From the NCBI GenBank assembly GCA_032622095.1, contig CP136064.1, forward strand, positions 181,384,011-181,448,010: a stretch of 64,000 bases of DNA. The letters are read 5' to 3'. Shown piece after piece: positions 1 to 64,000 of this stretch. Made by a program: the position numbers and the translations under genes. The notes under the pieces were generated by a model. That model worked only from the letters and a program-made list of their open reading frames with translations. It was not told the DNA's origin and did no database searches. The DNA is from Siphonodentalium dalli (Eukaryota > Mollusca > Scaphopoda > Gadilida > Siphonodentaliidae). The first letter of the stretch is position 1, and each line of letters opens with the position of its first letter.

Positions 1-2312
1 GGATCGAGAGTGTAGGGTACAGCATCACACTGTTGTTTGTGGAAATTCTGATCACTATCTTTGATGCGCGGCTCCCTGGCATCCAGAAGACGAGAGTAAG
101 TATGGCTGGTAAGAGGCACGACATGGTCCGACGATGCTGAACCTACACCCGAATAGTGGACAACACACTTGCATTCTGTCATTGTCTCAGTCTGCAATTA
201 GAAGACGAAAAACAAAGGTTAACTTCTAAAAGAATTATGTACTGATGTCGATTATGCTATACGAGTCAGTGTGGGATGTTGAGTGAGTGAGTTGCGTGTA
301 GACGAACGATAAAGAGCGCTAACTATTGATCTTTTCCTGACATGGTATGAATAAAGAGCGTTCTGTTCACATATGTGCGCAACATGCTAACCACATTCCG
401 TGCAGAGTCTCAGTTGGTCTTTTTAAGACACCCGAGGTAAACGGGGCCTATTTAATAATGCCCACCGAATCAAATTATCCATATATACAAATGTTCCGCT
501 ATGTCGTCCAGCCGTTTAAAGCTCAACACACAACTTCATTTATCTATCCATACACCACCAAGTTGGCAGAATATCACATCATAAAACACTGCAAACTCAA
601 CACAAAACATAACTTACCTATTCATACCGCACAAAATTTGCATCTTTTCCCATCAGTACAATGGCTATAGCAGCAGGCTTAATAAGAATGGATGCGAGTA
701 ATCATATGGAGGATACCATTTTCCACCAGACAGTACTGAAATAAAGGAGAATTTCACGAATAGCATAACAGAAGCAACAATTCCTTAAAAACAAAATATG
801 TTACGTTGTAATACTATACCATTATAACATTAATATATGAAGAATCAGTATTTCATAATTGTTGTCAATCTGGCTTTCCATAGATTTATTATTGAGTCGG
901 GGTTGGATTAGAACATGGTACAATTTTGTTTTTAATATCGGATATTTGGGTTCAAACGAATATTCAAACTGGAATTATGATTATTTGAAAATTCTTTCAT
1001 TGTTCTAATCTCAGTAATAATTAGTATTCACACAGTGCACATTCCTGAGATATAGACTTCTGGATAATTTTCCAGTTGAATGAGACAAACTCACTTAAAC
1101 TTAAGAACATTACAATTATTACATAATAAAATTAGGCACCTAGAAAGAATGATAGACCTAACTTACCTCAGTTTTCTGGAATTTCAGCATATTTTCTTCT
1201 TGAAATTTTTCAAAACATGTGCTTGCAAAACTTCATTTATTGAACAGGAAGTGATGTCCTGTTACATATGGAGGACCGGGAGTTTCACAAAATGAATTCC
1301 TCAGTAAATCCTGTTACAATAGACTGCCAAGCTATGACATTTTAATCATTACATATGAGACTGTTGATAACTTTTCTAAAAAAAAGAAGTGAAACTCTGA
1401 ATAACACATATGAGGATATATATATATATACCTACAGACTTGTCCTAAATTGTGTCAGTTTTGTGGGTAGGGTTAAGTTTTACATTATTTCTTAACTATG
1501 GTCTGGTACATGATTGTAGCATTTCATTTCATTTCATTTTGGTGCATGTTGTTCAGCTGTATCCATAAAACTGACAAAGTCATGGGAATATTTCAGATGT
1601 TTTTCACATAAAAATAATAAATTTTAAAGCTAATTTACCAAAAAAAAATAAAATATTAAAAAAAAATAGACTCTCTCATAACATAAACCTCTGCAGGTAC
1701 ATTCTAATGCCATGAAATATGATAAAACTGTGAATTAGTTAACAAAACGGAACGACTTGACAGGTATTTTCAGATAGAAAATCAGTTTTAGGGGGAGGGT
1801 TAAGTTTTTGGAAATATCTCGGCTTTTTGGATATCAATGGTTGTTATGTTGATATTATTAAATCAGGTATATAATGCTGAAAATGTTGATGCAACAGCGA
1901 GAGCTTTATACCAAAAATTAAATTTGTTATAGGAAATCTTTTGGAAAACTTTTTTGAAAAAGCACTGCAATTTCTGCATTTTTTTGACATTTTCATGAAT
2001 TTTTCACAAAAATTGTTGGAGAATATACATTTTTGAACATCAATAATGTTGAGCAACCCAGATAGAATAAATATATGATATTCAAGTATATTTTATTCGA
2101 CATTTGTCTTATTTTATTAGTTTTCCCTTATTTTACTGAAATTTGCAGGTCAAAAACACTAAAAAGGTCAAAAAAATATATTTTCCACATGTTCCGCCCT
2201 GGATACCTCAGTGTTTTGGAACCCCCATGGGGCAAGGATAATTGGAGATAGCATCAAAATTTCTACCCTTTCGTGTGACACCACCCTCATCTGGGGGCCG
2301 GTCTACATATAT
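1..2312. other. Region without a recognised gene
   Basis: AT-rich non-coding DNA with short simple repeats (an AT run near 1420, a CATTT run near 1520, A-runs near 1640). One open frame of 107 codons at 347-670 (plus) has no recognisable domain; its start overlaps one of two ATAAAGAGCG motifs (309-318 and 351-360) and I do not call it a gene. The last part (about 2150-2312) is the sequence downstream of the gene A stop codon. Confidence 0.5.
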
Positions 2313-3366
2313 TCAGATCAGTTCAGTCTCATTGTCACTGTCGTCTGTTTCTGTTTCGCTGACCATTGGACCATCGCCGTGTTCGTTGATATCACGAATA
2401 TCATTATTGAAACAACTGACACACTTGCACATGTCCGTACAGATAATGACCATTCTTCTCACATATGCATCTCGTTGTCTCGCACACATCTGTGCACGTA
2501 CAACAACACATATACATTATTCCTGTTGGAGCTGGAATGTTTTCGCTCATCACCGTTTGTAATGTGCCTTCAACGATCTTCCAGCCATATTCTGTTGGAT
2601 CCGGCAAATCTGGATGAGGGCGATCTGAGATTTTCCATCGCACATGTAATGACACCGTGATACCGTGACACCATGAAGCTCTGAAATGTTCCCAAATGTT
2701 GATTCGTATACCCCATAGAGAAGAGAATTGTCAATGTGCCAGCTTCATCGTGCGAGTGGTCTGGCATGAGTGCCTGTAAATGAGTAACATTGGTTGTAAT
2801 ACTGGTTCCAGTAACAACAGCAAATTCTGTCCCACCTGACATCAGGCAACTAGCAACTTTATCTGACTAACAATCAGGCAGATTCTCCTTTGTTTTCAAG
2901 TGCGATACTATTTGCTTCATCGACACATTCTCAATATTAGTGCTGTCGCTGATATGATATTCTACACCGATGGTACGATTTCCACTTGGCTACAAACGTA
3001 TGTGTCTCTTAACAGACAATTACAGATATCGATGAAACAGGACGTAAACTCTTGTGTATAATTCGCAACGGAAGAGTGCCTTTTTGATGAAAACAACAGC
3101 CAAATCCAGGCAAGTTTTGATTTCCATTCCTTTCGTATACAATTAGGCAACACCGTCCCATCTAGAATAACAGTTCTGCGTGGCTGACTGACATCACTTG
3201 TATCGTTATAGTTTGGCATGATTTGGACTGAGGACAGCGATTCAATGCAATGCATGGCAGCTGATCTGTCAGAACGAATTAGAGGAGAACCATCAGGCCC
3301 GAATAAGGATCTCGGGACAACATAAAACTCGAAGCTTGGGGATATATATATCTTTAATGCCTCCAT
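2313..3366 (-). pseudogene. Gene A (repeat-family gene), C-terminal part, decayed
   Basis: This is the 3' end of the long minus-strand repeat gene called gene A here. In order it holds a segment with VPRSLFGPDG followed by TVILDGTVLPN (about 3330-3150), a segment with SITTNVTHLQALMPDHS (about 2800-2730), then HPDLPDPTEYGWK and a cysteine-rich tail (about 2640-2440), and ends with an acidic tail and a TGA at 2313-2315. Several frame changes break it. The segment that in the plus-strand copy carries GFHALTGSD is missing, joined at about 2660-2690. I recognise this as a long uncharacterised protein family repeated in mollusc and cnidarian genomes. The VILDG and HALTGSD motifs recall FEN1/XPG-type (PIN-like) nucleases; that role is an inference. 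Confidence 0.6.
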
Positions 3367-3450
3367 TTAGGAGAGTTGGTATGTGGTAAACATTTTACAA
3401 TACTGTACAATATTATATATACAAGACACAAGTTATATTGTTCGCTTGGT

Positions 3451-6400
3451 TCAACTCGGATGTTTCACTATATTACACAGATGATAGAGGACCAGGGCAG
3501 TGTCAATAATTACATTGTCCAGTGATCCTATAACTTCACAGGGAATCGGAATTGGCTGGCCACCGAGAAGCACTGCCATTATATTAGCTGCTCCGTCGGC
3601 AAAGAATCCATGAAAAGGAACGTCCTGATGCCATAGTTGTTCAGAATCATGTACTAGTAGCTGTTACGCATTTGTATCAGGGTATCTGACCGACATGTCC
3701 GCAATATATGTACAAGTTCAAAGTCGAACCGGGAACCACATAGACGACACTCTGAGTTATTGTTGAAGTTGGATTGGTTGAGTAGCCGTGCCATGTTTTT
3801 TAGAGCCATGGCATACGATCGATTAAACTGGAGTATGTTCCAGATTCTCCATTGCTCATTTGGGAAGGGATGGCACTGTAAAACTAAGGACAATGAAGGG
3901 TTATCTCTAACCGAGTCATGCCAATATGTACAGTAGTCGGTGGCCACTCTGTCGTTAACCAGTTTCTTCCATTCGACACCTGACGGAAATGAGCCTGAGT
4001 TTAGATACGACATAAGGTAACAGTCGAGACCATACTTGGATAGCAACGGCATTATGTCTTTGACGAATCCAGAAATAACGCGGCCATACAACACAAACTG
4101 ATAAACGCTGTGAATGAATATCTTGAGCGGAGTTTGATGACCAAGTGGGAGATGAATGAGTTTTTCGACAAATCACAATTTCCTGATGTGGATGTGTCTC
4201 TCAATCGGCGTGAGTCCTAAGAGTCCGAGAGCAACATTAGTAGGAGTCCGAGTAGGGAGGGATTGCATGTGCTTCACACAGATTCTGAAAGATCGTTCCA
4301 GTGTGAGAATTGCAGCATCGTTGTTTAATGGAAGTTCACATCGATCCATACAGAGCTCTTGGTAGAACAACGCATTTGAGGAGTTTTGACATAACTGCTG
4401 GCGAACATTCTTTTACCATTCGATTTCCGGCTAAGGCGAAGTATGTGCTTCTCAGTTTGTCTGCCATTAAATTTATCCGAGATACTGTATTGTTCGACTT
4501 CCCTTGTAGAATGCCGAGGTGGGTGCACTCTGAATTTTCTGTGAGGTTTTCTCTACCAATTTTCCAAGTCCCCTTATTTTGATTGCCGGGTTCATTGAAC
4601 ACTACGACACTGCTCTTTGTTGTCGAAAAGCTAAATCGCTAACGTACACTATATTGATAACATATGTTCAACATTTCATCGAGGCCAGATTTTGTTAGTG
4701 AAATGATTACAATATCGTCGGCTGTTGTTGGAGCTGAGCATGGTATTCCCTGAATGGAGTAACATTGGCGAGCATGTGAGAGTTGTTCAAGTAGCTCTTT
4801 CACGCACACCAAGTAGAAAAATGGTGAACACACAGCTCCTTGTCGTGTTCCTTGTGATATCGTTAATGAATCAGAAAGGCAACCATTTATCATGATTTTG
4901 CTCGAACAGTTGGCATGCATATTCTCCATAACTCTTAGTAGTTTTCCCCGAATTTCATAACTGTAAAGTTTAACAATTAGACCTGCATGCCACACACGGC
5001 CGAATGCCTTTTTTGAGTCAAGGAAGCAGGTATAGATCCGTGATCCCATGTCTGAAGCGTAAGAAATGCATTCTTGAAACATGAAAGATGTCATCGTGCA
5101 ACTAATGTTCTTCTGGAAGCCATTTTGGAGATGGGAAGGGGATTCAGAATATAACAAGCTGGATTGCACACGCCTGATGATGACTCCTTCTAGTACCTTA
5201 TACAACACTGGGAGTAATGTTATTGCTCGATAGCTGTCTGCTCTGTGTCTGGGTTTCGGGTCTCCCTTGAATAGGGGTACAATGAGTCCCACTTTCATTT
5301 CCGGTAGTATACACTCGAGGGACAGCATACCATTATACAGTGAACACAGTATTGCAATGTTCATTAACGATTTGGTCTATGCCGGCCGCTTTGGAGTGGC
5401 GCAGTGACTTGATAACACATAGGATCTCTGATACATTAATAGGGTTGCACAGGTAGTCACATGTATAAAATTCGTTAGATGCATCAAGGACAGATTGAAT
5501 TGTGGAATCCACTTGTTGTTTGAACTCGGGTCACCATGTGGTTCCTCAGCGTACAGTTCAGCGAAGTAATCTCTCCAACCTGATAACACGTCGGTCGGTT
5601 CTCTAAGCATGACACCATTAAATTCCATCTCAGAAATTGGTGTATGTTTTGGTTTGTCTGAGTTCAACAATTTCCAGAATGAACATTGGTCCGATCGTGC
5701 AGCTTGCTCCAGGTTATCATACAATTTCTGATCATGCACGCTGGCTTCTCGACGCAAGGCGCTACGAAATTCACGCTTAACGTTTCTATAATTCACATAT
5801 GATGCACACTGGATTGAATGGGGTCTGTCGTCTAGAGTCCAGCGATACCAACACGATTTCGAATGTTTTTGAAGTGAATTGAGATGTTCATTCCAGTATG
5901 GTTTGAGACGCGTGTTATAACGTCTTTGACACGTTGCCGAATTTGCAGATGCAATTAAGCCATTCACAATGTATCGGTACACTTCACTAATTTTTGATAT
6001 GCATGATATGTTTGTATCCGGGTACGTCAGAAACTTGGAATCCAGAACCGCTTGATATTTGGCGATGTCCAAGCGCTTCCAATTAAAGGAAATTTTCTGT
6101 TGCATTGTGGTAGTCGGCATTGTATCGTAAGGAAGTTTCAGAGAACAAGTTACAGGAACATGACAAGAAGTATTGTTTGGAGCGTCATACATGAGAGCAC
6201 ATTCGAGAAGTAGGTCCTCCGTACTGTCAGGGATCATGGTGTGGTCGATTAAAGTTGGCGAGCCGATAGCTGCGAACGGGAAGTACGATGAACGTTCACC
6301 GCGGCACTTATTGGTCAATGCTGTAGATAACAGATGCAACCGCGCCATGAAATCAGTGAGCAATTTCGAACGGTAGGAATGTCCGGCTGGTGGGTTCTTT

Positions 6401-6903
6401 TCACGGGAATTTCCAATGTGTGCGTTAAAGTCGCCCATTACAATCGTATAACCACTATCTGCGAATAACTCCACACAGTCAGCTAATACACCAAGGGAGT
6501 CCTCTAGGTACGAATCACTATGATTTGTACTTGGCATATACACTTGGTAAAATTAAATGTTTATATTTTGTCCAGTTTTCATTGTCACTCGTATGCCGAT
6601 GGACCGTTGATTTTCAGTCTCAATATATGTACATCTTTCCATCAATTCACGTCTGACTAAAATTGCCACACCATCGCGTGTAAACGATCCACCAGATGAA
6701 GTTGATATCAATCTACCGGCCTTTGATATCGATACATAGTGATCACACATGGAATCCAAGAAGAATAAGCTACTTTCGTTTAGCCAATGTTCGCCTATGC
6801 CAACAAAGTCATAAGCTTTAGAATTTAGCAACATGGAGAGATATACTGAGTTAGTTTTAGCACCACTGCAGTTCCATGTCATTATTTTAAGCGTCCTCTC
6901 CAT
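3451..6903 (-). pseudogene. LINE ORF2: endonuclease and reverse transcriptase, broken
   Basis: The endonuclease begins with MERTLKIMTWNCSGAK (6903-6850) and continues, after a frame break near 6545, with VMGDFNAHIG and LIDHTMI (APE-type nuclease motifs). The reverse transcriptase follows at 5364-4639: LIVPLFKGDPK, a palm motif FLDSKKAFGRVW, and RQGAVCSPFFYL. The catalytic box reads TADD where FADD or YADD is expected, so the aromatic residue is lost. Later pieces (4602-3654) keep VVLPRALYG and a C-terminal Cys/His knuckle CRLCGS..H..RTC. At least five frame breaks separate the pieces, so it cannot make an active enzyme. Confidence 0.8.
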
Positions 6904-7334
6904 GGTGTGTCCGTTTTGTGGCGGATCCCGTCGCCAAGCTCTACACTAAACACCAACAGGAAGGAAGCCATCGGAGAGGAGATGTTTGGAGTCCTTTGCT
7001 TCGACAATCACACGAGCTGATTTCGTGCCTTGAATTGAACTATGAAATAGTCGAACGAAGGTATGGTTAACACCTCGTTTTACTAGGTATAGACACGGAC
7101 ACTTTCGTCTGTCGAGTTAAGAGATATCCGTCCAAGGAAGAATTTTCTAGTGCGTTTTGACCTCCGGTTTGAGACACCAGTGAAGCCATGCGAGTCATTC
7201 TCATCTTGGAAGTCGTCGAAATCGTCATCAACCTGGTGTGTCCCTGTCGGGGGAGAAATTGTGAAATACTTCGAGTTCTGGTCATCGGAACGGGTTAGTC
7301 TCCGAATGCCAGTCAACTTTATGTGTGAAAATTA

Positions 7335-8860
7335 ATTTGTGGGATGTCCTTCTCGATCTGGATTGACGCAGGTCATTATCCCAGCCCAATCTTTCGCCCA
7401 AGTGGAAGTTTATGATAATTGTCGAATGAACAATTGGATGTTAAGTTGAGGTTTTTATTCATATCCATTATTTACATAGCTTACTCATTTTATATTTATG
7501 AAATTATATACAACAGTTATACAAAGTGACATTGCATCGAGAAAATCCATTTTGTCAACTTCGATAACTGGCAGGAATGGAAGACCAATGGCCCGTCTGA
7601 TCAAGGATTTGATAGGCCCATCTTGTTGATAATCGGTTTTCAATCCAACCTCGTTTGCTTTTCTCCACACACTCTGGGTGAAATGGAATAAACAACCTTT
7701 CAAAGTTGTTGTTGGAAACTGGTGTCGGGTGGCATTTTGGATGGCTGTTTCGAAATCTGTAAATCATACATCTGGCGAAAGTGGAATATCGAACGAGAGG
7801 GCTTTCTCGACGAGCAGCGATAGGAAACGTCTTTACGTAAGTTCACTATTGTCTGGCAGGAGGGCGTATACAAGGGGGACCATCTTGTTTTCGACGAAGG
7901 CGTGGACTGTGTAAATTTGGCAGAATAGCTTTGGGCATTTGTCGAACGTCCCGTCGGAAAAGTAGCTTCTGGCCTCAGACAAGAACCTCAGGTTACTCTC
8001 GGTTGAGAAAATAATTATCTTCTTCTCTTCGCCGTCACTTGTCAAAAGGAAGGCGAAACCTGCCATCGTCTTCTTCATTTCCTCAGGGGAGGTCAATGTC
8101 GTTCCTTAGTTTTGCTAGTGCTGGTCGCGTCTTTGCTCTGGCACGGTATAAAGCCGATCGGGCACTATATAATGTGGGCATTTTGGAAATCACCACTGCG
8201 TCGGCTTCGTCGGTTCTCAAAGAAGATACTTCGTCTTTATATATGTTGTACACAGTCCTAGAATCTGACTTGACAATCTGCTTCATTTTCGACATTATGA
8301 CTTCTGCGCTGAGTTTGTCGGGATCTGCTTCGTGATTATGCGGCTTCCCTACACTTGTCACTATGTCGTCCTTGGTGTTGACTGTACCTAACGCAATATG
8401 TCCAGTGGATATTGTCACTCTTTCTAGTTTTAATACGATATTTGTGACAATCAAACAGCAGATTCCTCCCTCCTTTTCTGTTCTCGATAAATGAAACATT
8501 TACCTGAACATTAGCCATTATTATGAGAATATTACACTGAAGTTGAAGTATATTGCCCTTGCATGCATTTATATACGTCCATTTGAGTTCAGGTTGTCCA
8601 CTCAAGGTACAAACATACTTATATCATTCACTCACCGAACTAGCATATACTAACTACGTCAGCGTTAATAAAGCTCACCTGAATACCAAAACTAGCCCAA
8701 CATATTACCACAAATCACAAACAGCGGTACTCGTTAGATGTAACCAATTATTCACACCTCCGTTCACACCTTCCAAAACAATAGCGACTGGCATTCGGAG
8801 ACGACCCCATCGGAACGAGATACGACTGATATACTGTTTAGATGTGTATTTGCGGGTGCA
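7335..8860 (-). mobile_element. MULE-type DNA transposon fragment inside LINE ORF1
   Basis: The body contains FLYWCH plus MULE transposase motifs (next entry). It separates the two halves of LINE ORF1 and so arrived after the LINE. Its ends are not resolved: no clear long inverted repeats or 9-bp duplication were found by eye, and the limits given are where LINE-like coding stops. Confidence 0.5.
7485..8605 (-). pseudogene. FLYWCH zinc finger / MULE transposase, frameshifted
   Basis: The order is as in animal MULE transposases. First comes a FLYWCH-like finger (KGGRNLLFDCHKYRIK, then HW.C and GKPHNHEADPDKL), split between two frames near 8499-8336. Then a linker ends in RFLSEARSYFSDGTFDKCPK, where the first catalytic Asp sits in DGTF, followed by QIYTVHAF and VPLVYALLP. 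After a frame break near 7830 come TDFETAIQNA (second catalytic Asp) and KGCLFHFTQSVWRK. The coding stops near 7485. The copy is inactive because of at least two frameshifts and a stop. Confidence 0.75.
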
Positions 8861-9612
8861 TTTTCAGTTAAAGCGAGCTTCTTTTCGGAGCTACTGTCAG
8901 ACTGGGTGGGTTCAGGACACTGTCACGAGGAGCCGCAGTCGATGTACGTGATGGCTGTATATGACCGTCCATTCCACTGTCTGGCTTTTGTGTGCTGTTG
9001 TCAGTGGGTGAGCTGCGAGCACGCGGGGACAAGTCCTCCGACTTTGGCGTTGAAGTAGTCGGAGTGATCTTAGCTGGGACGAAATTCGCGCTGGTCGATG
9101 AACTATTGAGTGAGTTCAACAGGTCAATCGCACGTTCAGTTTTTGGTATGTGGTTCTTAGATTCATTGGGTGACCGATCGGTTATCCAAGAACTCTGGGG
9201 AGGATCTGCTTGTGACGTCGTGATAAGAGACTCCACGGATTTACACAAATTGTCATACTTGTCCATCGAGCTAGCAGCAAATATTTCGAAAACTGAGCAA
9301 ATATGTTTTTCAATATTGTCGATGTATTCCTTTGTTTTACTAGACATTTCAGCACATTTCTTTGAAGAGGTTAAGAGTGTCGGCCTTGACTAAGGTTTTT
9401 CCTGTAGTTTTGATTTTGTTTTCTGTGCTTTTGGCGAGTTGTGCGTATTCCCTCTCGCAGCCTGCAAGTTCTTCATTTATCAATTTAATTTGCGATTTGA
9501 TATTGTCAATTCCCATACACTTGTCGTCTTGTATCCTTTGGAACGCAAGACCGATGCTTGTTTGTGTGCTTGTGACTTCAGCAATAGCTTTGTAGTTAGA
9601 ACAGAGCAATGA

Positions 9613-10957
9613 GTGCTTTCTCTTCTTTTAAACATACAATATCGTCGGCAACTGGCACTTGGATTGTTTTTGCCAAGGTTTTGAATTATGTTAGTTTGTT
9701 TTTTGGCAATTTATCTCAGACGGACCTTTGCCCAACAATGCTTTCTTCGGTAAATTCAGTGTAAAGTTTATTTCCTTTGTCTGCGAAAACAATGATATCT
9801 TTTTGAACAGAATCGGGAACAACAGCCTCAGTGACTACATTGTAAATGTTTTCACTGTTATCAAAGGCAACAGGAAGATTGTCAAATGTTATGGAGGTTT
9901 TTTTTTTTACATTGAGACTATGCACTTTGTTTTAGAGCCAACGGGCTCGTGATGTTCCGTGCGTTTCTGGATATTATTCCAATCATTTGCGAGAACTGTT
10001 CTGAGATCCTCTTCAATTCGGGAGCTATGAAGAAAAATCGCTGTAATGCATCTTCATTGGACGTCAATCCTCTAATCCCAACAGTAACCTTCATTCCCAG
10101 GTTCTCGTGCTCTATGGCGTGATCTATACCAATTGCTGAGAAAGGAATTTCTGACTTGTTGGAAGTAAAATTCCCTTGTAAGTAATTCCATATTTGAGGG
10201 TCATTCGTTTTGAGTGCAGCCATCTCTCGCAGATAGACGGGATCCATCCGAGCATAACTGGTTTGATCCCCGGCAAAGAAATATTAATTTTGTGAATTCT
10301 CTGAGGCTTGCAATGTGAAATAGCCAGTCTCGCTGTCTTCTTGAACGGCTGATTCTCAATAGTGATTCAGACATACACATGCATGATCTAAATAATTGTG
10401 GCTGATTGGATAAATCTTCATCTAGCTTCTCTTGTGTGGAGAGGTAGTTAATATTATCCAGTTTGGACACGGCGTCATGGTGGAATTCCCTGAGTGAATT
10501 TTGATTGTGAGTCGATGCCTCTCCTAGTACACACAAGGTTTCACCCGGAGCCAGTGCAAGCTCGATGTCTGCACATTCATTGGGATACTTTGTTTTGGGT
10601 CTCTGAATATAAAGATGGCGCAGGGACAGGCACAGGGCCAGGGCTATGTGTTTTCCTGCTTTGATTTTCTCAACTCACACTTGCCCATGATTATCAGCTT
10701 CCACAAAACACTGATCAAGACAACTTCCGTCGATGTATTTGATAATTTCAAAAGACCGTGTGACGTTCTCCTATTCTGAATTGTATAGTGTGTCCGCATG
10801 CAACTGGATGCATTTGACATAAAGCGGCATGTCGAGTGATATTACAGTTCTTCACCTGTCATCACCGCACAGCTGATTTTCTGGGCTAGTTGGAGAGCTG
10901 AATATAGATTTGACAAATCAGTCGGAGCGCCGCGTATCAATGGCAAAGCAGAAATAT
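9613..10957 (-). pseudogene. Gene A, middle part, decayed
   Basis: Gene A continues on the minus strand from the 3' target duplication of the Tx1-like LINE (GCAAAGCAGA at 10943) down to the CR1-like LINE. Readable pieces in order are LIRGAPTDLSNLYSALQ (about 10950-10880), TVISLDMPLYVK (about 10830), IDGSCLDQCFVEADN (about 10740-10690), LSLRHLYIQRPKTKYPNEC (about 10620), then FSAIGIDHAIEHENLG and GLTSNEDALQRFFFIAPEL (10150-10000) and NKLYTEFTEES (about 9760). Frameshifts and stops separate them. The 10585-10957 part is duplicated at 20433-20805. Confidence 0.6.
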
Positions 10958-12300
10958 ATATTTTTTCATTTATAAGAAAGAATGACAAATGAGGAAAAGA
11001 CAAAATGCACTCACACGTTCGTTCCCTCAATCCCGCGGGTTTGGATGAGCGAAACTTTCTTACATGTGACATATAATTAGAAAATATTTAAATGCACACA
11101 TTGTGTTCGGGTAATTTTAACAAAGAGTGTTCAAGCTAAAAGTAAATTGAAGCTACGATGGTATATATTTTTCCGAAAATAGGCTTTCTTTTGCTACAAC
11201 AATGCTGATGTTTTCTTCAGAATAATTTTAGATTTCAATTTCAGCTACATTATTTGATGATATATAGTATTTAATGTTTGCATAATCAAAGTTCCAAACA
11301 CTATGTGTAGTTTTAATTATTTTACAGTTTGAATTTACCAAAAACTATTGTAGTTATTGTACTTGGTTCGACAGCACTCGGGGAAATACACAACGCTCTC
11401 TTTTTTTCGAACGGTGACAAAAGTTGTCATACACTTTATGCAAATGTTGTTATATTGACGTTCTCGGGAATATGATTGAAAAATAAAAATGATCGGTGTA
11501 TTGAAATTGTATAAATATTGTATAAATATCTGCCGCTCGGGTACCGGGTATTTAATTTATTTCGTGTGTCGTCCAGTCACTGTTATATTCTCATACCAGG
11601 GTGTACTTTGTGCCTGAAAATATCTGGTTTTCATTCACTATTATTTTAGTTGTAAGGCATTTTCGAAGTGTCAGCTACTGGTTATCGAATCCATAATTCA
11701 TAGTACATTTTGTGTTGTACCTCTCGCATTCATATCTAAATTTAAGATCACAAAAGAACGATCGGATGTTTGAACGTGGGGACAATCCCAGAAAATGTGA
11801 GAAATGGTTTCCTGTACATGTTAACAATGATTGCAAAGATTGTCGACTCGAAGGTTAGCCACCTTCAGAAATGTATTGGTACTAATAATTCGTGTGTTTA
11901 TTCTGAATTGGTGCCACTGTATATAATTTCGTATCGGTTGTCGTTTTAAAGGGCATGCTCAAATATTCTTCCTAATTTTATATTTTCTCGCATATTGCGG
12001 ATTCCCATTTTTGACATGCATTCGGCATAGTTTTCCCCATTTGCTAGAATTTTATAAAATAATTGTCACATAATTTTACATAATGAAGTATCGATGTAAT
12101 ATTGGGTAGACATGGGTAGGGTTACTAGCCTATACAGATTAAGGGTTGATTAAGAAAACTTGCCAATGACAAAATCTGACGCTTAATACAGTTGATTGTT
12201 ATGAAATCAACGCGGATGATGAAAGTTGCATAAAGTGTGCGTGGGGTATGGAATGTATTATCTGAATAGATCATTTATGAAATATATTCCGGCATCTCTC
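10958..12300 (-). mobile_element. Tx1/L1-like LINE, 3' part (unit 1)
   Basis: Minus-strand LINE sequence. Near 11.95-11.75 kb it reads QFRINTRIISTNTFLK and, downstream, TISHIFWDCPH, the C-terminal knuckle of Tx1/L1-type reverse transcriptases; the same region is present in the second LINE at 42.9-43.1 kb. The left edge near 12290 encodes GIYFINDLF, which directly follows the part found at 30545. The 3' end is a short A-run next to the target duplication GCAAAGCAGA (10943). The coding is interrupted by stops. Confidence 0.7.
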
Positions 12301-12586
12301 AGAAGAATAGCTGGCTCGTTAGTGTCACATCTAAAAATAGAATTTGTGGGTCTAAAATTGGTTGTACTAAAATATTCCCAAAATATCAAAAACCCCCAAA
12401 AAAATTCAAAACTTCCAAAATTTATTTTTTCCAAAAAATTTCAAAACTTCCAAAAAATTTCAAAATCCCCAAATTTCAAAAAAAGAAAAAATTTCAAAAC
12501 CCCCCAAAATTATTTCTCTAAAAAAAAAAGTTTAAATAAAAAATTTATAACGAGTTTTCGGTTTCTGATAATCTCGATATTAAAAA

Positions 12587-12763
12587 ATGTCGAATGTTAA
12601 ATTATTTGCGTGTAATATCTTTCGTTATTTTTTTTGTTCAAATATTTTTCATGAAATTATTAATCGATGTTTAGAAATAGCTTTATTGGACATTGTGACC
12701 ATCGATATGAATGCATACATTCCAGTGTTTATCGGACGCAGTTCATATAATTGGCATACCTGA
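12587..12763 (+). CDS. Small unknown frame near the element end (58 aa)
   Basis: An open frame of 58 codons starts MSNVKLFACNIF and ends SSYNWHT, with a hydrophobic middle (LEIALLDIVTIDM). It is present in all arms: 22434-22610 (plus) and 30095-30271 (minus) are complete. In the unit-1 right arm it has lost its start at the duplication join (remaining 20275-20435, minus). I recognise no family. It may be chance coding in AT-rich DNA or the start of the decayed gene that follows at 12815. Confidence 0.25.
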   Translation: MSNVKLFACNIFRYFFCSNIFHEIINRCLEIALLDIVTIDMNAYIPVFIGRSSYNWHT

Positions 12764-12814
12764 AAATAGACACCATTACTTTTACATAAATAATAAAGAG
12801 CGTTTATTCTTTAC

Positions 12815-13117
12815 ACTCTCTCTATCCCAGATGAAGTTATTGAGTATATGACAGGTGTGTATTATCGTGAATTATTGGAAGTATTGAGATGTACTATCTT
12901 GAATCACGAGTGGACGAAAAGGGTAATGTGAAATTACAACCCCCAGAATGAATTGTCATATTCGATGGAACATATTATGTACACGTGATCACACACGACA
13001 TTGTGGGTAACAATGTGTCTTTCACACCTTGCTTTACCAAATGAATTCTATTATATTCCCGTTCACAGTTATATGCCATTCAGAAAACATATCGATTTAA
13101 TGTCTGAGCAGAATTAG
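12815..13117 (+). pseudogene. Decayed coding remnant in each arm of the palindrome
   Basis: Reading three frames in turn gives protein-like text: IPDEVIEYMTGVYYREL up to about 12886, then from ATG at 12889 a 51-codon stretch with one internal TGA (12949-12951) including VIFDGTYYVHVITHD, then YIPVHSYMPFRKHIDL ending at TAG 13115-13117. The alternation of frames suggests a gene damaged by indels before the arms were duplicated. The same order occurs in the other arms. Its product is unknown; by position it could be a lost structural gene of the element, which is a guess. Confidence 0.35.
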
Positions 13118-13385
13118 TTGTTTAACGGGTTAGTATTAATTAAGGTTTATAAACTGTGTCATTGTTAACATTAACACGATAATTAGTTATCCAAAAAACA
13201 TGCATACATAATACGTCAGGTCGTGAGACACTCAATTATAGAAATTGCTTCGGTGTCATTGTTATAACAACATTACGTAATAACCACTTATCACTCCATT
13301 CACACTTACGCTCATTTTGTATACCAAAAATTTCAATATAATGAAGATGACGAAAAGTTACCTATAATTCTGCTGTGGTTAAGCC

Positions 13386-13387
<2 letters not shown>

Positions 13388-13430
<43 letters not shown>

Positions 13431-13500
13431 GTCACCAAGCGACATAACATCCTGCTTTGATGATCCAATGGCCAATGTCCATGAAGATTTTATTTCCGAT
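13388..13500 (+). pseudogene. Embedded fragment of the ATPase gene 5' part
   Basis: A CAA run followed by sequence encoding SPSDITSCFDDPMANVHEDF copies the polyQ/pre-ATPase region of the element gene and stops at TTTCCGATG, where the real gene continues with TTCAAGC. A block, AAAAGTTACCTATAATTC plus CTGCTGTGGTTAAGC, sits on both sides (about 13355-13388 and 13524-13558). The same block flanks the centre of the palindrome. The fragment recurs in every arm (near 19560-19650, 23230-23340, 29370-29470). Confidence 0.7.
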
Positions 13501-13743
13501 GCAAGTCATATTTCCGACTAACTCCTGAAAAGTTACCTATAATTCTGCTGTGGTTAAGCAGTCCATTATTTAGGGCATACCTGTATGTAGGCCTACCAGT
13601 GGATGAATAGTCTGCCGGAGAAGTACTGTGTAGACAGGTCTTGTCGGTAAGAGAGTCAGACGATAAGTGAAGGCTCGGCTATTAAAACATAGTAATGCGA
13701 TAGCGAACATCAAACGAGTCTGCGCACGCATATCTGTCAAAGG

Positions 13744-13834
13744 ATACAATGGCAGTCATTGGTCAATTTATCCCCGGTGTCAGCTCAGTACAATAGCAGT
13801 CATTGGTCAATTTATCCCCGGTGTCAGCTCAGTA
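13744..13834. repeat. Two tandem copies of a 44-bp repeat
   Basis: The sequence ACAATRGCAGTCATTGGTC plus the following 25 bases occurs twice in a row, ending CAGCTCAGTACA. It is repeated in inverted orientation in the other arm (19205-19300) and again in unit 2. No function is evident. Confidence 0.75.
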
Positions 13835-13872
13835 CACAATCGGCACGAAGCCGGAGGTCATAATTACTCTTA

Positions 13873-14300
13873 CGAATGAAGAGCGTTGAACATATACGAA
13901 ATTATTACACGAATGAACTGAAATTTATATTTCACGTCTTACCAACAACAGATACAGACATAGTCATAGTGTTATACTATCTTACATGTACCCATGCTAT
14001 GACATCATTCGAAGGGGCAATACACTCAAGGAGTTAAAGTGACACGAAACAAGGGACGTGATGTAATATTGGTGTATGAATCTTAAAGGAACACAAGACA
14101 CTCTAAAGGGACACTCATTATGAAGGAATGTTAACAATACAAGCGCACGAATGAAGAGCGTTGAACATATACGAAATTACTACACGAATGAACTGAAATT
14201 TATATTTCACATCTTACCAACAACAGATACAGACATAGTCATAGTGTTATATTATCTTACATGTACCCATGCTATGACATACTTAAAGGGGGATAATGCA
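13873..14300. repeat. Diverged tandem repeat of about 278 bp downstream of the ATPase gene
   Basis: The block starting GAATGAAGAGCGTTGAACAT at 13875 starts again at 14152 and stays alike for about 130 bp, through ATAGTCATAGTGTTATA and CATGCTATGACAT, before diverging. Both blocks lie between the ATPase 3' end and the inner repeats. The inverted equivalents are at about 18745-19170, with further copies in unit 2. Confidence 0.75.
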
Positions 14301-14448
14301 CACACAGTGTGTGGAATGTTAAAGTGACACGAGGTAAGGGACGTTATGTAATATTGGTGTGTGAATATTAAAGGAGCATTCTCGCTATACAAACCCCCCT
14401 CCCCACTTATAGATATATAACGAAGACGAGAATAACATGTTGATGAAG

Positions 14449-14459
14449 TTTATTGAAAT
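14449..14459 (-). terminator. Poly-A signal directly after the ATPase stop codon
   Basis: On the minus strand AATAAA begins six bases after the stop codon. The same signal is at 18596-18601 in copy B and at the equivalent place in copies C and D. It implies a very short 3' untranslated region. Confidence 0.6.
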
Positions 14460-15999
14460 TTAATCATTGTCTGAATCTTCGACCGTTAGATTTACTTCTA
14501 AGAGTTTCTTGAATTTTCTCATCGCTTCATCTGCAGCCCATTCATTATTATATCCGCGTTTGGTCAGTTTGACCATTTTCTTCATGATCGTGTTATGTAT
14601 GGGTGATGTTTTCAATCGATACTGGTATTCTATTAATCGTCTATAACTTTTGAGAAACAGAACAAACTCTGTGTCGATGGTATCCTCTTTTCCCGACATG
14701 CTCTCATCTCCCGAAATGCTCTCTTCTTCTTTCACATCATTGGTGACGCGTTTCATCATACTTTTGAATGTGTCCATCTCGTTGACACATCGCGCAGCTT
14801 TCTTAAGACCGAATACCGTTCTACTACCGACGACATTACCATCTTTTGAATCTGATAGCGTTCCTCGTTCATCTTCATCTGTATCTTCTCCGAAGAGAGT
14901 TGTTTTTGTCTCGGACATAGCTCCGTGTTCATCCGGGTCCTCAGTTAATTTTCGTTTTAACTTATTTTCTTGACACCAGTTTTTTACGTGTCTCTGAACA
15001 TCATAATGATCTGCGAACAAAAGCCCGCATTCATTACAAGGGTACGACATGTCTTCTCGAATGTCTATACGTTTCTTCTTATTAATTTCATCGAGCTCAC
15101 CAGGTGGCCGTATGTCGTTAGTATAGTCATTATGTTGACCCTGGGGCACAATATAATTATATGTTATGCCCTTCTGTTGACCAGGGAGTTCTCTGTCATC
15201 GTATTTCATCACATTCTGTTGACCCTGGGTCTCAGTGTCTTTTGTATGTTTTTTCATCACATTCTGTTCATCTGGGTGTTCTCTGTCTTTTTGGAGATTA
15301 TATTTCATGCCATTCCATTCACCCCTATGTTGGTTCGTGTCCTCTTTTAGTACATTCTGTCGCAGACGTAATGTGTCCGGTGTTGCGGCTTTTAAATCCA
15401 CCAGTAGGTAACCGTACGGTTCACTCGTCGCTTCCGAAAACTCTCGAACCATACGCTGAGGACATTCAGGATACATCTGTCTTGATAATGTTGAAATTAA
15501 TCCCTTGTCGATTGGGTTATTGAACAATACCAAATATTGACAATTTCGTCGTTGCGTTGGATCTTTGTTGTAGTAGAAATTCTGGTTCAAACTTATCAAA
15601 GATAAGTTCAAATGGTGACTTCCTTCGGAATGCAAATCATTAACTCTCTGGTCTTTTGATGAAGTTTGCATCAAGTCATCGAGTATAACTAGATTTTTAT
15701 ACCGGGGGTTGATAAGCGAATCCAAGTTTGCTGGTATTCCTCGTATAAAGTTGACCTGAGGGGTGACGGTATACTTTAATTCGTCATATAGGGGCTGCCA
15801 ATATTTATAAAACCATATTATTCTGTCAGGTGAGGGTGATATTTTTGAGGCAGACTTTTGTAGTAAGGTTTTCACGAAGTATGTCTTACCACAAGATGTC
15901 GGTCCACTTACACATGCCGTGAATGGATGCTTGAAAATAAAATCTTCATGGACATTGGCCATTGGATCATCAAAGCAGGATGTTATGTCGCTTGGTGGC

Positions 16000-16030
<31 letters not shown>

Positions 16031-16044
16031 GGGGGTGATGATAC

Positions 16045-16083
<39 letters not shown>

Positions 16084-16208
16084 GGCTGATGATACTGTTG
16101 TTGTTGTTGTTGTTGTTGTTCTGAAGGCGTGTGTTTAACTTTGATATGACGCTTCAAACTATCTTGCCAAGCATAGACACTTAAGCACTCTTCACATTGA
16201 TACTTCAT
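14460..16208 (-). CDS. Zinc finger/polyQ/packaging-type ATPase (copy A, 582 aa)
   Basis: The intact frame starts at ATG 16208 and is the left-arm gene of unit 1. Order: an N-terminal C2H2 finger (Cys5, Cys8, His21, His26); a polyQ region broken by YHQP and YHHP; a P-loop ATPase with Walker A GPTSCGKT near residue 102, Walker B NLVILDDLMQ about 75 residues on, and SLISLNQNFYYN then YLVLFNNP after it; a charged region with imperfect QQN-MKY repeats; a C2HC-type finger CNECGLLF..H..C; and a Lys-rich C-terminus ending VEDSDND. The ATPase resembles the FtsK/HerA (A32-like) DNA-packaging ATPases of virus-like elements such as Polintons. Function as a packaging motor is inferred. This copy has Val in QQNVMKYDD, as does the other left-arm copy. 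Confidence 0.85.
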
Positions 16209-16856
16209 TTAACTAGTTCAGGCTGTCGTTCACAACGTCTCTTAGTGTTGTTTGTACTGGATACAAATTTATCACATTAGCTACAATACAACCTACCTAT
16301 CCAAATGTCAATGCAATTATGAGTGATTTCAATATGAACACTCTATTATATAGATATGTGTAACCTGGTGACTGACATGATGATACAGTTATGCACTAAA
16401 TAATGGACTGCTTAACCACAGCAGAATTATAGGTAACTTTTCAGGAGTTAGTCGGAAATATGGCTTGTTGCCATTCATCGGAAAGCTCTCGCCTCAGGCA
16501 GTGGCGGCGCCGGCGGCGGCGGCGGCGGCACCGCCGCCGCAGTAAAATACCGCAATGCCGCCGCCGCCTGCGGCGAGAGCTTTCCGATGAATGGCAACAA
16601 GCCATATTTCCGACTAACTCCTGAAAAGTTACCTATAATTCTGCTGTGGTTAAGCAGTCCATTATTTAGTGCATAACTGTATCATCATGTCAGTCACCAG
16701 GTTACACATATCTATATAATAGAGTGTTCATATTGAAATCACTCATAATTGCATTGACATTTGGATAGGTAGGTTGTATTGTAGCTAATGTGATAAATTT
16801 GTATCCAGTACAAACAACACTAAGAGACGTTGTGAACGACAGCCTGAACTAGTTAA
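16209..16856. promoter_or_regulatory. Palindrome centre: divergent 5' regions with GC-rich spacer
   Basis: The two ATPase genes point away from each other and share this 648-bp centre. The arms are near-perfect reverse complements up to 16493 and from 16572. The spacer is GGC/GCC-rich with a self-complementary core (GGCGGTGCC-type) and a short AT island GTAAAATAC. Any promoter must lie within about 320 bp of each start, so the two genes would be co-regulated. No clear TATA box was seen beyond AT-rich stretches near 16350 and 16715. Confidence 0.5.
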
Positions 16857-16978
16857 ATGAAGTATCAATGTGAAGAGTGCTTAAGTGTCTATGCTTGGCA
16901 AGATAGTTTGAAGCGTCATATCAAAGTTAAACACACGCCTTCAGAACAACAACAACAACAACAACAGTATCATCAGCC

Positions 16979-17011
<33 letters not shown>

Positions 17012-18590
17012 GTATCATCACCCCCAACAACAACAACAACAACAACAACAGCCACCAAGCGACATAACATCCTGCTTTGATGATCCAATGGCCAATGTCC
17101 ATGAAGATTTTATTTTCAAGCATCCATTCACGGCATGTGTAAGTGGACCGACATCTTGTGGTAAGACATACTTCGTGAAAACCTTACTACAAAAGTCTGC
17201 CTCAAAAATATCACCCTCACCTGACAGAATAATATGGTTTTATAAATATTGGCAGCCCCTATATGACGAATTAAAGTATACCGTCACCCCTCAGGTCAAC
17301 TTTATACGAGGAATACCAGCAAACTTGGATTCGCTTATCAACCCCCGGTATAAAAATCTAGTTATACTCGATGACTTGATGCAAACTTCATCAAAAGACC
17401 AGAGAGTTAATGATTTGCATTCCGAAGGAAGTCACCATTTGAACTTATCTTTGATAAGTTTGAACCAGAATTTCTACTACAACAAAGATCCAACGCAACG
17501 ACGAAATTGTCAATATTTGGTATTGTTCAATAACCCAATCGACAAGGGATTAATTTCAACATTATCAAGACAGATGTATCCTGAATGTCCTCAGCGTATG
17601 GTTCGAGAGTTTTCGGAAGCGACGAGTGAACCGTACGGTTACCTACTGGTGGATTTAAAAGCCGCAACACCGGACACATTACGTCTGCGACAGAATGTAC
17701 TAAAAGAGGACACGAACCAACATAGGGGTGAATGGAATGGCATGAAATATAATCTCCAAAAAGACAGAGAACACCCAGATGAACAGAATGTGATGAAAAA
17801 ACATACAAAAGACACTGAGACCCAGGGTCAACAGAATGCGATGAAATACGATGACAGAGAACTCCCTGGTCAACAGAAGGGCATAACATATAATTATATT
17901 GTGCCCCAGGGTCAACATAATGACTATACTAACGACATACGGCCACCTGGTGAGCTCGATGAAATTAATAAGAAGAAACGTATAGACATTCGAGAAGACA
18001 TGTCGTACCCTTGTAATGAATGCGGGCTTTTGTTCGCAGATCATTATGATGTTCAGAGACACGTAAAAAACTGGTGTCAAGAAAATAAGTTAAAACGAAA
18101 ATTAACTGAGGACCCGGATGAACACGGAGCTATGTCCGAGACAAAAACAACTCTCTTCGGAGAAGATACAGATGAAGATGAACGAGGAACGCTATCAGAT
18201 TCAAAAGATGGTAATGTCGTCGGTAGTAGAACGGTATTCGGTCTTAAGAAAGCTGCGCGATGTGTCAACGAGATGGACACATTCAAAAGTATGATGAAAC
18301 GCGTCACCAATGATGTGAAAGAAGAAGAGAGCATTTCGGGAGATGAGAGCATGTCGGGAAAAGAGGATACCATCGACACAGAGTTTGTTCTGTTTCTCAA
18401 AAGTTATAGACGATTAATAGAATACCAGTATCGATTGAAAACATCACCCATACATAACACGATCATGAAGAAAATGGTCAAACTGACCAAACGCGGATAT
18501 AATAATGAATGGGCTGCAGATGAAGCGATGAGAAAATTCAAGAAACTCTTAGAAGTAAATCTAACGGTCGAAGATTCAGACAATGATTAA
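16857..18590 (+). CDS. Zinc finger/polyQ/packaging-type ATPase (copy B, 577 aa)
   Basis: This is the right-arm gene of unit 1, intact, starting ATG in TTAAATGAAG. Residue positions in this copy: finger Cys5, Cys8, His21, His26; polyQ about 31-75; Walker A Gly97-Thr104 (GPTSCGKT); Walker B with Asp172-Asp173; second finger Cys386, Cys389, His402, Cys407; acidic end. It differs from the left-arm genes by Ala in QQNAMKYDD and by fewer glutamines. AATAAA follows at 18596. The same protein is predicted from both arms, so the palindrome is diploid for this gene. The fusion of ATPase and finger domains in one frame may be peculiar to this element; I recall the two as separate genes elsewhere. Confidence 0.85.
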
Positions 18591-19619
18591 ATTTCAATAA
18601 ACTTCATCAACATGTTATTCTCGTCTTCGTTATATATCTATAAGTGGGGAGGGGGGTTTGTATAGCGAGAATGCTCCTTTAATATTCACACACCAATATT
18701 ACATAACGTCCCTTACCTCGTGTCACTTTAACATTCCACACACCGTGTGTGCATTATCCCCCTTTAAGTATGTCATAGCATGGGTACATGTAAGATAATA
18801 TAACACTATGACTATGTCTGTATCTGTTGTTGGTAAGATGTGAAATATAAATTTCAGTTCATTCGTGTAGTAATTTCGTATATGTTCAACGCTCTTCATT
18901 CGTGCGCTTGTATTGTTAACATTCCTTCATAATGAGTGTCCCTTTAGAGTGTCTTGTGTTCCTTTAAGATTCATACACCAATATTACATCACGTCCCTTG
19001 TTTCGTGTCACTTTAACTCCTTGAGTGTATTGCCCCTTCGAATGATGTCATAGCATGGGTACATGTAAGATAGTATAACACTATGACTATGTCTGTATCT
19101 GTTGTTGGTAAGACGTGAAATATAAATTTCAGTTCATTCGTGTAATAATTTCGTATATGTTCAACGCTCTTCATTCGTAAGAGTAATTATGACCTCCGGC
19201 TTCGTGCCGATTGTGTACTGAGCTGACACCGGGGATAAATTGACCAATGACTGCTATTGTACTGAGCTGACACCGGGGATAAATTGACCAATGACTGCCA
19301 TTGTATCCTTTGACAGATATGCGTGCGCAGACTCGTTTGATGTTCGCTATCGCATTACTATGTTTTAATAGCCGAGCCTTCACTTCTCGTCTGACTCTCT
19401 TACCGACAAGACCTGTCTACACAGTACTTCTCCGGCAGACTATTCATCCACTGGTAGGCCTACATACAGGTATGCCCTAAATAATGGACTGCTTAACCAC
19501 AGCAGAATTATAGGTAACTTTTCAGGAGTTAGTCGGAAATATGACTTGCATCGGAAATAAAATCTTCATGGACATTGGCCATTGGACCATCAAAGCAGGA
19601 TGTTATGTCGCTTGGTGAC

Positions 19620-19652
<33 letters not shown>

Positions 19653-20432
19653 GGCTTAACCACAGCAGAATTATAGGTAACTTTTCGTCATCTTCATTAT
19701 ATTGAAATTTTTGGTATACAAAATGAGCGTAAGTGTGAATGGAGTGATAAGTGGTTATTACGTAATGTTGTTATAACAATGACACCGAAGCAATTTCTAT
19801 AATTGAGTGTCTCACGACCTGACGTATTATGTATGCATGTTTTTTGGATAACTAATTATCGTGTTAATGTTAACAATGACACAGTTTATAAACCTTAATT
19901 AATACTAACCCGTTAAACAACTAATTCTGCTCAGACATTAAATCGATATGTTTTCTGAATGGCATATAACTGTGAACGGGAATATAATAGAATTCATTTG
20001 GTAAAGCAAGGTGTGAAAGACACATTGTTACCCACAATGTCGTGTGTGATCACGTGTACATAATATGTTCCATCGAATATGACAATTCATTCTGGGGGTT
20101 GTAATTTCACATTACCCTTTTCGTCCACTCGTGATTCAAGATAGTACATCTCAATACTTCCAATAATTCACGATAATACACACCTGTCATATACTCAATA
20201 ACTTCATCTGGGATAGAGAGAGTGTAAAGAATAAACGCTCTTTATTATTTATGTAAAAGTAATGGTGTCTATTTTCAGGTATGCCAATTATATGAACTGC
20301 GTCCGATAAACACTGGAATGTATGCATTCATATCGATGGTCACAATGTCCAATAAAGCTATTTCTAAACATCGATTAATAATTTCATGAAAAATATTTGA
20401 ACAAAAAAAATAACGAAAGATATTACACGCAA

Positions 20433-20805
20433 ATACTTTGTTTTGGGTCTCTGAATATAAAGATGGCGCAGGGACAGGCACAGGGCCAGGGCTATGTGTT
20501 TTCCTGCTTTGATTTTCTCAACTCACACTTGCCCATGATTATCAGCTTCCACAAAACACTGATCAAGACAACTTCCGTCGATGTATTTGATAATTTCAAA
20601 AGACCGTGTGACGTTCTCCTATTCTGAATTGTATAGTGTGTCCGCATGCAACTGGATGCATTTGACATAAAGCGGCATGTCGAGTGATATTACAGTTCTT
20701 CACCTGTCATCACCGCACAGCTGATTTTCTGGGCTAGTTGGAGAGCTGAATATAGATTTGACAAATCAGTCGGAGCGCCGCGTATCAATGGCAAAGCAGA
20801 AATAT
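20433..20805 (-). pseudogene. Gene A fragment, duplicated with unit 2
   Basis: Copy of 10585-10957, encoding the LIRGAPTDLSN to LSLRHLYIQR part of gene A on the minus strand. It is cut at 20433 by the duplication join, so it is a dead fragment. Its presence proves that the duplicated segment began inside gene A. Confidence 0.7.
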
Positions 20806-22147
20806 ATATTTTTCATTTATAAGAAAGAATGACAAATGAGGAAAAGACAAAATGCACTCACACGTTCGTTCCCTCAATCCCGCGGGTTTGGATGAGCGAA
20901 ACTTTCTTACATGTGACATATAATTAGAAAATATTTAAATGCACACATTGTGTTCGGGTAATTTTAACAAAGAGTGTTCAAGCTAAAAGTAAATTGAAGC
21001 TACGATGGTATATATTTTTCCGAAAATAGGCTTTCTTTTGCTACAACAATGCTGATGTTTTCTTCAGAATAATTTTAGATTTCAATTTCAGCTACATTAT
21101 TTGATGATATATAGTATTTAATGTTTGCATAATCAAAGTTCCAAACACTATGTGTAGTTTTAATTATTTTACAGTTTGAATTTACCAAAAACTATTGTAG
21201 TTATTGTACTTGGTTCGACAGCACTCGGGGAAATACACAACGCTCTCTTTTTTTCGAACGGTGACAAAAGTTGTCATACACTTTATGCAAATGTTGTTAT
21301 ATTGACGTTCTCGGGAATATGATTGAAAAATAAAAATGATCGGTGTATTGAAATTGTATAAATATTGTATAAATATCTGCCGCTCGGGTACCGGGTATTT
21401 AATTTATTTCGTGTGTCGTCCAGTCACTGTTATATTCTCATACCAGGGTGTACTTTGTGCCTGAAAATATCTGGTTTTCATTCACTATTATTTTAGTTGT
21501 AAGGCATTTTCGAAGTGTCAGCTACTGGTTATCGAATCCATAATTCATAGTACATTTTGTGTTGTACCTCTCGCATTCATACCTAAATTTAAGATCACAA
21601 AAGAACGATCGGATGTTTGAACGTGGGGACAATCCCAGAAAATGTGAGAAATGGTTTCCTGTACATGTTAACAATGATTGCAAAGATTGTCGACTCGAAG
21701 GTTAGCCACCTTCAGAAATGTATTGGTACTAATAATTCGTGTGTTTATTCTGAATTGGTGCCACTGTATATAATTTCGTATCGGTTGTCGTTTTAAAGGG
21801 CATGCTCAAATATTCTTCCTAATTTTATATTTTCTCGCATATTGCGGATTCCCATTTTTGACATGCATTCGGCATAGTTTTCCCCATTTGCTAGAATTTT
21901 ATAAAATAATTGTCACATAATTTTACATAATGAAGTATCGATGTAATATTGGGTAGACATGGGTAGGGTTACTAGCCTATACAGATTAAGGGTTGATTAA
22001 GAAAACTTGCCAATGACAAAATCTGACGCTTAATAAAGTTGATTGTTATGAAATCAACGCGGATGATGAAAGTTGCATAAAGTGTGCGTGGGGTATGGAA
22101 TGTATTATCTGAATAGATAATTTATGAAATATATTCCGGCATCTCTC
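20806..22147 (-). mobile_element. Tx1/L1-like LINE, 3' part (unit 2 copy)
   Basis: Duplicate of 10958-12300, ending at the TCTCTC (22142-22147) in front of the palindrome. It differs by scattered single bases (for example near 21583, 22036 and 22119) and one T in the terminal T-run. It is preceded at 20433-20805 by a second copy of the gene A fragment and the target duplication (20791-20805). Confidence 0.75.
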
Positions 22148-23232
22148 AGAAGAATAGCTGGCTCGTTAGTGTCACATCTAAAAATAGAATTTGTGGGTCT
22201 AAAATTGGTTGTACTAAAATATTCCCAAAATATCAAAAACCCCCAAAAAAATTCAAAACTTCCAAAATTTATTTTTTCCAAAAAATTTCAAAACTTCCAA
22301 AAAATTTCAAAATTCCCAAATTTCAAAAAAAGAAAAAATTTCAAAACCCCCCAAAATTATTTCTCTAAAAAAAAAAGTTTAAATAAAAAATTTATAACGA
22401 GTTTTCGGTTTCTGATAATCTCGATATTAAAAAATGTCGAATGTTAAATTATTTGCGTGTAATATCTTTCGTTATTTTTTTTGTTCAAATATTTTTCATG
22501 AAATTATTAATCGATGTTTAGAAATAGCTTTATTGGACATTGTGACCATCGATATGAATGCATACATTCCAGTGTTTATCGGACGCAGTTCATATAATTG
22601 GCATACCTGAAAATAGACACCATTACTTTTACATAAATAATAAAGAGCGTTTATTCTTTACACTCTCTCTATCCCAGATGAAGTTATTGAGTATATGACA
22701 GGTGTGTATTATCGTGAATTATTGGAAGTATTGAGATGTACTATCTTGAATCACGAGTGGACGAAAAGGGTAATGTGAAATTACAACCCCCAGAATGAAT
22801 TGTCATATTCGATGGAACATATTATGTACACGTGATCACACACGACATTGTGGGTAACAATGTGTCTTTCACACCTTGCTTTACCAAATGAATTCTATTA
22901 TATTCCCGTTCACAGTTATATGCCATTCAGAAAACATATCGATTTAATGTCTGAGCAGAATTAGTTGTTTAACGGGTTAGTATTAATTAAGGTTTATAAA
23001 CTGTGTCATTGTTAACATTAACACGATAATTAGTTATCCAAAAAACATGCATACATAATACGTCAGGTCGTGAGACACTCAATTATAGAAATTGCTTCGG
23101 TGTCATTGTTATAACAACATTACGTAATAACCACTTATCACTCCATTCACACTTACGCTCATTTTGTATACCAAAAATTTCAATATAATGAAGATGACGA
23201 AAAGTTACCTATAATTCTGCTGTGGTTAAGCC

Positions 23233-23268
<36 letters not shown>

Positions 23269-24297
23269 GTCACCAAGCGACATAACATCCTGCTTTGATG
23301 ATCCAATGGCCAATGTCCATGAAGATTTTATTTCCGATGCAAGTCATATTTCCGACTAACTCCTGAAAAGTTACCTATAATTCTGCTGTGGTTAAGCAGT
23401 CCATTATTTAGGGCATACCTGTATGTAGGCCTACCAGTGGATGAATAGTCTGCCGGAGAAGTACTGTGTAGACAGGTCTTGTCGGTAAGAGAGTCAGACG
23501 ATAAGTGAAGGCTCGGCTATTAAAACATAGTAATGCGATAGCGAACATCAAACGAGTCTGCGCACGCATATCTGTCAAAGGATACAATGGCAGTCATTGG
23601 TCAATTTATCCCCGGTGTCAGCTCAGTACAATAGCAGTCATTGGTCAATTTATCCCCGGTGTCAGCTCAGTACACAATCGGCACGAAGCCGGAGGTCATA
23701 ATTACTCTTACGAATGAAGAGCGTTGAACATATACGAAATTATTACACGAATGAACTGAAATTTATATTTCACGTCTTACCAACAACAGATACAGACATA
23801 GTCATAGTGTTATACTATCTTACATGTACCCATGCTATGACATCATTCGAAGGGGCAATACACTCAAGGAGTTAAAGTGACACGAAACAAGGGACGTGAT
23901 GTAATATTGGTGTATGAATCTTAAAGGAACACAAGACACTCTAAAGGGACACTCATTATGAAGGAATGTTAACAATACAAGCGCACGAATGAAGAGCGTT
24001 GAACATATACGAAATTACTACACGAATGAACTGAAATTTATATTTCACATCTTACCAACAACAGATACAGACATAGTCATAGTGTTATATTATCTTACAT
24101 GTACCCATGCTATGACATACTTAAAGGGGGATAATGCACACACGGTGTGTGGAATGTTAAAGTGACACGAGGTAAGGGACGTTATGTAATATTGGTGTGT
24201 GAATATTAAAGGAGCATTCTCGCTATACAAACCCCCCTCCCCACTTATAGATATATAACGAAGACGAGAATAACATGTTGATGAAGTTTATTGAAAT

Positions 24298-26025
24298 TTA
24301 ATCATTGTCTGAATCTTCGACCGTTAGATTTACTTCTAAGAGTTTCTTGAATTTTCTCATCGCTTCATCTGCAGCCCATTCATTATTATATCCGCGTTTG
24401 GTCAGTTTGACCATTTTCTTCATGATCGTGTTATGTATGGGTGATGTTTTCAATCGATACTGGTATTCTATTAATCGTCTATAACTTTTGAGAAACAGAA
24501 CAAACTCTGTGTCGATGGTATCCTCTTTTCCCGACATGCTCTCATCTCCCGAAATGCTCTCTTCTTCTTTCACATCATTGGTGACGCGTTTCATCATACT
24601 TTTGAATGTGTCCATCTCGTTGACACATCGCGCAGCTTTCTTAAGACCGAATACCGTTCTACTACCGACGACATTACCATCTTTTGAATCTGATAGCGTT
24701 CCTCGTTCATCTTCATCTGTATCTTCTCCGAAGAGAGTTGTTTTTGTCTCGGACATAGCTCCGTGTTCATCCGGGTCCTCAGTTAATTTTCGTTTTAACT
24801 TATTTTCTTGACACCAGTTTTTTACGTGTCTCTGAACATCATAATGATCTGCGAACAAAAGCCCGCATTCATTACAAGGGTACGACATGTCTTCTCGAAT
24901 GTCTATACGTTTCTTCTTATTAATTTCATCGAGCTCACCAGGTGGCCGTATGTCGTTAGTATAGTCATTATGTTGACCCTGGGGCACAATATAATTATAT
25001 GTTATGCCCTTCTGTTGACCAGGGAGTTCTCTGTCATCGTATTTCATCACATTCTGTTGACCCTGGGTCTCAGTGTCTTTTGTATGTTTTTTCATCACAT
25101 TCTGTTCATCTGGGTGTTCTCTGTCTTTTTGGAGATTATATTTCATGCCATTCCATTCACCCCTATGTTGGTTCGTGTCCTCTTTTAGTACATTCTGTCG
25201 CAGACGTAATGTGTCCGGTGTTGCGGCTTTTAAATCCACCAGTAGGTAACCGTACGGTTCACTCGTCGCTTCCGAAAACTCTCGAACCATACGCTGAGGA
25301 CATTCAGGATACATCTGTCTTGATAATGTTGAAATTAATCCCTTGTCGATTGGGTTATTGAACAATACCAAATATTGACAATTTCGTCGTTGCGTTGGAT
25401 CTTTGTTGTAGTAGAAATTCTGGTTCAAACTTATCAAAGATAAGTTCAAATGGTGACTTCCTTCGGAATGCAAATCATTAACTCTCTGGTCTTTTGATGA
25501 AGTTTGCATCAAGTCATCGAGTATAACTAGATTTTTATACCGGGGGTTGATAAGCGAATCCAAGTTTGCTGGTATTCCTCGTATAAAGTTGACCTGAGGG
25601 GTGACGGTATACTTTAATTCGTCATATAGGGGCTGCCAATATTTATAAAACCATATTATTCTGTCAGGTGAGGGTGATATTTTTGAGGCAGACTTTTGTA
25701 GTAAGGTTTTCACGAAGTATGTCTTACCACAAGATGTCGGTCCACTTACACATGCCGTGAATGGATGCTTGAAAATAAAATCTTCATGGACATTGGCCAT
25801 TGGATCATCAAAGCAGGATGTTATGTCGCTTGGTGGCTGTTGTTGTTGTTGTTGTTGTTGTTGGGGGTGATGATACTGTTGTTGTTGTTGTTGTTGTTGT
25901 TGTTGTGGCTGATGATACTGTTGTTGTTGTTGTTGTTCTGAAGGCGTGTGTTTAACTTTGATATGACGCTTCAAACTATCTTGCCAAGCATAGACACTTA
26001 AGCACTCTTCACATTGATACTTCAT
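24298..26025 (-). CDS. Zinc finger/polyQ/packaging-type ATPase (copy C, 575 aa)
   Basis: This is the left-arm gene of the complete palindrome, intact from ATG at 26025. Domains are as in copies A and B: C2H2 finger, polyQ, P-loop ATPase, C2HC finger, acidic end. It is seven residues shorter than copy A, all in the CAA repeats, which points to replication slippage after the duplication. It carries Val in QQNVMKYDD, shared with copy A and not with the right-arm genes. Either the gene is young or its frame is under selection; the copies are too alike to tell. Confidence 0.85.
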   Translation of the reverse strand: MKYQCEECLSVYAWQDSLKRHIKVKHTPSEQQQQQQYHQPQQQQQQQQQQYHHPQQQQQQQQQPPSDITSCFDDPMANVHEDFIFKHPFTACVSGPTSCGKTYFVKTLLQKSASKISPSPDRIIWFYKYWQPLYDELKYTVTPQVNFIRGIPANLDSLINPRYKNLVILDDLMQTSSKDQRVNDLHSEGSHHLNLSLISLNQNFYYNKDPTQRRNCQYLVLFNNPIDKGLISTLSRQMYPECPQRMVREFSEATSEPYGYLLVDLKAATPDTLRLRQNVLKEDTNQHRGEWNGMKYNLQKDREHPDEQNVMKKHTKDTETQGQQNVMKYDDRELPGQQKGITYNYIVPQGQHNDYTNDIRPPGELDEINKKKRIDIREDMSYPCNECGLLFADHYDVQRHVKNWCQENKLKRKLTEDPDEHGAMSETKTTLFGEDTDEDERGTLSDSKDGNVVGSRTVFGLKKAARCVNEMDTFKSMMKRVTNDVKEEESISGDESMSGKEDTIDTEFVLFLKSYRRLIEYQYRLKTSPIHNTIMKKMVKLTKRGYNNEWAADEAMRKFKKLLEVNLTVEDSDND

Positions 26026-26670
26026 TTAACTAGTTCAGGCTGTCGTTCACAACGTCTCTTAGTGTTGTTTGTACTGGATACAAATTTATCACATTAGCTA
26101 CAATACAACCTACCTATCCAAATGTCAATGCAATTATGAGTGATTTCAATATGAACACTCTATTATATAGATATGTGTAACCTGGTGACTGACATGATGA
26201 TACAGTTATGCACTAAATAATGGACTGCTTAACCACAGCAGAATTATAGGTAACTTTTCAGGAGTTAGTCGGAAATATGGCTTGTTGCCATTCATCGGAA
26301 AGCTCTCGCCTCAGGCGGTGGCGGCGCCGGCGGCGGCGGCGGCGGCACCGCCGCCGCAGTAAAATACCACAATGCCGCCGCCTGCGGCGAGAGCTTTCCG
26401 ATGAATGGCAACAAGCCATATTTCCGACTAACTCCTGAAAAGTTACCTATAATTCTGCTGTGGTTAAGCAGTCCATTATTTAGTGCATAACTGTATCATC
26501 ATGTCAGTCACCAGGTTACACATATCTATATAATAGAGTGTTCATATTGAAATCACTCATAATTGCATTGACATTTGGATAGGTAGGTTGTATTGTAGCT
26601 AATGTGATAAATTTGTATCCAGTACAAACAACACTAAGAGACGTTGTGAACGACAGCCTGAACTAGTTAA
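26026..26670. promoter_or_regulatory. Palindrome centre of the complete element
   Basis: This is the divergent 5' region between copies C and D, matching the unit-1 centre. The spacer 26311-26385 is GGC/CCG-rich and three bases shorter than in unit 1. Single-strand folding could form a very stable stem from the arms capped by this spacer. Confidence 0.5.
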
Positions 26671-26758
26671 ATAAAGTATCAATGTGAAGAGTGCTTAAGT
26701 GTCTATGCTTGGCAAGATAGTTTGAAGCGTCATATCAAAGTTAAACACACGCCTTCAG

Positions 26759-26789
<31 letters not shown>

Positions 26790-26801
26790 GTATCATCAGC
26801 C

Positions 26802-26834
<33 letters not shown>

Positions 26835-28407
26835 GTATCATCACCCCCAACAACAACAACAACAACAGCCACCAAGCGACATAACATCCTGCTTTGATGA
26901 TCCAATGGCCAATGTCCATGAAGATTTTATTTTCAAGCATCCATTCACGGCATGTGTAAGTGGACCGACATCTTGTGGTAAGACATACTTCGTGAAAACC
27001 TTACTACAAAAGTCTGCCTCAAAAATATCACCCTCACCTGACAGAATAATATGGTTTTATAAATATTGGCAGCCCCTATATGACGAATTAAAGTATACCG
27101 TCACCCCTCAGGTCAACTTTATACGAGGAATACCAGCAAACTTGGATTCGCTTATCAACCCCCGGTATAAAAATCTAGTTATACTCGATGACTTGATGCA
27201 AACTTCATCAAAAGACCAGAGAGTTAATGATTTGCATTCCGAAGGAAGTCACCATTTGAACTTATCTTTGATAAGTTTGAACCAGAATTTCTACTACAAC
27301 AAAGATCCAACGCAACGACGAAATTGTCAATATTTGGTATTGTTCAATAACCCAATCGACAAGGGATTAATTTCAACATTATCAAGACAGATGTATCCTG
27401 AATGTCCTCAGCGTATGGTTCGAGAGTTTTCGGAAGCGACGAGTGAACCGTACGGTTACCTACTGGTGGATTTAAAAGCCGCAACACCGGACACATTACG
27501 TCTGCGACAGAATGTACTAAAAGAGGACACGAACCAACATAGGGGTGAATGGAATGGCATGAAATATAATCTCCAAAAAGACAGAGAACACCCAGATGAA
27601 CAGAATGTGATGAAAAAACATACAAAAGACACTGAGACCCAGGGTCAACAGAATGCGATGAAATACGATGACAGAGAACTCCCTGGTCAACAGAAGGGCA
27701 TAACATATAATTATATTGTGCCCCAGGGTCAACATAATGACTATACTAACGACATACGGCCACCTGGTGAGCTCGATGAAATTAATAAGAAGAAACGTAT
27801 AGACATTCGAGAAGACATGTCGTACCCTTGTAATGAATGCGGGCTTTTGTTCGCAGATCATTATGATGTTCAGAGACACGTAAAAAACTGGTGTCAAGAA
27901 AATAAGTTAAAACGAAAATTAACTGAGGACCCGGATGAACACGGAGCTATGTCCGAGACAAAAACAACTCTCTTCGGAGAAGATACAGATGAAGATGAAC
28001 GAGGAACGCTATCAGATTCAAAAGATGGTAATGTCGTCGGTAGTAGAACGGTATTCGGTCTTAAGAAAGCTGCGCGATGTGTCAACGAGATGGACACATT
28101 CAAAAGTATGATGAAACGCGTCACCAATGATGTGAAAGAAGAAGAGAGCATTTCGGGAGATGAGAGCATGTCGGGAAAAGAGGATACCATCGACACAGAG
28201 TTTGTTCTGTTTCTCAAAAGTTATAGACGATTAATAGAATACCAGTATCGATTGAAAACATCACCCATACATAACACGATCATGAAGAAAATGGTCAAAC
28301 TGACCAAACGCGGATATAATAATGAATGGGCTGCAGATGAAGCGATGAGAAAATTCAAGAAACTCTTAGAAGTAAATCTAACGGTCGAAGATTCAGACAA
28401 TGATTAA
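26671..28407 (+). pseudogene. ATPase gene copy D, start codon changed to ATA
   Basis: This is the right-arm gene of the complete palindrome. The frame is open throughout, but the codon matching the ATG of copy B reads ATA (26671-26673), so the normal start is lost. The first finger is therefore probably not made unless a non-ATG codon is used; the next in-frame ATG lies after the polyQ region, at MANVHEDF, just before the ATPase. All ATPase motifs, the second finger and the stop are intact. It shares Ala in QQNAMKYDD with copy B. Confidence 0.75.
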
Positions 28408-29436
28408 ATTTCAATAAACTTCATCAACATGTTATTCTCGTCTTCGTTATATATCTATAAGTGGGGAGGGGGGTTTGTATAGCGAGAATGCTCCTTTAAT
28501 ATTCACACACCAATATTACATAACGTCCCTTACCTCGTGTCACTTTAACATTCCACACACCGTGTGTGCATTATCCCCCTTTAAGTATGTCATAGCATGG
28601 GTACATGTAAGATAATATAACACTATGACTATGTCTGTATCTGTTGTTGGTAAGATGTGAAATATAAATTTCAGTTCATTCGTGTAGTAATTTCGTATAT
28701 GTTCAACGCTCTTCATTCGTGCGCTTGTATTGTTAACATTCCTTCATAATGAGTGTCCCTTTAGAGTGTCTTGTGTTCCTTTAAGATTCATACACCAATA
28801 TTACATCACGTCCCTTGTTTCGTGTAACTTTAACTCCTTGAGTGTATTGCCCCTTCGAATGATGTCATAGCATGGGTACATGTAAGATAGTATAACACTA
28901 TGACTATGTCTGTATCTGTTGTTGGTAAGACGTGAAATATAAATTTCAGTTCATTCGTGTAATAATTTCGTATATGTTCAACGCTCTTCATTCGTAAGAG
29001 TAATTATGACCTCCGGCTTCGTGCCGATTGTGTACTGAGCTGACACCGGGGATAAATTGACCAATGACTGCTATTGTACTGAGCTGACACCGGGGATAAA
29101 TTGACCAATGACTGCCATTGTATCCTTTGACAGATATGCGTGCGCAGACTCGTTTGATGTTCGCTATCGCATTACTATGTTTTAATAGCCGAGCCTTCAC
29201 TTCTCGTCTGACTCTCTTACCGACAAGACCTGTCTACACAGTACTTCTCCGGCAGACTATTCATCCACTGGTAGGCCTACATACAGGTATGCCCTAAATA
29301 ATGGACTGCTTAACCACAGCAGAATTATAGGTAACTTTTCAGGAGTTAGTCGGAAATATGACTTGCATCGGAAATAAAATCTTCATGGACATTGGCCATT
29401 GGATCATCAAAGCAGGATGTTATGTCACTTGGTGAC

Positions 29437-29472
<36 letters not shown>

Positions 29473-30544
29473 GGCTTAACCACAGCAGAATTATAGGTAA
29501 CTTTTCGTCATCTTCATTATATTGAAATTTTTGGTATACAAAATGAGCGTAAGTGTGAATGGAGTGATAAGTGGTTATTACGTAATGTTGTTATAACAAT
29601 GACACCGAAGCAATTTCTATAATTGAGTGTCTCACGACCTGACGTATTATGTATGCATGTTTTTTGGATAACTAATTATCGTGTTAATGTTAACAATGAC
29701 ACAGTTTATAAACCTTAATTAATACTAACCCGTTAAACAACTAATTCTGCTCAGACATTAAATCGATATGTTTTCTGAATGGCATATAACTGTGAACGGG
29801 AATATAATAGAATTCATTTGGTAAAGCAAGGTGTGAAAGACACATTGTTACCCACAATGTCGTGTGTGATCACGTGTACATAATATGTTCCATCGAATAT
29901 GACAATTCATTCTGGGGGTTGTAATTTCACATTACCCTTTTCGTCCACTCGTGATTCAAGATAGTACATCTCAATACTTCCAATAATTCACGATAATACA
30001 CACCTGTCATATACTCAATAACTTCATCTGGGATAGAGAGAGTGTAAAGAATAAACGCTCTTTATTATTTATGTAAAAGTAATGGTGTCTATTTTCAGGT
30101 ATGCCAATTATATGAACTGCGTCCGATAAACACTGGAATGTATGCATTCATACCGATGGTCACAATGTCCAATAAAGCTATTTCTAAACATCGATTAATA
30201 ATTTCATGAAAAATATTTGAACAAAAAAAATAACGAAAGATATTACACGCAAATAATTTAACATTCGACATTTTTTAATATCGAGATTATCAGAAACCGA
30301 AAACTCGTTATAAATTTTTTATTTAAACTTTTTTTTTTAGAGAAATAATTTTGGGGGGTTTTGAAATTTTTTCTTTTTTTGAAATTTGGGGATTTTGAAA
30401 TTTTTTGGAAAAAATAAATTTTGGAAGTTTTGAATTTTTTTTGGGGTTTTTGATATTTTGGGAATATTTTAGTACAACCAATTTTAGACCCACAAATTCT
30501 ATTTTTAGATGTGACACTAACGAGCCAGCTATTCTTCTTCTCTC

Positions 30545-31858
30545 CACGATTTAAAGTTGATCGGCGAACCTACGATTTTTATTTTCGAATTATTCCATAC
30601 AGTTGAGGCCATAATAGTATTATTTGAATTATTTAATCGCATAAATTTACACCATGCGGCGAATACATCTCACCAGAATGTATTTGCGAACTTGTCTGTT
30701 TGCTTTACAATATAATTTACGTGATAAGTGAGAATATTTTAGGAAAGGGTTGGCATTGCATAGTGAAGGCCATTTCGATTGTTTGCAAACCAAGCGTCGT
30801 ATCCAGGTAATTTTCATGGCGCTATCAAAGTTTTCGACATTAATCATGTTCAACCCTCCGTGCATATGTTCGGCACATAATTGTTTTCTTTTTATTCTAT
30901 CGCGTTTGGAATTCCAAAGAAATTATAGACTGGTATTTAGGGTTTTCATAAAGTCTGTATCTGGACTTGAGTGAGTTACAAATAGGTGTGTCAATTTTGG
31001 TAAGATAAGGGATTCGACAACTGTTATTCTAACTAAAGGGATCAGGAGTCTGTTTCAAAACATTTTGTGATCTTTTCTATATCTTCGAGTTTGTAAGTGT
31101 GTGTAGTTTTATTCATGTTTGTTAAATTAGTGTCGAAATGTATCCCTAGCAAATTAAAAGTGTTTACAGTTGACATGTTTAATTCCCTAAGAACTTGTCT
31201 TATTTTAGAATGTGAACCTATCCCTATCCATGCTGCTTGACATTTTTCAGGATTTATGCGCAGACCAGATACCCGAGCAAATTCTTCAAGCCTTAGTGTT
31301 AAGTACGATTCGCGTAGACAATTTTCAGAACCATCAAGAATGAGCGTCGTGTCGTCCGCATATTGTGTTATTTTGTATTCTGAACCACCGAGGAATATCC
31401 CTTTAATTGTATTGTTTTGGCGTATCGTAAGCGCCAAAACTTCGGCACAGAGGAGAAAGATATACGGGGATATTGGGTCACCCTGGCGGCAGCCTCTAAC
31501 TAACATGAAGCTCTGAGAAAGTAGACAACGAATAGAAAGTCACATCTCTATAAGTGGTGTTCGGGATTGTAGCAGTTGTATCCCTCAGTTGTTTGTATGC
31601 TTGCTGGTGTCCTGTTTCCTGTTTGAATGATACCGCATTTTGCAGCTCTGAAAAAAATGACCATTAATCAGAATATATGAGCTGGCATTCTCATATAAAA
31701 TTGATAGCAATTTCTTTATAGAATCTCCAAATTAAAAAGGTCAAGACATTTTCTTATAAATGACCAGGAAACAGTGGCATATGCTTTTCAAAATCAATAA
31801 GAAGTAGTAGGCCAGATTTATTTTCTTGTTTTCTCCTGTGAATTATGTCATATATTAG
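30545..31858 (-). mobile_element. Tx1/L1-like LINE, 5'-truncated reverse transcriptase part
   Basis: The coding runs on the minus strand: DIIHRRKQENKSGLLLLIDFEK (palm motif A; 31855-31780), then after a 127-bp insert RGCRQGDPISPYIFLL and QYADDTTLILDG (YADD active site, 31500-31320), LRINPEKCQAAWIG, GGLNMINVENFDSAMKITWI (30860-30800), and VWNNSKIKIVG just before the palindrome. The 5' end at 31858 abuts GCAAAGCAGACATAT (31859-31873), which matches GCAAAGCAGAAATAT at 10943-10957. That is a 15-bp target duplication with one change, so this copy was inserted already truncated. Frame breaks make it inactive. Confidence 0.8.
31517..31643 (-). pseudogene. 127-bp gene A fragment inserted in the LINE
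   Basis: This stretch matches 32003-32066 plus 33599-33655 of gene A, which are separated there by a later transposon. It sits between NGHFFQ-coding and RGCRQGDP-coding LINE sequence. AGCTCTGA occurs on both sides (31509-31516 and 31644-31651), as expected for a target duplication. It has no poly-A and no terminal repeats. Confidence 0.65.
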
Positions 31859-32069
31859 CAAAGCAGACATATTAGTGATTTGTGTTGGAGACCGCAATAG
31901 TGAATTGTATGCACTCCATGTTGAGACTTCATTGTTGTACATTGCTCGCAGGTATCATCAAAGGTAGATTGTCTACACTCATTCAATCCCAGTGTGTTGT
32001 AAGTAGGCAACGAATAGAAAGTCACATTTCTATAAATGGGGTTTGGGATATTCTCTGTTGTATCCCTGA
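31859..32069 (-). pseudogene. Gene A segment between LINE and Harbinger-like element
   Basis: Minus-strand coding pieces read LRDTTENIPNPIYRNVTFYS, then STWSAYNSLLRSPTQITNM just before the LINE. The next gene A segment in protein order is at 10957, confirming that the LINE with everything inside it was inserted here. Confidence 0.6.
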
Positions 32070-33595
32070 GGCCCGTTCCAAACGACGGATTTTTGTCGAC
32101 TCGAATCTAATTGTATTAAATCCGTCGGTGATGCGACTGCGGTCAATTTTGTTTCAGACGGACGCATCTTCGTCGCGTCGAATCTAATACATCGGTTCAT
32201 TTATTTAAAGGTGGATTCCCGGTTACCGTCACAAAATGGTCACGCGTAGATATAGATGCCTATATATACCGGTATGTTATACATATATATACTAAAATAC
32301 AGTATAAATTATGTATAAATATATGCGCGATTGCAGCGCGAATATATATGAGCATAATATACTATAAATGGCGCTACAAATAAATGTTATATCGTGCAAC
32401 CAATTGCCATATATGTGTATACCATGCATGTAAATACAGGTATATAAGAATTATTATAAATAAGATACTACCACCCCTACCCTTATAATAAGAAATACCG
32501 GAATATATGAATTATTATAAATAAGAGGTTACCACCCCTATACCCCTCATAATAAGTAATGCCGGTATATATGAATTATTATAAATAAGATCAGTGGTAC
32601 CACCCCTACCCCCTTATAATAAGGAATACCGGAATATATTAATTATTATAAATCATAGGCTACCACCTATATCCTTTATGATAAGGAATACCGGTATCTA
32701 TGAATTATTATAAATCATAGGCTATCATCCCTACCCTCATAAATAAGAGGTTACCACCCCTATACACCTTATAATAAGGAATACCGGTATATATAAATTA
32801 TTATAAATCATAGGCTACCACTCTGCCCCTTATAACAAGTAATACCTGAATATATGAATTATTATAAATAAGAGGTTACCACCCATATACCCCTCATAAT
32901 AAGTAATATCGGTATATATGAATTATTATAAATCAGTGGTACCACCTCTGCCCCTTATAATAAGTAATACCGGTATATATTAATTATTATACATCAGAGA
33001 CTACCACCCTTATTCCTTACAATAAGGAATATCGGTCTATATGAATTAGTATAAATCAGTTGCTACAACCCCTACCCCTTATACCGGTATATATGGATTA
33101 TTATAAATCAATGATACTATATCCATTATAAGATGTGAGTCAGTGACATGCCATGTTCGTTGAGGAATAAAACTACCAAAATAATTACAATTTGCACAAT
33201 GTTACCTAAGCAATGCTTATAGATATATCTTTCTTTATAACAAAGAGAGCGTGCGACAAATGACGTCATGTTGGTATTTCCGCAGATAAGGGGAACCCCC
33301 TCATTATTATACCATTATCATATCATTATCATATCATTTGCATTCGTTCTTCAGTAACTTTCGGCTCTTCTCGTCACATGTGTTAGATTCGAGTCATCAA
33401 AAATCCGTCGTTTGAAACCAAGACGGATTTCAGACGCATCACCGACGAAGATTCGTCTGAATTGGACGAGATTCGTCTGTGATGCGTCTGACACGGATCT
33501 AATTGTTTCAAACGTCGCATTTTTGACGCATTTAATACAATTGTGGGTCTGGTATTAGATTCGAGTCGACAAAAATCCATCGTTTGGAACGGGCC
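32070..33595. mobile_element. Harbinger-like element with a satellite core
   Basis: The terminal inverted repeats GGCCCGTTCCAAACGA... (32070) and ...TCGTTTGGAACGGGCC (33595, one mismatch inside) enclose 1526 bp. Flanks are TGA and TCA; the undisturbed gene A fragment at 31579 reads CCCTCAGTTG, so a 3-bp TCA duplication is likely. Sub-terminal DNA is rich in ATTCGTCTG-type and GACGCATC-type motifs in both orientations. There is no transposase, so the element is non-autonomous. Confidence 0.65.
32440..33115. repeat. Satellite array, about 11 units of 60-65 bp
   Basis: Each unit has the pattern GAATTATTATAAATMA, then GGYTACCACCCCTA, CCCCTTATAATAAGGAAT and ACCGGTATATAT. Units are 85-95 percent alike by eye; one near 32740 is truncated. 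The array fills the core of the Harbinger-like element, an arrangement known from bivalve repeat families that carry tandem cores. Confidence 0.8.
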
Positions 33596-34680
33596 TCAGT
33601 TGTGTGTATGCTTTCTGGTGTCCTGTTTCCAGTTTGAATGATACCGCATTTTGAAGTTGGCCGTTAGCCGCCTGTAGAATGCATGTCCCGTGGAATTGTG
33701 CTATTCCATCGTGGGTATCATTTTTCAAATCTACATTGTCTATCGCAAAACACTCTGGTTTCAGGAATGAGATGGTTAGGGATACAGGTGGATGTACGAC
33801 TGCATGCTGGTGAGTTTTCTCGGCAATGGCTGTCTCAGAAAGATTCGTCTGAGCAAGATGTTCTATCAATAGCTTGCAACGAGTCTGTTGCTGTAAGAAC
33901 AAACCAAGTCCAACGTTTAATGGTGTTTCTCGAGCAGTGCGAAGTTGAGCTAGAGTTACCTCCTTTGGTTTGTGCCGGACCTGTCGATCTGAACGAAAGT
34001 TCTGAGGAATGACATTTGTAACCATTGCCACTTCCCTTCGAACGACTGCGGAACGTTCTCCGTGCATGTCAATACTTTCCGTGTGGGGTGTGCAAATCAG
34101 CAACCATCTGATGAATGTGGAAAGCATGTGTTGAGGTACATGCATATTCAGTGAATTCACCAGAGAACTCCCTACATAGTTGCGTTTTTAACACGCGGCG
34201 TAGAACTTGTGTGACTTTCAGCATTGCCTTCATATATTCTGCGCTATCCCCGTCAAATGCCGACAGAACTGTCGATCCAATGGTGTCATTAATAATTTGC
34301 GTTAGATGATATAAACGATAGGAGTGAATCAGATGCGCAGTTGATATATTGTCCATTATAAGGGTCTTGATGTAAGCTCTATAATTGTCACTCACATTGT
34401 CAACCAACATGTTTCGATACATATCATTCACGGTGGACATGTTTAAGAACGGTGACCTGTTTTCGTCAAGGTAGGTTTCCACGAAATACATTATTTGATA
34501 TAATTCTTGACATTTCCCCGACCCTCATGCAGGTCTACTCTGCTCGCACGTAACTTTATTCTGTCCATTGGACAACATGGCAAGTGGTATTTACAGTCAT
34601 TTGCAACAGCGTCAGATGGGTCACACACAGCATTGAGCCTTGTTTCCAAGCACATATCCTTCACACATATTTAGTACCAT
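33596..34680 (-). pseudogene. Gene A, N-terminal part, decayed
   Basis: Minus-strand pieces in order: MCLETRLNAVCD (about 34655), YRNMLVDNVSDNYRAYIKTL (34420-34360), VHSYRLYHLTQIIND-like and SAEYMKAMLKVTQVLRR (34240-34190), QHMLSTFIRWLLICTP (34130), FRSDRQVRHKPKE (33990), LGLFLQQQTRCKLLIEHL (33920-33865), FAIDNVDLKNDTHDG (33750-33705) and FHGTCILQAANGQLQNAVSF. The FAIDN..DTxDG...HG motif is the most conserved part of this family in my memory and could be an acidic catalytic site. A frame change occurs near 34150. The true N-terminus lies upstream or is lost. Confidence 0.6.
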
Positions 34681-35283
34681 GGGAAACTGTGAACCTGCGA
34701 TTACGAGGTCCGTCCGATCTTTTGTGGACTTAAATTTTTTCGCTGCACTCAATTCAGTATGTTAGTCTCCATCTTTGTATGTGTCCGACTTACCTTTCCA
34801 AAGATTAACTTGAGTGCGTAAACATTTCCGTTACTGGCAGCCATGGGTGGGGTGGTATCTCTAATTTGCTTTGAAATCAACCCGTCATCGCAATATAGCC
34901 ATAGATAACTGACCGTTCATATGTCATACCAAATGATTAACAGGCAATATGCGCACAGTGTTATCCTAAAAGAGACATATTATGACCGTAGGTCGAGTTG
35001 AGAACAACCATTGCTAAAGAGCGGTTTGACATTAAAAGTCACCGCAACAAAAAGGCAAACGTCAGCTGATGGGAACGGAACAGATACCTGCTCTTTGTTA
35101 CGGCATTCCAGTGTTTGTGCAGAAGCTGATACATTTAAAATGTGCACAATCGCACCGCTTTGAATCAATATCAATACCAGCCGCAATGCATTCAGGGGTG
35201 TATCATTATCAACAGGTCCATCCTTTGGGGGCACTTTCATAATGCTATGTTCATGCGGTTTTATAACGCACGCTTAACTCTAA
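34681..35283. other. Gap between gene A remains and a Harbinger-like element
   Basis: No coherent coding frame or repeat is seen. The 86-codon minus-strand frame at 34980-35240 has no recognisable domain. It ends with TAA (35281-35283), the target duplication of the next element. Confidence 0.4.
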
Positions 35284-35636
35284 AGGTTGTTCCACACAGG
35301 GCGCGAGAGAGCGATTATAACGGCCGTTTTCTAACGTCCGTAAGGTTGTTCCACACCGGGCGCGAGCGAGCGATTATAACGGCCGTTTTCTAACGTCCGT
35401 AGCAGTTCAAAGCGCGCGATTTTTATGTTCACACCGCAAGCGACCGACTCGCTGACCACGAGGCGATTATAGCAGTGATTTTATGCTTCGTCGAATTGTC
35501 GATTTGTTGCAAACCAGCGAGATAATTGGACGGCTCTCAAATAGATGTTTATACGACCGTTATTTTTCTATTTGATGACGGCACACTGATTTGTCGCCGC
35601 GATAATGGAGGACTTTAGCGAGAGGCTAATAATCGA

Positions 35637-35765
35637 AGTACAACGCATGTGTGTCTGTATGGCACATGTGTGTCTGTATGACTGTGTGTGTCTGTATGAC
35701 TGTATGTATGTATGTATGTATGCATGTATGTCATGTGTGTCTGTATGACTGTATGTCTCTATGAC
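35637..35765. repeat. Microsatellite of TGTGTCTGTATGACTG and TATG units
   Basis: Irregular repeats of CATGTGTGTCTGTATGACTG surround a run of GTAT/GTATGCAT. Minus-strand frames here (HTDTHDIHAYIHTYIQ) are repeat artefacts. Confidence 0.8.
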
Positions 35766-36013
35766 CAAATAATTAAACCATTTATTTTTGTTATTTTTCG
35801 TGACTGAAATTCCACCTTAGATTACTATATTCAGTGTATTCCTTGTAAAGAATAAAATCATGGACCGTATAATCTGCTCCATTGGCGGGTGAATTATATT
35901 TTGGTATAATCAGGGGAAATGATAAAGAATATAACGAGCCTAGTTCATTCCAATAGACGTTGTGGTAAACATGAGACAATGCATTCATCAACTAATAATA
36001 ATCGCGTATTACC

Positions 36014-36830
36014 GGGTGGGAGCACTATTATAACTAATGTGTAGAAAAGATTACACATCAAATGTGTAAACGCGGTTAATACACATAGCAATGTGTAGTT
36101 TTACCTACAAATACATTGACCAAGTGCCGTTCTACACATAATGTGTACATTTTATTACACACACTTGTGTAAGAATGTAGATCGTGCGCATTGCGTGCCT
36201 TCAGTTTCATAGTCTGCTACATGACGACGATATTGTTTGAGTATATGTTTTGGAATACAATTTAATACTGTCTCAATACCCATGTAATTTTGAGTGACGA
36301 GAATAAACAAATTGTAGACAAGGAATGTAAGTTCAGAATTCCGACTTGTGAGTATTGTATTAATGATATATGAGGATATATTTGTTAAAACTTTCATGAA
36401 GAATACTGCTCTTACTCTTGTTTATATGATTGTTGTAATACGTTAATACTAATCACGTGCATGCAACCACGGCACGACCATGGTTTGTTCATTTAAAACG
36501 AAAACTCACACATGACAGAGCAAAATATTACGTACCATTGTACGCCATGAAAGTTTTAACATATAAATCTCCATACTATATACCCACAGTTCGGAATACT
36601 GAACTTTACATTCTTGTCTACGATATATATGTGTAAGAATTTACACAACATGTGTAAGGCATATGTGTTGATTTTATGCACACCAGTGTGTATACATGTG
36701 TATAAATTGACCCATTTATTGTGTAAAATATGTTTAAGATAAAAATTGAATAATGGTTGTGTAGCAGGGCTACACGTTGTTTGTAGAAACCCTACACATT
36801 AGTCATAAGTGTGTGGGGTGGGGGTATCCC
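36014..36830. mobile_element. Nested TGTGTA-rich inverted-repeat element
   Basis: The left part starts near CCGGGTGGGAGCAC and has AACTAATGTGTAG. The right part ends near CCCCACACACTTATG (read inversely) with GACTAATGTGTAG. Many TACACAT/TGTGTA hexamers occur near both ends (about 36030-36180 and 36625-36800), with an ordinary AT-rich middle. It may be a MITE or a self-complementary duplication. Confidence 0.45.
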
Positions 36831-37014
36831 CATGCAGCCACCTGACTCCCCGGAAATTAGCGTACACACAGAATAATAACCTGACTATCGCGCGCGACGA
36901 AGTGTTTCAGTCGCTTGCGGTGTGGACATAAAAATCGCGCGCTTTGAACTGCTACGGACGTTAGAAAACGGCCGTTATAATCGCTCGCTCGCGCCCGGTG
37001 TGGAACAACCTTAA

Positions 37015-38419
37015 GAGGGAGGTAAAGTGGAAAATTTATTATTTTTCTTCCATAGGGTTTCCATGTTAAAAATTTGAGACAAAATCCTGACTTCATAAAT
37101 TTAACTACAGAATCTATGAATGTACCTTCATGTAATTCCTGATTCCATCTAGTGACAAGGCGTCGTCGATTTTCGAAAAACGTACCCATTATCTAAATAT
37201 CACGCTTCAAAAAACTTTACGAACAACAGAAATTGGGGAAATTATGTCCGCCATTGGTGGAGTTATCGTGCCTGTGTTGATAAATGTGCTTATTTTACAA
37301 TGTTGAAAATAAAACGAACTGACTGTTGTGACAACACAGGGTCCATAACACAATTGGATAATCGTTTGTTGCGTAACACTGTATTGTTTTCATAAGCGAT
37401 CGCGCCATCGATTACTTACAGTCGGCATCAAGTTTTACGAAAAATCTCGCAGGAATTTCGACGTAAACATAACAAACTATGCAATAAACATATCACTCCG
37501 CCGAAATAGTTCGGAATATATATATATACGATATTAAGTAATAATATCACATAATACGTAATGTTAATGTCAAATACTTACACCTTGTGGCAGAAAAGTT
37601 ACACCTGGCTATTATTTAATGTTGATATCATCTTTCTTGTATGGTTTAAAATACCGACCGCGTGATTGAAATTTGGCGTATATAGTTACATCTAACGTGG
37701 TTGTTGGGCGACTTCCGCCTTCCTGGTAAATTCTCCCCGCGAAATAAACATCAATCTAATAAATTGTCAACGTTTGACCGGTAAGGAATCAATATATTGA
37801 TACAACATAGTATATACGTGTGTGTTAGATACATCAAAAAGTTATTGACGATCGCTTTATTGATCGACACGTACAGCTGAAGATTGCAAAGGGAATTTCT
37901 TGTTTATTTTCAGCCGAAATCGAAACTCACGAAGATAGGTAAACAGGAAGTATGAAAAGCTATTTCGCTGTGCATGGTATTTGGGACTGTACATTTTTGC
38001 ATACATGTATTTTTGAAAGTAAAGTGGTGCTCCATAGTTTTCTGAAATAGTTCTTGCAAATGGCTGTCTTTTTGGGCGGTTTGTTTACATATATTAAGTT
38101 AAAATTTCTGGAGTTTTAGGTTTGAAACTAGGAAATCCGCTTCACGTTGTCACTGCATGGGAGTATTAGCTACATGTTGATACCTCCTGTTGGCTATTTG
38201 ATATTCTTACCAGTTAGTATTTTCATCTCAAAAATGTTTTGACGTTCAAATGCATCTTTTTTGGAATGACAAATTTATTGCTTATCAGATATACTTAATC
38301 TTGGATTATTGTAGTATGTCTATGAACAAATATATTTATCATTTTTTGGTCTTTTAAAACAAAAATACATGAATTTCAACCGGTCCCCATTTCTGGAATT
38401 GTGCCACTTTACCTCCCTC
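37015..38419. mobile_element. TTAA-target element with 16-bp perfect inverted ends
   Basis: The left end GAGGGAGGTAAAGTGG follows TTAA (37011-37014), and the right end CCACTTTACCTCCCTC is followed by TTAA (38420-38423). TTAA duplication is the mark of piggyBac-type insertion. The 1405-bp inside has no transposase frame, so it would be moved in trans. It abuts the Harbinger-like element: its TTAA target includes the last base and the TAA of that element, so it landed there later. Confidence 0.75.
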
Positions 38420-38439
38420 TTAAGCCCCCCATTTATGTG

Positions 38440-39350
38440 CTCGCTGTTGTAAAGTTTCCGTTATATAAAATGGTGTACCATCTACATAACACAAGTACAT
38501 GCAGGCGCTATTATACCCCCATGACCGAAGGAAATGGTGGTTGTACTGGATTACATGCGTCCGATCGTCCTTCCATCCGTCTGTCCTTCCGTGCGTCCGG
38601 GCAGATATATCAACCACCGGTTGTTGGTATGGATGTTCACTACTATGAGGACATTCAATGAGTGTTCAATTGTTTTCGGGTTCTCTGGTTATTCAAATTT
38701 GCTTGTGTTGTGTCCCTCCGAGCAGATATCTCAACCATAGGTTGTCGGATCTTAATTAAATTTGGTATGGATGTCCACCACTATGAGGACATTCAACGGA
38801 GTGTTCATTCGTTCATTCTAGGGTTATTCATATTGTTATATCTGGATGTTACACATGGCTCATTAATTATACCCCTATTCCAAAAGATGTTGGTATACTG
38901 GATTAAACGCGTCCGTCCGTGTGTCCGTCCATTCATATATCTCAACCATGGGTTGTCGGATATCGATGAAATTTGGTATGCTTCAGGAAGGCTTCAGGAG
39001 GGCTTTCAACAGAGAGTTCATTGACGGTATTCACATTTTCCGTTCAAGGGTTGTCCCTCTTTGTTTATCTGAAAATGTTGGACTTCTGTCCGTCCGCTAA
39101 TATATCTCAACCATGGTTTATTGGATCTCGATGAAATTTGGTACGCATATTTGGCATCAGGAGTGCTTTCAAAAGAGGGTTCATTGACGTGACATTGTTC
39201 ACATTTCCGTTCAAGGGTTATCCCTCTTTCTTTATCGTTCGTTAAAATTGTCCAGTTATTTGTTCGTTCGTCACATTGTTTTCACAATTTGCTTTCCGAC
39301 CTGCCCATATTTCAATTTTCATCATGGGGTATCCCAGCACCCGCGGTGAA
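38440..39350. repeat. Degenerate tandem repeat with a TATCTCAACCATGGGTTGTC core
   Basis: Four to five diverged direct repeats share TATATCTCAACCA, GGTTGTCGGATCTCGATG and AAATTTGGTATG followed by GAGGACATTCAA or a variant (cores near 38606, 38727, 38935 and 39098), with GTCCGTCCGTC runs in between. It ends near GGGGTATCCCAGCACCCGCGG (39327). This kind of repeat is common in marine invertebrate DNA; no coding is seen. Confidence 0.6.
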
Positions 39351-39383
39351 ACCTATTGTTAATACATGTTTATTTTTTTCAAG

Positions 39384-41568
39384 ATGTTCAACCAACAGAC
39401 ACGAGTGAGGAGCACACAAAGAGGACAGAAGCTGTTGGCCCAGATGTGTGTGTGTCTTGTCAGACACATCTACCTGCAAATCCTATTCTTGGGCCCAATG
39501 AGGATACCATGGATATAATACTGCAGCTAGCAAGGAAAAGACTTGCATATGGTGACAAAACCGTGAAATAATTATGTGACAGAGTGGAACATTACAACAC
39601 CGCATATCTGAATGGCTGTCGGTTCTCCAAAACGTGTTATGTATATTTGCGGAACAAAGACAAGAAATATCTTGCTGAGAAGCGTTATAACACAGCCCTT
39701 GCTAGCGGGTATGCATCGATTACTAAACGGACTGCTGGTAGACCAATTGGAACAACTCCAAAAATGCAACAGCAATAAGTCGCGTAACACACCCCACAGC
39801 TTACGATCTTCCACTCTGCCATATGATTCTGTGCATGTGTTTCTGTCAGCAGTCGGACGGACAGCCACACAAAGTTGAGTTCTTAGATAATGGTAGCAGA
39901 TTCCTTGAGGCGGCTAGAGCATTCCATGATATGTGCTTGGAAACAAGGCTCAATACTGTGTGTGACAGTCTGACGCGCGGTGGCAAATGAATGTAAATAT
40001 CACTTACCATGTTGGTTCAATGCACAAAGACAAGTTACGCGCGAGCAGAGTAGACCCGAGGGTCATGGTGTCGAGAAAGTGTCAGGAATTATATAAAATA
40101 ATGTATTCGTGGAAACCTATACCTTGACGAAAACAGGACACCAGTCTTAAACATGTCCACCGTGAATGATAGGATAGGATAGATAGGATAGGATAGGATA
40201 ATTTATTTACAATATACACATGAATAATACAATGGAAGTAACACATAAAAGGTAATGTTGTATATTGTTGATATGTACCGATACATGTTGGTTGACAATG
40301 GTGCCGACAATGTGAGTGACACTTATAGAGCTTGCCTCAATACTCTTATAATGGACAATACATCAACTGCGCGTCTGGTTCACTCCTATCGTTTATATCA
40401 TCCAACGCAAATTATTAATGAAAACGTTAGTTCGAAGGCTCTGTCTGCATTTGACGTGGATAGCGCAGAATATATGAAGGCAATGCTGAAAGTCACACAA
40501 GTTCTACGCCGCGAGTTAAAAACTCGGCAAGGAACGGTTGAGAAAATCAAAGCGATTAAACACATAGCCCTGTACCTGTCCCTGCGCCATCTTTATATTC
40601 AGAGACTCCAAACAAAGTATCCCAATGAATGTGCAGACATCGAGCTTGCACTGGCTCCGGGTGAACCCTTGTTTGTACCAGGAGAGGCATCGACTCACAA
40701 TCAAAATTCATTCAGGGAATTCCACCATGACGCCGTGTCAAAACTGGATAATATTAACTACCTCTCCACACAAGAGAAGCTAGATGAAGATTTATCCAAT
40801 CAGCCACAATTATTTACATCATTCATGTGCATGTTTGAAGCAGAAAATCATCCGTTCAACCAGACATCGTGACTGGCTATTACACCGTGCAAGCCTCAGA
40901 GAATTCACAAAATATTTCTTTGCCGGGGATCAGACCAGTTATATATACTCGAATCATCGACATTGGTGACGCTCATCGTGCTCTTGGCACTAAGCATGTC
41001 TCTGCACTCGTTGGTTTTCATGCGTTGACAGGTAGTGACCAGACCTTTAAGTTCAATGGAAAATCTAAGCTTCGTGTTTGTAGGCATTCATTGAAGCTGG
41101 TGACGAGGAGCTCACTGCCTTAACTAAGCTCGGTGGAGATGACCAATATCCTGACACCACGACCGTGGACAGTCTTGAAATTTGTTGTCAGATTATACAA
41201 AACTCGCAAATCTAGCACATGTAATATTTCCGATCTTGCAAACCTTAGATTTCATTTGTTCAGCAAGTATCAATTTGGCTCTGAAAAACTACCCCAACAA
41301 CATCCTCTTTGGTGTCATTACACGTGCAAGATACGGAAAAGCGCAGATCGCCCTCATCCAGATTTACCGGATCCATCAGCATATGACTGGAAGATCTCAT
41401 TGCAAATGGTAATGAAGGAAAACCTTCCAGCTCCATCGGGAATAATATACCTATATGGGTTGTTGTACATGGAAATGTGGGTGCGGGACAAAGAGATGCA
41501 CATGTGAGAAGAATGGTCTTCTCTGTACGGACATGTGCAAGTGTGTCATGCAGTTGTTTCAATAATGA
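39384..41568 (+). pseudogene. Second copy of gene A, internally deleted
   Basis: Plus-strand pieces in order: VCVSCQTHLPANPILGPNED (39450), CRFSKTCYVYLRNKDKKYL (39620-39680), TKRTAGRPIGTTPK, AARAFHDMCLETRLNTVCD (39910-39965), KYHLPCWFNAQ (40000), then YRYMLVDNGADN and SAEYMKAMLKVTQVLRR (40270-40510). After a deletion follow YLSLRHLYIQRLQTKYPNEC (40570-40630) and GEASTHNQNSFREFHHDAV. After another deletion follow GTKHVSALVGFHALTGSDQ (40985-41040), LRFHLFSKYQFGSEKLP, HPDLPDPSAYDWK and the Cys-rich tail. Compared with the minus-strand copy it lacks FAIDN and GIDHA but keeps HALTGSD. A GATAG run sits at 40168-40200. The copy is inactive. Confidence 0.65.
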
Positions 41569-42571
41569 GATTAGTATTATCCATCATGGCCTGGGATGTG
41601 GGATAGACAATTCTCCCACCCCTACACATTCTAGCACAGACAGCCCGTGTGAGATAGTTGGGTGAGATTTCCCTGTCCCACCCAACACGTGACCATCTGT
41701 CTCACCCCACCACGTGACAGCTTTACCTATTTAATTAAGAGCCGGAACTGATTTAAGAATCCGTCATAATGTTTTGTGTGAACTAAAACAATGGCGACCA
41801 ACCAGTTACGCTTCACGATTCAAGTAAATACATACGGACGAATTCGTGGACGCTAATACAAATGGAGATAAGCCTCAAATGTTAATCACGAAGAACCTTC
41901 AAGGAATCAGAGAGTTAAATGTGTTCCAGAGTCGGGGAGCGAGTACACCGTGGAATCACCGTGGAATGCTAAATGTGAAGGTAACTGAAGAATGACCTTC
42001 ACCTGATACATGTGACACGTTATTAAAGGATGACATCGTGTTTATTTGATTTGTACATCATATCTAAATAATTTAAACTGGTGAATTAATGGGGGAATGG
42101 ATTTTTGTGAGTGGGAAATTGATTTAAGTCGCTGCTGTAGTTCTGGGTTTTTACAGACCAAATTTACCTGTGGGATAGCCATGTCGTACACTTGGGGATT
42201 TATTTAAAAAAGAAAACACATGACATATGATTTGTCTTGCATTTTCGTGATCAACTGGTGTCAATCTAGCTGGGTAAACACCACTGGAATAGCATATAGG
42301 CTTCAATTCAGAGAATTCGGTCGAAACGTTAACAATGTCGCCTATGGGAAACCATTTAGTTCAGTGATTCCCAACTTTTTATTTTGAAAATAATTTTTGT
42401 TCAAATCAAAACAAGCATAGTTTTACATGTATTATACAGTTTAGAAAAAAAAAAAAAATAACATAAAAAAAAATAGGGACAATCATATTTTTAAGCCAAG
42501 GAGGGGATGTCAGTATAGCATGTTTAAATTCTTTTTTTTATCGGGAGAGGTTTTTGCGGCGTGGAATGGGT

Positions 42572-43600
42572 TTATTGCTTTTGCATATTTATGTTTATTC
42601 GTGTAACAAGGTTGATCCAGGATAACCAGCGGTTGTGAAATGATTTGTACCGACAGAGAGTATAAAACGCAAGTTTTTCTGAAGCATAATATGTTTTTAA
42701 TTCCTGTTGTATGCTCTCCATTGTTGGAAGTTTTCCCATCATTTTTTGTCTATAAATATTAAATTTGATTAATATTAATAAGAAGCTAAGAAGTTTGTCT
42801 TCTGGAATATCGCGTTTATGTCCAAGCAGAATCATAGATGTAATCTAATAAATTTAATCTCGTTGAGGTTTCTCTAAATATCCAGTTTTGTATTTGCTGC
42901 CATAATTTATGTATTATCTCGCATTCCCAAAATATGTGTTTAATAGTTTCATTTTCGCTTCCACAGAAAGTGCATGCATCGTTATCAATTAGTTTCATTT
43001 TTTTCATTAACGACTTAGTTCCCAGAATTCTAGTATTAATACGGTATTGAAACCATCGGTATTTCGTACTTGTGCAACATTTGAAAGGATTTTCTAAGAT
43101 TCTTGACCACTCATCATCCCCCATTGTTTCCATCAGTTCTGATGACCATTTGTCTTTATATTTATGGGAAATAGTTTCGTTGTTAGTAAATATACTATAT
43201 GTATCTTTCGTTTCCATATTAGATATCATGAATAATTGAAAAGGCATAATAGGTCGTGGTAGAGGTTTAAATGGCCCGCTTTCTATGCGTTCGTTAAGAA
43301 ACTTTTTTACATGTCTGAATATTCTGCTATATGATAAAAAGTCTATTTTAATTTGATATTTTCGTTCGTATTCTTCTTTTGTTAGTAAAACTCCATCGTC
43401 ATTTATTATATCGTTGACCAGATAAATGCCATTCTTTTCTAATCCGCTACATTGTATTGTTTTCCCATTCAAACTAATATTTGGGTTATCGTTAATTATA
43501 TTGCTGTAGCACTGCGATGGGTTTGCGGGAGATATTATGGTGCAAAATTTGGCCCATGATTCTATTACTTCTATCCAGAAAGGATCGCAAATATTCTTAA
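42572..43600 (-). pseudogene. LINE C-terminal coding segment
   Basis: The frame is open from the TTAA insertion point to near 42816 and continues after a +1 change to a stop at 42572. It carries the Cys/His knuckle (CxxC...HxxxxC) typical of the Tx1/L1 C-terminus. Sequence upstream of 43600 in the same frame belongs to the MITE, not the LINE. Confidence 0.7.
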
Positions 43601-44094
43601 AGGTACGGTTGGCCTTGGCGGTGGGTATTCTGTAAAAATATTTCCACCCGTCAAAAACCGCCACAAACAGAAAGAACATCAAAATGTAGACAGACTTTGT
43701 CCGTATACACATAAGAAATATCGCATAAACAGTATGTTATTGTCATATATTTGACTATTGTTATGTAAACAAAAGCATAACAAGTTACTTTTCTGGTGTT
43801 TGTTTATATTATGATGGTAAACATAAAGAGCGCTCTTTGTGGGTGAATTCCTGCTATGGAACTAATAAAGAGCGTTTATGCCATTTGTGTGTGATTAGCC
43901 AGTAGCATTGTGCTGTCTTCTGTAACACAATCAGGCTCTTGTTTAGGTAAAATATAGTAGGTCTTTATGATAACATGCTGTTTGCGCGATGGTCATGATA
44001 TATATGAACGAAACTGTATGCGTTTTAATGTTTTTCTGTTTACGGTGTTTGGAACAAATATGAATATTTTCGACAATTAAGGCCTCACGTGCCT
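43601..44094. mobile_element. TTAA-target MITE, 494 bp, inside the LINE
   Basis: TTAA stands on both sides (43597-43600 and 44095-44098). Ends are AGGTACGGTTGGCC and, inverted, AGGCACGTGAGGCC (10 of 14 match). Taking out the element with one TTAA brings NYIK-coding and NICDPFW-coding LINE sequence into one frame, so the insertion is precise. It carries two ATAAAGAGCG motifs (43823-43832 and 43865-43874), the first inside the palindrome AAAGAGCGCTCTTT. Confidence 0.8.
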
Positions 44095-44304
44095 TTAATG
44101 TAGTTTCTTAGTTGTTTTGGGTTTGATAGATACCATTTTTCAGGTAGATGTTGATTATTTGCAGTAAAAATATTCGCCCAGTTACATGTTTTCAAAATAA
44201 GTTTCTTTATCCAAGATAATTTCATTGAACACATAAAATTCACTATGTCAACCATTTTACACCCACCAACTGAGTATGACTCTTGTAGTTGCTTCCTGGA
44301 GATT

Positions 44305-44754
44305 ATTATCAATGAACTATTTAGGCTCATCTAAAGTTTATTTTAATTAAAATAAGAATATTTCGCCAGATATGGAAAATAAGAGATGGTAAGTAAAAGT
44401 GCACCAGCTCTGCGGTGCCGCGGAGGGATGCCTGGGCCGATCGGGCCCCGCTCCACGCGGTGTATTTGTCCCGTGTGGAGCGGGGGGTGCTTCACCATGG
44501 CGCCCGGTGAAGCGGTATGGCAGGGTGGTGGGAATGAGGGTGTTACAACAGTGGTTGGTAGTCGTGGGTAGATTGGAGCTGCATGCATTCCAAGAAATGT
44601 GTGCGGCTTTAATATGCCCAAGGCTGCCTGTTGCTGTGGGGAAACATATTACAACGCACGCGTGTAACCTGTAAATTATATGTATATATGTTAATTGATG
44701 TTGTCTAAATGTCATTAATTGATTTTCATAGACACTAAACTTGATTGATTGATT
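44305..44754 (+). mobile_element. 450-bp SINE-like insert with a TTGA tail, inside the LINE
   Basis: GAGATT stands on both sides (44299-44304 and 44755-44760). Read on the plus strand the insert ends in (TTGA)n, as many molluscan SINEs do. The middle (44400-44640) is strikingly GC-rich for this window (GGGCCCCGCTCCACGCGG, GGCGCCCGGTGAAGCG). No tRNA-like A and B boxes could be made out. Removal restores the LINE frame between KVDRIS and RKQLQ. Confidence 0.6.
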
Positions 44755-45739
44755 GAGATTCTGTCCACTTTGCTGTTCCAAATGAAGTTATATAGTTTTG
44801 TGGTTAACGATTTAATGAATTCACCACTGGGATTAGGAATTGTTTGAAAAAGGAAAGATACTTTTGATAAAATCAGTGACTTTATAACAGTAATACGACC
44901 AAGAGGTGTTAAGTTCAGTTTAGACCACAAATTTAGCATATTGTCTATTGTTTCATAATTATTGATAAACATGTAATGTAATGCCTATTAATCTGAAAGA
45001 AGTTGGATTCCACTGAATTTTCCATCTATCGCATATGACTTCAGTACAATCATGCTTACTACCAATCCACACCGCAAACGTTTTGTTATAATTAATTTTT
45101 AAACCTGAAATAGACCAAAACCTTTCTAGCAACTGAAATGTACTGTCAAGAGACAGGGGATCGCCATCTAAAAGCAAAGTTGAGTCATCCGCGTATTGCG
45201 TTATCTTGATTTCCGCATCACTAATTTTGATGCCCTTAATAGTTTTGCAATTCCTTACAGACAGACTTAATATTTCTGTACATAATAAAAATATATACGG
45301 ATATATTGGATCTCCTTGTCGACAGCCTCTCTGGGTGCAAAACGCTGGAGATATATTTCCATTAATATTCAAATTTGAATTGATACATTGTATAACGTTT
45401 GGATATAGCCGATAAATTTTGGACTGAAATTGAATTTTTTTAGCACACTTGACATGAATGACCAATAAATTGAATCAAACGCTTTCTCAAAGTCTAAAAG
45501 AAGCAAAAGGCCTGGAATATTCTTTTCTCTGGTAAAATTGATCACGTCTGAAATTAATCTAATATTTTCTCCAATGTACCTCCCGGCCATGAAGCCTTTT
45601 TGATCTTCGTGTATAACTTGCGGTAAAACTGTCTTTAGACGATTTGCCAACACACCAGAAAGAAGTTTATAACTAACATTTAGTAAGGAAATTGGTCTCC
45701 AGTTTGATTCCTCAACATAACCTCACGTACCATGTCTAT

Positions 45740-46000
45740 TTACTCTAACCAGATATTTGGTCCGGACACTCGGCAAGCCTCGTGTCCGGCCCAAATATCT
45801 GGCCCCTCGCATGAGCTTTTTTTCCATCCCACACCCCAGGTCATGATGGATAATATTAATCTCACCCGAGGGGCCATATATTTCGGCCGGACACAAGGCG
45901 TGCCGAGTGTCCGGACCAAATTTATGGCCCGGAGGGCGAGCTTTTTCCATACCCAAATCCCAGGTCATGATGGATCATTTTTCTCCCAACCCAAGAGCCT
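45740..46000. repeat. MITE-like repeat with paired GTCCGGACACTCGGC motifs
   Basis: Inverted arms at about 45751-45812 and 45873-45936 share TTTGGTCCGGACACTCGGC and the complementary CGTGTCCGGCC. Each arm is followed by a direct repeat GAGCTTTTT..CCCAGGTCATGATGGAT. The stretch CCCAGGTCATGATGGATAAT also occurs inverted at 41573-41600, at the left edge of the 6.55-kb element. Confidence 0.6.
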
Positions 46001-47098
46001 CATTCCGATTTTTTGTTTTATACCAATCTTTGGCACATTCCAGTAGCTTCGTAACGGTATATCTGGGTAGAAATCTGATACTATATTCATGATTATCTGG
46101 GATGATTTCGGTATATACTGCAAAAACCTAAGCGCGCCATCCGTACACGCATGGTTAATACGTTAGAGTGAAATTGACATGGTCTTGTGAAATCGACACG
46201 AATACGTCACAGCGTTGTGCACCTGCATATATTCCGAGAAACTCGCGTATTGATAATCGACTTTTTTTCAGCCCAATCTAAAAGTAGATTGAACTTACCT
46301 AAAATAGAATAATTTATTCATCAGTCAAGGGTCAGCCGAGTCCAAAACATTATTGTTGGCGACGGCCGCCATTTTGTATTGATTAATACCAAATTGAAAT
46401 GTGCAATTGGGCAAAATGTTCCAGGGCAAAAATAAAAAACTTTGTTCTGGTAAATGTTAGCTATATTTCATCATACGTAGGAACATCATGCTCCTAAAGC
46501 CAAAGATATTTAAAAAAAAAATGAATGTAAATTAAACCAAAGCCCTGGTTAACAAAAACTGAAATTGCATGAAAGCGTTTTGTTTACATAATTTATAAAA
46601 TTATTAAAAATATTTGCCCCGAAAGAGGATTATATGGGCCTTACTGGCCGTTAAGATTTGATCTTCCATTTTCTAACGGTATATTCACCTAAAAGATTGA
46701 AGAAATATTCTCAAAGTTCAAAGTCGACAAACGGAAACTATAAGTTCCGATTGATAGATCGCAAATTCCTTTTAAGATTGCTTCTTGTGAAACCAGTAAA
46801 GGCGTCATGACATCAAGACGTACATCATGACGTCACAACCTACATCGGCGCGCAAAATTCCAGACAGGGCTGCGTCGCGATGGCCAGACAGCTAAGACTC
46901 GTATCACACGGGCAGGCTAAACATCCACATTTACGTTATATGTGATTATTTACATACATGTACATTGTATATATTATTTTCTTGTGTCCCGTTAAGGTTT
47001 ATCATCAAATCTTTCTAAAGATAAAAATTCATCCGATAATCCCATGAACAGTAACAAGCGGGCGCAAATTACGTTTACGTATGATCATATTACAATGT

Positions 47099-47235
47099 TG
47101 TGTACAGTATGTGTTTTTCTTGTACTCGTCCAGGTTGTGGTGAAAAGTCATATTGGACGATACACGCAGTGTCGAGTCCAATATGACTTTTCACCGCAAC
47201 CTGGACGAGTACAAGAAAAACACATACTGTACACA
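47099..47235. repeat. Near-perfect hairpin: 60-bp arms, 17-bp loop
   Basis: The left arm 47099-47158 and right arm 47176-47235 are reverse complements with one mismatch. The inner end AAAAGTCATATTGGAC appears again in shorter form at 47495-47552 (AAGTCATATTG..CAATATGACTTT). It may be the terminus of a fold-back element or encode a long RNA hairpin. Confidence 0.8.
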
Positions 47236-48121
47236 AATTTGTGTAATGACATTTTTCTTATCCATCTGTATGTTTATCCAAATTTTGGGAATACAACTTT
47301 TGTGGTTATTTTTGTATTTGTCGGCATTGATACTCTATAGAAGACTGTATGTTCGATCATCAGAAAGCATGATTTGGAACAGTAAACACGGAATTGAAAC
47401 GGTGTGCTAAATCCACCACAGTATTGCGCGCGCATCACAATTTCACCGATGCATTTGGCAGAGTTACTTCGTGACGTCACGTAATCCCGATACAAAAAGT
47501 CATATTGTACACTCGGGAATCCAATATGACTTTCGGGAGTCGAATATGACTTTTTTACGGATTATCACGTGACGTATTTTGTCCAATCAGAGATAGTGTT
47601 AGTTAAGGGATGGGTAATAATAATCGTTTTTGTCATGGGAAATGTCCATATCGGTACCATTAGAAAAGGAAACATGTGTATATATGCCAAACAAAATTAA
47701 TGTCAGTTAGACGCGCTCGACGATTTATTGCAACGATGTGGAACTATTTCGCTCGTCATTTGTGAATCGGCTATTGTTTACGTGTTACGAAATGTGCAAG
47801 TAATGCACAATTAGTCGTTTATATTGCATGTTGTGCAACTCTGCGTCTGCAAGTGCTAGGTTATGTTGAAGGTTATTCGTGATTAACAGGTTAGAGGCTT
47901 ATCTTCATCTGTATTAATTAGCGTCCACGAATTTGTCCGTATTTATTTACTTGAAACATGAAGCGTAACTGGTTGGTCGCCATTGTTTTCGTTCACACAA
48001 AACATGATGACGGATTGTTAGGGTGAGACAGCTGGTCACGTGTTGGGTGAGACGGGGAAATCTCACCCAGCTATCCCACAAGGGCTGCCTGTGCTAAAAT
48101 AAAATGTGTAGGGGGCGGGAG

Positions 48122-48232
48122 AATGACGATATCAACGAACACGACGATGGTCCAATGGGCAGCGAAACAGAAACAGACGACAGTGACAATGAGACTGAAC
48201 TGATCTTGATCAATGATATTGATGGGATATAA
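48122..48232 (+). pseudogene. Gene A copy 2, final C-terminal tail
   Basis: After the 6.55-kb element the coding resumes with NEHDDGPMGSETETDDSDNE, the acidic tail also seen on the minus strand near 2400-2313. Here the reading passes the usual stop position (a TGA becomes TTGA) and ends at TAA 48230-48232. Confidence 0.65.
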
Positions 48233-50307
48233 CGGCGTGGTGTTTTGTCCTTTCTGAAAATACATGTATACAGGGCGAATGTACTGACAAATTTCGACAA
48301 CAGTGATGCCGCTGGTTTGTTTATATAGCAACGAGCTAGTAACGGAAGTCAGTAGATGGGCGCCAACCGTTACTCTATACATCTACCCCGTAACGTCGCC
48401 GGCATGTACTGCGTAAGGGTGACGTCATGGAGAGAAACGGAACAGTGAGCTAAGCTGGATTGGGCATGGACACTACGAGGGAGGAGATTGGGAATTTAGC
48501 TGACGGCAATATTGGCGCGTAGGAATATCTAACATTGAAGCGGTGAACCGGACTATACATTGCGACAGGTTATCGATGAATAACCCCCGCAAATATGTTA
48601 TGTTTCCGGGGGTATATTGGCTTAAGTGCATTAGTATGAACAATATCCAATGGGACAGCTGTAGATTGTGAACTATTTTCTTTCTACCATTAAAACCCAA
48701 AATGTATGCGAGACAAGTGTCCGTAGACGAACTGACTCTACATATATATTTTCTATATATATAACATGGTTATTACTGCTGTAAGTTCCTTTTAATTGAC
48801 TTTCAGATAATTAATCATTAATGTTCATCAATATATTCTTGTTAATGATCTAAAAAAAATGAATATATCGCAAAACAGTGACCACATTATAAGGCCCATG
48901 TCAATGAGCCTGTTGATGAATACTAAACCTAAATTATGGTCTACTGCATACAAATAAATTGCAATACAAACTGAGGACTTTTGTCATCAAATGCATTTTT
49001 CTTGAATAAAAATGTGGTAGATGATGGAAATTAGTGACTAAAAGGCGAACAGTTATGCAATAATGGTTTTATACTATGTTAAATTGGTTTTATTTCACAA
49101 ATAAATGTGTCATATCTCAGAATGAGTGATTTTATGGCCAAACTTGTGATTTTGGCGGCCATCCTAAATTTCAAGGTGACGTGGATTAAAACACTGGAAT
49201 AGAGTCTAAACAGATTCCATTGAACCTAAGCTTCATTTTCGTGTATTTTACTTGCTTCTACTTAAAAGTATACAAGAACCTGAATTCCCTACATTTGCCC
49301 TCACACTATAATATACGATGAGTGTCATGTTTCGCGTTCCGTGACACGTTATTTCAAATGAAAGAAGTTATTATATTTCAAACTAGAATAACCGTTCTTA
49401 ATGGGGACGGAACTCAGAATTAAAGTTATATCGGCAGGACAGAGCCCATGCCGACTCAACTCTATAGGTTGCAGTTTGAGACCATAATACATGTGATACC
49501 ATGCCCCTGCTTTCTGACTATGTCTGCTTTATTGGCAGAAATGTTAATTCGCCATTTATAGCATGGTGTGGATGTATCCAGTCTAAGTTAACTCCAGACC
49601 CACATATAAATACATGTAGAGGGTCTGATTACTTGTAGTCTGTCTATTTCCCGGAACCGCGGGATTCCACGTCAGTAGTGCCAATAAGAACCCACTATAT
49701 TGGTAGCCCCAAGATGAAATCGAAGCGACGTGGCGTATTTTGGAGGATGCCTGCATGCTTACAGGAAATGGCATTTCGGCGAGACAACACTAGACTCAGT
49801 ATGTCAGTATGACTCTGAGTGTATGTTTTCAAATACCGGGGTGTACCGTTTGTTCCTTGAAGTTGAATATAAAATATTATGACGGTATGCTAGACATTTC
49901 AATTATTTTTGTCTTTTACCACCCATACATTGCACAAAATACCATATTAATTTGTTTCAACAAGTACGAATGTACCGTATTAGTACAGTTTGGAGTCGTC
50001 AACACCGCGAAATATTTAAGCACGTTTATAACGTGAGAAAAAACAACATATATATCATTCGCGATTGTTTTATTCTTCAATACAAGAACTCGAATATATA
50101 TTATATATTTATCAGTCAACTGCTACTGGACAGTAAAAAACCGACAAAATTCGACTTGGAGCGGTTGACTCATTATCTAGTTTCACTACAGTGGAAATTT
50201 ACCACGTATTGCCGCGTCTACCCTAGTTTGTTTTTAAAGCTATGACATACAACCAAAACACTACGAGAAGATTCAGTTACATCAATTTGCTTTCATTCTT
50301 CGCACAG
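48233..50307. other. Non-coding region upstream of the SLC6 exon
   Basis: No gene or clear repeat is seen. Frames are short and without domain signal. Any promoter or untranslated first exon of the SLC6 gene should lie here or further upstream. Confidence 0.4.
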
Positions 50308-50352
50308 TGAAGTGGGTAAAATTATTACGCTCAAGCGAACATCATATCTGTC

Positions 50353-50476
50353 ATGACTGAGGCAAATAGAGGAAAATGGTCAAACTGGTTCGAATTCATA
50401 TTTTCCTGTATTGGAGCTATTGTTGGACTGGGGAATATATGGCGCTTTCCATATATCTGTTATAAAAACGGAGGGG
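50353..50476 (+). CDS. SLC6-family neurotransmitter transporter, first coding exon
   Basis: ATG at 50353 opens 41 codons containing [20 protein letters not shown], the TM1 signature of Na+/Cl- dependent SLC6 transporters (sodium and substrate contacts lie in GLGN). The exon ends GGAGGGG before GTAAGT (50477), phase 1, at the KNGGG position where SLC6 genes are often split. An in-frame TAA at 50317 supports this start. A pyrimidine tract ending CAG at 50307 could be the acceptor of an untranslated-exon intron, giving an exon 50308-50476. The N-terminal tail of about eight residues is short for the family. The next exon (FFLE..LGQ region) is not found before 64000, so the intron exceeds 13.5 kb. 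Closest subgroup by eye: GABA/taurine/creatine or glycine-like; not resolved. Confidence 0.85.
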
Positions 50477-52081
50477 GTAAGTATATGAATACCAATAAAT
50501 AATACCACTCGGGGACGTGGCTAAAGTGTCCCTGTTTGGGGTGTTGTCCAAGTTATGTTAAGTATTTCCGACTGCATCACAAGACCCAAATTCTTAAGTG
50601 TGGGAATTTCATTTTTACCCCCTTGGGTTGGACTTGTCCAGGCAGGTGGTACCTAAAACTGTTGGAAATTTCCAACTGATTGTAGTTTCAGTTTAAACGT
50701 TTGACCTTGTATCATCCATCCAGTCATATAATTATATATAGGAGATGGCACCAATAAGCTTTTAGCTTACTGCCACATCATATTCTCATTCATGATTATT
50801 ATATACTGGATGTAAATAATGATTAATATTTGATTGAGATTAAATATGTTTAAAGATGTATAATCCGAATTAACGCTCCTAAATTACTTTTTGAAATTTG
50901 TTATTTCCCGAGATATGTAATTTTTGGCAGCCTGCATGGCAAATATTCATCAAGCCGACGATTTCGGACCAAATTGCCAACGAAGATGGAAAACTCTAAA
51001 ATCAAGTGGCTTTCGGTGTTAGATATTTGACAATCTGGCCAGATTTTGTTGAACAAAATGTTGATAAATAACACGTTTTTGGGCAATTTTATACAGTTGA
51101 CTGTAGTTAGCATTATTTCTGGGCAACTAATCGATTCTGATAACCGAAGCGGCATTTCAAGAAATGTTGTTGTTGCTGTTGGAATATGATTATATGGGGC
51201 CATCGAATTGGATTAAGTGCCTTTAAACTAAAATTTGACCGAAAGTAGGAAAAATATTTGACTTTTTATCTAAAAACAAATACTGGCTGGAATATTAAAC
51301 TATCAAAAACAAATTCAACCCAATTTTGTCTGAAACTGTAAACTAATGTTGTGTTAGGCATGAAATTTTAAACTTTTTGATTTTTTGGCCAAATTTGGAG
51401 GTCTAGCAACTCCAACTCCCTGGCGCCACACCCCTAACTAATCTGTATATATAATTCTACATAGTCCACGTGCATGGGGGTAAATAGCCATATACCAGGG
51501 GGGGGGTAGTAACAAATTTGCAGGAAGGTATGCCGTTTTTTTTGCATCTATCATTTTCGGGTGCCCACCACCCCCAAACCTGCAAAAAAATATTTTTTAC
51601 TCCAAATTTGTTGACACCCAGCCCCCAAATTTCACTTATTTTGTTCTAATACCGCATAAAACCCTACTGATTGCACTCGTATGACTGGGAAATTATCTCC
51701 TTTAGTTCAAATGACAGTTTAACCTCTCAGAATTAAGCTGTTTTAATTGAAAAAAAAGGTTAATACAGGTAAATATGAAGATTTGTGTTCAAATACTGGC
51801 TGATATGCAATTGTCCACCACATACATGTAATGGAGTTTCCAGGTAAGTGTATGATGAGGGTATGCTAATATGTCTTCTTGTGTGGTCAAATTCCATACT
51901 GCTAAATGGAAATTCTAATGCATCCATATAGTGGACAAATACTGTAACCCAACAGACGCTGATAGGTGCACATAAAACACTATTATAAGGCAAATGCATC
52001 CAATTTTACAAAAACAAATGATACATATCCCAGCATATCCCCTGTATATCCAGTGATATATCATTTCCCCTGCAAGCTATT
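50477..52081. other. Intronic DNA of the SLC6 gene (first part)
   Basis: AT-rich, no exon recognised. A weak inverted relation exists around 51490-51640 (G-run, then TTGCAGG...CCTGCAA, then C-runs). If the SLC6 gene continues on the plus strand, everything from 50477 to the end of the window is intron. Confidence 0.45.
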
Positions 52082-52532
52082 GGTTACACTGGTGTAAATG
52101 TTTTCCATAGGCCTCAGTGCTAACGTTTTAGCGTATAGTGTTGGCAATATAAATGTTGGGTCCAAAATTTTCTTTAAATCTGAAAAATTGACATTTTGGG
52201 AAACTTTTTACACAAAAAAATCATGTCTGTCTAGCAGGGAATTCGCCTTTAAATCTTATGTTTTCGTAACTAGTGTCAGAACCGCATAAAAAAATACAGT
52301 CATATTTTAGACCACACCAAAAAATTCAAACTTCACTACAAAGGGTTAATTCCTGTGCCAATGGTTATTTTACCTATGGGAAATCATAGGGAAGAGGTGT
52401 GATGATTTTTTTATGTGAAAAGCACACAAGGCTATTGACCAATCAGGGACCAGTGTCTATTTTATTCTCTCCTATATATTCCTCCCGCATCCGCTAGATG
52501 TCACTCGGAACCTTATTTACACCAGTGTAACC
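52082..52532. repeat. 18-bp perfect inverted repeat flanking 415 bp
   Basis: GGTTACACTGGTGTAAAT at 52082-52099 is matched exactly in inverse at 52515-52532. Each copy also contains the near-palindrome TTACACTGGTGTAA. It may mark the 5' unit of the element carrying the downstream frame. Confidence 0.6.
52436..52480 (+). promoter_or_regulatory. CCAAT and TATA-like promoter signals
   Basis: GACCAATCAGGG (52437-52448) lies about 25 bp upstream of CCTATATATTCC (52469-52480). The spacing and order fit an RNA polymerase II promoter for the frame starting at 52722. Chance is possible in AT-rich DNA. Confidence 0.4.
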
Positions 52533-52721
52533 TATTACATGAACCGCTCTGGCAGCGGGTGGAGCGAACAAATCAGATTTCATTTGGCTTAATTAGTTCC
52601 TCGTCTGCTATAGCGTCGGTACGAGTGATTTGAGCGGTCTGTAACCTTAATTGGAAGCAACCGCCCTCGTGCTGATGCCGGCGAGTGAGACGGTTTTGGA
52701 TTAGGCTTAGTGCGACGGACA

Positions 52722-53513
52722 ATGGCGCTAATCCCTGACGCCGCGTTAGCAGCAATAGAGAGATCTCAAATTGCGGATATTGTTAGCTGGAATCTCCAGT
52801 CTAACAGAGGCTATTTGACTCTCTGTGTTGAATTTCGGACGGGAGATGCTGGAAACCAGAGATCTTCCACCCGAAGCAAGACCAAGACCAGCCGTACCAT
52901 GAAAGTGGAGCCTCCTAAGAAAAAGACGCCAGCTCGAAGGAGAAGGGACGCAGCCAGACGGGCGAAATGGAAGAAGAAGATGGGGGCGACCGTTGATCCA
53001 CCGGCCACCCCTCCCCGTGTGGCTCAGCCGTCCAAAGTCATAGCCGGCGGGTCGAAGTTGTCTGAGAGACGCACAGACGACTCGACCTGCATGGAGACTG
53101 ACGACATTGAACCAGCTAGCAGGGACTCCGTGGATCTGCCGGAGGTCCCTGCTGTCGACGACAGCTTGCGGCGACAGGGACGAGGATATACCACCCCAGA
53201 TGTTCCTGCCGCCAGCTTCGACGTGGAACTGGATAGCTTTACACCTCGGACACCGGATTACCAAAACATCCCGGTGTCCCCCAGCTCCACCAGCACCAAC
53301 AACAACAACATAGAGTTGATGGAGTTGATGGAATCGATGAGAGAAGCGCAAAAGAAACGTCAGGAAGAACAAAGGAGACAAACCGAAGAACAAAGGAGAC
53401 TAACCGAAGAAATTGAAATCCTCTTGGGGCCGACATCTCGTCCTCCTCCTGCATCACCACAATCTTCAACAGAGAAGCCTAATCCAAAAAAGAAGAGAAA
53501 GAAGAAAAAATAG
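52722..53513 (+). CDS. Basic low-complexity protein, probably element-encoded (263 aa)
   Basis: ATG at 52722 in the context ACAATGG is the natural start; the frame also extends 12 bases upstream to a GTG. The N-terminus (about 1-45) is folded-looking: ALAAIERSQIADIVSWNL then GYLTLCVEFR. A strongly basic stretch PPKKKTPARRRRDAARRAKW (about 68-90) follows, then a Pro/Ser/Asp-rich middle, a charged coiled coil of repeated EEQRRQT/EEQRRLT units (about 210-235), and a lysine-rich tail KKKRKKKK. It recalls small gag-like or nucleic-acid-binding frames with a K-K-x-P-(x)-RRRRD motif in mollusc and cnidarian repeats, but I cannot name it. GC content is clearly higher than its surroundings, which supports a foreign or recently inserted unit. 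Confidence 0.6.
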   Translation: MALIPDAALAAIERSQIADIVSWNLQSNRGYLTLCVEFRTGDAGNQRSSTRSKTKTSRTMKVEPPKKKTPARRRRDAARRAKWKKKMGATVDPPATPPRVAQPSKVIAGGSKLSERRTDDSTCMETDDIEPASRDSVDLPEVPAVDDSLRRQGRGYTTPDVPAASFDVELDSFTPRTPDYQNIPVSPSSTSTNNNNIELMELMESMREAQKKRQEEQRRQTEEQRRLTEEIEILLGPTSRPPPASPQSSTEKPNPKKKRKKKK

Positions 53514-53600
53514 GAAATATCACCAAATTGCTATATTTTGTTCAATTCCCCCCCCCCCCCCATCTTATTCTAATAAAAGCAAAATCATGAGGGATTAAGG

Positions 53601-53645
53601 AAAGGGCCCTTCGGCCCTTTCGACAATCCCGGGGCTAGCTACCCC
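53601..53645 (+). terminator. GC-rich 3' hairpins after the 263-aa frame
   Basis: AAAGGGCC-CTTC-GGCCCTTT (53601-53620) is a perfect 8-bp stem with a 4-base loop. A second stem, GGGG...CCCC, follows within CCGGGGCTAGCTACCCCT. A poly-C run (about 53549-53561) precedes them. They resemble the structured 3' ends of retroposons recognised by a reverse transcriptase, or an mRNA-processing stem-loop; the histone consensus does not fit. Confidence 0.5.
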
Positions 53646-53659
53646 TAACCACCCATTAA

Positions 53660-55055
53660 AAAAATTTACATGAACCGAACATGTGTTTTGGCTATTTGGC
53701 TCTAACAAATTTAAAGCTCATAACATCTCAGGACAGTAAACTCAATCTTGACTTTCGAGTCACTATTGACATTATGTAGATATATCCATAACATATCAGT
53801 TGTTAAGCTTCAATTGAACTAGAGTTGACATATTTAGAAAATAAATACATATCTAGACAGGATATTTGCCAAGCTGCAATTGGAAATATTATTTTATAAA
53901 TTGCTGATATCAAACCTAGGTCATTGTGCAGGATACACGCAATTCCATCATTTCTAACTATCTCCCGATTAGTCTGTCAACCAGAACATTATGTATCGTT
54001 ATTCCATACAACTTGTGCTTAATCAATTTATACTAAATGACAAGCAGTCACTATGCCAGACTTGGATACTTAGGTGTTGTGAGATCAACATATCATCTGA
54101 GTTGATAGACATTCAAATAATTCATTGATTAGCTTGATGCACTGATGAGCATTATTTTCTAGCCATTGTTTGTCACAGTAATGTTTGAGACTGCTGCTCG
54201 CTCTTTTTCCATGCACAGTGATCTTGGCTTAAAGGTTTTAGTTACATGAGGACAAGTTTATTTATTTCGGTTTTACATTTCTCGAAGCTTCTTTTGAAGG
54301 ATGTCGGGAATGAAGTTTTTCACCTCACCGTCCCATATGCAACAAGTCAGCTTAATGTCACCTCCACTGAGGCCCATATAATGTCCCAGTAACACAAATG
54401 TGGTGTTTTTGCAGTTATAATATGTTACAAAAGTGAAATATGTGCACAAAATGTCTTTAGTAAAATAATTGCAAGAGGTCTGAAGAGGTTGTAAAAAAAA
54501 CACGTTTTTTGCCTCTCGGACCACCCGGCATACCTTCCTGCAATTTGTTTATAGTATGCATGTGGGTGTAGATACCTCTGATGTGCTGCATATTAATCAT
54601 TACATATGTGGTATATGGTACTGAATCAGTGTATCGTGTGTTGAATGGAATTATCATACGTACGTAGTGTAATTGAGTCCACATGGTCGTTTCCACATGG
54701 CCCATGTGTACTTTTCGATGAATCCATAAATGTGTGGATGTTGCTTAAATTCTGTAATATGTGAGTTTCTGAAAAATTTGCCATGACCATCAAAGTTGGA
54801 TTTAGTCATCTCCCCGATACTTTAATGGGTACAATTTTAGACTTAGCCTTAACCCCACAAGTTCCTTTAAACACACCCTAGTCGGCCTAGTGCCATTTGG
54901 TGGACTTCGTGTGAAATTAAAAATAGGTCAGCTGAATAGGCGTGATGTAATACCGTTGTTTAGGGATGACCCAAAGCCGAACGAAAACCTGATAGCGCCA
55001 CCGTGCGATTATACGCTGATGCAAATCTATACTAATAGAACTCAATTTTGTTGTT
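53660..55055. other. Region without a recognised gene
   Basis: AT-rich. Frames at 54273-54705 (minus) contain no domain. Nothing repeated was noticed. Confidence 0.4.
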
Positions 55056-55059
55056 CGTT

Positions 55060-58000
55060 TGTTTGTCCGACAAAAGGCGATAGTCTCGTCGTTGAGACTC
55101 GATTTTGAGGTGAACCTAGAAAAAATTGTTGACAAACTGTTTTTGGTATCATTTTGTCGGGCAGAATCTGGGGAACAATATATCCAAAATCCGCTGAAAT
55201 CCGCTTTGGGGAAAAAGTTACTACTGCTCTTTGAAATAGGGTCATATTTATGGCTTTTTGTATCAGTTTTGCTGTTTCTTATTAGTCCAGTTTTTTAATG
55301 TGACTATACCCATATAATAACAAAACCAAACTCTCCGTGAATCCCAGGGTGGGAAATTCGTCATTTTTGGGTCAAAAGTCAGGAATATGTAAACAAAAAA
55401 TGGTGAAAATTGTAATGTTCTGGTTGAGACACAGATTTTATGGTGAACCGATATTAAATTGGTAACAAGCTTTTTTGTGTGTTATTTTGTCGTGCAGAAT
55501 CTGGGGAACAATGTGTCAAAAATTCGCTTTGAGGAAAATTTTCTACATAACTTTGAAATAGGGTCCTATTTATGGCTTTGTTGTGTCAATTTTGTAGTTC
55601 CTTATGAGTCCAGTCAAACTGATGGAAAGAAACGCCCAACCGTGAACAAATTTGCTATGCAATGACTTTTTGTGTTTTTGAGTGTGAGTATACTCATATA
55701 ATAACATATCCAAAATCTCCATGAAACAGAATGGGAAAGTCGTCATTTTTGTGCCAAAAATACTGGAATATGTAAAAATAAAAATGGTGAAAATTTGAAT
55801 TTTTTTAATAAACAAATCTGCTGACCATAAACGCGCAGTCGAGTCCCCTGACTCCCAAATGTGACCAAATAATAACATATCCAAAATTTCCATGCGTTTC
55901 ATAGAGGGAAAGTCGTTAATTTTGGATAAAAATGAAGAAAATATGTAAGAAAATGGTGAAAATTTGAATTTTTGTCCAGGAACAAGGTCGGCCAACATGC
56001 ATCCCCCAGACTGGCCCCCAGTATTAAACTTGATCCATTTTGGTTTTCGTAAGGATGTCTGCTCAAACTTATTTGACGCTAGAATGTGGCCGTGTATGTA
56101 CCGGACAACATGGCGGCAATTTCCTGTAGTGTACTAATCACTTCAATGTCATATATATTTATTGTGACAGAAACCTGCAACAAAAACGCATTATTCTTGT
56201 TACCATAGCATATGCCTGTCATTTCGTGCATAATTTGACTTTAAAACTATAAAATGGCGAATCCTAATCCGTTATAATAAGTCATATCCCGAGGATTTGA
56301 CAATTCGGTGTCTATACAGTTTTCAAAATGACAGCGAAAATGGCAGTTGGAAGTGAACAATTGAAATGTTTTTTTGTTGTAGATTTTTTCACTAAATCTT
56401 ACGATATCTAGTAAACATTTAGCCAATATGTAGTCATATATGTCACCATACGATTTTCCAAAGCCACCAATTAGTTTCATAATACATCAAATGAGTGTCC
56501 CAAACCACACAACGAGTGCGCCAAACCATATACAGAGTTACAAAACCCATCGGATATCCAAAAACCAACACATCCAAATCCATACGACGGGCGCCTAAAA
56601 TCCAAACATTGTTCCAAGCCATCGAAGGGGTTTTTCCCAATCCACCAAATGAGTTTCGCAAACCACCCAGACTGATGTAGAATGAGGTAGGTAGTGCCCC
56701 AAGCGATATTCAACTGGTGTCATAACCTACACATATAGTCCCCCAAACCATGCATCTGGTATTTCAACCCACCCAAATGAGTGTCCCAAACCACCAAATG
56801 AGTGTCTCAATCGACCTGATTAGGGACCCAATCCATTCAACGAATCTTTCCAAACCACACCGGTAGTGCTCCAGACGTTGCAACCGATGTTAGAAACCAC
56901 ATAGGTGTGCCCCAAACCACCCAACAGGTGTCCAAAACTACCCAATGGGTGTCAGTAACCACCAAAATGAGTAAAACATACCCTACAATGAGCAACCAAT
57001 AAGTGCCCCAAACCACACAATGGGTGCACCAAAGTAACCAAACCATCCATCGGGTGTTAGAAACCACATGAGTGGCAGGCATCCAATACGTAGCCCGTGC
57101 CTCACAAATAGTACCCCATGACATCGGGGGAGTGTCATATGTATTACAACATACAACTGTCGTCTCAATCCATTTAACTATATTGCCATAAACGCCCCAA
57201 TCAGTGACCTAATGGGCCACCCAGTGCCCCAATGCACATGACAAGTGTCTAATTCTATAGCAAGTGTCCCAAACCACTCAATGTGAACAATCCACCCAAT
57301 TGGTGCCCCAAACGGACCCAAATGAAGTCACAAATCACCCAGCGGGTGACCCAAACTGTAACACTAGCATCACAAACCATCCAACATCTCAATTCATTTA
57401 CTCAATTGGTGGTTTGAGATATTCACTGTGTGGTTTTGGGACACCACGTGCATGATTTGGGACACTCGATGATGTTATATTTGACAATCGTTTATCCAAT
57501 GACGTTGAATGGGTTGGAACACCCATTGGGCTGTTTGGACATCATTTGTAAGGTTCGGAACATACCAATGATGTCCAGACAGCCCAATGGTTTGTACCTC
57601 ACTGGTTTAGGTAGTACACCAATCCATATGCAACTTCATTGTCTCATATAGTCCCACAAAACATGCAACTGGTGTCCCACCCCACCCAAATGAATGTCCC
57701 AATGCATCACATGAGTGTATCAATCCACCTGATTAGTGTCCCAACCCATTCAACGAATATTCAAACCACACCGATAGAGCTCCAGACTATGCAATCGGTG
57801 TTCGAAACTATACAATGAGTGTCCCTAACTATCAAATGAGTGCTGCAAATAATACGAGTGTGTCTAATCACCCAATGAGTGCCCCACACCACACAATTGA
57901 TGTACCAAACCAGCCATCGAGTGTCTGAAATCACACAAAGAGTGTCAGATAGGCATCTAATATGTACCTCATGCCACACAACTAGTGTCCCAAGACATCA

Positions 58001-59445
58001 GGGGACTGTCACATGACATACACCATGCAATTGTCTCAATCCATTCAACTCAATCGGCCTTTCAATGTTGCAATGCATCAAACAAGAATGTCCATTGGAT
58101 GGTTTGTAGTACACACTTAATGGTTTGAGACACCCATTTGTGTGGTTTGGGACACCACGTGCATGAATTGGGACACTCGATGGGTGATATATGATAATCG
58201 TTGGATGGTATGGAGCACACATTGGACTGGTTTGGGCATTATTTTGATTGTTTGTGACACTATTTTGGTCGACTCTGTTGCATATTATGTGGTTTGGGAC
58301 ACTCGTTGGCTGATTTGGGATGCCCGTTCTATAGATTGGACACTCACTGATTAATTTTGTATATTATTAAGGTGGTTGAGACACCCGTTGCGTGGTTTTA
58401 CGCTCTTAGATGGTTTGGGACACGCGTTATGTATTTCGATACTAGTTTGGTTGCTTTGGACACTCATGAAATTATATTCGATACTGGGTTTGAGAAGATT
58501 TAGTTACAAATCAATGACAAAATATATATTTTTGACTTTCGATCGCAATTTTCGCCGCCATTTTGGGACACTGTATGGACAAACTCTCGATATATAGCTC
58601 ATTATTATCGGATTAGGATCCGACATCATAAACTGTTGTGCTAGCCATTATGTAAATTGTTTTCGTCTAAATGGAAACAATCTGGTGAACTTTAACGAAA
58701 ATTGCCCAATTTTACTACTTCCGGTAGCCATATTGTCCCTATTTTGTGTTAAAATGGGCACTAGTGGTTCATATATGACATCTAATGAGTATTCAGTACA
58801 CTGGTGTGTTCGATTTGCGGTTATTCTGGGCATTAAAATAATGATGGATTCTTCGTCCAAATTGTGTAATATCTATATCGAATTTAAGGGTCACTGAAGC
58901 GTCTGAAGGCTTCAAATTCCCAATCTTCGTGATATGGCTCATCAGACATTGACTTAAAATGGTACATGTTGACACAAATGGCCATTTAAACCAAATTTCT
59001 TATAACTGGAAACGATCTGGTGAAATTTAGCGAAAATAATGAAAATTGTCCAATTTTACCACTTTCGGTCGCCATTTTGTCCGCCATTTTGAATTTTGAC
59101 AATCGAACTATACAGGAAATTACATACGACTGTCATAACAACAATATTAATTTGTTCATGTTGCATGTTCCTGCCATCTCTTTAACTTTAATTTAAATGT
59201 CATTCATGTGTATATTTCATAAGAAACGGAAAATCATACATAGAAACTACAAATAGGACCTATTCTAAAAATGCTCTAGAAAAATTTCCCCAAAGCCGAT
59301 TTTAGCGGATTTCGGATACGTTGTTCCCCAGATTCTGCCCGACAAAATGCCATCAAAAACAGCTTGTCACCAATGTGTTCTAGGTCCAATTCTTCAACGA
59401 CCAAGCTATAACCTTGATAGCAAACTGCCCACTTGAGGTTTACTG
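55060..59445. repeat. 4.4-kb inverted-repeat region enclosing a minisatellite
   Basis: The left block 55070-55260 (TTTTGTCGGGCAGAATCTGG and GGGGAACAA...ATCCGCTGAAATC) is matched in inverse at 59275-59440, and again directly at 55455-55580. Further in, GATATGACTTATTATAACGG-type sequence (minus, near 56300-56265) matches CATTATTATCGGATTAGGAT at 58600-58618. Near 58675-58760 and 59005-59100 a diverged direct repeat (ATCTGGTGAA..TTTAGCGAAAAT, CCAATTTTAC..CTT.CGGT.GCCAT) occurs. The symmetry suggests an old fold-back element around the minisatellite. Confidence 0.6.
56480..58480. repeat. Degenerate 27-bp minisatellite with orientation switches
   Basis: The unit is about CCCAAACCACCCAATGAGTGT. Units run in one orientation for about 56480-57390 and 57640-58030, and as the reverse complement (GGTTTGGGACACTCGTTGG) at about 57400-57550 and 58095-58450. 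Similarity between units is loose. Because 27 is a multiple of three, long Trp/Val/Cys-rich frames appear (VVWGTHW-type on the minus strand); I regard them as artefacts. Confidence 0.75.
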
Positions 59446-60447
59446 GGTGCACATACAAATTACCGCTCAACATTCTTGGTCATTTCTGTCATAATTAGCC
59501 CTTGTCATGCGGAGACAAAGATATATTACTACAAGAGGGAGCGTATGCTACTGAACGAAGAGACCTTGTATAATACATAAACCGACTAACACGCAAAACA
59601 CGGACACGTAAAACTACGACTGGTTAAAGGTACTCAATCCGATCAGACGGTCCCCATATCATCCAGTTACAACCACAACAACATTTCTTCAAAATACGCT
59701 TTTGTTATCAGAATCGATTAATTACAACAAAATAATGCTAACCGCTGGGAACTATGGTATAAAATTTCCCAAAACCTGTTATTTATTAACATATTGTTCA
59801 ACGAAATATGGCCGTATTACCACTTGAGTTTAGAATTATCCATCTTCATCCGCAATTTTGTCCGAGACCATCTGTTTGGCGACTCGTTTCTGGGCCACAA
59901 ATAATTGCACATTTCGAGAAATAAAAAAAATTCAAAAGTCGATATCTGATCACGCTGAGCTTTGACGGGTGTGTTCCTCGACTCGAATCTAACATTTTTC
60001 ACCCCCGAAGCCAAATAAATAGTCATTTGGGAGCGTTAATTCGGATTTTGCATCTTTAAATGGCCAGGTTACGTTCCTACGATGCTGGTGATTCCTGCTG
60101 AATTGCTTTGATGCTGATGGGGCATGACGATGCTGCTATACGAATATGTACCGTTATTATTGTTCTTAAGTTGTAATTGTCGCGGTGTTTAGCTAATCTG
60201 AATGAATGGATGATAACATATTATGTGTATGACAGTATAAAACATCCAAACAAAATATATTAGAAAATACGTTAACACTGGCACTTTCTGTTGTTGCACC
60301 AACTTGCTCACTGACCATTACCGACATGACTACTTCTGACCATTACCGACATGACTATACTTCTGTCCGTTTTGCAAACACAAGAGCAGTCATGATTAAA
60401 ATGTTGTGCATAATTATGTTCATGTAAATTTATGAATGATTCATATA
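59446..60447. other. Region without a recognised gene
   Basis: AT-rich, no coding or clear repeats beyond a duplicated CTGACCATTACCGACATGACTA near 60315 and 60340. Confidence 0.4.
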
Positions 60448-60738
60448 ATAAGCGAGATCACTGAGTTGCGGTCATATTGGATTCATCCATCTCCCGTTCC
60501 GCGCTTTAAGCGCTACAGGTCAAAGTTCTGGAGGCGCATTCCATATATGTAACTTTTGAATATTCATGATTCCATATATGGAGATTTTGAATATTCATGA
60601 ACTCCATATATGGAATCTTGCATATTCAAAATTTCCATATATGGATTGCTCCTCCAGAACTTTTACCTGTAGTACATAAACCGCGGAACGGAGGCTGTAT
60701 GAATCCAATATGGTCGTGACTCAGTGAACTCGCTTATA
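60448..60738. mobile_element. Fold-back MITE of about 290 bp
   Basis: The arms start ATAAGCGAGATCACTGAG (60448) and end CTCAGTGAACTCGCTTATA (60738). Inward, CATATTGGATTCAT, CCGTTCCGCG, CTACAGGT.AAAGTTCTGGAGG and CCATATATGGA pair in inverse. The centre has short repeats of TTTTGAATATTCATGA. The target duplication may be TA or AT; not certain. Confidence 0.75.
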
Positions 60739-63057
60739 CAGTCATTGGCTTTTCCTCAAATCGTTCGAATGAGCCAAACACCACGAAAATGACAATTTTA
60801 AAGAAACGTCAGAAGAGCGTGTGCTGCTATGTTCATGTATTGATCCTTCACAAACCATGCCATTTTGTATTTCCTCTGATCGAGGAATCTCACAATCCTG
60901 CAACTGATGATAAATTAGATGTAGTCGGGAGGGGTGGTCGTGTTCATGCAAGAGATAACATTTAAATCTCCACGGTATAGACGCTTTCCGTGCATGCAAT
61001 GCATTATTCGTCGGAATTTAAAGCGTTATATTCGCTTTATGTATGATTTCTTGAATCTTGCATGCACATTGGTCATCGTAAATGATGTGGGGGAGTCTCG
61101 TTCAAACCATCTGGTGGATTAATGCCTGAAATTTTGATATCTTTTGTTATACATTCTAGTCCGGGGATCAAAATATAGGTCTATAATTTCGTGAAATACT
61201 ATTATACAACAGAACGACTTATTAAATTCTTTGAATTTATAAAAGTTACACAGCAAGGGACAATAAAGAGCGCTAATTGTCACTATGTTCCTGTTATAGT
61301 AACAATAATGAATGTTTATCTTACTTTTTATCTCATAAATTGAAAACAGCTGGATAATTGTTATTTATTTGGGCAGTTTTGCATAGTGTAAAGTGCGTAT
61401 TTATCGGTCCATCTTATATCGCTACTTTCATACTGGAATGGACCATTTCCATTTTAACACATATTTCCCCCCAAAATATGATTTACTATTCGGTGACGAA
61501 TTAAGCAGTTATTAATATAATTATATACACATGTGTTTTATATAGGTAAACTATAATGATCATAACACGATTTTACTCTTATGAGGTGACCTTCAATTAG
61601 CCCAATTGATCGACGTATATACAGCCATCAGGACCATGGATAGTTATGAGTTGTTTGCAATATATACCGATTATGTGCACCAAAAGTATGCATCCTTCGC
61701 ACACTTGCATGACAAGATCGTACCAAATAAATATCCTGGGGTCAGGGTGCCTGATGGTTGTATGTACTGTACTGCGCACTAGGTACTTGCAGACCTTAGC
61801 CAGACATTTGCACTATTAATATGGCACATGTATATATATCTTAAACCGACAGGGGTATATAGGGTGATTTTAAGCGCCATAAACTATTCAATCTTCCAAA
61901 TAAAGACATGATGTGTGCTTATTTCAGTCAATCAAACTGATAAGTGAATACCCAGTCATTGTGCCAACTGAAAGACTGTAGCATTTAACAAATATTGCCG
62001 AAAATCCCAATCACACCTGTCGAAATATTTGTTGTCATAGAAAATTGTCACTGCCTTATGAATGTCGTTCTAATGCTACATGGAGGGTATCGTCCAAATT
62101 TACATTATATGTATTAAAGTTGCCGGTATTTGAAAGTAGCCGCGATTATAGTTACATATGTTTATATTGAAAGAAGGGGGTGATCAAATGATATGGTCAC
62201 ATAAACACTGAAATAGGCGGGTCCAAAAAATTTCCCTTCAAATTGATTGTTTGAAATGAGATATTTTGAAAATTCACTGCCAAAAAAGATTTTCTTATTT
62301 AGAAAATATTTCTCAATATAAAATAATTTATATCAAGAACCTTTCTCTTGGCTTTAAGAAAAATATTCTATACCTAGAACAGTTTTCTTGGGACCACTAA
62401 CACGTTGAGATATGGGATGGAATATTCTTATAACCAGAAATTATTTCTGACAATTAACAAAAAATTCCTAGGCTGAAGAATATTTGTTTCTCAAATATAG
62501 AAATTATACCTATAAAACAATAAGAAACGCAGACTACAATTATTTTTAAAGATGTCCTGTCTGATTTGACAACATAAAGCCAATCTTTGTGCATTAAAAT
62601 GCATGATATAACCACGATAAATGTTTAATTTATTGGCCTATATGTCAATCTGATAAGAAAATAATAAAATTTGAGGTTTGAGACATCAATTCGGAGGGTA
62701 GGGATACTACAAATTTCAAACTAAGAGCGCGCCATCACGAATTAATCTAACATTTTTTTATTTAAGACTTTTGTCCGTTACAGTTCAGTCTGATATGATT
62801 TGGCCAATTTAAAATGGAAAATGTTTCTCTGAATACTGCAGCATGAATTGTAACCGACAACAGTCTTAAATACAAAATGTAAGATTTTCTTACAATCCGT
62901 ACGTGGTAGCAGTGGTCAGCCAGACTGAACTCTGTCTTGTAGTTTGGGTGGAGGGCAGGAGAGTCAGCTTCTCCTCCCCCGTTGTTTCTAAAACCACCAT
63001 CCCGTTCTTCGTATTATAATATCCCTCGCGAGCATATATATACGCTCGAGGGGTCCT
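60739..63057. other. Region without a recognised gene
   Basis: AT-rich non-coding DNA, one AATAAAGAGCG motif at 61262-61272. Repeated AGAAATATTTCT-type palindromic bits occur at 62290-62510. No exon of the SLC6 gene was seen. Confidence 0.4.
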
Positions 63058-63408
63058 ATTAAAAGCCGACCGTACCCGTCCTCACCCGTCCGCACCCCCA
63101 GGGGTCCGAGCGAGATTGAGCATATACCAGCACCATAGACCTGTTTCTACCAAAGTTCCAAGTCGATAGCTTGAGCGGAAACGGCACTGTTAACCCCTTA
63201 CTTATCGCCGGTTCCGATAGGTACGCACAATCCAAAAAAAAGGCACCCACCGCATCTCCCTTAGCTGCCTGACCACGGACATGGAAACCATATCATGTAG
63301 CGAATACCTCTCTGCATACGTGGGTGTTTGGCATGCAGGTCTATTCTGCACGATAGTGCTTGCCCCATCTCGCTCGGACCCCTGGGGATGTGCGGTCGGC
63401 TTTTAGTA
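63058..63408. mobile_element. Fold-back repeat of about 350 bp
   Basis: The left end ATTAAAAGCCGACCGTACCC (63058) continues to CCCCAGGGGTCCGAGCGAGAT. The right end repeats this in inverse (ATCTCGCTCGGACCCCTGGGG to GGTCGGCTTTTAGTAG, 63367-63408). The middle is GC-richer than its surroundings. Just upstream, CCCTCGCGAGC and GCTCGAGGGG (63022-63053) form a small stem of their own. Confidence 0.6.
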
Positions 63409-64000
63409 GGAACGCACTGGATCATGAATGGGGGATCTGTTGGTAAGATGCATAGCGCATATATATAAGCAGTCCAGCAATGGTAAAGGTGGTTCAAATC
63501 CAGATAAGTGTAGATACCAGATCCACGCACACGGAAGATAACCTGATTCGTGTATCTGTGCGAGTTTATCAATTGCTTCCCGGGGTCGGTTATTAGTACA
63601 TGCATTGGAGTGGTTTCCCGATGAAATTAACCCTCTGCGCGGTCTTTCCTTCAGTCGTTGAAGTGACAACGTCGTAATATGGTATAGCGGCTGATACGAC
63701 GATACACTACATTATATAAACCAAACCATCGATAGTGAATGTGAAGGGGTCTGAGACCCCTCCCCCTTAGTTTCAGCACATCATTTGTCTTCCAATCGGA
63801 GCAAGCATAAATGAATTCGTTCTGAAGATAGCTCTGGTAGTATTCGTCGTGATGAGAACTAACGACCGACAAGCGCCGATTGTTTTTCTTTATATGGTTT
63901 ATGTTCCAATAGTATTTCATAACACACGCACTCTCATGCTTTTGTGCATATACACCCGATTGTATAGCCACCCGCGGATTCCGAGACTGTCTGGTTTTGT
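63409..64000. other. Region without a recognised gene
   Basis: No coding, RNA gene or repeat recognised; overlapping minus-strand frames have no domain signal. Confidence 0.4.

Follow-up and report, generated by a model that had tools for sequence, protein, structure and literature searches.

Polinton/Maverick elements (polintoviruses) have terminal inverted repeats starting with AG and 6-bp target-site duplications, and the view that their replication is protein-primed rests largely on analogy with adenoviruses and phages. The locus described here lies within a 64,000-nt stretch of the genome of the scaphopod Siphonodentalium dalli (contig CP136064.1, positions 181,384,011 to 181,448,010; hereafter the window). 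It resembles Polintons in its 6-bp duplications, its long AG-starting terminal inverted repeats and its packaging-type ATPase, and its terminal repeats are common to elements of the same genome that encode polymerase B and integrase. It is unlike them in that no polymerase, integrase, protease or capsid frame was seen in the palindrome, and in that the inverted repeat is the whole element. Snap-back defective genomes of the adenovirus type are likewise inverted dimers, with a presumed dependence on a helper and a presumed fold-back of the displaced strand; the palindromes, however, are integrated, apparently in hundreds of copies and in several architectures, and they share a centre module, carry an ATPase of their own and do not come from the end of the helper elements compared. 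With rolling-hairpin replicons of the parvovirus type they would share a hairpin-closed end that, copied round, would remake both arms, although here the turn of the putative hairpin would fall at the midpoint of the integrated element, and a terminal protein is presumed to do the priming. Like Foldback (FB) elements and MITEs they are non-autonomous and mostly inverted repeat, but their long, gene-bearing arms of unique sequence, their Polinton ends and their 6-bp duplications set them apart.

Positions 22148-30538 of the window form a whole-element palindrome with arms of 4.16 and 4.15 kb, whose 75-nt spacer is bounded by the innermost exact 24-mers (Table 1). Aligned with its reverse complement, the element matches from end to end, at 98.5% identity over 8,437 columns (37 mismatches, 92 gap columns). 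A first-pass annotation had described the arms as perfect; the full-length inverted repeat and the spacer stand, but the arms carry 10 mismatches in 4,148 aligned bases with the centre excluded, and 16 in 4,170 when both halves are aligned whole. The element ends are AGAAGAATAG, with AGAAGAATAGCTGGCTCGTT as the start of either end, and TCTCTC is present in both flanks as a 6-bp target-site duplication, which bears out the Polinton-type ends originally proposed. LINE sequence flanks the element on the left and right. As to the LINE frame, noted earlier as closing once the insertion is removed, deletion in silico of the element and one TCTCTC leaves a 55-codon open stretch across the join, but none of at least 60 codons spans it, and the LINE is otherwise decayed. 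The centre, taken as a single strand, has a strong predicted fold (-74.1 kcal/mol, z -14), as expected of any palindrome, and a search of Rfam gave no match to the window element at the gathering score. Because a 9.85-kb tandem duplication encloses the element (10585-20439 versus 20433-30259, 99.3% identical), there is a second palindrome at 12301-20439; neither this copy nor the duplication figured in the first-pass annotation. Between the two copies in the window, the right arms are as different as a left arm is from a right one.

Table 1. Features of the palindromic element and its surroundings (positions in the window).
Feature	Position	Strand	Remark
Tandem duplication unit 1 (left LINE flank and palindrome)	10585..20432	.	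unit 2 at 20433-30259
Palindrome copy 2	12301..20439	.	right end short by ~280 bp
Target-site duplication, left copy (TCTCTC)	22142..22147	.	6 bp
Left arm	22148..26310	+	4,163 bp
Left-arm terminal repeat	22148..23177	+	outer ~1,030 bp, common to same-genome 16-kb Polintons
ATPase gene, left copy	24298..26025	-	575 aa
Spacer at the turn	26311..26385	.	75 nt, GC-rich (GGC)n module
Centre motif, GCAGTAAAATACCACAATGC in the window	26354..26375	+	at the centre in 10/12 palindromes examined
Right arm	26386..30538	-	4,153 bp
ATPase gene, right copy	26671..28407	+	578-codon open frame, first codon ATA, not ATG
Right-arm terminal repeat	29509..30538	-	outer ~1,030 bp
Target-site duplication, right copy (TCTCTC)	30539..30544	.	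6 bp
Decayed host LINE (insertion target), reverse-transcriptase frame	31042..31539	-	

As the first reading had it, an ATPase gene is the only long frame of the window element and is present twice, although its right copy no longer starts with ATG. The left copy encodes a C2H2-like finger, a poly-Q tract, a Pox_A32-like ATPase and a second C2H2-like finger; the domain scan of the window element, which covered the ATPase frame only, gave a Pox_A32 match of 25.5 bits (cut-off 22.8). Apart from the ATPase, the element has no frame of a length fitting polymerase B or an rve/chromodomain integrase. Polinton-type ATPases of bivalves reach 61-64% identity to that of the palindrome over one third of the protein, and gene models from Mya and Mytilus join homologues to rve or chromo domains; in a Mytilus model the partner is Peptidase_C5. 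Viral and prokaryote collections yielded relatives neither of the ATPase nor of the end sequence. A sequence search of the PDB gave no ATPase match at E <= 0.001 (nine weak matches, mostly to zinc fingers), and the predicted structure, with a mean pLDDT of 64, had no Foldseek match in the PDB at the same threshold; the fold is therefore kept out of the evidence. Among the 76 full protein matches scored in the genome, 50 make up 25 divergent pairs with a spacing of 630-1,084 bp, the sole further close pair being the window's tandem copies. The gene shows little sign of selection in sequence comparisons (pN/pS 0.86 over 16 arm copies or parts, with three multiple-change codon variants left out), and the protein family would suggest a role in the satellite such as packaging.

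The end pattern occurs at 1,039 exact places (531 + 508) in the 2.23-Gb genome, whose protein matches are molluscan, versus none for a reversed-pattern control. Pairing was carried out on the first 100 places, all on contig C1, of which 88 fell into 44 adjacent pairs and 12 stayed unpaired. These pairs comprise 34 short elements (3.1-11.1 kb) and 10 long ones (15.6-17.4 kb), with no intermediate sizes. When mirrored positions internal to the terminal repeat were compared, six of six short C1 elements proved palindromic (94-100%), as opposed to neither of two long controls. Of 17 elements retrieved for their similarity to the window end, 11 were palindromic as well. The centre module is present in 10 of 12 palindromes and in none of seven other stretches; its exact motif lies in 18 of the 34 short C1 elements (in 13 of them at most 2% from the midpoint) and in none of the 10 long ones. 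The terminal inverted repeats start with AG, and the 6-bp duplications of 12 complete pairs of ends (10 from short elements and 2 from long ones) are all different. The predicted further palindromic insertions with other duplications were indeed found; 11 of these pairs abut their duplications exactly, L043/44 having one extra base at its left end. The number of ends, the short majority and the palindromy tests therefore place the window element in a large family of non-autonomous palindromes with Polinton ends, rather than marking it as a single accident, and by extrapolation point to a copy number that is probably in the hundreds. The same counts (1,039 ends, 34 of 44 pairs short, six of six palindromic) led us to reject a lone defective genome.

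Fold-back artefacts do occur in long-read data, and the tandem duplication in the window could be an assembly duplicate, but the idea that such reads doubled a single arm is scarcely credible: the 12 complete elements each have their own 6-bp duplication and non-palindromic flanks, the window arms differ by point changes, and palindromy is missing from long Polintons that have these ends. The artefact was rejected because flanks and duplications differ between elements.

The long elements examined are Polintons, with polymerase B, integrase and protease. On C1, polymerase B matches (69 scored of 1,596 candidates) fall in six of the 10 long elements and in none of the 34 short ones; polymerase B is also present in L042. 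One long element, scanned by piece, has matches to DNA_pol_B_2 (E 4.5e-46) and Peptidase_C5, and in one of its frames (L041) Chromo lies above and rve (26.8 bits) below the Pfam cut-off. The outer ~1,030 bp of the window arm is 88-95% identical to L041-L044 and L048. In the two long elements compared (L041/42 and L043/44), the match to the arm is confined to their terminal repeats of 1,047 and 1,115 bp, at both ends, with none beyond. The first-pass annotation had predicted full-length relatives with the outer 4 kb in common at one side only: the polymerase B, the integrase and the common ends were found, whereas the shared stretch is only ~1.05 kb and lies at both ends. The ATPases of the palindrome and L041 are 31% identical over 206 aa and are distant relatives. 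With so short a stretch in common and so divergent an ATPase, the palindrome is therefore not half of such a long relative. That it is a snap-back defective genome whose arm is one end of a full-length relative would fit the ends and duplications in common and the palindromic form, but it is very improbable in view of these two differences from the fetched long elements and of the recurrence of the palindrome interior in many elements. The source of the palindrome may be a different Polinton lineage, as the genome does contain a second polymerase B family.

The ends also vary in a structured manner. Two hypervariable boxes (positions 11, 12 and 14, and 21-25) are nearly always the same at both ends of an element, and the tags are identical left and right in 43 of 44 C1 pairs, against 1.4 expected on shuffling. 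The window's second tag, AGTGT, has 12 exact ends, none of them within a 16-kb pair, and a tag-matched helper is therefore absent.

Beyond the tags, the two ends of an element evolve in concert, and the arm interiors do so less sharply. At repeat positions 448-1000, divergence is 0.25% within elements versus 5.23% between them, and in all 28 cases the nearest neighbour is the opposite end of the same element; at positions 1-447 the values are 0.76% and 3.75%, with the opposite end nearest in 19 of 24. The concerted pattern is seen in a tree as well. Within the arms, segment 1570-1990 differs by 0.44% within versus 4.23% between elements, and across three interior segments the own opposite arm is nearest in 11 of 17, 9 of 14 and 9 of 12 copies. 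At the centre end it is nearest in one of 10 (0.74% within, 0.66% between). The arms, usually closer to their own partners than to other elements, thus seem to have been re-templated from each other.

A single-origin inverted dimer whose arms are alike merely because the copies are young, with no need of homogenisation, would agree with the like distances at the centre end, with the ATPase genes, which differ by only 0.95% between elements, and with an arm divergence of 0.26-0.85% in seven of eight aligned elements (the eighth, L035, at 14.9%, has halves misaligned by large one-arm indels; L039/40, L046, L047 and L050 were left out of this alignment). It predicts, however, that left and right should differ at least as much as elements do from each other, contrary to the values for 448-1000 and 1570-1990, and is already disfavoured as improbable.

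Alternatively, these could be ordinary two-ended non-autonomous Polintons whose arms are kept alike by later intrachromosomal gene conversion, with no hairpin replicon. Long inverted repeats elsewhere do convert, and homogenisation is likewise seen in the terminal repeats of two long elements that are not palindromes (0.38-1.44% end versus end), so that homogeneity of the terminal repeat needs no whole-arm copying. Block order is alike in both arms, by eye, in seven of 10 palindromes (L033, L034, L036, L037, L038, L046 and L050); L031 (a 1.6-kb one-arm difference), L035 and L039/40 are lopsided, and not all copies have therefore been freshly re-templated. The persistence of such large one-arm differences speaks against conversion, since it suggests that they are not readily erased in the chromosome. 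So do replacements of the terminal repeat: at positions 1201-3450, L033 and L039/40 match the window arm at 97-100%, a likeness that does not extend to every palindrome interior, whereas at 451-1050 they fall to 79-97% and 85-95%, respectively, each with its own two ends identical there. These swaps at both ends, and an identical interior architecture at several loci, look as if set before integration. Conversion is a possible explanation but a doubtful one.

We favour, at a probability of roughly 0.6, the reading that the palindromes are non-autonomous Polinton/Maverick satellites that replicate through a one-arm hairpin (snap-back) and are mobilised in trans. The snap-back genome first proposed thus survives as a logic suggested by the concerted arms, but not as a fold-back of the full-length relative compared. 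The terminal protein, polymerase B and integrase of a Polinton would act in trans on the satellite ends, and protein-primed strand displacement from one end would release a free single strand. Folding at its GC-rich centre, this strand would become a one-arm hairpin with a single open end. Such a hairpin would be a full replicon by itself, both arms being remade from one as synthesis runs round the loop. Each cycle would rebuild the palindrome and double the ATPase gene, and a change in one arm, whether a point change, a deletion or a terminal repeat gained by recombination, would be copied to the other. Palindromy would have arisen once or a few times and been inherited since, with no de novo formation at the window locus. 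A hairpin mode of replication for such elements was not found in the literature searched. It is enticing, if rather speculative, to extend this reading to a lineage of one-ended hairpin replicons that parasitise Polintons, in which monomer-hairpin replication keeps the palindromy and the variable end boxes act as specificity tags in an arms race; a Polinton would change its end, and the satellites would follow by acquiring new terminal repeats that the hairpin copies to both ends.

If the arms are indeed re-templated from each other, the integrated palindromes would preserve a genomic record of a fold-back step and would represent a naturally occurring satellite system for a Polinton. Palindromes of 8 kb are usually considered fragile in chromosomes; this family shows that they can turn into common repeats, a point of relevance to the stability of genomes and to their assembly.

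The window element aligns end to end with its own reverse complement, bearing out the first-pass annotation's description of it as one inverted repeat. The 75-nt spacer is likewise as described; the arms, which had been called perfect, differ by 10 substitutions in 4,148 aligned bases, the centre left out. The sequence AGAAGAATAGCTGGCTCGTT lies at both ends, TCTCTC is duplicated in the flanks, and LINE sequence stands on either side; 6-bp duplications and AG ends are features of Polintons. The LINE frame had been said to close precisely without the insertion, and removal of the element with one TCTCTC does leave a 55-codon open stretch spanning the join, but none of 60 codons crosses it and the LINE is decayed. 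Each arm carries a single long frame directed outward from the centre, which agrees with the proposal of one ATPase gene doubled by the palindrome, except that the right copy no longer begins with ATG. In the encoded protein of 575 aa, a Pox_A32-type ATPase domain (25.5 bits against a Pfam cut-off of 22.8) is preceded by a C2H2-like finger and then a glutamine tract, and followed by another C2H2-like finger; neither finger reaches the Pfam cut-offs.

Features of the window and of other stretches of the assembly (G000, this assembly; C1, C2 and C4, its contigs; L042 and L043, stretches fetched by similarity to the window element's end)
Feature	Position	Remarks
Palindromic element	window 22148-30538	arms of 4,163 bp and 4,153 bp
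Spacer between arms	window 26311-26385	75 nt
232-bp block in direct repeat within each arm	window 23710-24216 and mirror	87% identity; more copies in both arms of palindrome L038
Second copy of the palindrome	window 12301-20439	right side cut by about 280 bp
Tandem duplication unit, 9.85 kb	window 10585-20432, 20433-30259	LINE flank plus palindrome; join inside right arm
Inverted pair	window 10254-10674 / 40537-40942	90% identity; overlapping open frames without assignment
Tandem repeat	window 32433-33083	units of 61-62 and 125-129 bp
Tandem array of ends	G000:C1:159746518-159783947	six forward ends spaced ~5.4 kb, followed by a single reverse end; variable positions all the same
GC-rich repetitive block near middle of long Polintons	L042:350-550; L043:8600-8800	sequence unlike the palindromes' centre module
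Second polymerase B family	e.g. G000:C1:137917395, C4:45381862, C2:38052324	open frames of 1,098-1,330 aa

A tandem duplication of 10585-20439 as 20433-30259 (99.3%), which may be real or an assembly duplicate, gives the window a second copy of the palindrome, overlooked in the first pass. The left arms of the two copies show 2 differences in 4,150 positions and the right arms 7 in 3,873, the latter being the level seen between left and right arms (6-10) and falling in part within columns misaligned near the cut end.

The element belongs to a family dispersed through the assembly (2.23 Gb, nine contigs), in which exact matches to the end pattern number 531 forward and 508 reverse, against 0 for its reversed control. 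From the best 40 of 1,904 candidates scored for end similarity, 20 stretches were fetched, representing 17 elements selected for likeness to the window element's end. Eleven proved palindromic (L031, L033-L038, L039/40, L046, L047, L050), against three non-palindromic ones (L041/42, L043/44 and, over its 10 kb only, L048) and three undecided (L032, read on either side of its middle, L045 and L049). In 11 of the 12 elements with both ends available, the window's included, the flanking 6 bp are identical and lie directly against the ends; the exception is L043/44, whose duplication is present with one extra base at its left end. All 12 duplications differ, so that the other palindromic insertions with distinct duplications sought on the strength of the first reading were indeed found. 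The first 100 end places listed, all on one contig (C1), gave 44 adjacent pairs, with 12 places unpaired; 34 pairs span 3.1-11.1 kb and 10 span 15.6-17.4 kb. Mirrored positions inside the terminal repeat were inverted copies at 94-100% in all six short elements tested (the first five listed and one of 4.7 kb), and in two long elements nothing was inverted beyond terminal repeats of 1,047 and 1,115 bp.

A module of (GGC)n with GCAGTAAAATACCGCAATGC occupies the centre of 10 of 12 palindromes and occurs in 0 of 7 other stretches. Its motif has 785 genome-wide matches at ≤1 mismatch (reversed control, 0), and the exact motif occurs in 18 of the 34 short and none of the 10 long C1 pairs, lying ≤2% from the midpoint in 13 of those 18; of the 38 exact motifs listed on C1 to 205.6 Mb, 27 fall in listed pairs. 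The module lies at the turn; where palindromes bear the ATPase, it also marks the divergent region separating the two gene copies. As independent evidence, among the best 76 of 6,811 candidates scored, full ATPase matches form 25 divergent pairs (50 matches) 630-1,084 bp apart, with 26 unpaired within the scored set; apart from these, close pairs are confined to the window's tandem copies, and 68 of these 76 best-scored matches lack an internal stop.

The examined long elements proved to be Polintons. In one of them (L041/L042), single frames encode a chromodomain with a sub-cut-off rve match, DNA_pol_B_2 (E 4.5e-46), Peptidase_C5, and an ATPase of 225 aa whose AAA and Pox_A32 matches fall below the cut-off. 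With the best 69 of 1,596 candidates scored, polymerase B was found in 6 of 10 long and 0 of 34 short C1 elements, many frames being open at ~952 aa. The anticipated full-length relatives with polymerase B and integrase features thus exist; however, instead of an outer 4 kb on one side, what they have in common with the window arm is confined to the outer ~1,030 bp, at both of their ends. Moreover, the window's ATPase shares 31% identity over 206 aa with that of L041, as opposed to 61-64% over about one third of the protein with bivalve ATPases among the matches listed. On these grounds, the palindrome did not arise by folding back of the long elements examined; rather, it borrows or tracks their ends, and its ATPase gene, judged by sequence identity, probably derives from another Polinton lineage. 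The second polymerase B family may be such a lineage and is a candidate source of the zinc-finger ATPase.

ATPase relatives number 251 proteins; among the 120 listed are gene models from Pecten, Mizuhopecten, Solemya, Pinctada, Mytilus, Ruditapes, Mercenaria and Mya. The ATPase is fused to rve or chromodomain parts in three models from Mya and one from Mytilus, and to an adenovirus-type protease in another Mytilus model; these models, which may be annotation artefacts, place the ATPase beside Polinton genes. Some relatives from the protein search carry bacterial MAG names (Sedimenticola, Thiodiazotropha) and are probably host DNA in clam-symbiont assemblies. According to a review, Polintons typically measure 15-25 kb and contain polymerase B, an integrase, a protease and an ATPase (PMC6431247), and a bivalve transposon survey mentions Mavericks without 'palindrom' in its main text (PMC10294476). 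No palindromic Polinton appeared in the titles and abstract openings of the literature searched, a scope outside which most subscription-only papers fall.

Evolution of the two arms of an element is concerted. In repeat positions 448-1000 the mean difference is 0.25% between the two ends of one element and 5.23% between elements, the own partner is the nearest end in 28 of 28 cases, and a tree groups the two ends of each element; over positions 1-447 the values are 0.76% and 3.75%, with the partner nearest in 19 of 24. The ends of two long elements are likewise concerted, and concerted ends alone are therefore no proof of whole-arm copying. Interior segments agree with concerted arms, less sharply: 0.42% within versus 1.52% between (own arm nearest in 11 of 17) and 0.44% versus 4.23% (9 of 14) for the first two, and 0.28% versus 0.95% (9 of 12) for the ATPase segment, with no signal at the centre end of the arm (0.74% versus 0.66%; 1 of 10). 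Palindrome interiors vary by deletion, replacement and repeat expansion, and block order, by eye, is equal in both arms in seven of ten (L033, L034, L036, L037, L038, L046, L050), the lopsided ones being L031, with 1.6 kb between its arms, L035 and L039/40; L047, its right arm read in part only, stands outside this count. Over positions 1201-3450, L033 and L039/40 are both 97-100% identical to the window arm; over 451-1050, where the two ends of each are identical to one another, the values are 79-97% and 85-95%, respectively. Other palindromes match in a more mixed manner. This mosaic, together with a well-supported split in the terminal-repeat tree with one long Polinton on each side, indicates that repeats are swapped between elements and that the swap shows at both ends.

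Among 35 distinct ends, two variable boxes (positions 11, 12, 14 and 21-25) interrupt near-invariant stretches; they are identical at both ends in 43 of 44 pairs, which display 37 combinations. By exact matches, six ends carry the combination of the window element and twelve carry its second box, and no long element has either. This distribution speaks against a helper strictly specific for the ends; the boxes are either neutral, or the helper that fits them has been lost from the assembly.

The analysis demonstrates the ends, the duplications, the genes of the helper, the palindromic form and the concert of the ends, and to some extent that of the interiors. We infer that the palindromes are mobilised in trans, and we propose a helper-dependent hairpin cycle, with a putative role for the ATPase. 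The Polinton's protein-primed polymerase would prime at AGAAGAATAG, where the terminal AGAAGA repeat would lend itself to initiation by jumping back, as in adenovirus; the displaced strand would fold back at the centre, the loop would then be copied round, and the Polinton's integrase would insert the element with its 6-bp duplication.
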